Source of the DNA: Zhengella mangrovi
Lineage (GTDB): Bacteria; Pseudomonadota; Alphaproteobacteria; Rhizobiales; Rhizobiaceae
Direction: 5' to 3'
Length of the DNA stretch: 64,000 bases
Assembly: GCF_002727065.1 (NCBI RefSeq)
Contig: NZ_PDVP01000012.1
Span: forward strand, 62,001-126,000
The translations under genes were made by a program, and so were the position numbers. Below the pieces are notes generated by a model. It saw only the letters and a program-made list of their open reading frames with translations. It made no database searches and was not told where the DNA came from. How positions within the stretch are numbered: the first letter of the stretch is position 1; the number at the start of each line of letters is the position of its first letter. Positions 1 through 64,000 of this stretch are shown here, piece after piece.

Positions 1-713
1 CCGAGGGCTTCTACGCCGATCGCTGCCTCTACCAGGGCCCCGGCGAGATCATGCCGACACCTGATCTTGCCATGTCGTTCCGCAAGATCACCCGCCACGC
101 CTCGCTGCGCATCGCGCGGGCCGCCTTCGAGGAAGCACGCCGCCGCAAGGCGGAAGGCACCGCGCCGGGACGCGTCACGGCCGTGCACAAGGCCAACGTC
201 TTGCGCGTCAGCGACGGCCTGTTCCTGGAATGCACCCGCCAGGTGGCCGCCGAGAACCCGGATATCGACTACAACGAGCGCATCGTCGATGCCATGTGCG
301 CGCATCTCGTCAGCCGGCCGGACCAGTATGACGTCATCTGTACCACCAACATGTTCGGAGACATCCTCTCCGACCTGGCATCAGAACTGTCCGGAAGCCT
401 CGGTCTGGCCGCCTCCATCAACGCCGGCGACACCTATGCAATGGCACAGGCACAGCACGGGTCGGCCCCGGACATCGCCGGGCGCGACGTGGCCAACCCG
501 TCCTCGCTGATCGGCTCGGCTGCCATGCTGCTCAACTGGATTGCCACGCGGCGCGGCAATCCGGCGCTCGCCCGGGCCGCCAGCGCCATCGATGCCGCGC
601 TCGAAACCGTCCTGTCCGATCCGGGCCAGCGCACGCCCGACCTTGGCGGCAGCAACGGCACCGCCGCCTTTGCCCGCGCCGTCGCTGCACAGGTCAGGGG
701 AGGGGCGTCATGA
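1..713 (+). CDS. Isocitrate/isopropylmalate dehydrogenase family protein (5' truncated by window)
   Basis: The reading frame is open from base 3, so the gene begins upstream of the window; about 236 codons are visible of a family length near 350. The first visible residues (EGFYADR) match the ENTEG(L/F)Y segment of the family. The metal and substrate region reads NMFGDILSDLASELSGSLGL and is followed by HGSAPDIAGRDVANP, the HGSAPDIAG signature. The family oxidises 2R,3S-type hydroxyacids (isopropylmalate, isocitrate, tartrate) with NAD, often with decarboxylation. The residues just before HGSAP are QAQ rather than the usual EPV, which argues against a housekeeping leuB. The stop overlaps the ATG of the TRAP small permease (ATGA), so the enzyme probably acts on the imported acid. 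The exact substrate is unknown. Confidence 0.85.
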   Translation, partial: EGFYADRCLYQGPGEIMPTPDLAMSFRKITRHASLRIARAAFEEARRRKAEGTAPGRVTAVHKANVLRVSDGLFLECTRQVAAENPDIDYNERIVDAMCAHLVSRPDQYDVICTTNMFGDILSDLASELSGSLGLAASINAGDTYAMAQAQHGSAPDIAGRDVANPSSLIGSAAMLLNWIATRRGNPALARAASAIDAALETVLSDPGQRTPDLGGSNGTAAFARAVAAQVRGGAS

Positions 714-1258
714 GCCTCGGCGATACCGTCGCTCGCAGGACCGACATCGTTCTCTGGTGGATCGAGCAGGTGTTCATCGCGGTCTTTGCCTTCGCCGCGC
801 TCGCCCTCGGCACGATGCAGGTCGTCCTGCGCTATGTCTTCAACACGGGCTTCGAGTGGAACGAGGCCGTCTTCATCCTGTGCACCGTGACGGGAATGCT
901 TTTGGCCGGAAGCCGCGCGGTGCGCGAGAACGTCCACGTGCGGGTCGATGTCCTCCACATGGTGGCCCCGAGGGCCGTGGCGAAATGGCTGGACGTCCTG
1001 GCCTATCTCTCCGCCCTGGCCCTCTGCGCCTTCTATGTCTGGTGCGGCTATCTCTTCGTGGGTTTCGCGAAGATGATGGACACGGCATCCCCGGATACCG
1101 GCATCAAGGACTGGATCGTCTATTCGATCATGCCGCTGGCCCTGCTGATGTTCTGCATCCGCTACCTGCTGAAGATCCGGGAGGCGCTCGCCGGCTCCGG
1201 CGACCATGCCCCTGACGGCAACGACGGTGCGGCCACCGGTGCGGAGGGCTGGCAATGA
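710..1258 (+). CDS. TRAP transporter small permease (DctQ family)
   Basis: This 182-residue membrane protein has four hydrophobic segments (about residues 15-40, 48-68, 90-112 and 130-152), the expected layout of the Q subunit of a tripartite ATP-independent periplasmic transporter. The charged segment GSRAVRENVHVRVDVL between helices 2 and 3 is typical of DctQ proteins. It would form the inner-membrane translocator with the M subunit encoded immediately downstream, where the start ATG overlaps this gene's stop (ATGA). The C-terminal tail (after residue 165) is rich in Gly, Ala and Asp and probably cytoplasmic and disordered. Gene order dehydrogenase-Q-M-P places all four genes in one operon. 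Confidence 0.9.
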   Translation: MSLGDTVARRTDIVLWWIEQVFIAVFAFAALALGTMQVVLRYVFNTGFEWNEAVFILCTVTGMLLAGSRAVRENVHVRVDVLHMVAPRAVAKWLDVLAYLSALALCAFYVWCGYLFVGFAKMMDTASPDTGIKDWIVYSIMPLALLMFCIRYLLKIREALAGSGDHAPDGNDGAATGAEGWQ

Positions 1259-2577
1259 CGGTCGCGCTGCTGATTGCCCTCTTCTTCCTTCTGATCGCCA
1301 TTGGCGCACCGGTCGCCGTGGCGCTGGGCGGCGCGGTTGTCGTCACCTCGATGATCCTGGATCCGGTCCCGCTGGCTGTGATCGGCCAGAAGATCTTTTC
1401 CAATCTCGACCACTACGCGCTGATGGCCGTGCCGTTCTTTTTCTTCGCCTCCGCGCTGATGGAGACGGGCGGCCTGGTGCGTCGCCTCATCAACCTGGCC
1501 AATGCCCTGGTCGGGCACTGGACCGGCGGCCTCGGCGTCACGACGGTGCTGAGTTGCGTCTTCTTCGCTGCCATTTCCGGGTCCAGTCCGGCCACGGTCG
1601 CCGGCATCGGACGGATCATGTACCCGGCGCTGGTCCGCGACGGCTATTCGTCGCGCTATGCGCTGGGCGCGCTGGTGACGGCCGGGTCCATCGGCATCCT
1701 GATCCCGCCCTCGATTCCGCTGATCATCTATGGCTTCGTGACCGAGACCTCGGTGACCCGGCTCTTCCTGGCCGGCGTGCTTCCGGGACTGGTCTACGCC
1801 GGCGGCATGATGCTCATGGCCTGGTATCTCGCCAGTCGCGAAGGCGTTCCGCGCCAGGTCCGCAAGTCGTGGGCCGAGCGGCGCGCACCGGTCGTGTCGG
1901 CCCTTCCGGCCCTGGCGCTGCCGGTGATGATCCTGATCGGGATCTACGGCATCCCGTCCTTCTCGCTGTTCGGGTTCGAACACGACGGCGGTGCGATCTT
2001 CACGCCCACCGAAGCAGCCGTGATGGCAACGCTCCTGGCGCTCCTGATCGGCATGTTCGTCTATCGCGAGCTCTCGGTCGGTGGCGCGGTGCGCACCGTT
2101 GTCAGCACGGCGCCTTCGGTCGGAATGATCTTCTTCATCACCACCAACGCGCTGCTCTTCGCCTTCTTCATCACCAAGCTCGGCATCCCGGCGGCCGTGA
2201 CCGATTTCATCACCTCGCTCGGCATGAGCCAGTGGCAATTCCTGCTGCTGGTCAACCTGATCTTCCTGGTGATCGGCTTCTTCCTGGAAGGCGTGCCGAC
2301 GATCCTGATGTTCGTTCCGGTGCTGTTCCCGGCTGCCGTGGCCATGGGTGTGAACCCGATCCACTTCGGCATCATCGTCATCGTCAACATCGAGCTCGGC
2401 CTGGTCACGCCGCCCGTCGGGCTGAACCTGTTCGTCGCCTCGGGCGTGTCGCGCGAACCGGTGCTGGAAGTGTTTCGCGGTGCCTTGCCGTGGATGATCG
2501 TGACGATCGCCGTGCTGATGATCGTGACATTCGTGCCCGAGCTTTCGCTTTTCCTGCCGCGTCTGATGTTCGGCTGA
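1255..2577 (+). CDS. TRAP transporter large permease (DctM family)
   Basis: The 440-residue, highly hydrophobic protein has about 12 predicted membrane segments and is the normal length for DctM, the ion-coupled transport subunit of TRAP systems. Family-typical elements include SGSSPATVAGIGRIMYPAL around residues 105-124 and the GSIGILIPPSIPLIIYGFVT segment that follows. Near the C-terminus, ELGLVTPPVGLNLFVASGVS matches the conserved TPPVGLNLFV stretch of the family. It starts at an ATG overlapping the dctQ stop by four bases. Together with the small permease and the periplasmic protein it would import an organic acid using a sodium or proton gradient. Confidence 0.93.
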   Translation: MTVALLIALFFLLIAIGAPVAVALGGAVVVTSMILDPVPLAVIGQKIFSNLDHYALMAVPFFFFASALMETGGLVRRLINLANALVGHWTGGLGVTTVLSCVFFAAISGSSPATVAGIGRIMYPALVRDGYSSRYALGALVTAGSIGILIPPSIPLIIYGFVTETSVTRLFLAGVLPGLVYAGGMMLMAWYLASREGVPRQVRKSWAERRAPVVSALPALALPVMILIGIYGIPSFSLFGFEHDGGAIFTPTEAAVMATLLALLIGMFVYRELSVGGAVRTVVSTAPSVGMIFFITTNALLFAFFITKLGIPAAVTDFITSLGMSQWQFLLLVNLIFLVIGFFLEGVPTILMFVPVLFPAAVAMGVNPIHFGIIVIVNIELGLVTPPVGLNLFVASGVSREPVLEVFRGALPWMIVTIAVLMIVTFVPELSLFLPRLMFG

Positions 2578-2622
2578 CGCGGTCGACCTGATTTGCCGAA
2601 CGTTTCTGGAGGAGACTTGGAT

Positions 2623-3621
2623 ATGAAGAAACTGCTGATGACCACCGCGCTTGTCGCCCTGGCCATGACCGGCCTCGCCGGCAAGGCATCCGCCCTGGAT
2701 GTCATCATGTCGAACGACAACAACGCCCTCGGCGTGAAGGGTCAGACCTTCGATCTGCTGGCCAAGGAAATCAAGAACCGCCTTCCCGATGCGAATGTCA
2801 CGGTGCACCATTCCGGCGCGTTGTTCGACCAGAAGACCCAGATCCAGGGCCTGCAGCTCGGGTCAGCCCACCTGATCGCCCCGACCTCGGGCATCTACGC
2901 GCCGATCGCGCCGGGCGTGAGCGCGCTCACCTTGCCCTTCCTTTTGTCCTCGCCCGAGCAGATCTCCGAGGCAATGAAGGACGAGACGGTCCGCGAGGCC
3001 TTCGCCCCGGCGATGGAATCCAAGAACATCGTTCCCGTCGCCATCTGGGTCAACGGTCCGCGTGAACTGAGCTATCGCGGCTCCAAGGCGATCCTCAATC
3101 CGCAGGACCTGGCCGGCGTGAAGATCCGCGTCCAGAACGTGCCCTCCGACATCGCCGCGATGAAGGCGGTCGGCGCCAACGTGATCTCCATGTCCTGGAG
3201 CGAGGTTCCGACCGCGCTGCAGCAGGGCGTCATCGACGCGGTCGAGCCGACCCCGAATGCCCTGAAGGGCGCCGGCCTCATCGAGATCATCGACCAGATG
3301 ACCAAGTTCGGCTACCAGTACTCGTTCTACATCGTCGGCGCCAACAAGCAGTGGTGGGACGGGATGAGCGACGACGAGCGCAAGGCCGTTCAGGATGCGC
3401 TCGACGTGGCGACCGCCTGGAACTTCGAGAATGCGGCGGCCGAGAACAAGGCGGGCTACGAGGCCGTGGTTGCCGCCGGAAAGACCGTGAACGAGCTCAA
3501 CGACGAGCAGCGCGCCGCATGGGCGGTGGCGATGAAGCCGGTCTGGAAGGAATTCGGCGCCGATCTGGTCGGCGAAAAGGTCATGGCACGCCTGCGCGAG
3601 ATCGGCGGCGTTTCCGAATAA
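2623..3621 (+). CDS. TRAP transporter substrate-binding protein (DctP family)
   Basis: The protein has 332 residues with a cleavable signal peptide; MKKLLMTTALVALAMTGLAG leads to a likely cleavage after ASA (about residue 24). I chose the ATG at 2623 over a TTG ten codons upstream because a strong Shine-Dalgarno (GGAGGA, 2608-2613) sits nine bases before it and the signal peptide begins there. The conserved arginine region GVKIRVQNVPSDIAAMKAVGA (about 160-180) is where DctP proteins bind the substrate carboxylate. SWSEVPTALQQGVIDAVEP follows, the usual TRAP motif. The ligand is likely an organic acid or aldonate, from the neighbouring dehydrogenases and lactonase-like hydrolase. Confidence 0.92.
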   Translation: MKKLLMTTALVALAMTGLAGKASALDVIMSNDNNALGVKGQTFDLLAKEIKNRLPDANVTVHHSGALFDQKTQIQGLQLGSAHLIAPTSGIYAPIAPGVSALTLPFLLSSPEQISEAMKDETVREAFAPAMESKNIVPVAIWVNGPRELSYRGSKAILNPQDLAGVKIRVQNVPSDIAAMKAVGANVISMSWSEVPTALQQGVIDAVEPTPNALKGAGLIEIIDQMTKFGYQYSFYIVGANKQWWDGMSDDERKAVQDALDVATAWNFENAAAENKAGYEAVVAAGKTVNELNDEQRAAWAVAMKPVWKEFGADLVGEKVMARLREIGGVSE

Positions 3622-3633
3622 GCCAGAACAGGG

Positions 3634-3661
3634 GGCGCCGGCTTTCTCCAAGGCCGGCGCC
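3634..3661. terminator. Hairpin between convergent genes
   Basis: A perfect 9-bp GC stem (GGCGCCGGC at 3634-3642 with GCCGGCGCC at 3653-3661) lies 12 bases after the dctP stop and just before the stop of the minus-strand amidohydrolase. It lacks a clear T-run on either side, so it may act as a weak bidirectional terminator or as an mRNA 3'-end stabiliser. Confidence 0.5.
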
Positions 3662-3668
3662 ACGCCCT

Positions 3669-4541
3669 TCAGGACGAAGGGAAGTCGTAAAGGCGGGCCG
3701 GGTTGTCCACCAGGATACGGCGCCACTCAGCAGGATCATCGAACCATTGACGTATCGTGTCCAACATGTCGGCCGGGTCGATGTCGCGATAGGGAAGTTC
3801 TGCCGGATCGGCCTCTGCGACCCCGGCATGGTGCGGCGAATGCGGCCAGTCGGATCCCCAGACGATGCGATCCGGGTTGGCATGGTAAAGGTCGCGGGCG
3901 AGGTCGCGAATGGCCACTTTCGCGTTCGGGTCGGAAAGCCTGTAGGTGCCCGAGACCTTGACCCATCCGCGCCCGCTCTCAAGCAGCGAACGGATGATGG
4001 CTTCCGCGTGGGCGCCCCGCTCGACCGGCGACAGCAGGCCGAAGTGATCGAACACGACGGGCACGGGCAGGCCGGTCAGGTCCGCTTCAAGCGCGGAGAT
4101 GACCGCGGGCGTGGTGAAGAGCTGGATGTGCCAGCCGTTGCGTTCGCATTGCCGCACCGTGGTCGCCAGCCGCTCGCGCGCCAGCGCAGGGTCGTTCAGA
4201 CCGGTCGTGTTGAGGTTGACCCGGATCCCGCGCACCCCCTGCGCATGCATGGCGTCGAGGTCGCGGCCCGCCATGTCGGCCGGCGGAACGGCAACGCCGC
4301 GGGCGCAGTCGCCGAGTGTCTTGAGCCCGTCCAGCATGCAGGTGTTGTCCGTGCCGTAGACGCTGAACTGGACCAGCACGATCCGGTCGCTGCCGACCCT
4401 GTCCATCATCGCGCGCATCGTCTCCGGCGTCGCCGGTTTCGGTGTGAAGGCACGCGGCGTGACCATCGGGTAACGGTCGCGCGGACCGGCCACATGGGTG
4501 TGGCAATCGGTGGTGCCCGGAGGCGGAAACGGCAGATCCAT
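3669..4541 (-). CDS. Amidohydrolase-superfamily lactonase (LigI/COG3618 type)
   Basis: This 290-residue TIM-barrel hydrolase starts with TDCHTHVAGPRDRYP, the metal HxH motif in the form seen in 2-pyrone-4,6-dicarboxylate lactonase (LigI) and related sugar-lactone hydrolases. Further conserved sites are VVFDHFG (central His) and IVWGSDWPH (catalytic Asp near the C-terminus). Family members open lactones of aromatic-ring or sugar-acid pathways in the cytoplasm. It is convergent with the TRAP operon and divergent from the Ldh_2-type dehydrogenase, so a shared acid-lactone pathway is likely. Which lactone is used cannot be read from sequence, and the absence of other lignin or protocatechuate genes makes a sugar lactone at least as likely as 2-pyrone-4,6-dicarboxylate. 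Confidence 0.82.
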   Translation of the reverse strand: MDLPFPPPGTTDCHTHVAGPRDRYPMVTPRAFTPKPATPETMRAMMDRVGSDRIVLVQFSVYGTDNTCMLDGLKTLGDCARGVAVPPADMAGRDLDAMHAQGVRGIRVNLNTTGLNDPALARERLATTVRQCERNGWHIQLFTTPAVISALEADLTGLPVPVVFDHFGLLSPVERGAHAEAIIRSLLESGRGWVKVSGTYRLSDPNAKVAIRDLARDLYHANPDRIVWGSDWPHSPHHAGVAEADPAELPYRDIDPADMLDTIRQWFDDPAEWRRILVDNPARLYDFPSS

Positions 4542-4612
4542 TGGTTCAATTTCCCGGTTTCAAAACTGGGGTCAGCATAGCAAAAAGCACCTGGAGGCGC
4601 ATCAGGAAATTC

Positions 4613-5653
4613 ATGCAAGCCATTGAAAAAACGATTATAAACAAGCCCGATCTGCAAGATCTGGCGACCGCAGCCCTGTGCGCGTTCGGGGTCGAACGGC
4701 AGCATGCGGACGAGGCCGCCAACATCCTCGTCCTTGCCGACATGATGGGGTTGCACACCCACGGCACGGCCCGCGTCGTCTCCTATGGCGAACGCATGCG
4801 CATCGGCGGCATCGACCCCCGCGCGAACATTGCCGTCGTGGATATCGCGCCCGCCATGGCCATCGTCGAGGGGAACAACGGCCTCGGTCCGGCCATCGGC
4901 GCGGTGGCGCTGAGAGCGGCGATGGAGAAGGCGGCGCAGACCGGCATGGCAGCCGTGTTCTGCCGCGGCTCGAACCACTTCGGCCCGATCGCCCCTTACG
5001 CCTGGATGGCGGCACAGGAGGGCTTCGCCTCGATGATTGCCTCCAACGCGACGACGACCATCGCGCCGAGCGGTGGCCGGGAGGCGCGCCTTGGCAACAA
5101 TCCGCTCGGTTTCGGCTTTCCCAACCCCGTAGGCAAACCGGTCATCCTCGACATGGCCATGTCGGTCGTCGCCCGCGCCAAGATCCGCGATGCCGCCAAG
5201 GCGGGACAGGCGATCCCGGACACATGGGCGACGGACGCGGACGGGCGGCCAACCACCGATCCGAACGTCGCCCTGAAGGGATTCCTGTCGCCTGTCGGCG
5301 GCTACAAGGGCTATGGCCTGTCGCTTTGCGTGGACCTGATGACCGGGCTTCTCTCCGGCGCGTCCTACCTCACCCGGGTCAGGTCGTGGAGCAATGAGCC
5401 GGAAGCGCCGCAGGACCTGGGCCACACCTTCATCCTGATCGATACCAGGAGACTGATGCCGGTGGGTTCCCTCGCCGGGCGGATGAATGATTTTGCCGCG
5501 ATCATCCACGAGACCCCGCCGGTGGACGAGGCCGTCCCGGTCATGCTGCCGGGAGAACGGGAAATGCGCAATCTCGCCGCCGCCGAGGCAAGCGGGGTCG
5601 CCTTGCCGTCAGACCTTTTGGAAGACCTGAGCCGGCTGGCCGGACACGCTTGA
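4613..5653 (+). CDS. Malate/L-lactate dehydrogenase family (Ldh_2) oxidoreductase
   Basis: This 346-residue member of the Ldh_2 (malate/L-sulfolactate/ureidoglycolate/2,3-diketogulonate reductase) family uses a fold distinct from classical Rossmann lactate dehydrogenases. Diagnostic segments are LGLHTHGTARV-like MMGLHTHGTARVVSY, the catalytic-His region FCRGSNHFGPIAPYA, the nucleotide loop RLGNNPLGFGFPN and PVGGYKGYGLSL. I take the ATG at 4613, preceded by AGGA at 4604-4607; the upstream in-frame GTG at 4541 would overlap the divergent gene and adds no family sequence. It probably reduces or oxidises a 2-oxo/2-hydroxy acid in the same pathway as the lactonase and TRAP system. Substrate unknown. 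Confidence 0.88.
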   Translation: MQAIEKTIINKPDLQDLATAALCAFGVERQHADEAANILVLADMMGLHTHGTARVVSYGERMRIGGIDPRANIAVVDIAPAMAIVEGNNGLGPAIGAVALRAAMEKAAQTGMAAVFCRGSNHFGPIAPYAWMAAQEGFASMIASNATTTIAPSGGREARLGNNPLGFGFPNPVGKPVILDMAMSVVARAKIRDAAKAGQAIPDTWATDADGRPTTDPNVALKGFLSPVGGYKGYGLSLCVDLMTGLLSGASYLTRVRSWSNEPEAPQDLGHTFILIDTRRLMPVGSLAGRMNDFAAIIHETPPVDEAVPVMLPGEREMRNLAAAEASGVALPSDLLEDLSRLAGHA

Positions 5654-5730
5654 GGCCGGGGCAGGGCGGCCCGGTCCGACGGGAACCGCCCTGACGCCAA
5701 ATGGCTGGCATTCTTGCGGCTTGAAAAGCA

Positions 5731-5757
5731 AAAGGCAGGGCCATGGCCCTGCCTTTT
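5731..5757. terminator. Bidirectional rho-independent terminator
   Basis: A perfect inverted repeat, AAAGGCAGGGCC at 5731-5742 and GGCCCTGCCTTT at 5745-5756, is flanked by T-rich sequence on the plus side and A-rich sequence on the other. It lies between the convergent ends of the Ldh_2-type gene and nrdJ and can end both transcripts. A second hairpin (CAGGGCGG 5662-5669 with CCGCCCTG 5686-5693) precedes it. Confidence 0.88.
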
Positions 5758-5805
5758 TTCAGCCGTCCGGCCCGGAAGTCCGGGCCGGGCTGGTTTCGTC
5801 AGTCC

Positions 5806-8800
5806 TCAGCTGCAGCCGCTCGTCGAGCCGCAGGTGTCGCACTTCTCGCAGGTGCCGTTGCGCACCATGGTGAAGTTCTGGCACTCGGGGCAGGAATTGC
5901 CGGTATAGCCCTGCATGATCGCCTTGGCGCGGCGGTCGCTTTCCACCTTCCTGGCTTCCGCCTTGGCTGTCTCGGCATCGGCCTGGGCGTCGTCGGAGAA
6001 AAGTTCCTCCATCTCCACCTCGTCCTCGAACTCCTTCGCGCGCTCCTCGTAGTCTCGCTTGAAGGCGGTCGATTCCTCGCGCAGTTCCAGCACGTTGGAC
6101 TTCGGCGCGACCGCCACGGCGGCCGAGGCGGCAACCGCGCGCACCGGCGCAGCGCCCGAGCCCTTGGGGGCAGGCGATCCGACCGATCCCTTGGGCGTGT
6201 CCGTCCCGGTGACGACCTTGAGCGTGGCGCCCCGGGTCAGCCCCTTGGAAACCGGCTGCAGCTTGCCCTCGGTGATGCCCTTGCCGAGCGCCGTGTTGGT
6301 GAAGTCCGACGTGTCGACATGGGCAAGGTCGTGCCGGCCGAGGTAGGAAACCGCCAGTTCGCGGAACGTGTAGTCGAGGATCGACGTGGCGTTCTTGATG
6401 GCATCGTTGCCGATGACCATGCCGGCCGGTTCGAACTTGGTGAAGGTAAACGCCTCGACATATTCCTCAAGCGGCACGCCGTACTGCAGGCCGAGCGAGA
6501 TGGCGATGGCGAAATTGTTCATCATCGCGCGGAAGGCCGCGCCTTCCTTGTGCATGTCGATGAAGATCTCCCCGAGCCGGCCGTCGTCGAACTCGCCGGT
6601 GCGCAGGTAGACCTTGTGACCGCCGACCACCGCCTTCTGGGTATAGCCCTTGCGCCGGTTCGGCAGCTTCTCGCGTTCGCGCGACACCTTCTCGACGATA
6701 CGCTCGACGATCTTCTCGGTCACCGTGGCGGCGGCTGCCGCCTTCGGCGCTTCCACGATCGCCTCCAGCGCGTCCTCGTCCTCCTCGTCCTCGATCAGCG
6801 AGGCATTGAGCGGCTGCGACAGCTTGGAGCCGTCACGATAGAGCGCGTTGGCCTTCAGCGCCTTCTTCCAGGAGCGAAGGTAAGCCGACTTGCAATCGTC
6901 CACCGTCGCGTCGTTCGGCATGTTGATGGTCTTGGAGATCGCACCGGAGATGAACGGCTGCGCGGCCGCCATCATGTCGATATGGCTCTCGACCGACAGG
7001 TAGCGCTTGCCGATCTTGCCGCACGGATTGGCGCAATCGAAGACCGGCAGGTGCTCGTCCTTCAGGAAGGGCGCGCCTTCCAGCGTCATGGCACCGCAGA
7101 CGTGGATGTTGGCCGCCTCGATTTCCTTCCGGGTGAAGCCCAGCGCCGGCAGCATCTCGAAGGAGAAGTCGTCGAGCTGCTCGTTGGTCAGGCCGAGCGT
7201 GTGCAGGCAGAAATCCTCGCCCAGCGTCCACTTGTTGAAGGCGAACTTGATGTCGAAGGCGCTCTTCAGCGCGGTGTTCAGTGCCGCGATCTTGTCGTCG
7301 GTGAACCCCTTGGCCTTCAGCGTCGAGGGGTTGATGCCCGGCGCCTGGTTCAGGTTGCCGTGGCCCACGGCATAGGCCTCGATCTCCGCGATCTGGTTTT
7401 CCGCGTAGCCGAGCGTGCGCAGGGCCGCCGGAACGGCGCGGTTGATGATCTTGAAGTAGCCACCGCCGGCGAGCTTCTTGAACTTCACCAGGGCGAAGTC
7501 CGGCTCGATGCCCGTCGTGTCGCAGTCCATCACCAGGCCGATCGTGCCGGTCGGGGCGACGACGGTGGCCTGCGCGTTGCGGTAGCCGTTCTTCTCGCCA
7601 AGGTCCAGCGCCAGGTCCCAGGCACGGGTGGCATGTTCGATCAGCGCTTCATCCGGGCAGCTTGCATGGTCGAGCGGAACCGGCGCCACCGCCAGGTCCT
7701 CGTAGCCGTCGCCGAGGCCATGCGCGGCCCGGCGATGGTTGCGGATGACGCGAAGCATGTGCTTGGCATTCGGCTTGTAGGCGGGGAAGGCGCCCAGTTC
7801 GCCGGCCATCTCCGCCGAGGTGGCATAGGCGACACCGGTCATGATCGCGGTCAGCGCGCCGCAGATGGCGCGGCCTTCCGGGCTGTCATAGGGAATGCCC
7901 GAGGTCATCAGCAGGCCGCCGATGTTGGCGAAGCCGAGGCCGAGCGTGCGGTACTCGTAGGACAGCTTGGCGATCTGCTTCGACGGGAACTGCGCCATCA
8001 TGACGGAGACTTCCAGCACGATCGTCCACAGGCGCACTGCGTGCTCGTAGTCGGCGATGCGCACACGGCCGGTTTCCACGTCCTTGAACTGCAGCAGGTT
8101 CAGCGAGGCCAGGTTGCACGCCGTGTCGTCCAGGAACATGTATTCCGAGCACGGATTGGAGGCGCGGATCGGGCCGGCCGCCTTGCAGGTGTGCCAGTCG
8201 TTCATGGTCGTGTTGAAGTGCAGGCCCGGATCGGCCGACGCCCAGGCCGCATGGCCGATGCGCTCCCACAGGTCGCGCGCCTTCAGCGTCTTGGCGACCT
8301 TGCCGTCGATGCGATTGATGAGGTTCCAGTCGCCATCGTCCTCGACCGCGCGCAGGAAGTCGTCCTTCAGCGAGACCGAGTTGTTGGAGTTCTGGCCGGA
8401 AACCGTCAGGTAGGCCTCCGAATCCCAGTCGGTGTCATAGGTCTTGAACTCGATCGACGTGTAGCCCTGCCGGGCGAACTGGATCACCCGCTTGACGTAG
8501 TTCTCCGGAACCTGGTCACGCTTGGCTTCGCGGATCGCGCGCTTCAGCGCGGTGTTGATCTTCGGATCGTAGCAGTCGTCGTCATGGCCCTCGCAGTTCA
8601 CGCAGGCCTTCATGATGGCGGTCAGGTGCTTCTTGACGATCTTGGAACCGGTGACGAGCGCGGCGACCTTCTGTTCCTCGTTCACCTTCCAGTCGATATA
8701 GGCCTCGATGTCCGGGTGATCGATGTCGACGACCACCATCTTGGCGGCGCGCCGCGTGGTGCCGCCCGACTTGATCGCGCCGGCGGCGCGGTCGCCGATC

Positions 8801-9576
8801 TTCAGGAAGCTCATCAGGCCGGAGGACTTGCCGCCGCCCGACAGCCGTTCGCCTTCGCCACGCAGGTGCGAGAAGTTGGAACCGGTGCCCGAACCGTACT
8901 TGAACAGCCGCGCCTCGCGCACCCACAGGTCCATGATCCCGCCGTCATTGACCAGGTCGTCGCCGACGGACTGGATGAAGCAGGCATGCGGCTGGGGATG
9001 TTCGTAGGCGGAATCCGACTGCTTCAGCTTGCCGGTGAAGGGATCGACGTAGAAATGGCCCTGGCCGGGTCCGTCGATGCCATAGGCCCAGTGCAGGCCG
9101 GTGTTGAACCACTGCGGCGAATTTGGCGCGACCATCTGCGCGGCCAGCATGTAGGACAGCTCGTCCATGAAGGCGGCCGCGTCGTCTTCCGAATTGAAGT
9201 AGCCGCCCTTCCAGCCCCAGTAGGTCCAGGTCCCGGACAGGCGCGTGAAGACCTGGCGCGCATCGGTTTCCGACCCGTAGCGCTCGTCTTCCGGCAGCTC
9301 TGCCAGGGCATCCTTGTCGGCGACCGACCGCCACAGGAAGGAGGGGACGTCGTTTTCCTCGACCTTTATCAGGCGCGCCGGCACGCCGGCCTTGCGGAAA
9401 TATTTCTGCGCCAGGATATCGGCAGCCACCTGCGAGAACTGGGCCGGCACGTCGATGTTGTCCAGCCGGAAGACGACCGAGCCGTCCGGGTTGCGAATCT
9501 CGCTTGTCGCCTTGCGGAATTCCAGCCCGCCAAAGGCTCCGCTTTCCTTAGTGGTGAACCGCCGTTCAATGCGCAT
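5806..9576 (-). CDS. nrdJ: Vitamin B12-dependent (class II) ribonucleotide reductase
   Basis: The 1256-residue protein has the usual length for alphaproteobacterial NrdJ. It reduces ribonucleotides to deoxyribonucleotides using adenosylcobalamin as radical source, so it works with or without oxygen. Visible sites are Cys199 in [10 protein letters not shown] (redox pair) and N474-P-C-S-E478 (active-site Asn, thiyl Cys and Glu). A C-terminal tail carries two CxxC-type pairs (CPEC and CEKCDTC), typical of the thiol-relay or zinc end of NrdJ. I chose the ATG at 9576 because family homology starts at [17 protein letters not shown]; a GTG-initiated extension to 9672 has no family counterpart. A long leader with two NrdR boxes lies upstream. 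No companion nrdAB or nrdR is in the window. Confidence 0.96.
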
Positions 9577-9787
9577 CTTTCCAGGTCCCCTTCGTTGTCC
9601 GGTCCTCGTCCCGGACGCTAGATGTTGTGGCCCGTCCTGGCCTGTCTGGCCCATGTCCGCCGGGACATGCACCCGTTGTCGTCAAATGGCGCGGAAAGCC
9701 GGACAAGATCCGGTGTTCCGGCTGCCCAAGCGGCCCAATCGCCCGCTTCCCCGTCCAGTTTTTTGTGATTCCCTAAATCAGGGATGG

Positions 9788-9834
9788 TCACTTTATCTTG
9801 GGTCCAGATTTGTCGCAAACACTAAATATAGTGT
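9788..9834 (-). promoter_or_regulatory. Tandem NrdR boxes upstream of nrdJ
   Basis: Positions 9819-9834 read ACACTAAATATAGTGT, an almost ideal match to the NrdR-box consensus acaCwAtATaTwGtgt. Exactly 31 bases away, 9788-9803 reads TCACTTTATCTTGGGT, matching about 12 of 16 positions including the C-w..TAT.Tw-G core. A pair of boxes spaced three helical turns apart is the known arrangement for the repressor NrdR. The pair lies about 210-260 bases before the nrdJ start, so the nrdJ promoter should be here and its 5' leader long. A small hairpin (TCCCT/AGGGA, 9770-9784) abuts the proximal box. Confidence 0.85.
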
Positions 9835-10274
9835 TAATACCCTGTTTACACACCCTCTTGCGGACCCAATTCCGGAAAAGCCGTCATGGCTCCGCCGGCA
9901 CCGGGAAGCCTGTGCTCCGCGGCTTGAAAACGCTTGAAACTGAGTGGAAGACAGCGCGACTGAAACGGCGCGCCCACGCCCGAACTCCGACCCTGAGGCC
10001 ATAAAAAATGACTCGCCCCGGACCGTCAAGCACTCGTTCCTTTAAACTTGTGTGACGCTACATCTTGTATGTGGGAGGGTGTGGATATCGGGGAGGGACG
10101 ACGATTGTTATCCACCGTCGGGAAAGGAAAGCGCCTGCCGGCCGGACCCGTCCTGCGGGCAGGCCACGGGCGTTCCGCCAGGCAGCCGGCAGGATACCGG
10201 CACCCGTTCCCGGATACCGGCCCGCAAGAAAACTGGAGGTTGGACTTGACTTGCGCCGCGGGTCCCGGCCGGCC
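9835..10274. other. 440-bp intergenic region between nrdJ control region and pit
   Basis: No convincing gene is visible here; the open frames crossing it run antisense into pit. It contains two DnaA-box-like nonamers in opposite orientation, TGTGGATAT at 10080-10088 (inverse of ATATCCACA, 8 of 9) and TTATCCACC at 10108-10116 (8 of 9). It also has a direct repeat GGATACCGGC at 10192-10201 and 10212-10221. The nrdJ leader (9577-9787) on the other side of the NrdR boxes shows no cobalamin riboswitch B12-box that I can find. Confidence 0.5.
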
Positions 10275-11837
10275 TCAGGCGAACAGCCGGAGGACGGTAA
10301 AGATCAGCGCGGCGAGAGCGGCCGCGGCCGGCACCGTGATGACCCAGGCCGCGGCGATCGTCGTCACGTGGGCGCGGCGCACCAGCCGGCGGCGCTGGAT
10401 CTCGTCCTGGCCGGTATCCGGCTCGTCTTCCCACGGCCGCTCGGCCGCTTCCCAGGCCTTTTCCAGCTTGCCGGCGGCCGCCTTGCGTTCAGCTTTCAGC
10501 TTGCCCTGCTTGCGTTCGAGATAGGCCCGCCGGCGTTTCGAATTGGCCGTGTACCACTCGCGGAAGAAGCCGACGCCGAACACCGCGCCCACCGCGATAT
10601 GGGTGGAGGATACGGGAAGCCCGAGCCAGGAGGCGATGATGACGGTGATGGCCGCCGACAGCGCCACGCAATAGGCCCGCATCGGGTTGAGCTTGGTGAT
10701 CTGCTCCCCAACCATGCGGATGAGCTTCGGACCGTAGAGCAGCAGGCCGACCGAGATGCCGATGGCGCCGATCACCATGACCCAGAGCGGAATGCCGACC
10801 TTGGCCGCCACGTCGCCCTCCATCGCGGTATGCACCACCGCGGCCAGCGGGCCGACGGCATTCGCCACGTCGTTGGCGCCATGGGCAAACGACAGCAGGG
10901 CAGCGGAAAAGATCAATGGCAGGCGGAACAGCTTGCGCAGCGACTGGTTGCGATTCTCCATGCCTTCCGACTGCTGCCGGATCATCGGGCTGACGACGGT
11001 CCATGCCACGATGGCCGTTCCGATGCCGAGGAACAGGATGGCCGGACCGGAAAGCTTCACCAGGTGCTTCAGGCCTTTCATGGCCAGGTAGGCCGCGAAG
11101 GCCCCGGCCATGATGGCGATGAGCACCGGCACCCAGCGGCGCGCCGCTGCAATCTTGTCGTCCTGGTAGATGATGAAGGCCTTGATGAAGGCGAGGAAGG
11201 CGGCGGCGATGATGCCGCCGAGGATCGGCGAGATCACCCAGCTCGCCGCGATGGCGCCCATGGTGGGCCAGTTCACCGCCGCGATGCCGGCCGCGGCGAT
11301 GCCTGCCCCCATGACGCCACCGACCACCGAATGCGTGGTGGAGACGGGCGCGCCGATCCAGGTGGCGAGGTTGACCCAGAGCGCCGACGAGATGAGAGCC
11401 GCCATCATCGCGGCGACAAAAACATCCGGGTTGGCCACCGAGGCAGGCGCGATGATGCCCTTGGAAATGGTCGAGACGACATCGCCGCCGGCAATCAGGG
11501 CGCCGGCGCTTTCGCAGACAGCGGCCAGAACCAGCGCGCCGCCCATCGTCATGGCGCGCGAACCGACCGCCGGGCCGACGTTGTTGGCGACATCGTTGGC
11601 GCCGATGTTGAGCGCCATGTAGGCGCCGATGGCCGCTGCCGCGATCACCGTGAGCGCGCCGGCGCCCGATCCCGCGTAGAGACCGGCGAACACGGCCGAC
11701 AGCGCCAGGAAGGCGAGGGCGACGCCGGGAGCGACGAGCCCCCGCGACAGCGTGACGGTCGCTTCCTCGATGCGGGTGAGCTTGCCGAGATCCTTGTCCA
11801 GAGTGTGCTTGCGAAGCGGTGGCTTGTTCGCTGGCAT
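10275..11837 (-). CDS. pit: Low-affinity inorganic phosphate transporter (PiT family)
   Basis: This 520-residue membrane protein carries the two signature repeats of PiT/PHO-4 transporters: GANDVANNVGPAVGSRAMTM in the N-terminal half and GANDVANAVGPLAAVVH in the C-terminal half, each around a conserved Asn-Asp pair. It should import phosphate (or metal-phosphate) with protons. I chose the ATG at 11837 because GGGAG lies five to six bases upstream and the sequence MPANKPPLRKHTLDKD then leads into the first helix; a start 14 codons further out is less supported. A hydrophilic, charged stretch (about residues 420-480, rich in Arg, Lys and Glu) precedes the last helix. No DUF47 (orfA-like) partner is adjacent; the upstream neighbour is a Nudix hydrolase. 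A Pho box in inverted orientation sits about 75 bases upstream. Confidence 0.93.
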   Translation of the reverse strand: MPANKPPLRKHTLDKDLGKLTRIEEATVTLSRGLVAPGVALAFLALSAVFAGLYAGSGAGALTVIAAAAIGAYMALNIGANDVANNVGPAVGSRAMTMGGALVLAAVCESAGALIAGGDVVSTISKGIIAPASVANPDVFVAAMMAALISSALWVNLATWIGAPVSTTHSVVGGVMGAGIAAAGIAAVNWPTMGAIAASWVISPILGGIIAAAFLAFIKAFIIYQDDKIAAARRWVPVLIAIMAGAFAAYLAMKGLKHLVKLSGPAILFLGIGTAIVAWTVVSPMIRQQSEGMENRNQSLRKLFRLPLIFSAALLSFAHGANDVANAVGPLAAVVHTAMEGDVAAKVGIPLWVMVIGAIGISVGLLLYGPKLIRMVGEQITKLNPMRAYCVALSAAITVIIASWLGLPVSSTHIAVGAVFGVGFFREWYTANSKRRRAYLERKQGKLKAERKAAAGKLEKAWEAAERPWEDEPDTGQDEIQRRRLVRRAHVTTIAAAWVITVPAAAALAALIFTVLRLFA

Positions 11838-11909
11838 GTCGGCTCCCGGGCGTCCTTGCATGATCGTTCCGACCGCCATATCGCGGAGACTTCACGTCCC
11901 GCAAGGGCA

Positions 11910-11927
11910 TTGTCACAAAACTGTCAT
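11910..11927 (+). promoter_or_regulatory. Pho box (PhoB site) upstream of pit, inverted relative to pit
   Basis: The 18 bases read TTGTCAC-AAAA-CTGTCAT: two 7-bp direct repeats with a 4-bp spacer, matching the PhoB half-site CTGTCAT at 11-bp period. It lies 73 bases upstream of the pit start but its repeats read on the plus strand, opposite to pit transcription. A possible pit promoter on the minus strand (TTGCGG, 17 bp, ATATGG) follows it. Confidence 0.75.
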
Positions 11928-11937
11928 AAAAGGCGAT

Positions 11938-12426
11938 TCAGCCTTGCGATTTGGCTGGTTTTCCACCGAAACCTGCGATCAGTTCGCCAAGGTCGGGCTC
12001 GTCCACCAGGCTCGCCGCCTTGGCGACGGGAAACCATTTCCGCTGGCGCTGATCGCTCTCCGGCCAGTCCTTGGCCAGCTTGCGCACCCTCAGGGCGAAG
12101 ACGTGAACCTCGCAACGCCGCAGCACGCCGTTGCGCAATTCCTTGTCGTAGAAATAGACGCCGGTCTTGTCCTCGTCCGCCGGGCCTTCGACGCCGGCTT
12201 CCTCGGCCGCCTCGCGCGCGGCCGATTCGCTCATCGTCTCGCCCTTTTCCGGCCAGCCCTTGGGAAGCACCCAGCGGCCGGTACCGCGGCTGGTGATCAG
12301 CAGGATCTCGATCTCCTTGCCGGATTTGCGCCAGGGCAGGGCCGCAGACTGCAAGGCCGCCTCCGGCCCGCCAAGCACACGGCGGACGCCTTCGAGCATG
12401 CGAATGCGTGTCTGGTTGGTGATCAT
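11938..12426 (-). CDS. Nudix hydrolase, diphosphoinositol/dinucleoside-polyphosphate type
   Basis: This 162-residue protein has a complete Nudix box at residues 57-79 (Gly57, Glu63, Arg71, Glu72, Glu75, Glu76, Gly78), which binds the divalent metal and hydrolyses diphosphates linked to another group. The lead-in WVLPKGWPEKGE is the form seen in the DIPP/diadenosine-polyphosphate subgroup, whose members cleave phosphoanhydrides in PP-inositol phosphates, ApnA and in some cases polyphosphate. It lies 100 bases upstream of pit on the same strand, and a Pho box points at it from 63 bases upstream of its ATG. Both facts suggest a role in phosphate economy. The natural substrate cannot be read from sequence. 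Confidence 0.88.
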   Translation of the reverse strand: MITNQTRIRMLEGVRRVLGGPEAALQSAALPWRKSGKEIEILLITSRGTGRWVLPKGWPEKGETMSESAAREAAEEAGVEGPADEDKTGVYFYDKELRNGVLRRCEVHVFALRVRKLAKDWPESDQRQRKWFPVAKAASLVDEPDLGELIAGFGGKPAKSQG

Positions 12427-12488
12427 GGCTTCAAGATAGGTGGTCGGAAAGGAATGGCCAGTGAAGAACCATGCCTTGGACGATTCAC

Positions 12489-12506
12489 ATGACAGTCATG
12501 TGACAA
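12489..12506 (-). promoter_or_regulatory. Pho box upstream of the Nudix hydrolase gene
   Basis: On the minus strand the site reads TTGTCAC-ATGA-CTGTCAT, with the same two half-sites and spacing as the site before pit. It is oriented with the Nudix gene, 63 bases before its ATG, in the usual activating arrangement for PhoB. The gpt gene ends 80 bases further upstream on the same strand. Confidence 0.8.
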
Positions 12507-12586
12507 TTCCATTCAGGATTGCACCGCCGCGCCGCGTGGCGAGGCGACGAACGGTAGGGCAGGGAAGGGGCGGCCTGCGTTCGCCC

Positions 12587-13084
12587 TCAGCCCTTGTGTC
12601 CCTCGGCAATCGGTTCCTGGTAGGAAAAGCCCATGTCCCAGGGGAAATAGATCCAGGTGTCCTGGCTGACCTCGGTGACGAACGTGTCGACCAGCGGCAC
12701 GCCCTTCGGCTTTGCATAGACGGTGGCGAAATGGGCCCTCGGCATCATTGCCCGCACGATGCCGGCCGTCTTGCCGGTATCCGTCAGGTCGTCGACGATC
12801 AGAACGCCTTCGCCCTCGTTCTCCAGGATGGAGGCCGAGACGTCCTTGAGCACCTTCAGTTCACCCTGCTCGGTATAGTCGTGGTAGGAGGCGATCGACA
12901 CGGTCTCGATCACGCGGATGTTCAGCTCCCGCGAGATGATCGCCGCCGGCACAAGCCCGCCGCGCGTGATGCAGACGATGGCATGGTATTTCTCCGCCTT
13001 GCCGGACAGGCGCCAGGCGAGCGCGCGCGCATCGCGATGAAACTGGTCCCAGGAAACGGGGAAGGCTTTTTCCGGCAACGACAT
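12587..13084 (-). CDS. gpt: Xanthine(-guanine) phosphoribosyltransferase
   Basis: This 165-residue type I phosphoribosyltransferase closely follows E. coli Gpt (152 residues) in layout. The PRPP loop is [11 protein letters not shown] (two acidic residues followed by DTG), and the purine-side segments are [20 protein letters not shown] and [17 protein letters not shown]. It salvages xanthine and guanine to XMP and GMP using PRPP. I chose the ATG at 13084 because GAGG lies six bases upstream; the alternative ATG at 13096 has no properly spaced ribosome site. It is on the same strand as the Nudix gene but separated by 160 bases containing the Pho box, so it is probably a separate transcription unit. 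Confidence 0.92.
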
Positions 13085-13195
13085 CTGGGGCCTCATCCTT
13101 GAGCGAAAAACGGTGGAAACGCAGATAGCGCAAAAGCGGCGGCGCGGGCAAGGCGGCAATCCGTCCGGCCCGCCATGTCCGCGCGGGTATTGCGC

Positions 13196-14113
13196 TCAGC
13201 CAAGCATGGCCTTGAGATGGGCGACGACGGAGCGGGCCAGCGCTGACGGCTCGTAGCCCCCTTCCAGCATCGACAGCAGGCGTCCGCCGCAATGCGTCCG
13301 GGCGATGGCCACGAGCTCCTCGGTGACCCAGCCGTAATCGGCCTCGGTCAGCTTCAGGCCCGACATGTCGTCGAGGATGTGGGCATCGAACCCGGCCGAA
13401 ACGAAAATGAACTGTGGCCGGAACGCGTCCAGCGCCGGCAGCCAGTGCTCGCGGATCTGGCGGCGGAACTCCGCCCCGTCGGCGCCGGCGGAAAGCGGAA
13501 CGTCGACGAGGTTCTTTGTGTCCGATTCGTGCCCGGTGTAGGGATAGAAGGGATGCTGGAACGACGAGCAGAACAGCACGCGCTCGTCGTTCTTGAAGAT
13601 GTCCTCGGTGCCATTGCCATGATGCACGTCGAAATCGACGATGGCGACGCGCTCCAGCCCGTAGGTCTCGAGGGCATGGGCGGCGGCGACGGCGATGTTG
13701 TCGAACAGGCAGAATCCCATCGCCTTGGCATATTCGGCATGGTGGCCAGGGGGGCGAATGGCGCAGAACACCGGGTTGGCTTCACCGCGCATGATCAGGT
13801 CGACGCCCATGATGCCGGCCCCGGCGGCACGCAGGGCCGCCTGCAGCGTGTCCTTGGACATCACCGTGTCGCCGTCGATCTCGACCGAGCCCTCGTCCGG
13901 TGCCATGTCGAAGACGCGTTCCACATAGGCCGGGTCATGGGCCCGCGCGAGCTCTTCGCGCGTGGCCAGCGGCGCATCGTAGTGCCGGATCACGAAGTCC
14001 AGGCCGGACATGATGATCTGGTTATTGATCGCGTAGAGCCGGTCGGCATGGTCCGGATGATGGCTTCCCGGATCGTGCAGCAGGCAATCGTTGTGCGAAA
14101 TCATTGCGAGCAT
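13196..14113 (-). CDS. HDAC-family lysine deacylase (AcuC/LdaA type)
   Basis: This 305-residue protein of the arginase-deacetylase fold is full length for bacterial zinc-dependent HDAC homologues. The catalytic pair is His124-His125 in IRPPGHHAEY. The zinc ligands are Asp162 and His164 in VDFDVHHGNGT and an Asp in FVSAGFDAH. The family includes protein lysine deacetylases (AcuC, LdaA), acetylpolyamine hydrolases and class IIb-like enzymes. The gene follows the Pat-like acyltransferase gene by 38 bases on the same strand, so a protein-deacylation role is favoured over polyamine metabolism. The start at 14113 has GGAGG about ten bases upstream. Confidence 0.88.
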   Translation of the reverse strand: MLAMISHNDCLLHDPGSHHPDHADRLYAINNQIIMSGLDFVIRHYDAPLATREELARAHDPAYVERVFDMAPDEGSVEIDGDTVMSKDTLQAALRAAGAGIMGVDLIMRGEANPVFCAIRPPGHHAEYAKAMGFCLFDNIAVAAAHALETYGLERVAIVDFDVHHGNGTEDIFKNDERVLFCSSFQHPFYPYTGHESDTKNLVDVPLSAGADGAEFRRQIREHWLPALDAFRPQFIFVSAGFDAHILDDMSGLKLTEADYGWVTEELVAIARTHCGGRLLSMLEGGYEPSALARSVVAHLKAMLG

Positions 14114-14151
14114 GGGCGCCCCCTCCCTCTGGCCGGCCCCGGGATCGGTTC

Positions 14152-16941
14152 CTAGAGCCAGCGTTCCACGATGATGATGTCGCGCTCGTCCGGCGAACGG
14201 CGCATGGTGAAGCCCAGTCCTTCCATCAGCTTGAGCATCCCGCGGTTCTCGGCCAGCACGGTGCCCTCCATGATCGAAAGCCCGCGTTCGCGTGCCTCGT
14301 CCATCAGCGCCTGCATCAGGCGTGTGCCGATGCCCTGGCCCTGGACCTTGTCGGAAACCACGATGGCGAATTCGCAGGACTTGCCGTCCGGGTTGATCGC
14401 GTGGCGTGCCACGCCGACCTGGGTGGGCTCCCCGTCGATCTCGGTGATCGCGATGAGCGCCATCTCGCGGGCATAGTCGATGTGCGTGAACCGCGCCAGC
14501 ATGGTCGGCGTCAGGTCGTTCAGGGCATGCATGAAGCGGAACTTGCGGGCCTGGTCGGAGAGGTTGTGTACGAACTCGCGTTCACTCTCGGCGTCTTCGG
14601 GGCGGATCGGCCGGATGGTCAGCAGGCGGCCGTCCGGCAGCATCTCCTCGCGTTCCAGGTAGCGCGGGTAAGGCGCGATGGCGACGTGCTCGTAGCGCCC
14701 CTGGGTCGCCGGCGGGCGCGACACGCGGATGCGCGCGTCCACGGCGATGACCCCGTCGGGTCCGGCAAACAGCGGATTGATGTCCAGTTCCTCGATCTCC
14801 GGAATCTCGCAGACCATGTCGGAAATCCGCATCAGAACCTGGATGACGGCCTCGCTGTCGGCCGGCGGCGCATCGCGGTAGGCTTCCAGCAGGCGGGAAA
14901 CGCGGGTGCGGCGGATCAGGCGCTTGGCCAGGACCTCGTTGAGCGGCGGCAGCGACACGGCGCTGTCTTCGAGGATTTCCACCATCTTGCCGCCGGCGCC
15001 GAACACGATGGTCGGACCGAAGACGGGATCGCGCGATGCCCCGGCGATCAGTTCGCGGGCATGGGGATAATCGACCATGGATTCCACCGTCACGCCCTTG
15101 ATCTCGGCATCCGGACGCGCCTTGCGGGCGTTCTCCATGATCGAGCGGACCACCGCGTGCAGCGTGCCGGCGCTGTTGACGTTGGTGCGCACGCCGCCGA
15201 CGTCCGACTTGTGGGTGATCTGCGGCGAGTTGATCTTCACCGCCACCGGGAATCCCACCGTCTGGGCCGCGATCAGCGCCTTGGCGGGCGTGTCGGCCTC
15301 GATCGTCGTGTTGACGGGAATGCGGAAGGCCCGCAGCACGGCCTTCGATTCCAGGTCGGACAGCATTTCGCGTCCTTCGGAGAGCACCTGCTGGATGATC
15401 ATCCGTGCGCCCTGGAGATCCGGCGATTCGAGATCGGAGAGCGGGCTGGCCAGTTCGAGCGCCATGCGCCGGTTCAATTCGTGCCGGGCGAGGTAGAAAA
15501 AGCCCTCGATGGCACGCTCCGGCGTGATGAAATCCGGGATGCCGTTGGATGAAAGCAGCTTGCGGGCTTCGTGAACATTGGTCTCGCCCATCCAGCAGGC
15601 CAGGATCGGCTTGCGGTTGCGGGGCGGAATGGCATCGAGAACCGCCTGCGCGGCCTCCACCGGACTGGTCATGGCCTGCGGCGTCAGCAGCACGAGCACG
15701 CCGTCGAAGGCCTTGTCGGCGAGCGCGGCCTTCACTGCCGCGCCATAGGCCTCCGGCCCGGCGTCGCCGAGAATGTCGATCGGGTTCGATTTCGACCAGT
15801 AAGGCGACAGCACCTTGTCGAGCGTTTCGACCGTTTCGGGCGAGGGGACGGGCACGTTGATATGCATGTCGCCGGCCCGGTCCGCCGCCAGCACGCCGGC
15901 ACCCCCGCCATTGGTGATGATGCCGAGATTGTTGCCTGCCGCGCGCTTGCCTGCCGACAGGATTTCGGCCGCAGCGAACAACTGGCCATAGGTGTGCGCG
16001 CGGACCGCGCCGGTACGTTCCAGCGCGGCGTTGAACACCGCGTCCGAGCCGATCAGGGCGCCGGTATGCGTATGGGCTGCCTTGGACGACTGGTTGTGGC
16101 GCCCGGCCTTCAGCACGATCACCGGCTTGATCTGCGCCGCGACCCGGAGCGCCGACACGAACGAGTGTGCGTGACGCACCCCTTCGACGTAAAGCAGGAT
16201 GGCGTCGGTCTTCGGGTCGGTCGCCAGGAAGTTCAGCACGTCGCCGAAATCGATATCGACGGAATTGCCGAGCGATACCATGGCGGAGAATCCGAGATCC
16301 TGGGGTTCGGCCCAGTCGGCGATGGCCGAGCACAGCGCCCCGGATTGCGACACCAGCGCCAGACGCCCTTTCGGCGGTGCCGACTTCAGGAAGGTGGCAT
16401 TGAGGTCGAGCCACGGGCGCACGATGCCGACGCAATTGGGGCCGACGAAGCGGATACCGTAGCGCCGCGCGATCTGGGCCAGTTCCGTCTCGCTGTCGTG
16501 GCCTGCTTCGCCGGTCTCGCCGAAACCGGCGGAAAGGACAACGGCGTGGTGAATGCCGGCCTCGCCGCACTGGCGCAGGATCTTGGCCACGGTCTTGCCC
16601 GGCGTCGCGATGACGGCGAGGTCGATATCGCGTTCGGCGGCGGCAATGGTCGGAAAGCAGGGCTTGCCCAGAACCTTGTCATGCTTCGGATTGATGGCGA
16701 TCAGTTCGCCGGAATAACCTCCCTCGATGAGGTTGGCAAAAACCTTGGCGCCGACGGAATCACTTGATTCGGATGCCCCGAAGACCGCGACGGATTCGGG
16801 ATTGAAGAGCGGGGAGAGTTGAGTGGGTCCCATGACTGGATTGCCTGCCGCGCGCTTGCCCGGCCTTTCGTATTCGGACTGGTCTCTGGGCAGGGCGCTT
16901 CCGCCACGGCCCGGTTCCCGGTCATTCTCGTTGATTGTCAT
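14152..16941 (-). CDS. Pat-like protein acyltransferase: ADP-forming acyl-CoA synthetase domain fused to GNAT
   Basis: The 929-residue protein has, in order, a CoA-binding Rossmann domain (VAVFGASES, about 50-150), a succinyl-CoA-ligase-like flavodoxin region (150-480), an ATP-grasp region (about 490-720) and a C-terminal GNAT acetyltransferase (about 740-929, acetyl-CoA loop VQGQGIGTRLM). This is the architecture of PatZ/Pat enzymes that acetylate acyl-CoA synthetases on an active-site lysine. His292 in THTGAL sits where ADP-forming synthetases carry the phosphorylated histidine; in enterobacterial Pat that residue is, as I recall, replaced, so catalysis by the N-terminal part may be retained here. 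The start at 16941 follows GGGGGAG; a later ATG (MGPTQLSPLF, residue 37) is an alternative. Operon with the HDAC-family gene. Confidence 0.9.
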   Translation of the reverse strand: MTINENDREPGRGGSALPRDQSEYERPGKRAAGNPVMGPTQLSPLFNPESVAVFGASESSDSVGAKVFANLIEGGYSGELIAINPKHDKVLGKPCFPTIAAAERDIDLAVIATPGKTVAKILRQCGEAGIHHAVVLSAGFGETGEAGHDSETELAQIARRYGIRFVGPNCVGIVRPWLDLNATFLKSAPPKGRLALVSQSGALCSAIADWAEPQDLGFSAMVSLGNSVDIDFGDVLNFLATDPKTDAILLYVEGVRHAHSFVSALRVAAQIKPVIVLKAGRHNQSSKAAHTHTGALIGSDAVFNAALERTGAVRAHTYGQLFAAAEILSAGKRAAGNNLGIITNGGGAGVLAADRAGDMHINVPVPSPETVETLDKVLSPYWSKSNPIDILGDAGPEAYGAAVKAALADKAFDGVLVLLTPQAMTSPVEAAQAVLDAIPPRNRKPILACWMGETNVHEARKLLSSNGIPDFITPERAIEGFFYLARHELNRRMALELASPLSDLESPDLQGARMIIQQVLSEGREMLSDLESKAVLRAFRIPVNTTIEADTPAKALIAAQTVGFPVAVKINSPQITHKSDVGGVRTNVNSAGTLHAVVRSIMENARKARPDAEIKGVTVESMVDYPHARELIAGASRDPVFGPTIVFGAGGKMVEILEDSAVSLPPLNEVLAKRLIRRTRVSRLLEAYRDAPPADSEAVIQVLMRISDMVCEIPEIEELDINPLFAGPDGVIAVDARIRVSRPPATQGRYEHVAIAPYPRYLEREEMLPDGRLLTIRPIRPEDAESEREFVHNLSDQARKFRFMHALNDLTPTMLARFTHIDYAREMALIAITEIDGEPTQVGVARHAINPDGKSCEFAIVVSDKVQGQGIGTRLMQALMDEARERGLSIMEGTVLAENRGMLKLMEGLGFTMRRSPDERDIIIVERWL

Positions 16942-16990
16942 GACAGCCTGATCTCCCCCCGGCAGCCACAACCCGTTACAGGTGCGCAGT

Positions 16991-17025
16991 AAAACCCGGC
17001 GCCCGTCCCATGACAAGCGCCGGGT
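16991..17025 (-). terminator. Terminator after first universal stress gene
   Basis: A 9-bp stem (ACCCGGCGC at 16994-17002 with GCGCCGGGT at 17017-17025, 14-base loop) is followed on the minus strand by TTTT. It lies 20 bases past the stop of the universal stress gene at 17046-17882 and before the Pat-like gene. Confidence 0.7.
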
Positions 17026-17045
17026 CTCGTGATCGGAAATTGGGT

Positions 17046-17882
17046 TCAGCGCGACATCAGCGTGATGCACGGCATGGATTCGAGCACCGTCCGGGTCACG
17101 CCGCCGAACAGCCGTTCCGAGAGGCGCGAATGGGAATAGGCGCCCATGACGAGCAGGTCGGCCTGCGTGTCGGCGAGGCGGTTCTCGATGATCGCCGACA
17201 CCGGAATCCCGTCGGAAATCTGGGTTTCGGTCTTCACGTTGGCGCCGTGGCGCGACAGGACCGAGGCGATCTCGGCCCCGGCGAGCGCAGGCGTCTGGTC
17301 ATTGCCGTTCGGATCGACGGTGAAAACCTCGACCTCGTTGGCGCCCATGATGAAGGGCAGCGCGTCGAACGTGGCGCGAGCCGCCTCGCGGGTGGCATTC
17401 CAGGCAACGACCACGCGGTCGATGCGCGCCGGAATCCTGGCCGCATAGGGAACGAACAGCACCGGCCGCCCGCTCTCGAAAATCACCCGCTCGATCTCGG
17501 CGCTGAGCTTGCTGGCGCCCTTGCCGTCCGGCTGGCCAACCACGATCAGGTCGGCGCAGCGCGCGCTGTCGATGACGGCCCGCGACGTGTCCATGCTGCG
17601 GGTCGAGGCAGAACGCCATTCGCAAAGCACGTCCTCGCGCTTGGCGCGCTCGCGGAACCGGTCGGCCATGGTGGCCATCCGTTCTTCGAACCGTTCGGCC
17701 AGTTCGACCTGCTTGTTCATCTGCGCATAGTAGGCAGGCGCCGCGATCGCCGCACGATCCGGCTCGGCATGAAAGCCGATCAGGTGGGCCCCGAACAGGC
17801 TGGCAATCGGGAATGCGGTGTCGAGCACCCGGTCTTCGTCGGCGGGGCTTTGCAGGAACGCCAGGATCGTCTTGTAGCTCAT
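17046..17882 (-). CDS. Universal stress protein (two-domain UspA type), copy 1
   Basis: The 278 residues are about twice the length of a single Usp domain. The C-terminal domain carries the ATP-binding glycine motif in MGAYSHSRLSERLFGGVTRT, and the N-terminal domain begins MSYKTILAFLQS. Such double-domain Usp proteins are cytoplasmic stress and low-oxygen survival factors. I take the ATG at 17882, which has GGAGAGG five bases upstream. The upstream region contains an FNR/FixK-type site centred 98 bases before the start. It is a tandem paralogue of the next gene, and both end in nearly the same 40 residues. Each copy has its own terminator and operator. Confidence 0.92.
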   Translation of the reverse strand: MSYKTILAFLQSPADEDRVLDTAFPIASLFGAHLIGFHAEPDRAAIAAPAYYAQMNKQVELAERFEERMATMADRFRERAKREDVLCEWRSASTRSMDTSRAVIDSARCADLIVVGQPDGKGASKLSAEIERVIFESGRPVLFVPYAARIPARIDRVVVAWNATREAARATFDALPFIMGANEVEVFTVDPNGNDQTPALAGAEIASVLSRHGANVKTETQISDGIPVSAIIENRLADTQADLLVMGAYSHSRLSERLFGGVTRTVLESMPCITLMSR

Positions 17883-17973
17883 CGTCCTCTCCTTCACGCC
17901 GCGACCTGGTCCTTGGTCATCATTCAGGCCCGGCTGATGGAGCGGACCATGCCTTCGGCAGTGCACAAATTCC

Positions 17974-17987
17974 TTGATGTCGGTCAA
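17974..17987 (-). promoter_or_regulatory. FNR/FixK-type box upstream of Usp copy 1
   Basis: On the minus strand the site reads TTGAC-CGAC-ATCAA, one base away from the FNR/FixK consensus TTGAT-N4-ATCAA. It is centred 98 bases before the Usp start codon, suitable for an activator at about -41 of a promoter with a 55-base leader. Confidence 0.7.
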
Positions 17988-18000
17988 AGCGGGAGCATTG

Positions 18001-18034
18001 AAAAAACAAAAAACCCGCCGGCAGACCGGCGGGT
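18001..18034 (-). terminator. Strong terminator after second universal stress gene
   Basis: The 9-bp stem ACCCGCCGG (18013-18021) with CCGGCGGGT (18026-18034) has a 4-base loop. On the minus strand it is followed by a T-rich run (TTTTTTGTTTTTT). It starts 25 bases past the stop of the gene at 18059. Confidence 0.92.
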
Positions 18035-18058
18035 CGATGCAGTCTCGTCAAAATGCTG

Positions 18059-18898
18059 TCAGCGCGACATCAGGGTGATGGCGGGCATGGATTTCAGCAC
18101 GGTCCGTGTCACGCCGCCAAACAGGCGTTCCGCCAGGCGCGAATGGGAATAGGCACCCATCACCAGCATGTCCGCCTGCGTGTCGGCGAGCCGGTTCTCG
18201 ATGATGGCAGACGCCGCCACGCCGTCGGAGATCTGTGTTTCCACCGACACTTCGACGCCATGGCGTGCCAGGACGGCTGCGATTTCCGCCCCGGCGACCG
18301 CGCTGCTCTGGTCGGCATTGTTGGGCGGATCGACTGTGAAGACCTCGACCGATCCGGCTTCGCGCAGGAAGGGAAGCGCGTCGAAGGCGGCACGGGCAGC
18401 CTCGCGGGTGCCGTTCCAGGCAACGAGGATCTTGTCCAGTTTGGCGGGCATTTTCGCCGCGTAGGGCACGAAGAGAACCGGGCGGCCGCCTTCGAACAGC
18501 AACGCTTCAACGTCGTCGGCAGGGGCCGCCGCGTTTCCGGGTTCGGGCTGCCCGACGATCACGAGGTCCGCGCAATAGGCGGACGACAGGGCGGCCACGG
18601 CGCTGTCACCGATGAAGCTCTCCATGTCGCGCCATTCCAGCGAGACACCGGCGGCGCGTGCCTTTTCCGTCATCTTTTCCTTGAGGTCGCGGGCTCTCTC
18701 GCGCCCTTCCTCGAGATTTGTTTCCAGAACGCCCGCGTCGGGAAAACCGATCGGCGTCGCATAGGCGGCCGCGCTCGGCTCGGCATGGACGGCGATGATG
18801 TGGCTGTCATGCTGGCTGCCGACCAAGATGGCGGTTTCGAGCACGCGTGCCCCCGTTTCCGCATCGGGAATGATCGTGACGATCGTCTTGTAGGTCAT
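18059..18898 (-). CDS. Universal stress protein (two-domain UspA type), copy 2
   Basis: This 279-residue tandem paralogue of the gene at 17046 has the same N-terminal (MTYKTIVTIIPD) and C-terminal pattern; MGAYSHSRLAERLFGGVTRT is the nucleotide-binding glycine motif. The middle (about residues 60-140) diverges more between copies than the last 100 residues, which suggests conserved nucleotide binding and different partner binding. The ATG at 18898 has GGGAGA upstream. An FNR/FixK-type site is centred 104 bases before it, in nearly the same position as for copy 1. Confidence 0.92.
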   Translation of the reverse strand: MTYKTIVTIIPDAETGARVLETAILVGSQHDSHIIAVHAEPSAAAYATPIGFPDAGVLETNLEEGRERARDLKEKMTEKARAAGVSLEWRDMESFIGDSAVAALSSAYCADLVIVGQPEPGNAAAPADDVEALLFEGGRPVLFVPYAAKMPAKLDKILVAWNGTREAARAAFDALPFLREAGSVEVFTVDPPNNADQSSAVAGAEIAAVLARHGVEVSVETQISDGVAASAIIENRLADTQADMLVMGAYSHSRLAERLFGGVTRTVLKSMPAITLMSR

Positions 18899-18995
18899 TG
18901 GTTTCTCCCTTCTTCGGACCCGTGCACGGCCGGCTTTGCCTGCCTGCGGTATCCCTCCATGGCCGCGACCATGCAGGACGAGATTTCACCCTGCC

Positions 18996-19009
18996 TTGAT
19001 CGGCGTCAA
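18996..19009 (-). promoter_or_regulatory. FNR/FixK-type box upstream of Usp copy 2
   Basis: On the minus strand the site reads TTGAC-GCCG-ATCAA, with the same half-sites as the box before copy 1 and a different spacer. It lies in the 114-base gap between the CinA-domain gene and this Usp gene, centred 104 bases before the Usp ATG. Confidence 0.7.
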
Positions 19010-19012
19010 TGC

Positions 19013-19765
19013 CTACATGTTCGGGGCCCCGGCCGTCACGCGGTCCTGGACCATGGCCTCGACCGCGGCGACGGCGGGCGCGAGCACATCCTGCGAACGT
19101 GCCCGGACGACGATATCGGTCCAGAAACGGGTCCCTTCGTATTTCGGGTAGGAGCCGATGATCGTTTCCGGATGTTCCTTCTGTATGACGCCAAGGCGAT
19201 CCCCGATGGTTCCTTCGCCGAAGGGACAATGGACCGACTGGGAAATCAGCCGGGCGCCGGTTTTCAGGGTCGGCATCACGTTGTCGAGCATCGCCTGGAA
19301 AATCGAGGGCACACCGGCCATCACGTGGACATTGCCGATGACGAAGCCGGGTGCGACCGAAATCGGGTTCTCGATGTGCCGGGCGCCGTGTGGCATGCGC
19401 GCCATGCGCCGGCGCGCCGGGGTGAAGTCCATGCCGCGCTTGTCGTAGTGGGCGGCAAGAAGCCGTTCGGCCTCGCTGTCGGTCTCGCAAGGCACCCCGA
19501 AGGCTGCCGATATGGAATCGGCGGTGATATCGTCATGCGTCGGCCCGATCCCGCCGGACGTGAACACGTAGGTGAAACGCGCGCGCAGGGCGTTGACCGC
19601 TTCGACGATGGCCGGCTCGTCATCGGGCACGACCCGGATCTCCTTCAGGTCGATGCCGACAGCGGTCAGCATGTCGGCCAGATGCCCGGCGTTGCGGTCC
19701 TTCGTCCTGCCGGACAGGATTTCGTCGCCGATGACCACCATGCCGGCCGTAATGATTTCGCTCAT
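19013..19765 (-). CDS. CinA N-terminal (MoCF/molybdopterin-binding) domain protein
   Basis: This 250-residue protein consists of the MoCF_biosynth-type domain of competence/damage-inducible protein CinA (COG1058). Typical segments are VVIGDEILSGRTKDRNAGHL at the start and TSGGIGPTHDDITADSISAAFG. In full CinA this domain is an ADP-ribose/NMN pyrophosphatase-like unit of pyridine nucleotide recycling. The C-terminal deamidase domain is absent here and is encoded separately at 21769 (pncC). I take the second ATG (19765), which has GGAG nine bases upstream; a start two codons earlier is too close to it. It is divergent from wrbA. Confidence 0.88.
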   Translation of the reverse strand: MSEIITAGMVVIGDEILSGRTKDRNAGHLADMLTAVGIDLKEIRVVPDDEPAIVEAVNALRARFTYVFTSGGIGPTHDDITADSISAAFGVPCETDSEAERLLAAHYDKRGMDFTPARRRMARMPHGARHIENPISVAPGFVIGNVHVMAGVPSIFQAMLDNVMPTLKTGARLISQSVHCPFGEGTIGDRLGVIQKEHPETIIGSYPKYEGTRFWTDIVVRARSQDVLAPAVAAVEAMVQDRVTAGAPNM

Positions 19766-19834
19766 GCACATATGCTCCGGTTTCCGCGCGCGGAGGTTCG
19801 GTCATGCCGCCCATCCTGGCAAGCATGCTTTTTC

Positions 19835-19861
19835 ATGAACAATCTGTCGTTCATCGTTCAT
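19835..19861. promoter_or_regulatory. Candidate operator in the divergent CinA-domain/wrbA region
   Basis: ATGAAC at 19835-19840 and GTTCAT at 19849-19854 form an inverted repeat with an 8-base spacer, and a third GTTCAT follows at 19856-19861. It sits 80 bases upstream of wrbA and 70 upstream of the divergent gene. The cognate regulator is unknown. Confidence 0.4.
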
Positions 19862-19940
19862 CTTTCAATCTCGAATCCAGACGATATCTGCCCTCCTGAA
19901 AAGCCGGTCCCGGCGGGATCGGCCAACAAGGAGATTGGAA

Positions 19941-20540
19941 ATGACGAAAGTACTCGTTCTCTATTACAGCAGCTGGGGTCACATGGAAGCCATGGCCCGA
20001 TCCGCGGCCGAAGGCGCGCGGGAAGCGGGCGCCGATGTCACGGTCAAGCGCGTTCCCGAACTCGTTCCGGAGGAAGTGGCGAGGGCAGCGCACTACAAGC
20101 TGGATCAGGAAGCGCCGGTTGCCGAACCGCTGGAACTGGCCGACTATGATGCCGTCATCTTCGGCATTTCCACCCGTTACGGCATGATGGCTTCGCAGCT
20201 GAAGAATTTCCTCGACCAGACCGGCCCGCTCTGGGCGAAGGGCGCGCTGGTGAACAAGGTGGCTTCCGTCATGGCCTCCACCGCCACGCAGCACGGCGGC
20301 GCGGAACTCGCCCTGATCACCACCCAGGCCGCGCTTCAGCATCATGGCATGATCATCGTTCCGCTTTCCTATGCCTACCAGGACCAGGTCGGCAACGACG
20401 TCGTGCGTGGCGGTGCGCCCTACGGCATGACCACGACCAGCAACAGCGACGGTTCGCGCATGCCGTCCGACCAGGAACGCGACGGCGCCCGGTTCCAGGG
20501 CCGCCGTGTCGCGGAAATTGCCGCGAAGCTTGCCGGCTGA
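19941..20540 (+). CDS. wrbA: NAD(P)H:quinone oxidoreductase, type IV
   Basis: The 199-residue flavodoxin-fold protein matches WrbA in length and motifs. [13 protein letters not shown] is the FMN phosphate loop, [20 protein letters not shown] is the family block around the second FMN loop, and GGAPYGMTT is the late conserved segment. It reduces quinones by two electrons with NAD(P)H, avoiding semiquinone radicals, and acts in the cytoplasm as a tetramer. The ATG at 19941 follows AAGGAG; an in-frame TTG two codons upstream is not needed. It ends in a hairpin terminator. Confidence 0.95.
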
Positions 20541-20554
20541 CATCCCTCGACCGG

Positions 20555-20584
20555 ACCGGGGCACCATCGGCGCCCCGGTTTTCG
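20555..20584 (+). terminator. Rho-independent terminator after wrbA
   Basis: Stem ACCGGGGC (20555-20562) pairs with GCCCCGGT (20572-20579) across a 9-base loop and is followed by TTTT. It starts 15 bases after the wrbA stop. Confidence 0.82.
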
Positions 20585-20664
20585 TGTACGGTCTGCATTG
20601 CAGCCGCGGCCAACATGGGCCACAGTCCCGGACGAGGCATTGAACGTGGGGACATGCGGAATTC

Positions 20665-21630
20665 ATGGGTGCGACGCTTCTTCTGTCGACAGTTCTCGGC
20701 CTGCTGGCTGTCGCACTTCACATCTGGTGGTATGCGCGAAAGACCCGCGGCATCGCGCAGTTCGCCGAAACGATGGTGCCGCCGACCGGCCGCTTCGTCA
20801 CGGTCCGGGGCCGCAAGTTCCACATCGAGGATCGCGGGCAGGGGCGGCCGATCGTGTTTGTCCACGGCCTGGCCGGAAACCTGCACCATTTCGACATTCC
20901 GCTGTGGCCGTCCATGGGCCAGGGATACCGCCTGATCGCCATCGACAGGCGCGGGTCGGGTTACTCCGAGCAGGACTGGGGGGACGACGGCGCGATCACC
21001 ACCCATGCCGCTGACATTGCGGCCATCCTCGATGAACTGGGCGTCGAGAAAGCGCTCTACGTCGGTCATTCGCTGGGGGGTGCTGTCTCGTTGGCCGCGG
21101 CGCTGACCACGCCTGAAAAGGTGGCCGGCCTTGCCCTGATCGCGCCCCTGACCATGCACGTACCGGATATCGCTCCGCAGTTCCGCCCGCTGTTCATCCG
21201 GTCACCGCGCATGCGCAAGTTCCTGGCGCATACCTACGCCATTCCCGCTGCCGTCAAGGCCACCGAGGAGACGCTCGATTTCGTCTTCGGCCCGCAGCAG
21301 CCGCCGGACGATTTCGCTGTCGGCGGGGCAGCCCTGACCGGCGTTCGCCCGTCCCATTTCTATGCCGCGTCGACCGACTTCGTCTCGGTCGAGCGCGCCA
21401 TGCCGGAAGTGGGCGAGCGCGTGGGCGAGATTACCGTCCCGACCGGCATCCTGATCGGCACGGCCGATCGCGTGCTGGATTACCGCCGCCAGGCCCTGAC
21501 GATGGAAAAGCGGCTGCCGGGCACGGATGTCCGCCTTCTCGACGGGGTCGGGCACATGGTCCAGTACGCGGCGCCCGAGGAAACCGCTGCCTTCGTCAAG
21601 GCCATGGCGGCCCGCGCCTTCCCGGCTTGA
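20665..21630 (+). CDS. Membrane-anchored alpha/beta hydrolase
   Basis: This 321-residue alpha/beta-hydrolase fold protein has one N-terminal hydrophobic anchor (MGATLLLSTVLGLLAVALHI). The oxyanion region is VFVHGLAGN, the nucleophile elbow is GHSLGGAV (Ser), the acid is in LIGTADRVLD and the catalytic His in DGVGHMVQYA, so the triad is complete. A cap-like region (about 160-215) with PRMRKFLAHTYAIP lies between strands. Substrate class (esterase, epoxide hydrolase, haloalkane-type) is not evident; a Ser nucleophile favours an esterase or C-C hydrolase. It is probably transcribed alone between the wrbA terminator and the tRNA gene. Confidence 0.85.
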   Translation: MGATLLLSTVLGLLAVALHIWWYARKTRGIAQFAETMVPPTGRFVTVRGRKFHIEDRGQGRPIVFVHGLAGNLHHFDIPLWPSMGQGYRLIAIDRRGSGYSEQDWGDDGAITTHAADIAAILDELGVEKALYVGHSLGGAVSLAAALTTPEKVAGLALIAPLTMHVPDIAPQFRPLFIRSPRMRKFLAHTYAIPAAVKATEETLDFVFGPQQPPDDFAVGGAALTGVRPSHFYAASTDFVSVERAMPEVGERVGEITVPTGILIGTADRVLDYRRQALTMEKRLPGTDVRLLDGVGHMVQYAAPEETAAFVKAMAARAFPA

Positions 21631-21665
21631 TTGAATCGCCCGGTCAGGATACCGGTCTCACCCGT

Positions 21666-21751
21666 GCCCCCTTGGTGGAACTGGTAGACACAAGGGACTT
21701 AAAATCCCTCGGCCCTAGGCCGTGCCGGTTCGAGCCCGGCAGGGGGCACCA
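21666..21751 (+). tRNA. tRNA-Leu (UAA anticodon)
   Basis: This class II tRNA has acceptor stem GCCCCCT pairing with AGGGGGC, an anticodon stem GGGA/TCCC around loop CTTAAAA (anticodon TAA), a long variable arm (CGGCCCTAGGCCG) and the T-loop GGTTCGAGCC. The terminal CCA is encoded (21749-21751). It reads UUA and UUG codons, which are rare in this GC-rich sequence. Confidence 0.96.
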
Positions 21752-21768
21752 TGTTCCGGTCCGGACCG

Positions 21769-22260
21769 TCAATCCTTGAGCGCGGCGAGCAGCATTTCCA
21801 GCGCGTGGACAACCGTTGCCCGGCGGACGCCGGCGCGGCCGGCGTCTGCAAAGATCCGGTGCTGCGTGAGGACCGGTTCACCGGCCCTGGCCAGACCGAA
21901 CCATACCAGCCCGACAGGCTTTCCGGGCGAACCGCCGCCGGGGCCGGCGATCCCGGTCACGGAGACGGCGAGTCCTGCCCGCGAGCGCGCGAGCGCACCC
22001 GCCGACATTTCCGCCGCTGTTTCGGCGGACACGGCGCCGAAGCGCGCAAGGGTTTGCACCCTGACGCCGAGCATCTCCTGCTTGGCCTCGTTGGAATAGG
22101 TCACGAAGCCGCGGTCGACAACGTCCGACGACCCCGCGATATCGGTCAGGGCGCCCGCAATCATGCCGCCGGTACAACTCTCCGCCGTCGCGATCATCAC
22201 GCCGCGCTCCCGTGCTGCCGCTAGGACGGCGCTTGCAAGCGCTTCCGTGACCGCGCTCAT
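21769..22260 (-). CDS. pncC: Nicotinamide-nucleotide amidohydrolase (CinA C-terminal domain)
   Basis: The 163-residue stand-alone PncC deamidates NMN to nicotinate mononucleotide in pyridine nucleotide salvage. Key segments are [15 protein letters not shown] (catalytic Ser/Thr region), [15 protein letters not shown] and [20 protein letters not shown]. Its ATG overlaps the ispDF stop (ATGA), so it is co-translated with ispDF, an arrangement common in alphaproteobacteria. The matching N-terminal CinA domain is encoded about 2 kb away. It is convergent with tRNA-Leu, whose 3' end is 18 bases from this stop. Confidence 0.95.
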
Positions 22261-23450
22261 TCAGGCACCTCGCCGGGATAGACCACGCTGGCCGTGGCGA
22301 TGGCGGCAATGCCTTCCCGGCGGCCGACGAAACCCATCTTCTCGTTGGTGGTGGCCTTGATGGAAACACGGTCCGCGCCGGTCCCCAGCATGGCGCATAG
22401 CGCCTCGGTCATCGCCGCGCGGTGAGGGCCGACCTTCGGTGCCTCGGCAATCAGCGTGATGTCGGCATTGGCGATCCGGCCGCCCCTGGCCTTCACGAGC
22501 CCGACGGCATGCTCGACGAAAATCCGCGATGGCACTCCCTTCCATTGCGGGTCGGACGGCGGAAAGTGCGTTCCGATGTCCCCGGCGCCGATGGTCGCCA
22601 GAAGCGCGTCCGTCAGGGCGTGCAGTCCGACATCGGCGTCGGAGTGTCCCGAAAGGGTCCTGTCATGCGGGATTTTGACGCCGCAAAGCCAGACGTGGTC
22701 GCCCGGGCCGAACGTGTGCACGTCGTAGCCGTTACCGGTCCGGACATCCGGAAACGTGGCGCCCAGGATGCGTTCTGCCATGGCAATGTCCCTCGGCCAG
22801 GTGATCTTGATGTTGTCGGGCGAGCCGGCGACGAGACGGACGGGCAGGCCGGCCCATTCGGCGATCGCCGCGTCGTCGGTGAAGCGGGCATGACCCTGCG
22901 CCTTCGCGCGCCGGTGCGCGTCCAGGATGAATGCGAAAGGAAAGGCCTGCGGCGTCTGGGCGCCATGCAGCCGGTCACGGGCGATGGTTCCGGCGACATG
23001 GCCCGCATCGTCGGCCTTCTTGAGCGTGTCGGAAACCGGTACGGCCGCCAGCACGCCGGAGTCCGGTGACATTGCATCCAGCACGCGGTCGATGATCGCG
23101 TGATCGCAGAAGGGGCGGGCGCCATCATGGATCAGCACGTGGTCCGGCACATCGCCGGCCAGGGCCTCCAGCCCGTTGAGGACCGAATCCTGCCGGTCCG
23201 CACCGCCGACGACGGCCGAAACGCGGCGCGGATCAAGGCCCGCGGCAGCCTCGGCAAAAAGCGCGGCATCGTCGCCGTGGATCACGACGACGATTCGCCG
23301 GATGGCCGGATGCGTGACATACCGATCCAGCGCATGGCGCAGCACGGCCTTGCCCCCGATCCGCCGGTATTGTTTCGGCCCGTCCGCCTGGCCGGCCCGT
23401 TCGCCGCGGCCCGCAGCCACGATGATTGCGTCGATCCGTTGTTCTGCCAT
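22257..23450 (-). CDS. ispDF: Bifunctional IspD/IspF (MEP cytidylyltransferase / MECDP synthase)
   Basis: The 397-residue fusion catalyses two steps of the MEP isoprenoid pathway. The N-terminal IspD half (about 1-230) has the nucleotide loop [12 protein letters not shown] followed by PKQYRRIGG, and LIHDGARPF. The IspF half begins near residue 237, with [11 protein letters not shown] supplying metal ligands Asp243 and His245, then [19 protein letters not shown] take the ATG at 23450, where the IspD domain starts; an upstream GTG adds no homologous sequence. The fusion is standard for many alphaproteobacteria. It is divergent from dusB. Confidence 0.96.
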
Positions 23451-23563
23451 GTTCGCCCTGTTCCTGACCCATCCTTGCACCGGCCGGGCCAAAGGCATAG
23501 TCGGCAACGCGTGCCGGCGCCACCCTGCCAGACGCTTTCCTGCGGTGCGACGAATATTCGCGA

Positions 23564-23592
23564 TTGCATCGGAATGGGAAACTGTCTAGAAA
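23564..23592 (+). promoter_or_regulatory. Candidate promoter of the dusB-ntrBC operon
   Basis: TTGCAT (23564-23569), a 17-bp spacer and TAGAAA (23587-23592) resemble a sigma-70-type promoter 34 bases before the dusB ATG, in the 175-base divergent region with ispDF. Confidence 0.4.
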
Positions 23593-23625
23593 ACAGGCAG
23601 ACAAAAGAATGCACGAAAATTAATC

Positions 23626-24654
23626 ATGCCCAACCTGGCAGCACTTGCGCAACCCTTGACGATTGGCTCGGTCGCCGTCCCGAACCGGGTCTTCCTGGCA
23701 CCGATGTCGGGCGTCACGGACCAGCCGTTCCGCCTGCGCGCCCACCGGGCCGGCGCGGGCCTGACCATATCGGAAATGGTCGCGTCTGGCGAGTTGGCGA
23801 AAGGGCGGGCCGAATCGGTGCGCCGCATCCGGCTGGCAGGCGTGCCGGTGCAGTCCGTTCAGCTCGCCGGCCGGGAGGCGGAGGCCATGGCCGAAGGCGC
23901 CCGGATCGCCGAGGAGGGCGGGGCCGACATCATCGACATCAACATGGGCTGTCCGGCGAAGAAGGTAACCGGAGGCTATTGCGGTTCCGCGCTGATGCGC
24001 GATCCGGACCATGCCCTGTCGCTGGTCAGCGCGGTCGTCGCTGCCGTGTCCGTGCCGGTCACGCTGAAGATGCGCCTTGGCTGGGATGACGACAGCCGCA
24101 ACGCGCCGCTGATCGCCCGCATGGCGCAAGATGCCGGCGTGGCGATGATCACCGTGCATGGCCGCACACGCCAGCAGTTCTACAAGGGCAGGGCGGACTG
24201 GCGCGCCATCCGCGCCGTGCGCGAGGCCGTGTCGGTTCCCCTGGTGGCCAATGGCGATGTCGAATGCGCGGAGGATGCCGCCGAAATCCTGGAACAGTCC
24301 GGTGCGGATGCGGTGATGATCGGGCGCGGCCACTACGGCCAGCCCTGGCTTGCCGGAACGATCGCGGCGCGCGCGATGAGCCCGTCTGCTGCCCGGGCTG
24401 CTCCTGCATCGCGCCGCGACCTCGCGGCCTACGTTGTGGAGCACTACCGTGACATGCTCGACCTCTACGGTGAGCAATCCGGCCTGCGCCAGGCACGCAA
24501 GCATCTGGGCTGGTACCTCGACCGCCATGCGGCCTTCTGCCCCGCGCAGACCCGCGCGGCCATCATGACCGGAACCGATCCGGAAGCCGTCATCGCGGCC
24601 CTCGAGCTCGCCCTGACAGAAGACGCCTTTTTCACGAAACGGAGTGCCGCATGA
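23626..24654 (+). CDS. dusB: tRNA-dihydrouridine synthase (DusB type, NifR3)
   Basis: The 342-residue FMN-dependent TIM-barrel enzyme reduces specific uridines of tRNA to dihydrouridine with NADPH. The catalytic Cys lies in [20 protein letters not shown], the FMN site at the start is [14 protein letters not shown], and the phosphate loop is [16 protein letters not shown]. It is the first gene of the ntr operon, where it is traditionally called nifR3; its TGA overlaps the ntrB ATG (ATGA). This linkage is a hallmark of alphaproteobacteria. Confidence 0.96.
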
Positions 24655-25793
24655 AGCCGGCCGCACAGTCCATGCCGAGCACGGCCGATCCGGCCCAGCT
24701 CGTTCTCAACACCATCCGCCATCCCGTCATCATGGTCGACGAGGGCGGCTACATCACCTTTGCCAATGCCGATGCGGAATCTTTCTTCCGCTCGTCCTCG
24801 GCCATCCTGGCGCGCAACCGGCTCGACCAGTTCATTCCGTTCGGCTCGCCACTGGCGACCCTCGTGGAGCAGGTCCGCGAGCGGCGCGCGCCGGTCAATG
24901 AGTACCGCGTCGACATTTCCTCTCCGCGGCTCGGTCCCGACAAGGTGGTCGACATCTACGTCGCTCCGGTGATCGAGATGCCGGGCTCCGTCGTGGTGAT
25001 GTTCCAGGAACGCACCATGGCCGACAAGATCGACCGCCAGATGACCCATCGCGGCGCGGCGCGCTCGGTCACGGGTCTGGCCGCCATGCTGGCCCACGAG
25101 ATCAAGAATCCGCTGTCGGGCATCCGAGGCGCGGCGCAATTGCTCGAACTCTCCGCTTCCGACGAGGACCGCGGCCTGACCCGGCTCATCATGGACGAGA
25201 CCGACCGCATCGTCGCGCTGGTCGATCGCATGGAGATCTTCTCCGACGAACGGCCGATCGACCGGACCCCGGTCAACATCCACGTCGTCCTCGACCACGT
25301 GAAGGCACTGGCCAAGAACGGCTTTGCCCGCAAGTTCCGCATCCACGAGGACTACGACCCGTCGCTTCCGCCCGTATTCGCCAACCGCGACCAGCTCGTC
25401 CAGATCTTCCTGAACCTGGTGAAGAACGCCGCCGAGGCCCTTGGCGACCGTGCCGACGGCGAGATCACGCTTTCCACCGCATTTCGCCCGGGCATCCGCC
25501 TGTCTGTGCCCGGCACTGCCGAGCGCGTGTCGCTGCCGCTCGAATTCTGCGTCCGCGACAACGGCCCCGGCGTGCCGGACGATATCCTCCCCTATATCTT
25601 CGATCCGTTCATCTCCACCAAGACGAACGGATCGGGACTTGGCCTCGCGCTGGTGGCCAAGATCGTCGGCGAGCATGGCGGCGTCATCGAATGTGACACC
25701 TCGTCCCGCGGAACCACCTTTCGCATCCTCATGCCGGCCTGGAAGCCGGGAAGCAAAGAGTCCGGCGAGCCCCTGCCGGCAACGGAGATCTGA
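24651..25793 (+). CDS. ntrB: Nitrogen regulation sensor kinase/phosphatase NtrB
   Basis: The 380-residue cytoplasmic kinase has an N-terminal PAS domain (about 10-125, [17 protein letters not shown]-like start), a HisKA dimerisation helix with phospho-acceptor His149 in [12 protein letters not shown], and a HATPase_c domain with N-box [11 protein letters not shown]1 box [11 protein letters not shown] and G2 box GSGLGLALV. It phosphorylates and dephosphorylates NtrC in response to PII signals of nitrogen status. No membrane segment is present, as expected for NtrB. It overlaps dusB by 4 bases and is 3 bases from ntrC. Confidence 0.96.
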
Positions 25794-25796
25794 TCC

Positions 25797-27254
<1,458 letters not shown>

Positions 27255-27395
27255 CGGTCGGCCCCGCCTCAATTTGGCCACCGCGCCTTCATAGCGCTTC
27301 CTTTCGCGGTCTTTTTGTTGCAGAATCGCCACATTGCGTTGCAATAGAGACACGCTCGGCCAATCAGGCCGATCCGGAACGGTGGACGGTTTCAC

Positions 27396-29675
27396 GTGCT
27401 TGATCGCATGGCGCAGCAACAGGATGGCATGACGCCGGGCGAGGGGCGCAGGCTGCTCGCCCTGCCGGGCGTTTTCACGGTCATTGCCGCGCTCCTCGTG
27501 GCGGTCGTTTCCTTTGTCATCCTGATGGGTCTCACGCCCATCAAGCCCGACGAGGCGACGACGCTCGTTCTCATCGCGGTCAACGCGGCACTGGTGCTCC
27601 TGCTGATCATCCTGATCGCGCGCGAGGCCATTCGCATCATCCAGTCGCGCCGGATCGGCAAGGCGGCCTCGCGCCTCCACGTCCGCATCGTGGCCCTGTT
27701 CTCCGTCGTTGCGGCCATCCCCGCGATCCTCGTCGCCATCGTCGCCTCCATCACACTCGACATCGGCCTCGACCGCTGGTTCGAGATCCGCACCCGCGCG
27801 ATCATCAATTCCTCGCTGTCCATCGCCGAGGCCTATATCCGCGAAAACGCCGGCAGCCTGCAGGGCACGACCCTCTCCATGGCCGGCGACCTCGACCAGA
27901 ACCGCCTTCTGTTTGACCTCGACAAGGGTGGTTTCCTCAAGTTCCTGACCGAGCAGGCCAATGGCCGGGCGCTGGCCCATGCCGCGCTGATCAACGAGCA
28001 GGGCGCCTTCGTGATGAGCGCCCAGACCGGCGCCGACTTCCCGATGCCGGAAGCCTTCCCGGAGGTTATCGAGCAGGCCAAGGACGGCCGCCCCGTGCTG
28101 ATCCCGCCGAGGTTCCGCAACCTCGTCGGCTGCGTCATCAAGCTGCGTGACCTAGACGACGGCAAGCTGTTTCTCTACACGGTCCGCCTGGTCGACCCGG
28201 AGGTCATCAAGGCCCGCCAGATCGTGGCGGCGAACGTCGCCGAATACCAGGGGCTGGCCAACAACCGCACGTCCACGCAGATTGCGTTCGCGCTGCTCTA
28301 CCTCGGCGTGACGCTGGTCGTCGTCCTGTCGGCGATCTGGACCGGCATCGCGGTGGCCGACCGGCTGGTCCGCCCGATCCGCCAGCTCATCGGCGCGGCC
28401 GACGAGGTCTCGACCGGCAATCTCGACGTGCGCGTGCCCGTGCGCATCACCGATGGCGACGTGGCTTCGCTCGGCGACACGTTCAACAAGATGCTCGCCC
28501 AGCTGAAAAGCCAGCGCAACGAACTCCTCTCCGCCAAGGACCAGATCGACGACCGCCGGCGCTTCTCCGAGGCAGTCCTCTCCGGCGTTACCGCAGGCGT
28601 CATCGGCGTGCAGTTCGATGGCTCCATTTCGCTGGTCAACCGCTCCGGCGAACAGATGCTCGGCGTGCTGTCGGCCGATGTCGAAGGCAAGAACCTGTCG
28701 GAAATCCTGCCGCATATCGGCCAGGTCTTCGAGATCGCACGCAATTCCGGCCGACCGGTCTGGCGCGAACAGACCGCCTTCTACCGCAACGGCGTGGAGC
28801 GCACGTTCAACGTCCAGATCACGGTCGAGGACTCCGACGAGGAGGACAATGCCTATGTCGTCACCGTCGACGACATCACGGACCTGGTCACGGCGCAGCG
28901 CACCTCCGCCTGGGCTGACGTCGCGCGCCGCATCGCCCACGAGATCAAGAATCCGCTGACGCCGATCCAGCTCTCCGCCGAGCGGATCAGGCGCCGCTAC
29001 GGCAAGGTCATCACCGAGGATCGCGAGGTCTTCGACCAGTGTACCGACACCATCATCCGCCAGGTCGGCGACATCGGCCGCATGGTGGACGAGTTTTCGG
29101 CCTTTGCCCGCATGCCGAAGCCGTCCATGGAAGAGACCGACCTGCGCGAGGCCCTCAGGGAGGCCTCCTTCCTGGTCGAGGTGTCGCGCAGCGAGATCAC
29201 CGTCGAGCGCAATTTCATGGAGACCCCTTTGCCGGGCCGCTTCGACAACCGGCTGATGGCCCAAGCCGTCGGTAATCTCGTCAAGAATGCCGCCGAATCG
29301 ATCGATGGCGCCATGCTGGACACGCCGGGCCTGAAAGGCGTCATCCGCGTAGATGCACGCCTTGAAAACGGCCGCATCGTCATCGATGTCATCGACAATG
29401 GCCGCGGCCTTCCGCGGGAGAATCGCCAGCGGCTGCTCGAGCCCTACATGACGACGCGTGAAAAGGGCACGGGTCTGGGCCTGGCGATCGTTCGCAAGAT
29501 CATCGAGGACCACGGCGGAACCTTGAGCCTTCACGATGCACCGGCCTCGTTCCATGATGGCCGTGGCGCGATGATCCAGATCATTCTGCCTGCAGGGGAT
29601 GCGCCGCGCGCGCCGTCCGCCGGCGGGTCAGGGGAAAAACAGGAAAAAGACCGGAAGGTGGACCATGGCGTCTGA
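27396..29675 (+). CDS. ntrY: Membrane sensor kinase NtrY
   Basis: The 759-residue kinase has three or more N-terminal membrane helices (about 25-48, 58-80, 98-120), a large extracytoplasmic sensor loop, another helix near 305-325, then HAMP (about 330-385), PAS (about 395-500), HisKA with His in [19 protein letters not shown], and HATPase_c (N-box [19 protein letters not shown]). It pairs with NtrX; alphaproteobacterial NtrY-NtrX respond to nitrogen and, in some species, to redox and oxygen. I accept the GTG at 27396, which has GGTGGACGG a few bases upstream; an ATG four codons later is an alternative. Confidence 0.94.
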   Translation: MLDRMAQQQDGMTPGEGRRLLALPGVFTVIAALLVAVVSFVILMGLTPIKPDEATTLVLIAVNAALVLLLIILIAREAIRIIQSRRIGKAASRLHVRIVALFSVVAAIPAILVAIVASITLDIGLDRWFEIRTRAIINSSLSIAEAYIRENAGSLQGTTLSMAGDLDQNRLLFDLDKGGFLKFLTEQANGRALAHAALINEQGAFVMSAQTGADFPMPEAFPEVIEQAKDGRPVLIPPRFRNLVGCVIKLRDLDDGKLFLYTVRLVDPEVIKARQIVAANVAEYQGLANNRTSTQIAFALLYLGVTLVVVLSAIWTGIAVADRLVRPIRQLIGAADEVSTGNLDVRVPVRITDGDVASLGDTFNKMLAQLKSQRNELLSAKDQIDDRRRFSEAVLSGVTAGVIGVQFDGSISLVNRSGEQMLGVLSADVEGKNLSEILPHIGQVFEIARNSGRPVWREQTAFYRNGVERTFNVQITVEDSDEEDNAYVVTVDDITDLVTAQRTSAWADVARRIAHEIKNPLTPIQLSAERIRRRYGKVITEDREVFDQCTDTIIRQVGDIGRMVDEFSAFARMPKPSMEETDLREALREASFLVEVSRSEITVERNFMETPLPGRFDNRLMAQAVGNLVKNAAESIDGAMLDTPGLKGVIRVDARLENGRIVIDVIDNGRGLPRENRQRLLEPYMTTREKGTGLGLAIVRKIIEDHGGTLSLHDAPASFHDGRGAMIQIILPAGDAPRAPSAGGSGEKQEKDRKVDHGV

Positions 29676-31026
29676 CATCCTGATCGTCGACGATGAAACG
29701 GATATCCGCGAATTGGTGGCGGGGATCCTCGAGGACGAGGGCCACGAAACGCGCACTGCCCATGACAGCGACAGCGCGCTGGCGGCAATCTCGGAGCGCG
29801 TGCCGCGCCTCGTGTTTCTCGATATCTGGCTCCAGGGCTCGAGGCTCGACGGATTGGCCTTGCTCGACGAGATCAAGAAGATGCATCCCGACCTGCCGGT
29901 CGTCATGATTTCCGGCCACGGCACCATCGAGACGGCCGTTTCGGCGATCCGCCGTGGCGCCTATGATTTCATCGAGAAGCCGTTCAAGTCCGACCGGCTG
30001 ATCCTGATCGCCGAGCGCGCCCTTGAGACGTCCAAACTGAAGCGGGAAGTCTCGGAACTGCGCAAGCGCTCGACCGATTCCTTCGATCTCGTCGGCAATT
30101 CCAACGTGATGATGCAATTGCGCCAGACGATCGAGCGCGTGGCGCCGACGAACAGCCGCGTGATGATCGTCGGGCCGTCCGGCTCAGGCAAGGAAGCCGT
30201 TGCCCGCGCGATCCACGGCCAGTCCGGCCGCGTCAATGCGCCGTTCGTGACCATCAACGCGGCGGCCATTACGCCGGAGCGCATGGAAATCGAGCTGTTC
30301 GGAACCGAATCGAACGGCGCCGAGCGCAAGGTTGGCGCCCTCGAGGAAGCCCATCGCGGCATCCTCTACATCGATGAAGTCGCGGACATGCCGCGCGAGA
30401 CGCAGAACAAGATCATGCGTGTGCTCATCGACCAGCAGTTCGAACGCGTCGGCGGCACCCGCCGCGTCAGGGTCGACGTGCGGATCATTTCCTCGACCGC
30501 GCGTAACCTGGAGGCCATGATCGCCGAAGGCCTGTTCAGGGAGGACCTCTACCACCGGCTCGCCGTCGTCCCGGTCAACGTGCCGCCGCTGGCCGACCGG
30601 CGCGAGGACATTCCCTACCTGGTGGACTACTTCGTGACCCAGATTGCCCGCCAGTCCGGCATCAAGCCGCGCCGCATCGGCGACGACGCCATGGCCGTGC
30701 TCCAGGCGCACAACTGGCCGGGCAACGTCCGCCAGTTGCGCAACAATGTCGAGCGGCTGATGATCCTGGCCCGCGGCGACAATCCGGAGGCGCCGATCAC
30801 GGCCGACCTTCTGCCCGCCGAGATCGGCGAGATGATGCCGCGGACCCCGAGCCAGACCGACCAGCACATCATGGCGCTGCCGCTGCGCGAGGCCAGGGAG
30901 ATGTTCGAACGCGATTATCTCGTTGCACAAATCAATCGATTCGGCGGCAACATCTCGCGCACCGCCGAATTCATTGGTATGGAGAGGTCCGCGCTTCACC
31001 GCAAGTTGAAGTCGCTGGGCGTTTGA
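29665..31026 (+). CDS. ntrX: Response regulator NtrX
   Basis: The 453-residue protein has a receiver with Asp53 (VFLDIWLQGS), an AAA+ domain with Walker A GPSGSGKEAVARAIH and Walker B ILYIDEVADMP, and a Fis-type HTH (GGNISRTAEFIGMERSALHRK). The position of the sigma-54 contact loop reads GTESNGAERKVGAL instead of GAFTGA, so it probably does not drive sigma-54 promoters, as known for alphaproteobacterial NtrX. The ATG at 29665 lies inside the last codons of ntrY (11-base overlap) and has GGAAGG upstream; a longer in-frame extension starts within ntrY and is rejected. Confidence 0.95.
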   Translation: MASDILIVDDETDIRELVAGILEDEGHETRTAHDSDSALAAISERVPRLVFLDIWLQGSRLDGLALLDEIKKMHPDLPVVMISGHGTIETAVSAIRRGAYDFIEKPFKSDRLILIAERALETSKLKREVSELRKRSTDSFDLVGNSNVMMQLRQTIERVAPTNSRVMIVGPSGSGKEAVARAIHGQSGRVNAPFVTINAAAITPERMEIELFGTESNGAERKVGALEEAHRGILYIDEVADMPRETQNKIMRVLIDQQFERVGGTRRVRVDVRIISSTARNLEAMIAEGLFREDLYHRLAVVPVNVPPLADRREDIPYLVDYFVTQIARQSGIKPRRIGDDAMAVLQAHNWPGNVRQLRNNVERLMILARGDNPEAPITADLLPAEIGEMMPRTPSQTDQHIMALPLREAREMFERDYLVAQINRFGGNISRTAEFIGMERSALHRKLKSLGV

Positions 31027-31045
31027 CAAGGGGCGGAGGCCATTC

Positions 31046-32422
31046 ATGCGTGTGATCATCTGCGGAGCCGGCCGCGTGGGCTATGGCATCGCTGAACGGC
31101 TGGCCGCCGAGGAAAACGACGTCACCGTCATCGACACCTCGCCCGAACTGATCCGCGCGGTCCGCGACACGCTCGACGTGCGCGGCTTCATCGGCCATGG
31201 CTCGCACCCGGAAGTGCTGGAAGCCGCCGGCGCCGAGCAGGCCGACATGATCGTCGCGGTGACCCTGCATGACGAGGTGAACATGGTGGCCTGCCAGGTG
31301 GCGCACTCCCTGTTCAACGTGCCGACCAAGATCGCCCGCATCCGCTCGCAGTCCTACCTGCAGAAGCACTACCTCGACCTGTTTTCGCGCGATCACATGC
31401 CCATCGACGTGATCATCTCGCCGGAGGTGGAAGTCGGCGAGATGGTGCTCCGGCGCATCGCGCTGCCGGGCGCCACGGACATCGTGCGCTTTTCCGAGGG
31501 CAACGTGGTCATGGTGGCCATCGAGTGCATGGAGGAATGCCCGGTCATCAACACGCCGCTGGCGCAGCTCACCGAGCTGTTCCCCGACCTGCCGTCCACC
31601 GTGGTCGGTGTCTCCCGCGACGGCAGGGTGTTCATTCCCCATTCGGCAGACCAGCTGGCGGCCGGCGACCTGGCCTATGTCGTCACGGAGAAAGGGCAGG
31701 TGAAGCGCACGCTCGGCCTGTTCGGTCACGAGGAGCCCGAAGCCAAGCGCATCGTCATCGTCGGCGGCGGCAACATCGGCCTTTTCGTGGCCCGGACGCT
31801 GGAAAAACGCCAGGCCCATGCCAAGGTCAAGATCATCGAGAACAACCGTGAGCGGGCCATCGAGATCGCGGACCAGCTGAACCGCACCGTCGTGCTGCAT
31901 GGCGACGCGCTCGAGCAGCGCCTGCTGATGGAAGCCGACATTTCCGACGCCGATCTCATGGTCGGCCTGACCAATGACGACCAGGTCAACATCCTGGCAT
32001 CGGCCATGGCAAAGCGGCTCGGTTGCAAGTCGAACCTCGTCCTCATCAACAACCCGGGTTTCCACGAGTTCGCCCGCACGCTCGGCATCGATGCCTACGT
32101 CAACCCGCGCAACATCACCATCTCGCGCGTGCTCCAGCACGTCCGCCGCGGCCGCATCCGCGCGGTCCACACCATCCAGCGCGGCGCTGCCGAGATCATC
32201 GAGGCCGAAGCGCTGGAGACCTCCTCGCTGGTCGGCGCGGAACTGAGGGACCTGGACCTGCCGGACGGAATGCGAATCGGCGCCATCTGGCGCGACGGCA
32301 AGATGCTCAAGCCGGGTGGCCATGTCCGGATCCGGCCCGGCGACCGCGTGGTGATCTTCGCGCTGCAGCGGGCCGTCAAGCAGGTCGAGCAGATGTTCCG
32401 CGTCAGCCTCGAGTTCTTCTGA
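31046..32422 (+). CDS. trkA: Potassium uptake regulator TrkA
   Basis: The 458-residue peripheral membrane protein has two RCK repeats, each a Rossmann NAD-binding unit followed by a TrkA-C domain. The dinucleotide loops are ICGAGRVGYGIAERL at the N-terminus and IVGGGNIGLFVARTL near residue 234. It gates the TrkH/G potassium channel subunit according to nucleotide state; no trkH is in the window. Its position directly after ntrX (19-base gap, GGAGG ribosome site) is conserved in alphaproteobacteria. Confidence 0.95.
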   Translation: MRVIICGAGRVGYGIAERLAAEENDVTVIDTSPELIRAVRDTLDVRGFIGHGSHPEVLEAAGAEQADMIVAVTLHDEVNMVACQVAHSLFNVPTKIARIRSQSYLQKHYLDLFSRDHMPIDVIISPEVEVGEMVLRRIALPGATDIVRFSEGNVVMVAIECMEECPVINTPLAQLTELFPDLPSTVVGVSRDGRVFIPHSADQLAAGDLAYVVTEKGQVKRTLGLFGHEEPEAKRIVIVGGGNIGLFVARTLEKRQAHAKVKIIENNRERAIEIADQLNRTVVLHGDALEQRLLMEADISDADLMVGLTNDDQVNILASAMAKRLGCKSNLVLINNPGFHEFARTLGIDAYVNPRNITISRVLQHVRRGRIRAVHTIQRGAAEIIEAEALETSSLVGAELRDLDLPDGMRIGAIWRDGKMLKPGGHVRIRPGDRVVIFALQRAVKQVEQMFRVSLEFF

Positions 32423-32462
32423 TCGACGCTGCATCCAATTTTCGAGTCGGAGTACGCCACTC

Positions 32463-33326
32463 ATGCCCCGCATTGCCTACGTCAACGGCCGCTATGTTCC
32501 GCACCGCGAAGCGGTGGTCCATGTCGAGGATCGCGGCTACCAGTTCGCCGACGGCGTCTATGAAGTCTGCGAGGTCGCACGCAGCTTCATCATCGACATC
32601 AGCCGGCACCTGGACCGCCTCGACCGGTCTCTGCATGAACTCGACATAGCCTGGCCCATGCGCCGGGGCGCATTGGAAGTGGTCATGCGCGAGGTGGTTC
32701 GCCGCAATGGCGTGCGAAACGGCATGGTCTACCTGCAGGTGACCCGTGGCGTGGCGCCGCGCGATCATGTCTTTCCCGTGCCGATGGTCCGTCCGTCCCT
32801 CGTCCTGACCGCGCGAAAGACCAGCCCGGCCGCCGCAATGGCGAAGGCGGAGAAGGGAATCTCGGTCATCACCGTTCCCGAGAACCGCTGGGAACGGGTC
32901 GATATCAAGACCATCGGCCTGCTTCCCAACGTGATGGCACGCCAGGCCGCCCGCGAGGCCGGTGCCGCTGAAGCCTGGTTCGTCGACGATGACGGCCTCG
33001 TGACCGAGGGCGCGGCGACCAATGCGTGGATCGTGACCCAGGACGGCATCCTGGTTACGAGGCCGGCCGAGTTCGGCATTCTCCGCGGCGTGACCCGTAC
33101 CACGGTCTTCGATGTCGCGGCATCGCTGGGTCTCGCCATCGAGGAGCGGCCGTTCAGCGTGGAAGAGGCGCAGGCCGCCCGTGAGGCATTCATCACCGCC
33201 GCCACCACGCTGGTGATGCCGGTCGTGCAGATCGACGACAGGCAGGTGGCCAACGGGATGCCCGGTTCGATAGCACTTTCCTTGCGCAAAGCCTTCTTTG
33301 ACATTGCAGAGAAGACCATGGTTTGA
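32463..33326 (+). CDS. dat: D-amino-acid aminotransferase (class IV PLP)
   Basis: This 287-residue fold-type IV aminotransferase has its PLP lysine at Lys149 in ERVDIKTIGLLPNV. The N-terminal block is YVNGRYVPHREAVVHVEDRG and the cofactor phosphate area follows at VTEGAATNAWIV. It interconverts D-amino acids and 2-oxo acids, for example D-alanine and D-glutamate for the cell wall. Branched-chain aminotransferases share the fold, but the short length and the ntr-trkA-hfq context favour Dat. It starts at 32463, 40 bases after trkA. Confidence 0.88.
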   Translation: MPRIAYVNGRYVPHREAVVHVEDRGYQFADGVYEVCEVARSFIIDISRHLDRLDRSLHELDIAWPMRRGALEVVMREVVRRNGVRNGMVYLQVTRGVAPRDHVFPVPMVRPSLVLTARKTSPAAAMAKAEKGISVITVPENRWERVDIKTIGLLPNVMARQAAREAGAAEAWFVDDDGLVTEGAATNAWIVTQDGILVTRPAEFGILRGVTRTTVFDVAASLGLAIEERPFSVEEAQAAREAFITAATTLVMPVVQIDDRQVANGMPGSIALSLRKAFFDIAEKTMV

Positions 33327-33388
33327 TAACCGCAGTATTCGGAGAGGGTCGACTGTTTCTTGTGTGTTGCTAGGTCAGCCGTCTTCCC

Positions 33389-33417
33389 TTGACGAGATGA
33401 TACCGGTCGCCGGTAAT
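33389..33417 (+). promoter_or_regulatory. Candidate hfq promoter
   Basis: TTGACG (33389-33394), a 17-bp spacer and GGTAAT (33412-33417) lie 47 bases before the hfq start. The spacer overlaps a perfect inverted repeat TACCGG-TCG-CCGGTA (33401-33415). The dat-hfq gap of 137 bases is the largest between ntrY and hflX, so an internal promoter is likely. Confidence 0.4.
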
Positions 33418-33463
33418 GATGCCCCCGGATGGTCCAACAAGAATGATACGGTGAAAGAAGAAT

Positions 33464-33706
33464 ATGGCTGAACGCTCACAGAACCTCCAAGACCTCTTTC
33501 TCAACACCGTCCGCAAGAACAAGAACCCGCTGACAATCTTCTTGATCAACGGGGTGAAATTGACCGGGGTCGTGACTTCCTTTGACAATTTCTGCGTCTT
33601 GTTGCGCCGGGACGGGCACTCCCAGCTTGTTTACAAGCACGCCATTTCGACCATCATGCCGAGCCAGCCCGTGCAGATGTTCGAAAGCGAAGAGAGTGGC
33701 TCCTGA
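33464..33706 (+). CDS. hfq: RNA chaperone Hfq
   Basis: The 80-residue Sm-like protein forms hexameric rings and pairs small RNAs with mRNAs. The Sm1 motif region is [20 protein letters not shown] and the Sm2 motif is in [11 protein letters not shown], with the Tyr-Lys-His of the proximal RNA-binding pore. The C-terminal tail is very short (ESEESGS), as in other alphaproteobacteria. The stop is followed immediately by the hflX start, so the two are translationally coupled. Confidence 0.98.
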
Positions 33707-35104
33707 TTGATCCAGTCCCTGTCAGACGGACTGTCCGGCGGGCCTGACGACGGTGTGCGCCTTGGCGTGCGCGCGCTTGTCATCGTGCCGGTTCTGACGC
33801 GCCAGCAGGACAGGCGCGAGGCGGACGGAACAACGCGGCCGCGTCTGCGCCGGACACCGGAAGCCCGACTCGAGGAAGCCTGCGGTCTGGCCGGTGCCAT
33901 CGACCTGGAAATCGTCCATGCCGAAATCGTCACCGTGGCACAGCCGCGTCCGGCGACGCTGCTAGGAACGGGCCGGATCGAAGGCTTCGCCGGTCTCGTC
34001 AAGGACAACGGCGTGGAACTGGTCGTCGTCGACCATCCGCTGACGCCCGTGCAGCAGCGCAACCTGGAACGGGAACTGGGTGCCAAGGTCCTCGACCGGA
34101 CGGGACTGATCCTTGAAATCTTCGGACGTCGCGCCCGCACCAAGGAAGGCGTGCTGCAGGTCGAACTGGCCCACCTGGAATACCAGCGCGGCCGGCTGGT
34201 GCGCAGCTGGACCCACCTGGAACGTCAGCGCGGCGGCGCGGGTTTCCTCGGCGGTCCGGGTGAAACCCAGATCGAGGCCGACCGGCGTATCCTGCAGGAG
34301 AAGATCACCAAGCTGAAGCGCGAACTGGAGACGGTGCGCCGCACGCGTGACCTGCACCGCGCCAAGCGCAAGAAGGTTCCCTATCCGGTCGTGGCGATCG
34401 TCGGCTATACCAATGCCGGCAAGTCGACCCTGTTCAATCGCATGACCGGGGCGGATGTCATGGCAGAGGACATGCTCTTCGCCACCCTCGATCCGACGTT
34501 GCGCCGGGTCAGGCTTCCCCACGGCGCCATCATCATCCTGTCCGATACGGTCGGGTTCATCTCCGACCTGCCGACTCACCTCGTGGCCGCCTTCCGCGCC
34601 ACGCTGGAAGAGGTCTTGGAAGCCGATCTCGTTGTGCACCTGCGCGACATTTCCGACCCCGACACGGCGGCCCAGGCCGAGGACGTCGAGGAAATCCTGC
34701 GCAGCCTCGGCCTCGACCCTGGCGACCGCCGACGCGTCCTGGAAGTCTGGAACAAGATCGACAACCTCGATGCGGCCGCCCGCATCCACCTCCAGGAGGA
34801 TGCACAGTCGCGCGATGCCATCGAGCGCCCCGTTCCCGTATCCGCGATCACGGGCGAGGGCGTGGACGGTCTCATGGCTGCCATCGAGACGAGGATATCG
34901 GGCAAGCTGCGTTCCTTGTCGGTAACCCTGCGGCCGGACCAGATGCCCTTGGTCGACTGGGTTTACCGCCACGCCACCGTCCTGGCCCGCAAGGATCTGG
35001 ATGACGGCGGCGTCAGCCTCGAACTCAGCGTGCCGCAGGCGGCCGCAGACGAACTGCTTGACCGTATCCACGGGCGCCGCATGCGCGAGCCCTGGGAGGA
35101 CTGA
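33707..35104 (+). CDS. hflX: Ribosome-associated GTPase HflX
   Basis: The 465-residue GTPase has an N-terminal HflX domain (about 40-180; LLGTGRIEGFAGLV and FGRRARTKEGVLQVELAHL) and the linker helix with GGPGETQIEADRR. The G domain has G1 VGYTNAGKSTLFN, G3 SDTVGFISDLP and G4 VWNKIDN. It splits and rescues stalled or heat-damaged 70S ribosomes. The start is taken as the TTG at 33707, abutting the hfq stop; a GTG at 33755 is possible. The hfq-hflX pair is widely conserved. Confidence 0.94.
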   Translation: MIQSLSDGLSGGPDDGVRLGVRALVIVPVLTRQQDRREADGTTRPRLRRTPEARLEEACGLAGAIDLEIVHAEIVTVAQPRPATLLGTGRIEGFAGLVKDNGVELVVVDHPLTPVQQRNLERELGAKVLDRTGLILEIFGRRARTKEGVLQVELAHLEYQRGRLVRSWTHLERQRGGAGFLGGPGETQIEADRRILQEKITKLKRELETVRRTRDLHRAKRKKVPYPVVAIVGYTNAGKSTLFNRMTGADVMAEDMLFATLDPTLRRVRLPHGAIIILSDTVGFISDLPTHLVAAFRATLEEVLEADLVVHLRDISDPDTAAQAEDVEEILRSLGLDPGDRRRVLEVWNKIDNLDAAARIHLQEDAQSRDAIERPVPVSAITGEGVDGLMAAIETRISGKLRSLSVTLRPDQMPLVDWVYRHATVLARKDLDDGGVSLELSVPQAAADELLDRIHGRRMREPWED

Positions 35105-35128
35105 ACCGCGACCACTGGCGCCGGTGAC

Positions 35129-35971
35129 TCAATCGGTGGCCTTGGCCTCCTGCCAGAGACGCTCCATCTCTTCGAGATCCGCCTCCAGGAGCGAACGGCC
35201 TGCAGTTTCCAGGCTTTCCTCGACCTTGTGAAAGCGGTTCGTGAACTTGTCGTTGGTTCCGCGCAAGGCGTCTTCGCTGTCGAGGCCGAGATGCCGGCCG
35301 AGGTTGACCAGCGCGAACAGCACGTCGCCGAACTCCTCTCGCGCATGGGCGGTGTCGCCACTGGCAAGCGCGTCCCTCAATTCGCCGATCTCCTCCTCGA
35401 TCTTGGCGAGAACCGGCGCGGCATCCTTCCAGTCGAAACCCACCTGGGCGGCCCGCTGCTGCAGCTTGAGCGCCCGTGTCAGTGCCGGCAGTGCGGTCGG
35501 AACGCTGTCGAGGTATCCCTTGCCGCCCGGCTCCGGATCGAGGCCTTTTGCCAGCCGTTCGGCACGCTTTTCGGCGCGCTCCCCTGCCTTGATCTCCTCC
35601 CATGTCTGTTTGACCGCAGCGGCATCCTCGGCATCGCCCTGTCCGAAAACATGCGGATGACGCCGGATCATCTTGCTGCTGATGGCCTCGACGACATCGG
35701 CAAAGGAAAACGCGCCGGCTTCCTCGGCCATGCGCGAATGGAAGACGACCTGCAGCAGCAGGTCGCCCAGTTCATCCCGCAGGTCCAGCAGGTCGCCGCG
35801 CTGGATGGCGTCGGCGACCTCGTAGGCCTCCTCGATGGTATAGGGCGCGATGGAAGCGAAATCCTGCTCCAGGTCCCACGGGCAGCCCGTCACCGGCGTA
35901 CGCAGCGCGGCCATGATTTCGATGAGGCCGTCAATCCGGCGCGACGGTCCGGGCGTCAGCGGATTGCTCAT
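35129..35971 (-). CDS. mazG: Nucleoside triphosphate pyrophosphohydrolase MazG
   Basis: The 280-residue protein has two MazG repeats, as in E. coli MazG. The N-terminal repeat has TIEEAYEVADAIQRG and LRDELGDLLLQVVFHS, and the C-terminal one has KIEEEIGELRDALASG and EEFGDVLFALVNLGR; the Glu-rich motifs bind Mg. It hydrolyses (d)NTPs to monophosphates and clears aberrant nucleotides. The ATG at 35971 overlaps the stop of the solute-binding protein gene (ATGA). It is convergent with hflX, 24 bases apart. Confidence 0.94.
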   Translation of the reverse strand: MSNPLTPGPSRRIDGLIEIMAALRTPVTGCPWDLEQDFASIAPYTIEEAYEVADAIQRGDLLDLRDELGDLLLQVVFHSRMAEEAGAFSFADVVEAISSKMIRRHPHVFGQGDAEDAAAVKQTWEEIKAGERAEKRAERLAKGLDPEPGGKGYLDSVPTALPALTRALKLQQRAAQVGFDWKDAAPVLAKIEEEIGELRDALASGDTAHAREEFGDVLFALVNLGRHLGLDSEDALRGTNDKFTNRFHKVEESLETAGRSLLEADLEEMERLWQEAKATD

Positions 35972-37764
35972 TGCCGCCACCAGGTCTGGAGCTGGTAGCC
36001 GTAGACCGGCGTCTTGTCGGGGTGGTGGATCGCGCTGGCGTGCGCCACGCGCTGACCTTCCAGGTGGTAGAGCGGCACCAGGTAGTGACCGGAGAGAAGG
36101 ACCCGGTCATAGGCGCGCACCGCGGTGACGAAATCGTCCTCGTCGCGCGCCTTGAGGAAGGCATCGATCATCGCGTCGATGGCCGGGTTGGCGACGCCGG
36201 CGAAATTGTAGGTGCCCTGCAGGTCGCGTGACGCCGAACCCCACCGGCCGATCTGTTCGGCGCCGGGCGACAGCGAAGAGTAGTAGAACTGCATCATCAC
36301 GTCATAGTCGTAGGTCTGCAGACGCTGCTGGTACTGCGCGTCATCGACGCTTCGCAGCTCGGCCTCGATACCCAGCATGCCGAGCGTCCGGCGCCAGGCC
36401 GATGCCAGCGCATCACCGGATTTGCCGCGCAGCAGGATCTCGAAGCGAACCGGCTTCCCTTCCGGTGTCAGCAGGTGCCGGTCCTCAAGTCTGTAGCCCG
36501 CTTGCTTCAGGATGTTGAAAGCGTGACGCATGAAGGTCCGGTCGCGGCCGGACCCGTCCGAAACCGGCGGTTCGAGCGTCCCGTCCATGGCAGCCGGTTC
36601 GACCGCATCGGGGAAGGGCGCAAGAAGCGCTTGCTCCTCCTCGCTTGCCCGGCGTCCGTGCGATCCCAGCGCTGATCCGTCGAAGAAGCTCTTGGTGCGC
36701 GTGTAGGCGCCGTTGAACAGGTTGCGGTTGATCCACTCGAAGTCGAGAAGACCCGAAAGCGCTTCGCGAAGCGCCTTGTCGGCAAACAGCGGACGCCGCG
36801 TGTTGAACACGAAGCCGAGCATGCCGGACGGAAGGCCTTCGTCGAACTCCGACCGGACGACGCGCCCGTTCGTGACGGCGGGGAAATCGTATTCGCTCTG
36901 CCAGCGCATCGGGTCCCTGTCGACGAACACGTCCACGAGGCCCTTCTTGAAGGCTTCGAACATGGTGCTTTCGTCGCGGAAATAGAGGATCTGGATCTCG
37001 TCGTAATTGTCGAAGCCGCGTTTCGACGGGAGATCCTTCGCCCAGTAGTCGGGATTGCGCTTCAGCGTGATCGACTGGCCGGGATCGACCGCCGAGATCA
37101 CGTAGGGGCCGGACGCCACCATCGGCTTCAGCGACGACTTGTCGAACGTGTCGAAATCGGTCGTCTTCTCGGGCAGGATGGGCAGCAGCGCCAGCAGCAG
37201 CGGCAGCTCGCGGTCGGCCTTGTCGTTGAAAGTGAAGCGTACCTTGTGCTCGCCGGTCTTCTCGATGGCATCGACGCCATCGAGCCAGCGCCGGTACAGC
37301 GGGCGCGCCTTTTCCCGCATCAGTTTCATCGAGAAGAGAACATCCTCGACCCGGATCGGCGTGCCGTCGGAAAAGCGGGCGCTCTCGTCGAGCGTGAACT
37401 CGATGAACGTGCGCTCCTCGTCGGTCTCGACCTGCCGGGCGATCAGCGGATAGAGCGTGAAGGCCTCGTCGCGCGACCGCGCCATCAGGCTTTCAAAGAC
37501 GTTGTAGCCGAACTCCTGGTCGAAAAGGCCGCGCGCCGCGTCGCCCTGGACGATGAAGGGATTGAGTGAATTGAACGTTCCGCGCACCGCATAGACGATG
37601 CGCCCGCCCTTGGGCGCCTCCGGGTTGGCATAGGGAAAATGGTCAAACCCCTCGGGCAGGGCAGGGGCGCCGTGCATCGAGATCGCGTGAACCGGGTCGC
37701 TGCGCCCGGCGCCTGTCAGCATGAGAATGGCGGCCAGGGCGAGGACTAGGCGTTGGAATGGCAT
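35968..37764 (-). CDS. Extracellular solute-binding protein, family 5 (YejA-like), orphan
   Basis: The 598-residue periplasmic protein has a signal peptide (MPFQRLVLALAAILMLTGAG, cleavage near residue 22-27). The family 5 lobes include EAPKGGRIVYAVRGTFNSLN, the substrate-lobe helix region and GPYVISAVDPGQSITLKRNP. Length and the EAPKGG start match the YejA group, which binds peptides or microcin C-like compounds. No permease or ATPase gene is next to it, so it must work with a transporter encoded elsewhere. It overlaps mazG, an unusual partner. The divergent neighbour is the IalB-family gene. Confidence 0.9.
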   Translation of the reverse strand: MPFQRLVLALAAILMLTGAGRSDPVHAISMHGAPALPEGFDHFPYANPEAPKGGRIVYAVRGTFNSLNPFIVQGDAARGLFDQEFGYNVFESLMARSRDEAFTLYPLIARQVETDEERTFIEFTLDESARFSDGTPIRVEDVLFSMKLMREKARPLYRRWLDGVDAIEKTGEHKVRFTFNDKADRELPLLLALLPILPEKTTDFDTFDKSSLKPMVASGPYVISAVDPGQSITLKRNPDYWAKDLPSKRGFDNYDEIQILYFRDESTMFEAFKKGLVDVFVDRDPMRWQSEYDFPAVTNGRVVRSEFDEGLPSGMLGFVFNTRRPLFADKALREALSGLLDFEWINRNLFNGAYTRTKSFFDGSALGSHGRRASEEEQALLAPFPDAVEPAAMDGTLEPPVSDGSGRDRTFMRHAFNILKQAGYRLEDRHLLTPEGKPVRFEILLRGKSGDALASAWRRTLGMLGIEAELRSVDDAQYQQRLQTYDYDVMMQFYYSSLSPGAEQIGRWGSASRDLQGTYNFAGVANPAIDAMIDAFLKARDEDDFVTAVRAYDRVLLSGHYLVPLYHLEGQRVAHASAIHHPDKTPVYGYQLQTWWRQ

Positions 37765-37922
37765 GGGACGGCCCCGTTGGCGGTGGACGGCTTGATTCGT
37801 TCAGGAAGGTAGCATGCATGTCCGGCGGCTCAATGTCTGTCGCCGCACCGGCTGCGCGCCTTCCGCCTCCCTTCGATGCTTGCCCTCGGACGCGCCACGG
37901 TGTAACACCCGCGCGAATACCC

Positions 37923-37936
37923 ATGTTGGCCAACAT
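37923..37936. promoter_or_regulatory. 14-bp perfect palindrome in divergent intergenic region
   Basis: ATGTTGGCCAACAT is identical to its reverse complement. It lies between the divergent solute-binding protein gene and the IalB-family gene (260-base gap), 89 bases before the latter, and could be a dimeric regulator site. No regulator is identified. Confidence 0.35.
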
Positions 37937-38024
37937 TGTTCCGGCGACATGTATTTGCCTTATTTGGGCAACACCAGAGCAGCTGGCGGCGGCGAGAGGT
38001 CGCCTGTGGATTAAGAGGAAAGAC

Positions 38025-38642
38025 ATGATGAAGAAGCTGACCCTTGCAGCTTTCGCCCTGGCCCTCGCTGGCATGGCGCCTGCAACGCCCGCATCTGCCC
38101 AGCAGCGTGATATTCCCGAGGGCTGGTTCAAGCTCTGCCAGAAGCAGAAGGACAGCGATGTCTGCAACGTGCAGTTCATCAAGGCGGCCAAGGAGACCGG
38201 ACAGCTCCTCGTCGGCATTTCGCTGATCGAACTGAGCGGCAAGGCCCAGCGCCGGATCATCCAGATCACGGTTCCGCCCATGCGCATCCTGCCGCCCGGC
38301 ATCGGCCTGCAGATTGACGGCGGCAAGACCGCCAAGCTCGACTACGTGATCTGCCCGATCCAGCCGTCGCCGAGCTGCATTGCCGAAGCACCGCTGACCG
38401 ACGAGATCATCAATTCCTTCAAGCGCGGCGGCGAGCTCACCATCACCGCGGTGAACTTCCAGAACCAGCCGACCCCGGTCAAGGTGACCCTCTCCGGCTT
38501 CACCGAGGCCTACGACGGCGAGCCGATCAAGCAGTCGGACTACGAAGAGCGCCAGAAGAAGCTGCAGGAAGAGATCGCCAAGCGCCAGGAGGAGTTCCAG
38601 AAGAAGCTCCAGGCCGAACAGGACAAGGCGAAGTCGAACTGA
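38025..38642 (+). CDS. IalB (invasion-associated locus B) family secreted protein
   Basis: The 205-residue protein has a signal peptide (MMKKLTLAAFALALAGMAPA, cleavage after SA-Q near residue 26). The IalB domain (about 35-160) contains the paired cysteines of the family (LCQKQ, DVCNVQF, VICPIQPSPSC), consistent with periplasmic disulfides. The last 45 residues form a highly charged heptad-like coil (EERQKKLQEEIAKRQEEF) beyond the usual domain. Function in non-pathogens is unknown. I choose the ATG at 38025 with AGAGGAA upstream; the open frame extends 89 codons further upstream but lacks a signal peptide there. Confidence 0.88.
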   Translation: MMKKLTLAAFALALAGMAPATPASAQQRDIPEGWFKLCQKQKDSDVCNVQFIKAAKETGQLLVGISLIELSGKAQRRIIQITVPPMRILPPGIGLQIDGGKTAKLDYVICPIQPSPSCIAEAPLTDEIINSFKRGGELTITAVNFQNQPTPVKVTLSGFTEAYDGEPIKQSDYEERQKKLQEEIAKRQEEFQKKLQAEQDKAKSN

Positions 38643-38668
38643 GTTTGCCTTCCATCGACAGAATGCGG

Positions 38669-38693
38669 AACGGGGCCTTGCGGCCCCGTTTTT
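38669..38693 (+). terminator. Rho-independent terminator after the IalB gene
   Basis: Stem AACGGGGCC (38669-38677) pairs with GGCCCCGTT (38682-38690) across a 4-base loop and continues into TTTTT. It lies 26 bases after the IalB-family stop and before the convergent hspQ stop. Confidence 0.92.
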
Positions 38694-38722
38694 CGTTCTA
38701 CCGGTTCATCTCTTGCGACCGG

Positions 38723-39055
38723 TCAGTGCATGCTGGCTTCGCGCGGCACGTAAAGCCCGTCGCTCATCCCGGCAAAAAATTCCTGGACCTGGGGGTGGCG
38801 CACCGGTTCGCCGGTCTCGTCGGGCAGCAGGTTCTGTTCTGACACGTAGGCGACATACTCGGTCTCGGCATTCTCGGCGAACAGGTGATAGAAAGGCTGA
38901 TCCTTTCGCGGCCGGATTTCGGCCGGGATCGCCTCGTACCATTCCTCGGTATTGGCAAAGACCGGATCGACATCGAAGACCACGCCACGAAACGGAAACA
39001 ACCGGTGACGCACGACCTGTCCGATCTGGAACTTGGCTTCGTTGATCTTGCTCAT
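38723..39055 (-). CDS. hspQ: Heat shock protein HspQ (hemimethylated-DNA-binding YccV domain)
   Basis: The 110-residue YccV-domain protein has the family segments KFQIGQVVRHRLFPFRGVVF, VDPVFANTEEWYEAIP and PRKDQPFYHLFAEN, ending YVAYVSEQNLLPD. In enterobacteria HspQ promotes Lon-dependent degradation and was also described as binding hemimethylated oriC. I take the ATG at 39055, where the family sequence starts. It is monocistronic and convergent with the IalB-family gene. Confidence 0.93.
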   Translation of the reverse strand: MSKINEAKFQIGQVVRHRLFPFRGVVFDVDPVFANTEEWYEAIPAEIRPRKDQPFYHLFAENAETEYVAYVSEQNLLPDETGEPVRHPQVQEFFAGMSDGLYVPREASMH

Positions 39056-39358
39056 GGATTCCACGTACTCCCGAAACCCTTATGTGGGATCCTGACGCAA
39101 TCGTTCAATCCCTCCCGGGATGAAGGCCTGTGAGCCGTGCGCTGGACCTGGCAGATGATGCCAGGATAGCATTGGATGGATGAACCATCGCTGAACCGCC
39201 GGACGGCATTCGCTTTTCCGTCGGACAAGGAATTTCCGCCCGGCATGGCGTGACGCCGTCGGCCTGCTTGTGTATGGGAGGCATGGAGATCTCCCGGGCT
39301 GGGAGACTTCCGGCTTCACCTGTCACCTGCCAAAGCCACGGACGGCCACAGTCAATCC
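39056..39358. other. 303-bp divergent intergenic region, hspQ and AEC carrier
   Basis: I find no gene, RNA or clear operator here. It should hold the two divergent promoters; a heat-shock promoter for hspQ could not be assigned with confidence. A local inverted repeat GGGAG...CTCCC (about 39276-39295) is the only visible structure. Confidence 0.5.
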
Positions 39359-40321
39359 ATGAGCAATGTCATCGGCCTCGTGCTGCCATTCTTCGGGCTG
39401 ATTCTTCTCGGATTCGTCGTCGCACGCATCACCCGCCAGCCGGTCGAGGCGCTGGGCTGGATGAACACGTTCATCATCTACATCGCCCTGCCGGCGCTGT
39501 TTTTCCAGCTTCTCTCCAAGACACCGATCGAGAAACTGACCGAGTGGGGATATATCTTCGGCTCCGTCTTCTCCACCTACACGATCTTTGCGCTCATGTT
39601 CGTCATCTCGGTCATCCGCTCCCGCGGCGAGATCGCCGAGAGCACGATCAAGGGGCTCGGGGCCGCGTATGGCAACATCGGCTACATGGGGCCGGGCCTG
39701 GCGCTGCTCGCACTGGGGCAGGAGGCCGCGGTTCCCGTGGCCCTCATCTTCTGTTTCGAAAACATCCTGCACTTTGCCATTGCCCCGCTGATGATGGGGC
39801 TCGCCGGCGGCACCAACGAACCGCCATTGCAAACCGCGATCGGTGTCCTCCGCAAGATCGCGCTGCATCCCTTCATCCTGGCGACGATCGTCGGCGTCGG
39901 CGCGGCGGCGGCTCACTTCACCCCGCCCGTGCCGCTGGAGCGGCTGTTGCAATATCTTGCCAATGCCGCCGCTCCCTGCGCGCTGTTCGTCATGGGCGTG
40001 ACGCTGGCCTTGCGACCGCTGAAGCGCATTCCCTCCGAGATCGGGCTGATCGTGCCGCTCAAGCTCATTGTCCATCCGCTGATCTGCTGGATCGCGCTCA
40101 GCTGGATCGGCAATTTCGATCCTGTCTGGGTCTGGTCGGCCGTGCTGCTGGCAGGCCTGCCCACCGCGACGAACGTTTTCGTCATCGCGCAGCAATATGG
40201 CGTCTGGATCGAACGCGCCTCGGCGACGATCCTCGTGACCACGACCATCTCGGTCGTTTCAGTGACCGGACTGCTGCTGCTTGTCACGGGCGGATATCTT
40301 CCCGCCGACCTCTTTCCCTAG
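39359..40321 (+). CDS. AEC-family (auxin efflux carrier-like) transporter
   Basis: The 320-residue membrane protein has about ten hydrophobic helices in two halves. The family N-terminus is VIGLVLPFFGLILLGFVVAR and the unwound-helix region is FIIYIALPALFFQLLSKTP; AAYGNIGYMGPGLALLALG is the conserved segment of the first half. Bacterial members export or import organic acids such as malate or malonate; the substrate here is unknown. Its last 63 bases overlap the convergent UbiH-like gene. Confidence 0.9.
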   Translation: MSNVIGLVLPFFGLILLGFVVARITRQPVEALGWMNTFIIYIALPALFFQLLSKTPIEKLTEWGYIFGSVFSTYTIFALMFVISVIRSRGEIAESTIKGLGAAYGNIGYMGPGLALLALGQEAAVPVALIFCFENILHFAIAPLMMGLAGGTNEPPLQTAIGVLRKIALHPFILATIVGVGAAAAHFTPPVPLERLLQYLANAAAPCALFVMGVTLALRPLKRIPSEIGLIVPLKLIVHPLICWIALSWIGNFDPVWVWSAVLLAGLPTATNVFVIAQQYGVWIERASATILVTTTISVVSVTGLLLLVTGGYLPADLFP

Positions 40322-41506
40322 GGAACGGATCTCCGTACCCATTCGCCGGAAGCCGCTGCCGGGCGCCATGCCCTCGCGCATGAAGAAGCTTCGCAGCGGC
40401 GAAAGCGCCCGCAACAGGCCGAGACCCGCGCTGCGCGCCATCTGCGCCGGCAGGAAATCGGACAGCAGCGCCGTGTTGAGCGCATTGACTGCACCGGCCC
40501 GCGCCAGCACGTCCGGCCGCCGGCGCGCCGAATAGGCGTTCAGGACATCCGGCGCACCCGGGTCGGAAGCGTTGCGCAGGCAGGAGACCAGGTCCTTTGC
40601 ATCGCGCAAGCCGAGGTTCAGTCCCTGCGCTCCGATCGGCGGGAAGACATGGGCCGATTCGCCGACGAGGGCGATCCGCTTGTCGGCGAATCGCGCCGGC
40701 AGTCCCGTCGACAGCGGCCAAGTCTGGCGCGGACCGGGGTCCGAAACCTTGCCGAGCATGGAATGCATCCGCCGTTCGACGGCCAGGCAGAAGGACGCCT
40801 CGTCGAGCGAGGCAAGGAGGTCCGCTTCGTCCGGGCTGGTCACCCAGACCAGGCTTGACCGGTTGGGATCGGCCAGCGGCACCTGCGTGCACGGGCCATG
40901 CTCGGTATGCAGTTCGGTGGACGTATCCTCGTGCGTGATGGCGTGACGGAACGTCGTCACGAGGGCAACCTGCGGCAATGGCCGGGAATGAACACGGATG
41001 CCGGCAGCCTCGCGTCCGCCGGAAGACCGGCCGTCGGCCGCCACCGCGCATTTCGCGACGAGGACCTCTCCGCCGTCCAGCGTGATCGTCACGGCCTCCG
41101 GATCCGTGGCCCACGCCAGCACCGGTTTCTCGATCCGCTCGATCGCGCCGCTTTTCGCGACAGCCTCCGATAGACGGCGGTTGAGCACTGTGTTCGTGAT
41201 GTTCCAGCCGAACGCCTCCTCGCCGATTTCCGCCGACCGGAAGGCGACGGTGGGACTGCGAACCAGCCGCGACGTGGCATCGACGATACGCATGACGCGC
41301 AGCGGCGCCGCTTCGCCAGCTTCGAACGTAACGCCGAGAGAAGCAAGGAACGCCATTCCCGGCGCCATGATCGCCGTCGTTCGCCGGTCATCCGGCCGTG
41401 GCGGCGGGCCTGCGAGGCAGACTTGGCGCCCGGATTCGGCCAGTGCAAGCGCGGCCGCCATTCCGGCAGGTCCGGCGCCGACAACGATGATCCCGCATTC
41501 CCTCAT
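40259..41506 (-). CDS. UbiH/UbiF-family FAD-dependent monooxygenase
   Basis: The 415-residue flavoprotein hydroxylase has the Rossmann FAD loop IIVVGAGPAGMAAALAL at the N-terminus, the DG motif KCAVAADGRSSG and the second FAD motif region ALVGESAHVFPPIGAQGLNL. In the last, the usual GD is GE, a conservative change at a ribityl contact. Family members hydroxylate ubiquinone precursors or other aromatic rings with NAD(P)H and oxygen. No other ubi gene is nearby. The start is the ATG at 41506; the 3' end overlaps the AEC carrier gene by 63 bases. Confidence 0.87.
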   Translation of the reverse strand: MRECGIIVVGAGPAGMAAALALAESGRQVCLAGPPPRPDDRRTTAIMAPGMAFLASLGVTFEAGEAAPLRVMRIVDATSRLVRSPTVAFRSAEIGEEAFGWNITNTVLNRRLSEAVAKSGAIERIEKPVLAWATDPEAVTITLDGGEVLVAKCAVAADGRSSGGREAAGIRVHSRPLPQVALVTTFRHAITHEDTSTELHTEHGPCTQVPLADPNRSSLVWVTSPDEADLLASLDEASFCLAVERRMHSMLGKVSDPGPRQTWPLSTGLPARFADKRIALVGESAHVFPPIGAQGLNLGLRDAKDLVSCLRNASDPGAPDVLNAYSARRRPDVLARAGAVNALNTALLSDFLPAQMARSAGLGLLRALSPLRSFFMREGMAPGSGFRRMGTEIRSLGKEVGGKISARDKQQQSGH

Positions 41507-41659
41507 GGTCCGTCCATTCACTCCCGTGCGACGACACTGGCATTCGAGAGAGGGTATATGGCACCACCCCGTCGTCGGCAATGCAGGGTAGAGAGTGACA
41601 TTGGTCTTGTTCGCGTGTATGCGCGTGGACTAGGGTCCGCCTGGATAAGGGGAGGGGAC

Positions 41660-41701
41660 ATGTTGCCCAAGCAATCGTCGGCACGAGCGGAGCGCGGATG
41701 A
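41660..41701 (+). CDS. 13-codon leader ORF overlapping pcs
   Basis: ATG at 41660 encodes MLPKQSSARAERG and stops at 41699-41701, overlapping the pcs ATG (41698) as ATGA. It has a strong ribosome site, GGAGGGGAC, immediately upstream, whereas the pcs ATG has only a weak one (GAGCGGAGC). It could couple or gate translation of pcs. Being so short, it may also be a chance frame. Confidence 0.45.
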   Translation: MLPKQSSARAERG

Positions 41702-42444
41702 AACGACCGCTTTTCAGCCGCCCCACCGGCAAGAAGGTGACCTGGCCGCAGGCCAAGGCCTTCTCCGTTCATCTGCTGACCGCCTCCGGTTCCTTCCTGG
41801 CGTTCCTGTCGCTCGTCGCCTGCGCCGAGGAGCGATGGACGGCCATGTTCCTGTGGCTCGGGCTGGCCCTGTTCGTCGACGGCATCGACGGGCCGATGGC
41901 GCGCAAGCTGCAGGTGAAATCGGTGCTGCCGACCTGGTCGGGCGACATGCTCGACAACGTGATCGACTATGTCACCTACGTCCTCATTCCCGCCTTTGCC
42001 CTCTACAATCGCGGCTTCATGGGCGAGGGACTGTCGTTCCTGTCGGCCGCCATCATCGTGATTTCCAGCGCGGTCTACTACGCCGACACGTCGATGAAGA
42101 CGAAGGAGAACTTTTTCAAGGGCTTCCCGGTCGTCTGGAACATGCTTGTCTTCACGCTGTTCATCATCGAACCGGGCGAGTGGACGTCCTTTGCGGCCGT
42201 CGTTTTCTCCGCCGTTCTCACCTTCCTGCCGATCAATTTCCTCCATCCCGTGCGCGTCAAGCGGTTGCGCGAGATCAACCTGCCGGTCTTCCTGGCCTGG
42301 TGCGCCTTCGGCGTGATCGCGCTGGTCCAGGAAATGCAGGCGAGCGTATGGGTCAAGGCTGGCATCACCGCGACCGGCCTCTACCTCTACTGGATCGGTG
42401 CCATCATGCAGTTGTTCCCAAATTTCGGCAAAAGGAGCCAGTGA
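41698..42444 (+). CDS. pcs: Phosphatidylcholine synthase
   Basis: The 248-residue integral membrane CDP-alcohol phosphotransferase has about eight hydrophobic helices. The active-site motif is DGIDGPMARKL followed by GDMLDNVIDYVTY, in the Pcs spacing of the D-G...A-R...G...D...D pattern. Pcs condenses CDP-diacylglycerol with choline to phosphatidylcholine in one step, a pathway typical of rhizobia, Brucella and Agrobacterium. It is preceded by a 13-codon leader ORF. The quinone reductase follows after 2 bases and is probably cotranscribed. Confidence 0.95.
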   Translation: MKRPLFSRPTGKKVTWPQAKAFSVHLLTASGSFLAFLSLVACAEERWTAMFLWLGLALFVDGIDGPMARKLQVKSVLPTWSGDMLDNVIDYVTYVLIPAFALYNRGFMGEGLSFLSAAIIVISSAVYYADTSMKTKENFFKGFPVVWNMLVFTLFIIEPGEWTSFAAVVFSAVLTFLPINFLHPVRVKRLREINLPVFLAWCAFGVIALVQEMQASVWVKAGITATGLYLYWIGAIMQLFPNFGKRSQ

Positions 42445-42446
42445 TC

Positions 42447-43424
42447 ATGCACAAGGCTGTTCGCGTTCACGAAACCGGCGGACCCGACGTTCTTCGCTAC
42501 GACGACGTCGAGACACCGACGCCCGGCAAGGGCGAGGCGCTGATCCGTCATACGGCTATCGGCATGAATTTTATCGACACCTATTTCCGCACCGGCCTCT
42601 ACCCGGCGCCGGCCGGCCTGCCCTTCATTCCGGGCAACGAGGGCGCCGGCGTCGTCGAGGCCATCGGCGAGGGTGTCAGCGAAGTGGCCGTGGGCGACCG
42701 CGTGGCCTATGCCGCCGGCCTTGGTGCCTACGCGGAAAAGCGGGTGATCCCGTCCGACCGGCTCGTCCGGATCCCCGATGGCGTCAGCGACGACCAGGCC
42801 GCGGGAATGATGCTCAAGGGCATGACCGCCTGGTATCTCCTGCGCCGTACCCATGCGGTCAAGCCGGGCGAAACGATCCTGTTTCATGCCGCGGCCGGCG
42901 GTGTCGGCCTGATCGCCGGACAGTGGGCCAAGCATCTGGGCGCCAACGTCATCGGCACCGCAGGCTCGCCCGACAAGATCGAGCTGGCGCTTGCCCATGG
43001 CTATGACGAGGTGATCAACTACCGCGACCAGGATTTCGTCGCCGAGGTGGCCCGCCTGACCGGCGGCAAGAAATGCGACGTGGTCTACGATTCGGTGGGC
43101 AAGGATACCTATCCCGGATCGCTGGACTGCCTGAAGCCCTTCGGCCTGTTCGTATCCTTCGGCCAGTCGTCCGGTCCGATCGAGGGGTTCAACCTGGCGC
43201 ACCTGTCGCAGAAGGGCTCGCTGTTCGCCACCCGTCCGACGCTGTTCACCTATGTCGCGGCCCGCGAGGACCTGGAACAGGCAGCCGGCGAACTGTTCGA
43301 TCTCGTCTCGCGCGGCATCGTCACCATCAACATCAACCAGCGCTATGACCTCAAGGATGTCGCCCGGGCCCATCGTGATCTGGAAGGCCGAAAGACCACG
43401 GGGACAACCGTTCTCATCCCTTGA
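42447..43424 (+). CDS. qor: Zinc-free NADPH:quinone reductase (QorA-type MDR)
   Basis: The 325-residue medium-chain reductase matches the E. coli QorA layout. GMNFIDTYFRTGLYP is in the catalytic domain, PFIPGNEGAGVVEAIGEGV is the MDR signature, and the NADPH loop is HAAAGGVGLIAGQWA. No structural or catalytic zinc cysteines are present. It reduces quinones with NADPH. The ATG at 42447 has AAAGGAG ten bases upstream; an open frame extending 204 codons further upstream runs through pcs and is rejected. Confidence 0.92.
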   Translation: MHKAVRVHETGGPDVLRYDDVETPTPGKGEALIRHTAIGMNFIDTYFRTGLYPAPAGLPFIPGNEGAGVVEAIGEGVSEVAVGDRVAYAAGLGAYAEKRVIPSDRLVRIPDGVSDDQAAGMMLKGMTAWYLLRRTHAVKPGETILFHAAAGGVGLIAGQWAKHLGANVIGTAGSPDKIELALAHGYDEVINYRDQDFVAEVARLTGGKKCDVVYDSVGKDTYPGSLDCLKPFGLFVSFGQSSGPIEGFNLAHLSQKGSLFATRPTLFTYVAAREDLEQAAGELFDLVSRGIVTININQRYDLKDVARAHRDLEGRKTTGTTVLIP

Positions 43425-43528
43425 TTTGTTGCGCAAAACCTTGAAGCTGTTTCAAATCGGGCAGGGCTAAAGAACACGGGAGTGCCGTTTAGACTGGCTG
43501 GGTTGGGATTTGCGAGGGGTAGGGCCGT

Positions 43529-45100
43529 TTGAACGATCCGGTAGCAGGCGATGACAGGCGTCTTCTGGATGTCGAGGGATTGACCAAGGTCTTCGGGTCG
43601 CTGGTCGCCAACGACCGCGTGGACCTTTCCATCGCCAAGGGTGAAATCCACGCCCTGCTCGGGGAGAACGGCGCCGGCAAGTCGACCTTCGTGAAAATGC
43701 TGTTCGGTTCGCTAGAACCGAATGCCGGGACGATCCGCTGGAAGGGCGAGGCGCAGGCGATCACCTCGCCCAGCATGGCCCGCCAGCTTGGCATCGGCAT
43801 GGTATTTCAGCATTTCTCGCTGTTCGAGGCCCTGACGGCTGCCGAGAACATCGCGCTGGCCCTCGACAGGTCGACGCCGATCGCCCAGATTGCCGAGAGT
43901 GCGCGCAAGCTGTCGCGGGATTACGGACTGCCGCTGGATCCCCATTCCCTCGTCGGCGACCTGTCCGTCGGCGAACGCCAGCGCATCGAGATCATCCGCT
44001 GCCTGCTTCAGAAGCCGGAACTGATCATTCTCGACGAACCCACATCGGTCCTGACCCCGCAGGAAGCCGACAAGCTGTTCGAAACGCTGGAACGCCTGCG
44101 CGACGAGGGCAAGTCGATCCTCTACATCTCGCACCGGCTGGAAGAGGTGAAGCGTCTGTGCGACCGCGCCACGGTTCTTCGCCACGGCAAGGTGGTCGAT
44201 CACTGCAATCCGCGCGACGAGACGGCTGCATCGCTGGCCCGCATGATGGTCGGCGAGGAAGTCCAGGCCGTTTCGCGGCCGGACCACGCCGGCGGCGACG
44301 GAGAAGCCCTGCTCGATATCCGCGGCCTGTCCCGCCCGGCGGCGACGCCATTCTCCGTTCCGCTGCGCAACATCGACCTGTCGGTGCGCGCCGGTCAGGT
44401 GATCGGCATCGCCGGTGTTGCCGGCAACGGCCAGGGCGAGTTTTTCGAGGCGGTCTCGGGCGAGGTACGGCAGCCGGAGGCAGGCGCGGTGCGCATTCGC
44501 GGCACGGACGCCGGGCAGCTTTCCATCTCGGCGCGCCGGAAACTGGGTGCCGGTTTCGTGCCGGAGGAACGCCTTGGCCATGGCGCGGCGCCCGGCCTGC
44601 CGCTGTCGCAGAACCTCCTGCTGTCGCGGCACGCCACCGACAGCCGGACCTATCTCGGCCCGCTCGGCACGGTCCGCTACGGCGCGCTTACGGCGGGCGC
44701 GCGGCGTATCGTCCAGGAGATGGATGTTCGCAAGAGCGGCGAAGACCCGGAAGCCGCCGCACTCTCGGGCGGCAACCTGCAGAAGTTCATCATCGGCCGC
44801 GAACTGGACCGGCGGCCGGCCGTCATGGTCGTCAACCAGCCGACCTGGGGCGTCGATGCCGGGGCTGCTGCCCGCATCCGACAGTCGTTGATCGAGCTGG
44901 CGCGCTCCGGCTCGGCCGTCCTCGTCATCAGCCAGGACCTCGATGAACTGTTCGAGATGTCCGATGCCATCGCCGTGATGCACAACGGAACGCTGTCGAG
45001 TCCGGTGCCGATCGCGGAGGCGACCTATGAGAGCGTCGGCCTGCTGATGGGCGGCGCCGAACCCGGGCACAAGGCGACGGCCCACGCGGAGGGCCTGTGA
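43529..45100 (+). CDS. ABC transporter ATP-binding protein, nucleoside/BMP type (two NBDs)
   Basis: The 523-residue ATPase has two nucleotide-binding domains. The first has Walker A GENGAGKSTFVKML, signature LSVGERQRIEI and Walker B LIILDEPTSVL. The second has a Walker A lacking the Gly-Lys-Ser (GVAGNGQGEFFEA), signature LSGGNLQKFI, and MVVNQPTWGVD at Walker B. Degenerate second sites are normal in this importer class (YufO/NupA, RbsA-like). It starts at a TTG (43529) with AGGGG upstream. The downstream permeases and BMP protein identify a purine-nucleoside-type importer. Confidence 0.92.
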   Translation: MNDPVAGDDRRLLDVEGLTKVFGSLVANDRVDLSIAKGEIHALLGENGAGKSTFVKMLFGSLEPNAGTIRWKGEAQAITSPSMARQLGIGMVFQHFSLFEALTAAENIALALDRSTPIAQIAESARKLSRDYGLPLDPHSLVGDLSVGERQRIEIIRCLLQKPELIILDEPTSVLTPQEADKLFETLERLRDEGKSILYISHRLEEVKRLCDRATVLRHGKVVDHCNPRDETAASLARMMVGEEVQAVSRPDHAGGDGEALLDIRGLSRPAATPFSVPLRNIDLSVRAGQVIGIAGVAGNGQGEFFEAVSGEVRQPEAGAVRIRGTDAGQLSISARRKLGAGFVPEERLGHGAAPGLPLSQNLLLSRHATDSRTYLGPLGTVRYGALTAGARRIVQEMDVRKSGEDPEAAALSGGNLQKFIIGRELDRRPAVMVVNQPTWGVDAGAAARIRQSLIELARSGSAVLVISQDLDELFEMSDAIAVMHNGTLSSPVPIAEATYESVGLLMGGAEPGHKATAHAEGL

Positions 45101-46185
45101 TGCGCATCGAACTCGTCAAGCGCCCGCGCCATTCCGTGCTGTTCAGCGCGCTGTCGCCGTTCGTGGCGCTTGGCCTCACCATCCTCGCCGGTGCGATCAT
45201 GTTCGCTCTTCTCGGCAAGAACCCGGTCGTCGGCCTCTATTCCTATTTCATCGAGCCGCTGACCGAAACCTGGTCGCTGCACGAACTGGCCATCAAGGCG
45301 GCGCCGCTCATCCTCATCGCCACGGGTCTGTGCGTCTGCTACCTGTCCAACAACTGGAACATCGGCGCGGAAGGCCAGTTCATCACCGGCGCGATTCTTG
45401 GCTCGCTGCTGCCGGTGATCTTTCCGGGCTTCACAGGGCCGCTGGTCCTGCCGATCATGATCCTTCTCGCGATGATCGGGGGGGCGGCCTATGCCGGCAT
45501 CCCGGCGGTCCTGAAGATGCGCTTCGGGACCAACGAGATTCTCACCAGCCTCATGCTGGTCTACGTCGCCCAGCTCTTCAACGACTGGCTCGTCCGCGGG
45601 CCATGGCGCAACCCGGAGGGATTCAGCTTTCCCGGCACCGTCACCTTCCACGCCGACGCGCTGCTGCCGGAAATCCTGCCCGCCTCCGGCCGCGCCAATA
45701 TCGGCATCGTGTTCGCGCTCGTCGCCGCCATCGTCGTCTGGTTCATCCTCGCCCGCACGCTGAAGGGGTTCGAGGTCCGCGTCCTCGGGCAAAGTCCGCG
45801 TGCCGGCCGGTTCGCCGGCTTCTCGCCCCGCAGCATGACGCTGTTTGCCTTCCTGGTGTCGGGCGCGCTCGCCGGCCTGGCCGGCATCACGGAAGTCTCC
45901 GGCGCGGTCCAGGCCCTGAACGAGAAGCTGTCTGTCGGCTACGGGTTCACGGCCATCATCGTCGCCTTTCTCGGCCGTCTGAACCCGCTTGGCGTGATCG
46001 TCGCCGGCTTTGTGTTGGCGCTGACCTACCTCGGCGGGGAGGCGGCCCAGATATCCCTCCAGATATCGGACAAGACCGCGCGCGTCTTCCAGGGCATGCT
46101 CCTGTTCTTCGTCCTGGCGAGCGACACCCTCATCCATTATCGCGTCCGCATCGTGCGCGGCGCCGGGGAGGCAAATCGTGCTTGA
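45100..46185 (+). CDS. ABC transporter permease 1 (BMP/nucleoside type)
   Basis: The 361-residue permease of the BPD_transp_2 family has about ten helices. Family segments are CYLSNNWNIGAEGQFITGAI and MRFGTNEILTSLMLVYVA, with the loop GQSPRAGRFAGFSPR facing the ATPase. The ATG at 45100 shares its A with the preceding TGA (TGATG). It forms the heterodimeric channel with the next gene. Confidence 0.92.
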   Translation: MRIELVKRPRHSVLFSALSPFVALGLTILAGAIMFALLGKNPVVGLYSYFIEPLTETWSLHELAIKAAPLILIATGLCVCYLSNNWNIGAEGQFITGAILGSLLPVIFPGFTGPLVLPIMILLAMIGGAAYAGIPAVLKMRFGTNEILTSLMLVYVAQLFNDWLVRGPWRNPEGFSFPGTVTFHADALLPEILPASGRANIGIVFALVAAIVVWFILARTLKGFEVRVLGQSPRAGRFAGFSPRSMTLFAFLVSGALAGLAGITEVSGAVQALNEKLSVGYGFTAIIVAFLGRLNPLGVIVAGFVLALTYLGGEAAQISLQISDKTARVFQGMLLFFVLASDTLIHYRVRIVRGAGEANRA

Positions 46186-47146
46186 GGCCATCCTCCTGAC
46201 GGTCGCCACCGCCGCGACGCCGCTCCTTCTTGCCGCCATCGGCGAACTCGTGGTCGAACGCTCCGGGGTTCTCAATCTCGGCGTCGAGGGCATGATGCTG
46301 ATCGGCGCGGTCACCGGCTTCGGCGTTGCGCTCTCCACCGGATCGCCCTGGCTGGGCGCGCTTGCCGCCATTATCGCCGGATCGGCCTTCTCGCTTCTCT
46401 TCGGCTTTCTGACGCTGACGCTCGTCACCAACCAGGTAGCGACGGGCCTGGCGCTGACGCTGCTGGGCATAGGCCTGTCCGGCCAGATCGGCGAGGCCTT
46501 CGTCGGCATGCCGGGCGTCCGCATGGGGGCGATCAGCATACCCGGCCTTTCCAGCCTGCCCTATGTCGGCAAGCTGTTCTTCGGCCAGGATCCGCTGTTC
46601 TACGTCTCCATCGCGCTGACGGCCGCCACCGCCTGGTTCCTGTTCCGCACGCGCGCCGGTCTCACCTTGCGCGCGGTGGGCGACAGCCACGGTTCGGCCC
46701 ATGCGCTGGGCATCAAGGTCATCGGCATCCGCTACCTTGCCGTCATGTTCGGCGGTGGCTGTGCCGGCCTCGCGGGTGCCTACCTGTCGCTGGCCTATAC
46801 GCCGCAATGGGTGGAAAACATGACCGCCGGACGCGGCTGGATCGCGCTGGCCCTGGTGGTCTTTGCATCCTGGCGTCCGTGGCGGGTTCTGGCCGGCGCC
46901 TACCTCTTCGGTGCCATCACCATTCTCCAGCTTCACATCCAGGCGATCAGCCTGAATGAGCTGGGATTCCTTCCAGCGCCGCTGTTCTGGATCGCGGAAC
47001 TGGTGAAATCCGTGCCGTCGCAGTTCCTTTCTTCGCTGCCCTATCTGGCAACAGTGGTGGTGCTTGTGCTTATCTCACGGAACAGGCGGCTGACGATGAT
47101 GAACACGCCGGCCTCGCTGGGGCGGCCGTTCGTGCCGGACCGCTAG
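46178..47146 (+). CDS. ABC transporter permease 2 (BMP/nucleoside type)
   Basis: The 322-residue second permease of the system has the BPD_transp_2 signature ERSGVLNLGVEGMMLIGAV near the N-terminus and the ATPase-facing loop AVGDSHGSAHALGIKVIGIR. It starts at a GTG and overlaps the first permease by 8 bases. Fewer helices than permease 1 (about eight) is normal for this class. Confidence 0.92.
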   Translation: MLEAILLTVATAATPLLLAAIGELVVERSGVLNLGVEGMMLIGAVTGFGVALSTGSPWLGALAAIIAGSAFSLLFGFLTLTLVTNQVATGLALTLLGIGLSGQIGEAFVGMPGVRMGAISIPGLSSLPYVGKLFFGQDPLFYVSIALTAATAWFLFRTRAGLTLRAVGDSHGSAHALGIKVIGIRYLAVMFGGGCAGLAGAYLSLAYTPQWVENMTAGRGWIALALVVFASWRPWRVLAGAYLFGAITILQLHIQAISLNELGFLPAPLFWIAELVKSVPSQFLSSLPYLATVVVLVLISRNRRLTMMNTPASLGRPFVPDR

Positions 47147-47199
47147 ACAAGAAAAAAGACGGGTAGCCCCGCGACATTCACACTCAAGAGGTTGAACAC

Positions 47200-48279
47200 A
47201 TGAAAAAACTGATCCTCTCCCTCGCCACGGCCACGGCGCTGACCGCTGCCGCGACGACCGCAGCCATGGCGCAAATGGACAAGGTCAAGGCCTGCTTCAT
47301 CTACGTCGGTCCGATCGGCGACTTCGGCTGGTCCTACCAGCACGACCAGGGCCGCCTCGCCGTCGAGAAGGAACTCGGCGACAAGGTAGAGACCGCCTAC
47401 CTGGAAAGCGTGCCGGAAGGTGCCGACGCCGAGCGTGCCATCGAGCGTTTTGCCCGCTCCGGCTGCAACATCGTCTTCACGACGTCCTTCGGCTACATGG
47501 ATGCCACCAACAAGGTCGCCGCCAAGTTCCCGGACGTGAAGTTCGAGCATGCCACGGGTTACAAGCGCGAGCATCCCAATGTCTCGACCTACAATTCCCG
47601 TTTCTACGAAGGCCGCTACGTCCAGGGCGTGATCGCCGCATCGCTGTCGAAGGCCGGCACGGCCGGCTACATCGCCTCCTTCCCGATCCCCGAAGTGGTG
47701 ATGGGCATCAATGCCTTCATGCTCGGTGCGCAGTCCGTCAACAAGGACTTCAAGGTCAAGGTGGTCTGGGCCAACACCTGGTTCGATCCCGGCAAGGAAG
47801 CCGACGCGGCCAAGGCGCTGATCGACCAGGGTGCCGACATCATCACCCAGCACACCGACTCCACCGCGCCCATGCAGGTGGCTTCCGAGCGTGGCATCAA
47901 GGCCTTCGGCCAGGCCTCGGACATGATCAAGTTCGGTCCCGAGACCCAGCTGACGTCGATCATCGACAACTGGTCGCCCTATTACATCAAGCGGGTGAAG
48001 GCCGTGCTCGACGGTACCTGGGAACAGGTCGATGTCTGGGCCGGCATGCCGGAAGGCGAAGTCGTGATGGCGCCCTACACCAACATGCCGGACGACGTGA
48101 AGGCCAAGGCCGAGGCCGTCGAAGCGAAGATCAAGTCGGGTGAGTTCAATCCCTTCACCGGCCCCGTCAACAAGCAGGATGGCACGCCTTGGCTGAAGGA
48201 TGGCGAGGTGTCCGACGATGGCACGCTGCTCGGCATGAACTTCTACGTCGAAGGCGTCGACGACAAGCTGCCGCAGTAA
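47200..48279 (+). CDS. BMP-family ABC transporter substrate-binding protein
   Basis: The 359-residue periplasmic protein has a signal peptide (MKKLILSLATATALTAAATT, cleavage after AMA near residue 24). The PnrA/BMP ligand-binding fold shows YVGPIGDFGWSYQHDQGR, in which Asp and Trp line the pocket, and ITQHTDSTAPMQVASERG. BMP proteins bind purine nucleosides or related ligands. The gene lies last in the operon, 53 bases after permease 2 and with its own AAGAGG ribosome site, followed by a hairpin. Confidence 0.93.
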   Translation: MKKLILSLATATALTAAATTAAMAQMDKVKACFIYVGPIGDFGWSYQHDQGRLAVEKELGDKVETAYLESVPEGADAERAIERFARSGCNIVFTTSFGYMDATNKVAAKFPDVKFEHATGYKREHPNVSTYNSRFYEGRYVQGVIAASLSKAGTAGYIASFPIPEVVMGINAFMLGAQSVNKDFKVKVVWANTWFDPGKEADAAKALIDQGADIITQHTDSTAPMQVASERGIKAFGQASDMIKFGPETQLTSIIDNWSPYYIKRVKAVLDGTWEQVDVWAGMPEGEVVMAPYTNMPDDVKAKAEAVEAKIKSGEFNPFTGPVNKQDGTPWLKDGEVSDDGTLLGMNFYVEGVDDKLPQ

Positions 48280-48302
48280 GGACACGGCATCGAAGCATTT
48301 CT

Positions 48303-48332
48303 GGAGCGCGGGGCCGGACGGTCCCGCGCTCC
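48303..48332 (+). terminator. Hairpin after the BMP operon
   Basis: A perfect 10-bp stem (GGAGCGCGGG at 48303-48312 with CCCGCGCTCC at 48323-48332) with a 10-base loop lies 24 bases after the BMP-protein stop. The following T-tract (TGTCGTTT) is weak. Confidence 0.55.
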
Positions 48333-48357
48333 TGTCGTTTCTGACCGGTTTGCGAAC

Positions 48358-49473
48358 TCAGGAAGCAGCCGTTGTGCGGCCGGCCGGAAGAAAGCGCCAG
48401 GCATAAGAAGCCATCGCGTGGAGCCGGCCGGCTAGCCAGCGGCGCCCGGGCGCCTCGATGAACCGCCATACCGACCACGAAAGCAAAAGCACCATCACCG
48501 ACGCGGCGGACAGGGCGCCGGCCTCGCCGATGGACGGGGCAAGCGCATTGATTGTCACGTAGCCGATATTCTGGTGCAGCAGGTAGAGCGGATAGGTCAG
48601 GCCGCCAAGCATCAGCACCAGGGGCGTCGGGGAAACGAACCGCCGCGCCATGACCGTCGCCCAGAAGACCAGGTGCAGCGCGATCCCGGCCAGGACGAGT
48701 TCGCGCGACGTGAGCGCCGTTCCGTAATGCTCGAGCATCCAGGCCTGCATGCCCGCCATGTGGCTCAGCGCCATCAGGAAGGCCGCCGCCATCAGCATGA
48801 GAACGTCGCCGCCGCGACGATGCGCGACCAGGTGATAGGCAAGAATGCCGCCGGCAAAGAAGGGCGCGTATTCGGTGATGAGCGCCAGGCGCACGGCGCC
48901 GCTTTGAAGCCATCTCTCGTTGATCATCGCGATGACCAGCCAGGCCGCGACGAGCAGCAGCCGCCGGCTGGAGAACAGGCCGGACAGGATGGCCAGTGAA
49001 ACCCAGAAATAGAACACCATTTCAAGGATGATGGTCCAGTAGACGCCGTCCATGAAAGGCTGGCCGAAAGCCGGCGCCAGCATTGCCAGATTGGCCCCGT
49101 ATTGCCCGGCGCCGGCCGGCAGCCGCGGATCCCCGGCAAGCAGGAGGACGACGAAGGTGATCGTCATGCAAGCCAGGAAGCCCGGATAGAGCCGGGAAAA
49201 GCGTGCGATGACGAAACCCGTGAACGAACGTCCCTCGGCGGACCAGGCGATGACGAAGCCCGAGATCATGAAAAACAGGTTCAGCCCGAGATAGCCGAAG
49301 ATCGCGACAGGTGCGGCCGTGGAGACGCCGTGGTCGAGGTAGGCCGGTGTGCCGGCCGAACCGCGGAACAGGTAATGGTAACCGGCGACGGCAACCGCCG
49401 AGAACAGGCGCAGCAGGTCAAGCGATGCCATGCGCTCTGATGCGCCGCGCCCGGTTTCATCCCGTGCTGCCAT
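48358..49473 (-). CDS. Acyltransferase family 3 membrane protein
   Basis: This 371-residue integral membrane protein has about ten helices. The N-terminal family motif begins SLDLLRLFSAVAVAGYHY, in which an Arg and a His eleven residues later are conserved, followed by GYLGLNLFFMISGFVI and FVIARFSRLYPGF. Members (OafA/NodX type) O-acylate sugars of lipopolysaccharide, exopolysaccharide or lipo-oligosaccharides. No glycan locus is nearby, so the acceptor is unknown. The ATG at 49473 has GGAGATGG upstream. Confidence 0.88.
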   Translation of the reverse strand: MAARDETGRGASERMASLDLLRLFSAVAVAGYHYLFRGSAGTPAYLDHGVSTAAPVAIFGYLGLNLFFMISGFVIAWSAEGRSFTGFVIARFSRLYPGFLACMTITFVVLLLAGDPRLPAGAGQYGANLAMLAPAFGQPFMDGVYWTIILEMVFYFWVSLAILSGLFSSRRLLLVAAWLVIAMINERWLQSGAVRLALITEYAPFFAGGILAYHLVAHRRGGDVLMLMAAAFLMALSHMAGMQAWMLEHYGTALTSRELVLAGIALHLVFWATVMARRFVSPTPLVLMLGGLTYPLYLLHQNIGYVTINALAPSIGEAGALSAASVMVLLLSWSVWRFIEAPGRRWLAGRLHAMASYAWRFLPAGRTTAAS

Positions 49474-49569
49474 GGGGGTCCATCTCCGTTTCCGGGCCGG
49501 AGAATGCCATCGGTCCGGGCCAGGAAACAGGAAATCCGTGCGACAGGGTGAACGGGCAGGGTTAACCGC

Positions 49570-50883
49570 TCAGACGGCGGTCCCGTGCAGGTCGTAGGCG
49601 TCCGCGGCCTCGATCCTGACCGTGACGATGTCGCCGACGCGCAGCGGCCGGCGCGACGTGACGTGAACGACGCCGTCGATCTCGGGCGCGTCGTACTTGG
49701 TGCGGCCCGTGCCCACCGTTCCTTCCGCCTTGTCGATGATGACCGGAAGGCGCTTGCCGACACGCTTTTTCAGGAGCTGTGCGGAAACGCCCTGCTGGCG
49801 CTCCATGAACCGCTTCCAGCGCGCCTCCTTGATGTCCTCCGGCACGTCTTCGAGGCCAAGGTCATTGGAGCGCGCGCCCTTCACCGGCTCGTACTTGAAA
49901 CAGCCGGCCCGGTCGATCTTCGCCGCGTCCAGCCAGTCGAGCAGGGTGGAGAAATCCTCCTCGGTCTCGCCCGGGAAGCCGGCGATGAACGTCGAACGGA
50001 CGGCGAGATCAGGGCAGATGTCCCGCCAGCGCTGGATCCGTTCCAGCGTCTTTTCCTGGTGCGCGGGACGCCGCATGTTTTTCAGCACCGCCGGGCTGGC
50101 GTGCTGGAAGGGAATGTCGAGATAGGGAAGGATCTTGCCTTCCGCCATCAGCGGGATGACCTCGTCCACGTGCGGGTAGGGATAGACGTAATGCATCCGC
50201 ACCCAGACGCCCATGTCGCCCAGTTCCCGCGCCAGGTCGAGGAAGCGCGTGCGAACCTGCCGGTCCTGCCACGGACTCTCGGCATATTTCATGTCGAGGC
50301 CATAGGCGCTTGTGTCCTGGCTGATGACGAGGATCTCCTTCACGCCTGCCTTCACCAGCTTTTCCGCCTCGCGCAGAACGTCACCGATGGGCCGCGACAC
50401 GAGATCGCCGCGCAAGTGCGGGATGATGCAGAACGAACAGCGGTTGGAGCAGCCCTCGGAGATCTTCAGATAGGCATAGTGGCGCGGCGTCAGCTTCACG
50501 CCCTGCTCGGGAACCAGGTCGAGAAACGGGTCATGCGCCGGCGGGGCGGCTTCGTGCACCGCGGCCATGACGCTCTCGTAGGCCTGCGGCCCGGTGATGG
50601 CGAGCACGCTCGGATGGCGTTCCCGGATCACGTCCGGTTCGGCGCCCAGGCACCCGGTCACGATTACCTTGCCATTCTCGTTCAGGGCCTCGCCGATCGC
50701 GCCCAGCGACTCGTCGCGGGCGGAATCGAGAAACCCGCAGGTGTTGACCACCACGAGGTCCGCGCCGTCATGCTTGCGGGCGATCTCGTAGCCTTCCGCA
50801 CGCAGGCGGGTGATGATCCGCTCGGAATCGACCAGCGCCTTGGGGCAGCCGAGGGAAACGAAACTGACGCGTGGTGCAGACAT
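49570..50883 (-). CDS. rimO: Ribosomal protein S12 methylthiotransferase RimO
   Basis: The 437-residue radical-SAM protein has an N-terminal UPF0004 domain with three cluster cysteines ([27 protein letters not shown]). The radical SAM motif CSNRCSFC is in [20 protein letters not shown], and a C-terminal TRAM domain includes [15 protein letters not shown]. It adds a methylthio group to Asp88 of S12. The [18 protein letters not shown] start and length distinguish it from MiaB. It is separated from both neighbours by about 100 bases. Confidence 0.96.
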
Positions 50884-51023
50884 GGGGCTCTCTTCGTCCG
50901 TTTGGGCAGGAAGGGCGGCAGGCCGGCAAAACGGCCGTCAGGCCAGACCGCAGCCGACGGCGCTGCGCATAGACCGGATTGATGTCGAGGGCAAGGCAGG
51001 CCGGCGCCGCGCGCCGGCTGGCG

Positions 51024-52421
51024 TCACCCGTGCTGCGACAATTCGCGGATCACGTCACCGGCCATGGCGACATCGGCCTCTGTGGCGTCGAACTGGCCGA
51101 CCTGGAAACGGATGGCGATGCGGCCGTCGACCCGGGTCTGGGTGATGTAGATGCGCCCATCGTCGTTGATCCGGTTGACGAAGGCGATCTGCGCGTCGTC
51201 CGGTCGCCCTGCAAGGCGAAAGGTGAAAAGCGACAGCACCGGTTCGGTGACGATCTCGAAGCCGGGCAGGGCACGCAACCGCTCGGCCAGGGCCTGCGAC
51301 CATGCGACGTGGTTGCGGATGCGCTCGCGCAGGCCCTCCAGGCCGTAGCCGCGCATCAGAAACCACAGCTTGAGCGCACGGAATCGGCGCCCGAGCGGTA
51401 CCGACCATTCCGAGTAGTTGATCAGCCCGTCGTGACCGTGGGTCTTGAGGTATTCCGGCTGGATGGCCAGTGTCTTCACCAGACTTTCCGGATCGGCGAT
51501 GAAATGCGCCGAGCAGTCGAACTGTGCCCCGAGCCACTTGTGCGGATTGAAGACGACGGAGTCGGCACCCTCCACGCCTTCCCACAGCGACCGGTATTCC
51601 GGGCAGATCATCGCCGATCCGGCCCAGGCCGCGTCGACGTGGCTGTAGAGGCCGTGGCCCCTGGCAACACCGAGAACAGTCCGCAGATCGTCGCAGGCCC
51701 CGGTGCCCGTTCCGCCCGTGCAGGCAATGACGCCTGCCGGCAGGAAGCCCGCTTCCCGGTCGGCCACGATCGCTGCCTCCAGCGCCTGCGCATCCATGCC
51801 GCTCATGGGTCCGGAGACCGGGATCCGGACGAGGTTGTCCTGCCCGATGCCGGAAATCCAGATGGCACGGTCAACCGAGGTGTGCACCTCGGCGCTCGCA
51901 TAGACGCGAAGCCGCGGCTGGCCGGAGAGGCCTGCCTGGTTCCCGGCCCAGGCGAGGGCGCGTTCGCGCATGGTGAGCACCGCCGCCAGGGTGGCGGACG
52001 AGGCGCTGTCCTGGATCACGCCCGAAAAACCGCCAGGCAGGCCGATGGCCTGCCGAAGCCAGTCCATCATCCGCGTTTCCATCTCGGTCGCAGCCGGGCT
52101 GGTCTGCCACAGCATGCACTGGGCGGCCATGGCCGTCACAAGGTACTCGGCAAGGACGGAAACATCGGCGGCGTTGGCCGGGAAATAGGCAAAGAACCGC
52201 GGATGCTGCCAATGGGTCATGCCCGGCACGACGATCCGCTCGAAATCGGCCATGATCGCGTTCATCGCATCGGCGTGTTCCGGAGGCGATGGCGGCAATT
52301 GCGCGGCGATGTCGCCCGGCGCGGTCTTGGCCCGGACGGGCCGGTCGCGGAGCGTATCGCGGTAATCGGCGCCCCAGTCGGCCGCCTTTCGCGACCAGGA
52401 TCGAAAATCTTCCGGCGTCAT
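51024..52421 (-). CDS. PLP-dependent aromatic-amino-acid-type decarboxylase (group II)
   Basis: The 465-residue fold-type I enzyme belongs to the DDC/tryptophan decarboxylase family. HPRFFAYFPANAADVSVLAE near residue 75 is the family substrate-loop block. The PLP lysine is in VVFNPHKWLGAQFDC, and the cofactor Asp/Ala segment is YSHVDAAWAGSAMICPEYR. Such enzymes decarboxylate L-aromatic amino acids to amines. The start at 52421 has AAGGAGG upstream. It is divergent from the DUF2218 gene; no aromatic amine pathway is next to it. Confidence 0.88.
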   Translation of the reverse strand: MTPEDFRSWSRKAADWGADYRDTLRDRPVRAKTAPGDIAAQLPPSPPEHADAMNAIMADFERIVVPGMTHWQHPRFFAYFPANAADVSVLAEYLVTAMAAQCMLWQTSPAATEMETRMMDWLRQAIGLPGGFSGVIQDSASSATLAAVLTMRERALAWAGNQAGLSGQPRLRVYASAEVHTSVDRAIWISGIGQDNLVRIPVSGPMSGMDAQALEAAIVADREAGFLPAGVIACTGGTGTGACDDLRTVLGVARGHGLYSHVDAAWAGSAMICPEYRSLWEGVEGADSVVFNPHKWLGAQFDCSAHFIADPESLVKTLAIQPEYLKTHGHDGLINYSEWSVPLGRRFRALKLWFLMRGYGLEGLRERIRNHVAWSQALAERLRALPGFEIVTEPVLSLFTFRLAGRPDDAQIAFVNRINDDGRIYITQTRVDGRIAIRFQVGQFDATEADVAMAGDVIRELSQHG

Positions 52422-52541
52422 GTCCTTGCCTCCTTCATCCCGGCCGCCCCTGGCCGGTACAGTGTGTCTTCGCCAGTGCCGTTGTCTGAGCCGCTTCTTG
52501 ATCCCATCTGAAGGGCAACGCAAACGAAGAAAGATTCAACC

Positions 52542-52847
52542 ATGACAGACCAGGCCTTTTCCGCCGCAGCGCGGGTCCCGACCGCCGCCGGCTCGCGATA
52601 CCTCCAGCAGCTCAGCAAGCACTGGGCACACAAGTTCCCGGTCAACTTCACGCCCGAGAAAAGCCGGATCGAGCTTCCGTCCGGCCTCTGCGAGATGGCG
52701 GCGGAAGAGGAGGCCCTGCTGGTCAGCATCGAATCGGCCAGTGCCGAAGAACGGGACCGGCTCAAGGACGTGGTCGAAAAACACATCGTTCGCTTTGCCT
52801 TTCGCGAGGACCTTGTCTTCGACTGGCGAAATGTGACCGCTGCCTGA
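52542..52847 (+). CDS. DUF2218 domain protein
   Basis: This 101-residue protein consists of one DUF2218 domain; the start RVPTAAGSRYLQQLSKHWAHKF and later FTPEKSRIELPSG are its typical blocks. The domain is found alone and attached to siderophore-interacting (ferric reductase) proteins, suggesting a link with iron use in some genomes. Function is unknown. It lies between the divergent decarboxylase and a MarR regulator. Confidence 0.85.
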   Translation: MTDQAFSAAARVPTAAGSRYLQQLSKHWAHKFPVNFTPEKSRIELPSGLCEMAAEEEALLVSIESASAEERDRLKDVVEKHIVRFAFREDLVFDWRNVTAA

Positions 52848-52991
52848 TGAACTCAAACTGATGACCCCGCCTCTTGCGGGTCCGGACCGCGGGATGCCCG
52901 GCCGCCCTGTTGGTTAATGTGTTAAGTTTATCCGGAGTGATGGTCAACCATGGCTTGGCACGTTCCAAAAAACAGTCGATAGAGTGGGGGC

Positions 52992-53444
52992 ATGACCGAC
53001 GATTCCAAGGCACCCGGCCAATTCGCGCCGACCACGCGTTCCCTGCCCATCGCATTGCTGCGCGCCCGCGAGACCGTGATGGGGCCGATCCGGGACATGC
53101 TTCAGAAGAGTGGCGTGTCGGAACAGCAGTGGCGCGTGCTCCGCGTGCTCGATGAACTGGGCGAAGTGGAACAGAGCGCGATCGCCGAGGCTGCCTGTCT
53201 GCAATTGCCGAGCCTGACCCGGATTCTCAAGACCCTGGAAGGGCAGGGACGGGTCACACGGCGGACCGACGAGACCGACCGCCGCCGCACCCTCGTCCGG
53301 ATCACCGACGAGGGCAGGGTGCTGATCCTCCAGCATCTCGACGACAATGCCGCGATCTTCGCCCGGCTTGAACGCCGGTTTGGCCGCGCCAGGCTCGATA
53401 CCCTGCTGGATCTCCTGGAAGAACTGCGCCGCACGGCCCCCTGA
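52992..53444 (+). CDS. MarR-family transcriptional regulator (HpaR-like)
   Basis: The 150-residue winged-helix regulator has its recognition region at LPSLTRILKTLEGQGRVTRR and the wing at TDETDRRRTLVRITDEG. The overall sequence, including ARETVMGPIRDMLQKSGVSEQQWRVLRVL, resembles HpaR/HpcR, the homoprotocatechuate operon regulator. No hpa genes are visible. The upstream region has a TTAA-TGTG-TTAA sequence (52914-52925) as a possible self-operator. It is followed by a 228-base gap before the SorC-regulated operon. Confidence 0.85.
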   Translation: MTDDSKAPGQFAPTTRSLPIALLRARETVMGPIRDMLQKSGVSEQQWRVLRVLDELGEVEQSAIAEAACLQLPSLTRILKTLEGQGRVTRRTDETDRRRTLVRITDEGRVLILQHLDDNAAIFARLERRFGRARLDTLLDLLEELRRTAP

Positions 53445-53622
53445 ACGCCCTTCGGGCATCCTGGTTCCCACGTGACATGCCGGTCCGGCGGACCGCTGCG
53501 AATGGCGCGCGCCGTCATTCCGGCGCTTTGTCCTGCATTCTGAAATGCACGCGTTGCCACGCAAGGTTCGCTGTCCACAGGCGGAGATTCTCCTGTCACG
53601 CCCTTGACAAAATTTGCGCGTC

Positions 53623-53658
53623 ATGAAAAAAATTTCATCAGATGATATTTTTATCATC
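53623..53658 (+). promoter_or_regulatory. Double palindromic operator candidate before the SorC regulator gene
   Basis: Two inverted repeats stand side by side: ATGAAA-AAAA-TTTCAT (53623-53638) and GATGATA-TTTT-TATCATC (53641-53658), the second ending 14 bases before the TTG start codon of the SorC gene. A consensus -35 hexamer TTGACA lies at 53604-53609, just upstream, without an obvious -10. This is the natural place for autoregulation and control of the whole sugar operon. Confidence 0.6.
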
Positions 53659-53672
53659 CGGGAGGAAATCAC

Positions 53673-54644
53673 TTGGCAGTCAACGGCACGACACTTGCGC
53701 CGGATTCTGATGCGTCCATGGCAGCCCGCGCTGCATGGCTGCATTATGCCGGCGGCCTGACGCAGGCCGAGGTCGCGAAGCGGCTGGGTGTTACCTCCAT
53801 GAAGGCGCACCGCCTGATCACGCGTGCCAACCAGGCCGGCCTGGTCAAGGTTTTCATCGACGGCGAAGTCGCAGAATGCGTTGCGCTGGAGGCCGAACTC
53901 AGCAAGCGGTACGGTCTCGACTATTGCGAGGTCGTCCCCGACATCGATGCCGACGACCTGCCGTTGCGCGCGCTCGGTCGGGCAGGGGCCCAGTTCCTGC
54001 GCCGCGAGATGGAGCGCTCCGAGAACCTTCTGATTGGCATCGGCCACGGCCGCACGCTGGCCGCCAGCGTGGAGTTCCTTCCGCGGATGAGCGCCGGCAA
54101 GACACGGTTCGTCTCGCTGCTGGGCGGCCTGACCCGCAAGTTCGCCGCCAATCCGCACGACGTGATCCACCGGCTCGCCGAACGGACCGGCGCCGAGGCC
54201 TATGTCATGCCGGTTCCCTTCTTTGCCAACACGGTCGAGGACCGGGATGTGCTGCTGTCCCAGCGCGGCATTTCCGACGTCATGGACCTGGCGCGCTCCG
54301 CAAGCCTGCTGTTCGTCGGCATCGGTACCGCAGAGCCGGGTGCTTCGCTCGTCGCGACCGGCATGATCGAGCCGGGCGAGATCGCCGAGGTCAGCGCCAG
54401 GGGCGGGACCGGTGAAATCCTCGGCCATTTCTTCGATGCCAGGGGCAATCCGGTCGATACGACCCTGACCGAGCGGACGCTCGCGCTGCGGCTCGACGAG
54501 TTGCGCGACCGGCGGATCATCGCCCTGGCCGGGGGACAGTTGAAGGTCCCCGCAATCAATTCCGTGCTTGAGAGCCGCTTGCTCAGCGGTCTCATTACCG
54601 ACGAACGCACCGCGCGCGCGCTCGTCAAGCTTGAAGCGTCCTGA
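53673..54644 (+). CDS. SorC/DeoR-family sugar-binding transcriptional regulator
   Basis: The 323-residue regulator has an N-terminal HTH (LTQAEVAKRLGVTSMKAHRL, about 28-48) and a C-terminal sugar-phosphate-binding isomerase-like domain (about 70-320, with GIGHGRTLAASVEFL and LFVGIGTAEPGASL). SorC regulators sense phosphorylated sugars or polyols; EryD (erythritol) and LsrR belong here. The start is a TTG with GGGAGGAAA upstream. It heads the operon, 27 bases before the binding-protein gene, and probably controls it through the palindromes just upstream. Confidence 0.92.
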   Translation: MAVNGTTLAPDSDASMAARAAWLHYAGGLTQAEVAKRLGVTSMKAHRLITRANQAGLVKVFIDGEVAECVALEAELSKRYGLDYCEVVPDIDADDLPLRALGRAGAQFLRREMERSENLLIGIGHGRTLAASVEFLPRMSAGKTRFVSLLGGLTRKFAANPHDVIHRLAERTGAEAYVMPVPFFANTVEDRDVLLSQRGISDVMDLARSASLLFVGIGTAEPGASLVATGMIEPGEIAEVSARGGTGEILGHFFDARGNPVDTTLTERTLALRLDELRDRRIIALAGGQLKVPAINSVLESRLLSGLITDERTARALVKLEAS

Positions 54645-54671
54645 TCGGGACACCAACGGGAGGAACCCCAC

Positions 54672-56117
54672 ATGTATGAAAAGGAAAAGCAGATCGTAGA
54701 CGCGTATGTCCGCGGATCGATCAGCCGCCGCGATCTCTTCCGCGGTCTTGGCGCCCTCGGCGTCACGGCTGCGACGGCCGGCGTTCTGGTCAACGCGGCC
54801 GCGACCCGTGCCCTCGCGGCCAACGGATTCGACTGGAAGAAGCACTCCGGCACCACCATCAAGCTGCTTCTGAACAAGCACCCCTACACCGATGCCATGC
54901 TGGCCGACCTTGAGAACTTCAAGGAAATGACGGGCATGGACGTCCAGTACGACGTGTTCCCGGAAGACGTCTACTTCGACAAGGTGACGGCTGCGCTCTC
55001 CTCCGGCTCGACCGAGTACGACGCCTTCATGAGCGGCGCCTACATGACCTGGACCTACGGTCCGGCCGGCTGGATCGAGGATCTGAACCAGTGGATCAAG
55101 GACGACAGCAAGACCAACCCGGACTACAACTGGGGCGACATGCTGCCGGGCGTGGTCAAGTCCTGTGCCTGGAACGGCCAGCCGGGCGGTGAACTGGGCT
55201 CCGACGATGCCAAGCAGTGGTGCATTCCGCTCGCCTACGAGCAGAACAACCTGACCTACAACAAGCGCATCTTCGACGCCAACAACCTCAAGGTTCCGAC
55301 CAACATCGACGAACTGCTCGACACCGCCGCCGCGGCCAAGGCAGTGATGAACGGCGGCTATGGCATCGGCGTGCGCGGCTCGCGCTCCTGGGCGACCATT
55401 CACCCGGGCTTCCTGTCGGGCTATGCCAACTTCGGCCAGAAGGACCTCAACGTCAGCGCGGACGGCAAGCTGTCGGCTGCCATGAATACCGACGTGTCGA
55501 AGGAATATCACCGCAAGTGGGTCAAGATGATCCAGGATTCCGGCGCGCCGGACTGGTCGACCCACACCTGGTACCAGGTCGGCACCGACCTCGGCGCCGG
55601 CAAGTCGGCGATGATGTTCGACGCCGACATCCTCGGCTACTTCATGAACGGCGGCGACAACAAGGAAGCCGGCAACCTGGCCTTCTCCGCCTTTGCCGCC
55701 AACCCGGAAGCCAAGGCGCCGACCCCGAACATCTGGATCTGGGCCATGGCCATGTCGACCTTCTCCCAGAAGAAGGACGCCACCTGGTACTTCCTGCAGT
55801 GGGTCACGGGTCCGGAGCACGACCTGTTCGGCGCCCGCAAGATGGACCTCGTCAACCCGGCGCGGTCCAGCGTCTGGGCCGACGAGATGTTCCGCGACAA
55901 GCTGTCGGCGTCCTACCCGGGCTACGTCGAGATGCACGACGTTTCCGCTCCCGGCGCCTCGATCAAGTTCACGGCTCAGCCGCTGTTCTTCGATCTGACG
56001 ACCGAATGGGCAGCCATGCTGCAGAAGATGGTCGCCAAGGAGGTCCCGGTCGATGAAGGCATCGACCAGCTGGCCGAGAGCGTCAACCGTCAGCTCAAGG
56101 ATGCCGGCCTGGGCTAA
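54672..56117 (+). CDS. Tat-exported carbohydrate ABC transporter substrate-binding protein
   Basis: The 481-residue family 1 solute-binding protein has a twin-arginine signal: SRRDLFRGLGALG at about residues 18-30, followed by a hydrophobic stretch and ATRALAA (cleavage near residue 50). The mature part has the usual two-lobe pattern, LNKHPYTDAMLADLENFKEM at the start and a WAAMLQKMV-type end. Tat export implies folding before secretion. GGGAGGAA precedes the ATG. A strong stem-loop follows, as often found after highly expressed binding-protein genes. The likely ligand is a polyol or sugar. Confidence 0.9.
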   Translation: MYEKEKQIVDAYVRGSISRRDLFRGLGALGVTAATAGVLVNAAATRALAANGFDWKKHSGTTIKLLLNKHPYTDAMLADLENFKEMTGMDVQYDVFPEDVYFDKVTAALSSGSTEYDAFMSGAYMTWTYGPAGWIEDLNQWIKDDSKTNPDYNWGDMLPGVVKSCAWNGQPGGELGSDDAKQWCIPLAYEQNNLTYNKRIFDANNLKVPTNIDELLDTAAAAKAVMNGGYGIGVRGSRSWATIHPGFLSGYANFGQKDLNVSADGKLSAAMNTDVSKEYHRKWVKMIQDSGAPDWSTHTWYQVGTDLGAGKSAMMFDADILGYFMNGGDNKEAGNLAFSAFAANPEAKAPTPNIWIWAMAMSTFSQKKDATWYFLQWVTGPEHDLFGARKMDLVNPARSSVWADEMFRDKLSASYPGYVEMHDVSAPGASIKFTAQPLFFDLTTEWAAMLQKMVAKEVPVDEGIDQLAESVNRQLKDAGLG

Positions 56118-56129
56118 GCCCGCCGGTAT

Positions 56130-56157
56130 CGGGGCGCCCCGCGACAGGGGCGCCCCG
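56130..56157 (+). other. Intercistronic stem-loop after the binding-protein gene
   Basis: CGGGGCGCCCC (56130-56140) pairs perfectly with GGGGCGCCCCG (56147-56157) over a 6-base loop, with no T-run. Placed between the binding protein and the first permease gene (115-base gap), it probably stabilises the upstream mRNA and lowers downstream expression rather than ending transcription. Confidence 0.7.
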
Positions 56158-56232
56158 CATACAACCGAACCCGACCATTGGCGACCGATGTGCCAGCAGT
56201 GTCCCGGATACTGCTGACAGAAGGATTTTGTG

Positions 56233-57156
56233 ATGAGCGACGCCACGATGAACCAGAAGCCGAGACGCGGTTTTCGCGTCAGCCGCGGCGCCTTGCCCTA
56301 CCTGCTGAGCCTGCCGGCGTTGCTGACCTGTATCGGGATCCTGGTCCCGTTCTTCACCGCCGTTGCCTATTCGCTTCAGCGCTATCGCTTGTCGCAACCC
56401 TGGGCCCGAAAGTGGAACTGGGGCGAGAACTATTTGAATTTCCTGTCCGATCCTGCCTTCTGGAACACGCTCAAGGTCTCCCTGACCTATGCGTTCCTGA
56501 CCGTCGGCATCGAGCTTCTGCTAGGGCTCGGCATCGCGCTGCTGCTGCAGAAGCGCACGCGGTTCAACAATTTCGTCTCCATCATGCTGCTGATGCCGCT
56601 GATGACCGCTCCGGCACTGGCGTCGCTGATGTGGAAGCTGATGACCAATCCTGGCTTCGGCATCCTGAGCTATTTCGCCTCGCTGATCGGGCTGCATGAT
56701 TTCCGCTGGGCATCGGATCCGTCCACGGCCATGCTGACGGTGGTTCTGGTCGACATCTGGGTCTACACGCCCTTCATCATGATCCTGCTGCTCGCCGGCC
56801 TGCGCTCTCTGCCGCAGCAGCCCTTCGAGGCCGCCGCGCTGGATGGTGTGCCGCGCCTGTTCGTCTTCTGGCGCATCACTCTGCCGATGCTGACACCCTT
56901 CCTGCTGACGGCCACGCTGTTCCGCGTCATCGAGAGCATCCAGCAGTTCGACATCATCTACGCCATGACCCAGGGCGGCCCGGGCGACAAACTCACCGTC
57001 TTCCAGGTCGAGGCCTACCTGAACTTCTTCCAGTCGACGAATGTGGGGCGCTCCGCGGCACTGCTCATGATCCTTTGGGCGATCACCTACATCCTGTCGA
57101 ACATCTTCATCAAGAACTGGCTGCGCCTGCGTGAACGGCAGCGCGGAGAGGCGTGA
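56233..57156 (+). CDS. Carbohydrate ABC transporter permease 1
   Basis: The 307-residue MalF-type permease has six to seven helices. The EAA loop that contacts the ATPases is QPFEAAALDGVPRLFVFWRI near residue 200. The ATG at 56233 has AAGGA upstream; a GTG directly before it is an alternative. It is the first permease of the CUT1-type importer and is 10 bases from the next gene. Confidence 0.92.
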   Translation: MSDATMNQKPRRGFRVSRGALPYLLSLPALLTCIGILVPFFTAVAYSLQRYRLSQPWARKWNWGENYLNFLSDPAFWNTLKVSLTYAFLTVGIELLLGLGIALLLQKRTRFNNFVSIMLLMPLMTAPALASLMWKLMTNPGFGILSYFASLIGLHDFRWASDPSTAMLTVVLVDIWVYTPFIMILLLAGLRSLPQQPFEAAALDGVPRLFVFWRITLPMLTPFLLTATLFRVIESIQQFDIIYAMTQGGPGDKLTVFQVEAYLNFFQSTNVGRSAALLMILWAITYILSNIFIKNWLRLRERQRGEA

Positions 57157-57166
57157 GGACATAACC

Positions 57167-58024
57167 ATGGAACACACAAGCACCCTGGAAAAGGTCCTGC
57201 GCGGCACCGCCATCACGCTGGTCATCCTGTTCTTCATGTTTCCGATCTTCTGGATCTTCCTGATGAGCTTCCAGACGAACGAGACGATCCTGCGCGTTCC
57301 GCCGTCGATCGTCTTCGATCCGACGCTGTCGAACTACACCGCGCTGATCACCGGCAAGCTCGACACGGCAGCCGGAACGCTGGAAATCAGCTTCATGAAG
57401 AACCTCTGGAACTCGCTGTTCCTCTCCGCGGCTTCCGTCGCGGTCGGCCTGGTCCTCGGTGTGCCGGCGGCCTATGCCTTCGCCCGGCTGAAGTTTCGCG
57501 GCTCCGAGGACATCGCCTTCACGCTCCTGAGCTTCCGCTTCGCGCCGCCGCTGCTGGTCCTGCTGCCGCTGACCATCTACTTCCAGCAGATCGGCCTGGC
57601 CGATACCTACCTCGGCCTGATCTGGGTCTACCAGCTCATCGTCCTGCCGCTGATCCTCTGGATCGTCCGCGGCTACTTCGAGGACATCCCGGCCGATGTC
57701 GAATATGCCTATCGCATCGCCGGCCACAGCTGGGGCGCCACCTTCCGCAAGATCGCCCTGCCGCTGGCCGGGCCCGGCATCGCCGCCGCGGGACTGCTGG
57801 CCTTCATCTTCGCCTGGAACAACTTCGTCTTCGCCCTCGTGCTGGCCTCGGCCGACAAGCAGCCGGTGACCGTCGGTGCGCTCGCCTTCGTCACGGCGTC
57901 GGGCATTCAGTACGGCCAGGTGGCCGCCGGCATCGTCCTGTCGATCCTGCCGACATTCGCCCTGGCCCTCTACGCCCAGCGCTACCTCGTCGAAGGCCTG
58001 TCGCTCGGCGCGGTGAAAGGATAA
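57167..58024 (+). CDS. Carbohydrate ABC transporter permease 2
   Basis: The 285-residue MalG-type permease has six helices. The EAA loop reads DVEYAYRIAGHSWGATFRKI, with the family Glu-Ala positions partly changed (EYAYRIAG). GAFVTASG-like AFVTASGIQYGQVAAG is near the C-terminus. The start at 57167 has GAGGA upstream; the longer in-frame start lies within the previous gene. It pairs with permease 1. Confidence 0.92.
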   Translation: MEHTSTLEKVLRGTAITLVILFFMFPIFWIFLMSFQTNETILRVPPSIVFDPTLSNYTALITGKLDTAAGTLEISFMKNLWNSLFLSAASVAVGLVLGVPAAYAFARLKFRGSEDIAFTLLSFRFAPPLLVLLPLTIYFQQIGLADTYLGLIWVYQLIVLPLILWIVRGYFEDIPADVEYAYRIAGHSWGATFRKIALPLAGPGIAAAGLLAFIFAWNNFVFALVLASADKQPVTVGALAFVTASGIQYGQVAAGIVLSILPTFALALYAQRYLVEGLSLGAVKG

Positions 58025-58028
58025 CCCC

Positions 58029-59141
58029 ATGTCGCTTCAACTCACCGACATCGTCAAATCCTTCAAGGAGGACCTGGTGCTGGACGGCGTCTCGCTCGAC
58101 GTTGCCACCGGCGAGACCCTCGTCCTCTTCGGCCCCTCGGGCGCAGGCAAGACGGTCCTGCTTCGCCTCATCGCCGGCGTCATCGAACCGGACGAGGGCA
58201 GCATCCGCATCAACGGCGCCGACATGGACGGCGTCGAGCCGGAGGATCGCGGTATCGGCATGGCGTTCCAGAACTTCGCGCTGTTTCCGCACATGGATGC
58301 CCGCGAGAACATCGCCAGCCCGCTGATCGCGCGCCGCGAGAGCAAGACCGGCATCAAGCGCCGCGTCGAGGACGTCGCCAGGCTGCTCAAGATCGATCAT
58401 GTGCTGCATCACAAGCCAAAGGAACTCTCCAACGGCCAGAAGCAGCGCACCGCCTTGGGACGGGCACTGGCGGGTGAGCCGTCCATCCTTCTGCTGGACG
58501 ATCCGCTGCGCAACGTGGATGCCAAGCTGCGCTTCGAGATGCGGCTGGAGCTGCCGCGCCTCCTGAAGGACCAGCAGGCCACCGTCATCTACGTGACGCA
58601 GGACTACAAGGAAGCCATGGCGCTCGGCGACCGGATCGCCGTCATGAGCGGCCATGGCATCGCGCAGATCGGCACGCCGGAAGACATCTACCTGTCGCCG
58701 GCCAACACCGAGATCGCGCGCCTGTTCGGCGATCCCGTCATCAACCTGCTGGAGGTCACGCCGGAACGCGGCGAGGCCGGCGTGCAGGTCAAGCTTTCGG
58801 GAACGGCCGTGCCGATCAATCCCGGCTACACAGGGTCGATCGGTCATTCCTGTATCCTGGGCATCCGCCCCGAGGGCATTCACTTCGCCGATGCCGGCAC
58901 GCCGGGTGCGTTCCCGGTCACGATCGAGGCGGAAACGCCGCTTAACGAGAAGACTGTCACCCTCGCGGCGACCGAGAACAAGCGCGAAATCCTGATTTCG
59001 CGGCCGAGTGGCACATCCGCGCCCGACAGCGGACAGGCCCATATCGTCATCGACAGCGGCGCGGTCATCCTGTTCGACAGGGCAACCGGAAACCGCATTG
59101 CACTGCCGGCAACCGATGCCGCGAAGGGAGGGGCAGCATGA
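58029..59141 (+). CDS. ABC transporter ATP-binding protein 1 (degenerate catalytic site)
   Basis: The 370-residue MalK/UgpC-type ATPase has a C-terminal OB-like (TOBE) regulatory domain (about 240-370). Walker A is intact (GPSGAGKTVLLRL) and the Q-loop Gln is present (AFQNFALFPHM). Three other elements deviate: signature LSNGQKQR, Walker B LLLDDPLRNVD (Asp in place of the catalytic Glu) and switch region VTQDYKEA (Gln in place of His). It may therefore bind but not efficiently hydrolyse ATP. It forms a heterodimer with the next protein, as in the GlpS/GlpT pair of the rhizobial glycerol importer. Confidence 0.9.
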   Translation: MSLQLTDIVKSFKEDLVLDGVSLDVATGETLVLFGPSGAGKTVLLRLIAGVIEPDEGSIRINGADMDGVEPEDRGIGMAFQNFALFPHMDARENIASPLIARRESKTGIKRRVEDVARLLKIDHVLHHKPKELSNGQKQRTALGRALAGEPSILLLDDPLRNVDAKLRFEMRLELPRLLKDQQATVIYVTQDYKEAMALGDRIAVMSGHGIAQIGTPEDIYLSPANTEIARLFGDPVINLLEVTPERGEAGVQVKLSGTAVPINPGYTGSIGHSCILGIRPEGIHFADAGTPGAFPVTIEAETPLNEKTVTLAATENKREILISRPSGTSAPDSGQAHIVIDSGAVILFDRATGNRIALPATDAAKGGAA

Positions 59142-60262
59142 GCGAGACCATGCTCCGGCTGGAAAATGTCGACAAGTTCTACGGACCGATCGGCAAGGGG
59201 GTCCACGCCGTCCGGAACATCAACATGGACGTCGCCAAGGGCGACATCATCGCGCTGCTCGGGTCCTCGGGCTGCGGCAAGACATCGACGCTGCGCATGA
59301 TCGCCGGTTTCGAGGAAACCAGCCGCGGCAAGATCTTTCTATCCGGGCGCGAGGTGCACCGGCTTCCCCCGGTCAAGCGGCACGTCGCCATGGCCTTCGA
59401 GGGCTATTCGCTGTACCCGACGGTCAACGTGCGCGACAACATCGCCTTCGCCCTGAAGGCGGCGAAGCTGCCGGAGGCCGAGGTCGCCTCCCGCGTCCGC
59501 GACGTCGCCGAGATGCTGGAGATCTCCGACATCCTCGACCGGATGCCGAACTCGATCTCGGGCGGCCAGCAGCAGCGCGCGTCGCTTGCCCGCGCCCTGA
59601 TCCGCGATGCCGACCTGCATCTTCTCGACGAGCCGATGGGCCAGCTCGAGCCGCAACTGCGAACGCTTCTGCGCGGCCGCATCAAGCACTTCATCAAGCA
59701 GCGCGGTCTCACCGCCATCCTGGTCACCCACGACCAGACCGAGGCCAACGCCCTGGCCGACCGCATCGCGGTCATGGAAGGTGGCGTGCTGCAGCAATAC
59801 GGCAGCCCGGCCGAGATCAAGGAGCGTCCGGCCAATCTCTTCACCGGGACCTTCGTCGGGGAACCGCCGATGAACGTCTTCCCCGTCACCGCCTCCACCG
59901 TCGGCGACAAGCTGCATTTCGACCTGGAAGGCGGCCTCGACCTGGCCTATGCCTCCAATGCCTTCGCACCCGACGTCCGCGAAGCCATCCTCAAGCGTGG
60001 CCGCGTCATGGTCGGCGTGCGGCCCTATGCCGTCCGCCGGTCCGAGCACGGCCCTGCAGCGCGGGTCCTGACGAACCAGTGGCTCGGCGACCAGAGCCAC
60101 ATCGCGGCAGCCTTCGCCAACGGCAACCTCGTGCTCGTTGAACATGACCGCGCCAGGGTCGGGATCGGCGAGGAAATCCGCGTCGAGCTGGACCCGGCCG
60201 ACCTCCACGTCTTCGACCTGGAGAGCGGCAAGGCGATCAGCCACGGACAGGAACTGGCGTGA
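59138..60262 (+). CDS. ABC transporter ATP-binding protein 2 (catalytic site mostly intact)
   Basis: The 374-residue UgpC/MalK-type ATPase has Walker A GSSGCGKTSTLRM, signature ISGGQQQR, Walker B LHLLDEPMGQLE with the catalytic Glu, and switch His in VTHDQTEA. The Q-loop position is Glu in place of Gln (AFEGYSLYPTVN). A TOBE-type domain occupies residues 240-370. It overlaps the first ATPase gene by 4 bases (ATGA) and the kinase gene by one base (TGATG). With protein 1 it would form one competent and one impaired ATP site. Confidence 0.91.
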   Translation: MSETMLRLENVDKFYGPIGKGVHAVRNINMDVAKGDIIALLGSSGCGKTSTLRMIAGFEETSRGKIFLSGREVHRLPPVKRHVAMAFEGYSLYPTVNVRDNIAFALKAAKLPEAEVASRVRDVAEMLEISDILDRMPNSISGGQQQRASLARALIRDADLHLLDEPMGQLEPQLRTLLRGRIKHFIKQRGLTAILVTHDQTEANALADRIAVMEGGVLQQYGSPAEIKERPANLFTGTFVGEPPMNVFPVTASTVGDKLHFDLEGGLDLAYASNAFAPDVREAILKRGRVMVGVRPYAVRRSEHGPAARVLTNQWLGDQSHIAAAFANGNLVLVEHDRARVGIGEEIRVELDPADLHVFDLESGKAISHGQELA

Positions 60263-61821
60263 TGACCGGCGGCGGCGATCTCATCATCGGTATCGATGCG
60301 GGAACCTCCGTCATCAAGTCGATTGCGTTCGACCTGTCCGGCCGGCAGATCGCGGTGGCCTCGACGCCGAACCGCTACACCGTCCTGCCTGATGGCGCCG
60401 CATTCCAGCCCCTGGCCGACACCTGGGAAGACTGTGCCCGGACGCTGCGGGAACTGGGCGAACTGGTCCCCGGCCTCGCGAACCGCACCGTCGGCATTGC
60501 CGTGACGGCGCAGGGGGATGGTACCTGGCTCGTCGGCCCCGGCAACGAACCGGTTGCCGACGGCTGGCTCTGGCTCGATGCCCGCGCGGCGCCGGTCGTC
60601 CGGCGCCTGCGCCAGTCCGCCGCCGATATCGACCGTTTCGCCCATACCGGCAGCGGGCTCAACGCCTGCCAGATGGGAACCCAGCTCGTCCGCATGAAGG
60701 AGATCATGCCCGAGGCCGTTGCCACGGCCGAGGTGGCGCTGCACTGCAAGGACTGGCTCTATCTGAATTTCACGGGTGTTCGCGCCTGCGATCCGTCGGA
60801 AGCCAATTTCACCTTTGGCGATTTTCGCACGCGGGCCTACGACGACAGCGTCATCGACGCGCTCGGCCTGACGTCGGAGCGCCGCCTGTTGCCCGAGATC
60901 GTCGACGGGTCGCAGGTCACGCATCCGCTGAGTGATGCGGCCGCGGCCGCGACGGGCCTGAAGGCCGGAACGCCGGTCTCGCTCGGCTATGTCGACGTTG
61001 CCTGCACGGCGCTTGGCGGCGGCATCTATACTGCCGGCTCCGAAGCCGGCTGCACCATCATCGGCTCGACCGGCATGCACATGCGCGCGACCACGCCGGA
61101 AAACGTCTTCCTCAACGAGGAGCGGACCGGCTACGTCATGTGCCTCCCGATTCCCGGCGTCGTGGCGCAGATCCAGTCCAACATGGCCGCGACCCTGAAC
61201 ATCGACTGGCTGCTGAAGGTCGCCTCCGACCTGATGGCCGACATGGGCAAGCCGGTGAATCATCGCGACCTTATCGCCCACATCGACACCTGGATCGCCG
61301 CGGCGCAGCCGGGCAGGGGGGTCTACCACCCCTATATCTCCGAGGCCGGCGAGCGCGGTCCCTTCGTCGACAACGCGGCGCGGGCGAGCTTCATCGGCCT
61401 GTCGTCCTCGCATCGTTTTCCGGACCTTGTCCGCGCCGTCATCGAGGGCCTCGGCCTTGCCGCACGCGATTGCTACGGCGCCATGGGCGACATGCCGTCC
61501 GAGGTGCGCCTGACCGGCGGCGCGGCGCGGTCGAAGGCGCTGCGCTCCATCTTTTCCGCCTCCATCGATGCCCCGGTTCGCACCTCCGCACGCGAGGAGG
61601 CAGGCGCCGCCGGCGCGGCCATGATGGCGGCCGTTGCCAACGGCGTCTACGACACGATGGACGCCTGCATCGCCGAATGGGTGACGCCGCTGCTGGGCGA
61701 AGCCGAAGCGCCGGATGCCGGCCTGGCCGCCGTCTATGCCCGTACCTATCCCGCCTATCGTGCCGCCCGCGAGGCACTGGTGCCCGTCTGGGCGCAGCTT
61801 TCCGAGACAGGAGACAATTGA
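60262..61821 (+). CDS. FGGY-family carbohydrate kinase, EryA (erythritol kinase)-like
   Basis: The 519-residue two-domain kinase of the FGGY fold has the N-terminal phosphate loop IIGIDAGTSVIKSIAFD, the segment WLWLDARAAP, and in the C-terminal domain GCTIIGSTGMH and RLTGGAARSKALRSIFSAS (ATP site). From memory the sequence most resembles erythritol kinase (EryA) of Brucella and rhizobia, but no eryB or eryC follows, so the substrate may be another polyol, ketose or sugar acid. The ATG at 60262 shares its A with the preceding TGA; a GTG one codon earlier is an alternative. Confidence 0.9.
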   Translation: MTGGGDLIIGIDAGTSVIKSIAFDLSGRQIAVASTPNRYTVLPDGAAFQPLADTWEDCARTLRELGELVPGLANRTVGIAVTAQGDGTWLVGPGNEPVADGWLWLDARAAPVVRRLRQSAADIDRFAHTGSGLNACQMGTQLVRMKEIMPEAVATAEVALHCKDWLYLNFTGVRACDPSEANFTFGDFRTRAYDDSVIDALGLTSERRLLPEIVDGSQVTHPLSDAAAAATGLKAGTPVSLGYVDVACTALGGGIYTAGSEAGCTIIGSTGMHMRATTPENVFLNEERTGYVMCLPIPGVVAQIQSNMAATLNIDWLLKVASDLMADMGKPVNHRDLIAHIDTWIAAAQPGRGVYHPYISEAGERGPFVDNAARASFIGLSSSHRFPDLVRAVIEGLGLAARDCYGAMGDMPSEVRLTGGAARSKALRSIFSASIDAPVRTSAREEAGAAGAAMMAAVANGVYDTMDACIAEWVTPLLGEAEAPDAGLAAVYARTYPAYRAAREALVPVWAQLSETGDN

Positions 61822-61822
61822 G

Positions 61823-62863
61823 ATGTCCAGATCCGTCGCCATCATCGGCGATCATTTCATGCTGCCGGAAGTGTTCGAGGAAAAGATCGTCGCGGCCTGC
61901 GGTGACAAGGTGTCGATCCGCACCCGCAAGGACAATTGGCCCGACGAACCCATGGAACACGGCTACGCCGTCGAAGGCATGGACGGGCTGAAGGAATATT
62001 TCGGCACCGCCGACGACGTGGTGGACTTCGTCGGCGACGCCGAGATCCTCGTCACCCAGTTGGCCCCGCTCTCGGCCGGCATGATGGACCGCCTTCCGAA
62101 CCTGAAGCTCGTGGCGGTATCGCGCGGCGGACCGGTGAACATCGACATGACCGCTGCCCGCGAACGCGGCATCACGGTGGTCAACACGCCCGGGCGAAAC
62201 GCCACCGCTGTCGCGGAGTTCACCATCGGCGCCATTCTTGCCGAGACCCGCAAGATCCGCGAAGGCCACGAAGCCCTTCGGAAGGGTATCTGGCGCGGCG
62301 ATCTCTATCGCGCAGATGTGACCGGCCGCGAACTGAACGAACTGACCGTCGGCGTCATCGGCTACGGCAACATCGGCACCAAGGTGGTCAAGCTGCTGCG
62401 GGCCTTCGGCACCAGGGTGCTGGTCTGCGACCCCTATGTCCAGCTGTCGCAGGAGGATCGCCTCGCCGGTGTCGAGCATGTCGCGCTGGACGAGATCCTG
62501 CAGCGCTCCGACGTCGTCAGCATGCATCCGCGCGTGACCGATGAAACGCGCAAGATGATCAACGCCGACACGCTCAGGGCCATGCGTCCCGGCACGATCT
62601 TCGTCAACACCGCGCGCGGCCCGCTGGTCGACTACGACGCGCTCTACGATGCGCTGGAGTCCGGCCATCTCGCCGGTGCCATGCTGGAAACCTTCTCCGT
62701 CGAACCGGTGCCGGAAGACTGGCCGCTGCTGCAATTGCCGAACGTGACGCTCACTCCGCATATTGCCGGCGCGTCGGTGCGCACGGTCACCTTTGCCGCC
62801 GAGCAGGCGGCCGAGGAGGTACGCCGCTACATCGCCGGCGAAGGCCCCCGCAACCAGTGCTGA
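61823..62863 (+). CDS. D-isomer-specific 2-hydroxyacid dehydrogenase
   Basis: The 346-residue NAD(P)-dependent enzyme has the dinucleotide loop VGVIGYGNIGTKVVKLL. The catalytic Arg is in VSRGGPVNIDM, the Glu lies between FVNTARGPLVDYDAL and METFSVEP-like LETFSVEPVPED, and the His is in TPHIAGASVRT. It interconverts D-2-hydroxyacids and 2-oxoacids (glyoxylate/hydroxypyruvate reductase, phosphoglycerate or phosphoerythronate dehydrogenase are relatives). One base separates it from the kinase gene, so it acts in the same pathway. AGGAG precedes the ATG. Confidence 0.92.
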   Translation: MSRSVAIIGDHFMLPEVFEEKIVAACGDKVSIRTRKDNWPDEPMEHGYAVEGMDGLKEYFGTADDVVDFVGDAEILVTQLAPLSAGMMDRLPNLKLVAVSRGGPVNIDMTAARERGITVVNTPGRNATAVAEFTIGAILAETRKIREGHEALRKGIWRGDLYRADVTGRELNELTVGVIGYGNIGTKVVKLLRAFGTRVLVCDPYVQLSQEDRLAGVEHVALDEILQRSDVVSMHPRVTDETRKMINADTLRAMRPGTIFVNTARGPLVDYDALYDALESGHLAGAMLETFSVEPVPEDWPLLQLPNVTLTPHIAGASVRTVTFAAEQAAEEVRRYIAGEGPRNQC

Positions 62864-62924
62864 CCAAGGATCGTCCCTTGACCCATCGCCCGCAAGAGGC
62901 CGGCATCGAAACCAGGATAGGACG

Positions 62925-63986
62925 ATGACACAGATCGCCAACGACCCCGAATTCCAGGCCCTGCGCACGGTATCGGCAAGGGCCGGCGCCGATCCGCTGC
63001 TCGTTCAGGCGGCGGGCGGCAACACCTCGATCAAGCGTGATGGCATCCTCTGGATCAAGGCGTCCGGCACCTGGCTGATGAACGCGGACAAGGACGACAT
63101 TTTCGTTCCCGTCGATCTCGGCCAGTTGAACAAGGCGGTGCGCCGCGATGACGGCTCGGCCGAAAAGGCCCAGGATTTCGTGGTCGCCGACCGGAACCCG
63201 TCCGGCCTGCGCCCCTCCATCGAGACGACCGTTCATTCGGCCCTGCCGCAGGACGTGGTGATCCATGTCCATTGCGTCGGCACCATCGCCCATGCAGTGC
63301 GGGCGGATGCCGGGGCTGTGCTGGCCGAAAAGCTTGCCGGTCTCGACTGGGCCTTCGTTCCCTACGTCAAGCCGGGCCTCACCCTTTCCCATTCGATCGA
63401 GGCGGTCCTGAAGCCGGAAACCCGCGTGCTTGTCCTCGGCAATCACGGCCTGGTCGTCTGCGGCGATACGGTGGCAGAAACCGAAGCGTTGATGGACGAT
63501 GTCCATGCACGCCTGACCGGCACGCCTCGCGCAACGGCAAGCGCGGACATCGAGGCGCTGAAACGGCTGGCGCAGGGCACCGGCTACGATCTGCCCGCCG
63601 ACCCGGCAAGCCATGGCGCGGCGCTCGATGCGGCAAGCGCTGCGATGGCCGGGCAGGGCAGTCTCTATCCCGACCACGTGATCTTCCTCGGCGTCGGCTC
63701 CGTGCTGGCCGGCGAGGGGGAGACAGCCGCGGATGTCGCCGCCCGCTTTGAAGCGGCCGGCCTGCCAGCACCCGTGTCGATCCTGTTTCCGGGCAAGGGT
63801 GTGCTGATGAACGGCTCGGCGAATGCCGGTGCCCAGGCGCTGGCCCGCTGCCTCGCCGACGTGACGACGCGGATCCCGGCAGGAACGGCATTGAACTACC
63901 TGACCGAAGCGCAGAATGCCGAGCTTCTGGATTGGGACGCGGAAAAATACCGCCAGGCGCTGAACAACAAGGGAGCAGGGGCGTGA
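62925..63986 (+). CDS. Class II aldolase (RhaD/COG3347-type aldolase half)
   Basis: The 353-residue zinc aldolase resembles the aldolase part of bifunctional rhamnulose-1-phosphate aldolase/dehydrogenase (COG3347), with QAAGGNTSIKRDGILWIKAS near the N-terminus. The zinc and catalytic residues are Glu100, His114-Val-His116 and His174 (GNHGLVV). The C-terminal tail (about 230-353, ending NYLTEAQNAELLDWDAEKY) resembles the linker before the dehydrogenase half in fused enzymes, but the dehydrogenase is absent and another gene starts right at the stop. It would split a sugar phosphate to dihydroxyacetone phosphate and an aldehyde, or decarboxylate a 2-oxo-tetronate phosphate. Confidence 0.88.
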   Translation: MTQIANDPEFQALRTVSARAGADPLLVQAAGGNTSIKRDGILWIKASGTWLMNADKDDIFVPVDLGQLNKAVRRDDGSAEKAQDFVVADRNPSGLRPSIETTVHSALPQDVVIHVHCVGTIAHAVRADAGAVLAEKLAGLDWAFVPYVKPGLTLSHSIEAVLKPETRVLVLGNHGLVVCGDTVAETEALMDDVHARLTGTPRATASADIEALKRLAQGTGYDLPADPASHGAALDAASAAMAGQGSLYPDHVIFLGVGSVLAGEGETAADVAARFEAAGLPAPVSILFPGKGVLMNGSANAGAQALARCLADVTTRIPAGTALNYLTEAQNAELLDWDAEKYRQALNNKGAGA

Positions 63987-64000
63987 GCACAGCCGCGCCT
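63983..64000 (+). CDS. Start of next operon gene (truncated by window end)
   Basis: A GTG at 63983 overlaps the aldolase stop as GTGA and has a strong ribosome site (GGGAG at 63971-63975). Only VSTAAP is visible, so no product can be named. If the operon follows the fused COG3347 enzymes, a short-chain dehydrogenase would be expected here. Confidence 0.5.

Follow-up and report, generated by a model that had tools for sequence, protein, structure and literature searches.

Which pathway is served by a tight operon of Zhengella mangrovi that couples a SorC-family regulator and a five-gene importer to an FGGY kinase, a 2-hydroxyacid dehydrogenase and a class II aldolase? The operon lies at the end of a 64,000-nucleotide stretch of the genome (the window), and its initial annotation held that it fits no standard pathway. 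Our analysis identifies it, with high confidence, as an EryD-controlled operon for uptake and breakdown of erythritol, adonitol (ribitol) and L-arabitol, linked to a second locus on contig C75 of the same genome. This confidence applies to what the locus is and to its connection with C75; the single enzyme steps are put forward more cautiously below.

Gene content and order of the operon

All genes of the operon in the window lie on the forward strand between 53604 and 64000, with tight or overlapping joints (Table 1). Each gene named in the initial annotation is present, namely the SorC regulator, the binding protein, two permeases, two ATPases, the FGGY kinase, the dehydrogenase and the class II aldolase, and the start proposed there, 53604, is the first base of the TTGACA -35 hexamer. 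The end, which had been set at the aldolase, has to be moved, since the window cuts the operon: rbtB and then rbtC, encoding a second FGGY kinase and a HAD-IIA hydrolase, come directly after lalA. The order eryD-mptABCDE-eryA-rbtA-lalA-rbtB-rbtC is collinear, gene for gene, with the polyol locus of Sinorhizobium meliloti, a symbiont of alfalfa, and the identities to the S. meliloti genes are 58-90%, with RbtC at 48% (aligned over 54% of its length, the Ak57 reading frame being short). The Pfam and NCBIfam profiles agree with the gene assignments, and the cut-offs used by Geddes et al. to define homologues are exceeded by MptA (cut-off 56%), EryD, EryA (46%), RbtA (50%), LalA (49%), RbtB (51%) and RbtC (40%).

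Table 1. Features of the operon; positions are those of the window except where contig C3 is named, and percentages are identities to the S. meliloti proteins.
Feature	Description	Position	Strand	Basis
promoter	sigma-70-type, overlaps operator 1	53604..53633	+	TTGACA 53604-53609, 18 nt, AAAAAT 53628-53633
operator 1	predicted EryD operator	53623..53638	+	palindrome ATGAAAAAAATTTCAT
operator 2	predicted EryD operator	53642..53657	+	ATGATATTTTTATCAT, 19 bp after operator 1
eryD	SorC-family regulator, 323 aa, TTG start	53673..54644	+	PF04198 E=1.3e-71; 72% to EryD
mptA	polyol-binding protein	54672..56117	+	PF01547; 73% to MptA
mptB	permease	56230..57156	+	PF00528; 82% to MptB
mptC	permease	57131..58024	+	PF00528; 90% over 60% of length aligned
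mptD	ATPase	58029..59141	+	PF00005; 66% to MptD
mptE	ATPase	59138..60262	+	PF00005; 69% to MptE
eryA	FGGY polyol kinase	60262..61821	+	58% to EryA over 98%
rbtA	D-2-hydroxyacid dehydrogenase family	61823..62863	+	PF02826 E=6.6e-58; 77% to orthologue
lalA	class II (zinc) aldolase + C-terminal domain, 353 aa	62925..63986	+	PF00596; 58% to LalA
rbtB	second FGGY kinase, start overlaps lalA stop codon	63983..64000, continuing to C3:127269	+	60% to RbtB
rbtC	HAD-IIA hydrolase, directly after rbtB	C3:127266-128123		TIGR01459

The earlier placement of the regulator in the SorC family and of the kinase as EryA-like was sound. The eryD gene stands ahead of the five importer genes in conserved order, at 66-90% identity to S. 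meliloti; the start of mptC is likely the ATG at 57167. EryA is unique in the genome, the next-best FGGY protein reaching 28-29%, and has a conserved aspartate, 245, taken as the catalytic base. In S. meliloti, mptABCDE and eryA are needed for erythritol, adonitol and L-arabitol, and the need for lalA-rbtABC is confined to the two pentitols (PMC3599248); the transporter is also treated in PMC10433430. The role of MptABCDE, which would import polyols, and the gene set used for each polyol are taken from these published genetics. The claim that the operon fits no standard pathway does not hold, as orthologues of its kinase, dehydrogenase and aldolase (EryA, RbtA and LalA) had already been assigned together to this characterised polyol locus (PMC3599248).

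The eryB-eryC locus and the predicted EryD operator

EryB and EryC had been described as missing. The reading that they are absent from the organism was rejected, as both are encoded on C75, in a locus arranged eryB-eryC-(Fe-ADH)/fsa/eryR-tpiB-rpiB outside the window operon. EryB, EryC and TpiB are 70, 69 and 74% identical to their S. meliloti counterparts (published cut-offs of 65, 68 and 69%, respectively), and the locus is without a kinase of its own. EryB is ubiquitous in the published data set, and its gene lies inside the operon in 58 of the 62 homologous loci. The operon of Z. mangrovi lacks the gene, as do those of L004, L012, L019 and L057, and in L012 and L057 EryB is provided by another, complete eryDABC locus; loss of eryB from the operon is a variant. 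No recognisable eryB remnant was found in the 61-bp gap between rbtA and lalA of the window. Two more EryB/GlpD-like genes, on contigs C11 and C33, show 46-76% identity by segment; they were rejected as true eryB at 49-50% over the full length, compared to 70% for the gene on C75.

Two copies of a palindrome with the consensus ATGAWA-N4-TWTCAT, spaced by 19 bp, follow the -35 box of the eryD promoter, which agrees with the promoter consensus at 10 of 12 positions (expected in shuffles, 0.0). These are the two matches in the window, compared with 0.01 expected. The palindrome is conserved upstream of eryB on C75 and in the eryD promoters of the sister genome and S. meliloti, which also keep TTGACA and its 19-nt distance to the operator. 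In the S. meliloti locus (L114), the copies at 2323, 2342 and 2361 again have a 19-bp period, those at 2342 and 2361 carrying two mismatches to the consensus. Allowing up to two mismatches, no match was detected upstream of eryR on C75 or upstream of the Gemmobacter eryD. Across the 5.07 Mb of the genome the strict palindrome has four occurrences, two of them at eryD, one ahead of eryB and one within an unrelated gene, and in the sister genome it is confined to the three ery sites. Because the strict operator is almost confined to the eryD and eryB loci, the window operon and the C75 locus probably constitute one EryD regulon. EryD would bind the palindromes that lie in tandem across the promoter, and the matching operator upstream of eryB would join both loci under its control.

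Possible routes of polyol breakdown

We tentatively propose that the pentitols are converted to DHAP and glycolaldehyde via EryA, EryB and LalA, with an RbtC/RbtB phosphate swap for ribulose, by enzymes of two unlinked operons sharing one EryD operator. EryA would phosphorylate the imported polyols, and EryB, the GlpD-type flavoprotein of C75, would oxidise the carbon beside the phosphate, producing a ketose-1-phosphate-like product. From erythritol, the C4 product would then proceed to erythrose-4-phosphate via EryC, TpiB and RpiB, all encoded on C75. In the C5 branch, LalA would cleave pentulose-1-phosphate to DHAP and glycolaldehyde, the established reaction of a ribulose-1-phosphate aldolase (PMC9700705), and RbtC and RbtB may divert ribulose by dephosphorylation and re-phosphorylation to ribulose-5-phosphate.

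The features of the individual proteins are consistent with this proposal to different degrees. In LalA, the predicted catalytic Glu and the three His zinc ligands (E100, H114, H116 and H174) are invariant in 22 homologues, the AlphaFold model has a pLDDT of 89.8, and the best PDB folds are 3m4r and FucA. The protein matches RhaD/FucA-type profiles and left the 3-oxo-tetronate-4-phosphate decarboxylase (OtnC) model unmatched at E up to 0.001, the S. meliloti LalA orthologue reaching E=0.0009 at best; in view of profiles and gene context, a reading as tetronate decarboxylase was rejected. RbtB aligns with SePSK/AtXK-1 across some 418 residues (E=3.5e-97), which places it close to an enzyme, SePSK, with demonstrated kinase activity on D-ribulose (PMC4880283). 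Since RbtC carries D-x-F instead of the usual HAD D-x-D, its action as a plain phosphatase is not assured. The 2-hydroxyacid dehydrogenase, in which the GxGxxG motif, Arg, Glu and His are intact, is assigned as RbtA by elimination over 17 genes, and probably acts on a 2-hydroxy or 2-keto acid further downstream. The route as drawn yields no 2-hydroxyacid for RbtA.

Part of this chemistry was foreseen in an operon-only scheme of the initial annotation, where the FGGY kinase phosphorylates a ketose or polyol, the aldolase releases DHAP and glycolaldehyde, and the dehydrogenase handles glycolate/glyoxylate. That scheme agrees with the enzyme families, the kinase being EryA and LalA having the residues and fold of a class II aldolase, with the known ribulose-1-phosphate cleavage, and with the genetics tying lalA-rbtABC to pentitols. 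However, a phosphorylated polyol has to be oxidised before an aldolase can cleave it, which is the step of EryB, an enzyme that this genome encodes on C75 and that most homologous loci keep in the operon; RbtB and RbtC are likewise left out of account. As an operon-only pathway it is unlikely, although its chemistry is better than that of the tetronate alternative considered below, provided that EryB is added.

In this lineage the operon might instead have ceased to depend on EryB, acting on another substrate or with another oxidoreductase such as the GlpD paralogue on C33 or C11. The recurrent absence of eryB from the operon and the two additional EryB/GlpD-like genes would suit such a change, but the eryB of C75 carries an eryD-type operator that the sister genome conserves, the locus of eryB and eryC lacks a kinase of its own and EryA is unique, and in two of the other eryB-lacking loci EryB comes from elsewhere in the genome; we regard this independence as improbable. 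A tetronate or pentonate pathway, with a PdxB-like dehydrogenase oxidising a phosphorylated acid and an aldolase-fold enzyme decarboxylating it, is very improbable, for although the dehydrogenase belongs to the PdxB family (128.8 bits with the NCBIfam PdxB profile, against a cut-off of 434) and OtnC-type decarboxylases also have the aldolase fold, the Mpt transporter and the kinase are orthologous to polyol proteins, the aldolase is of the RhaD/FucA type, and the operon has FGGY kinases and is without an OtnK/DUF1537 or LtnD gene.

Relation to known polyol systems

The S. meliloti locus, associated with Geddes & Oresnik 2012 and Geddes et al. 2013, is reportedly arranged eryD-mptABCDE-eryA-rbtA-fucA1-eryB-lalA-rbtBC-eryC-eryR-tpiB-rpiB. 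The Z. mangrovi operon resembles it in gene order from eryD to rbtC (48-90% identity) and in the promoter-operator layout. In contrast to that locus, fucA1 is absent from the operon, and eryB, eryC, eryR, tpiB and rpiB are found on C75 together with Fe-ADH and fsa. Homologues of EryA, EryB, EryC, EryD, EryR, TpiB and RpiB are shared with the eryABCD-eryEFG locus of R. leguminosarum and Brucella, whereas the operon here has MptABCDE, not EryEFG, and additionally the pentitol genes lalA-rbtABC. Loci of the Bradyrhizobium/Acidiphilium type (mpt, eryABD and lalA-rbtABC, without eryC) share most of their content with the window operon plus rbtB-rbtC, but here eryB lies outside the operon and eryC-tpiB are elsewhere in the genome. 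The non-carboxylating pentose bisphosphate pathway of halophilic archaea (RuBP phosphatase, Ru1P aldolase and glycolaldehyde reductase) follows an analogous logic, with a HAD phosphatase and a FucA-type ribulose-1-phosphate aldolase that yields DHAP and glycolaldehyde. Its entry is from nucleosides, and the likeness is at most partial.

These results remove a supposed orphan pathway and assign the operon to a polyol system of rhizobia that has been defined by genetics. To that system they add small testable points: a predicted EryD operator whose genome-wide matches are almost exclusively at ery genes, a probable two-locus regulon, and a possible chemical reason why LalA would be needed on pentitols and EryC-TpiB-RpiB on erythritol.

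A polyol locus in two parts

All nine genes described in the initial annotation of the window (G000:C3:62001-126000) were found in the same order with short or overlapping junctions, and profile searches upheld their family assignments. The operon continues past the end of the window with a second FGGY kinase gene (rbtB), the start of which overlaps the aldolase stop, followed by a HAD-IIA hydrolase gene (rbtC), whose product falls in the TIGR01459 family with a score of 257.6 bits (cut-off, 103.75).

We compared the operon with the S. meliloti polyol locus, reached through a protein search of annotated plasmid records. The gene order in S. meliloti is SorC regulator, binding protein, permease, permease, two ATPases, FGGY kinase, 2-hydroxyacid dehydrogenase, short class II aldolase, GlpD-like enzyme, 351-aa class II aldolase, FGGY kinase, HAD, sugar-phosphate isomerase, DeoR regulator, triose-phosphate isomerase, and RpiB, with the binding protein, second permease and HAD genes being unannotated and located by BLAST. 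This total of 17 genes equals the count of Geddes et al. (PMC3599248). Assignment by elimination leaves RbtA as the 2-hydroxyacid dehydrogenase and LalA as the longer of the two aldolases. The short class II aldolase is fucA1, which is reported to be absent in S. fredii (PMC3599248); LalA is still present in Ensifer loci without fucA1.

The identities to the S. meliloti orthologues are 72% for EryD, 73, 82, 90, 66, and 69% for MptA to MptE (over 60% of the protein for MptC), 58% for EryA, 77% for RbtA, 58% for LalA, 60% for RbtB, and 48% for RbtC (over 54% of the protein). These values exceed all applicable published cut-offs (PMC3599248), and therefore the operon, initially said to fit no standard pathway, has a kinase, dehydrogenase and aldolase whose homologues are already assigned together. 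The genes are real but the puzzle is not: the polyol locus is already known, split here in a way that the text of the 2013 survey (PMC3599248) does not describe.

EryB and EryC are indeed missing from the operon, as originally stated, but both are encoded on another contig of the same genome, C75. The EryB homologue is 70% identical to S. meliloti EryB, and homologues of EryC (69%) and TpiB (74%) are encoded no more than a few kilobases further on, in the order eryB, eryC, Fe-ADH, fsa (opposite strand), eryR, tpiB, and rpiB. The C75 locus contains no kinase gene, and the genome has no second EryA copy (next best match, 28-29%). The Fe-dependent alcohol dehydrogenase resembles lactaldehyde reductase/4-hydroxybutyrate dehydrogenase, and fsa encodes a fructose-6-phosphate aldolase/transaldolase; both genes are kept in the sister genome (L139).

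Under the title S. meliloti Ak57 pSymB, record CP090106.1 (3.72 Mb) bears the ery/mpt locus, which is chromosomal in S. meliloti Rm1021; its size suggests a chromosome mislabelled as pSymB.

Coordinates of features in Z. mangrovi and in compared loci
Feature	Record	Position	Strand	Context
Nine operon genes	Window	53604-64000	+	
-35 TTGACA	Window	53604	+	eryD promoter
AAAAAT	Window	53628-53633	+	eryD promoter
Palindrome 1, ATGAAAAAAATTTCAT	Window	53623	+	eryD promoter
Palindrome 2, ATGATATTTTTATCAT	Window	53642	+	eryD promoter, 19 bp from palindrome 1
Common palindrome	Window	53623-53657		eryD
Common palindrome	G000:C75	24137-24150		Upstream of eryB
eryB homologue	G000:C75	24339		
Fe-ADH and fsa	L125 (G000:C75)	12331-14194		eryB-eryC / eryR-tpiB-rpiB locus
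rbtC	L002 (C3, past window end)	17266-18123		
C-terminal eryB remnant	L057	9575-9967		Between fucA1 and lalA

Distribution of the split and of the lalA module

The same two-locus split was found in the sister genome (locus L004), and RbtA is conserved at 92% in the one further genome of the genus examined. Among 62 homologous loci with rbtA from public genomes, 58 contain eryB within the same locus, the other four being L004, L012, L019, and L057. For L012 and L057, a second, eryDABC-type locus is present instead, and the eryB remnant at L057 indicates that eryB was lost from the operon.

In a quick tree of 114 LalA sequences, the deep branching order of which is unreliable, the window and sister proteins fall within a group mostly of operon-type loci. 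Mesorhizobium, Aminobacter, and Shinella also carry lalA-rbtB-rbtC as a module outside such operons. Loci with the free-standing module are L064-L083, L115, L117, and L118. The annotated free modules (L115, L117, L118) adjoin a DeoR regulator, a kinase and a ribose-type importer, with rhamnose genes also at L115. In L056 (CAMBPB010000050.1), binned as Prosthecobacter (Verrucomicrobiota), lalA-rbtB-rbtC branches with the Sinorhizobium/Rhizobium group, reflecting either transfer or mis-binning.

The eryD promoter and candidate operator

The S. meliloti eryD promoter also has TTGACA and carries three palindromic elements with the same 19-bp period. The strict pattern TGAWAWWWWTWTCA was found twice in the window (0.01 expected) and at four sites in the whole 5.07-Mb genome: two at eryD, one upstream of eryB, and one on contig C9 within a glycosyltransferase-like reading frame. 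The reversed control pattern had no matches in the same 5.07 Mb. In the sister genome, TGAWAWWWWTWTCA occurs only three times, twice at eryD and once at eryB, with one control match. The palindrome common to eryD and eryB is nearly unique genome-wide. The characterised Ochrobactrum EryD operator spans 29 bp between -35 and -10 and likewise consists of AT-rich GAAAA elements, spaced by about 20 bp (PMC10190533). B. subtilis DeoR, which belongs to the same family as EryD, binds TTGAACAAAATTCAA (PMC11229326), which is close to the eryB upstream site TTGAAAAAAATTTCAA. We infer that EryD binds the eryD and eryB palindromes.

Enzymes and proposed chemistry

The LalA class II aldolase residues E100 and zinc histidines H114, H116, and H174 are invariant in 22 homologues, and its AlphaFold model (pLDDT 89.8) best matches 3m4r and fuculose-1-phosphate aldolases across the N-terminal part. 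RbtA has intact NAD-binding and catalytic motifs; a profile search against curated substrate models gave none at or above its cut-off. RbtC keeps the HAD nucleophile, with D-x-F in motif I (VDQFGVLHDG), whereas HAD-type phosphatases usually have D-x-D; its PDB relative 6nq4 has W in place of the F. Judged from these residues, a plain phosphatase role for RbtC is uncertain. RbtB matches SePSK/AtXK-1 at E=3e-97, and SePSK phosphorylates D-ribulose (PMC4880283).

The following steps are proposed from these assignments. By the established chemistry of GlpD-type enzymes, EryB should form a ketone at the carbon adjoining the phosphate-bearing carbon, so that EryA with EryB would convert a polyol to a ketose-1-phosphate-like compound. 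A five-carbon product could serve as the class II aldolase substrate, giving DHAP and glycolaldehyde, a cleavage with precedent for ribulose-1-phosphate (PMC9700705). RbtC and RbtB would swap the phosphate to give ribulose-5-phosphate. Aldolase cleavage of a four-carbon product would yield formaldehyde, and erythritol may be routed via EryC, TpiB, and RpiB for this reason. An aldolase suited to the five-carbon rather than the four-carbon product would be consistent with the requirement of lalA-rbtABC for pentitols only (PMC3599248).
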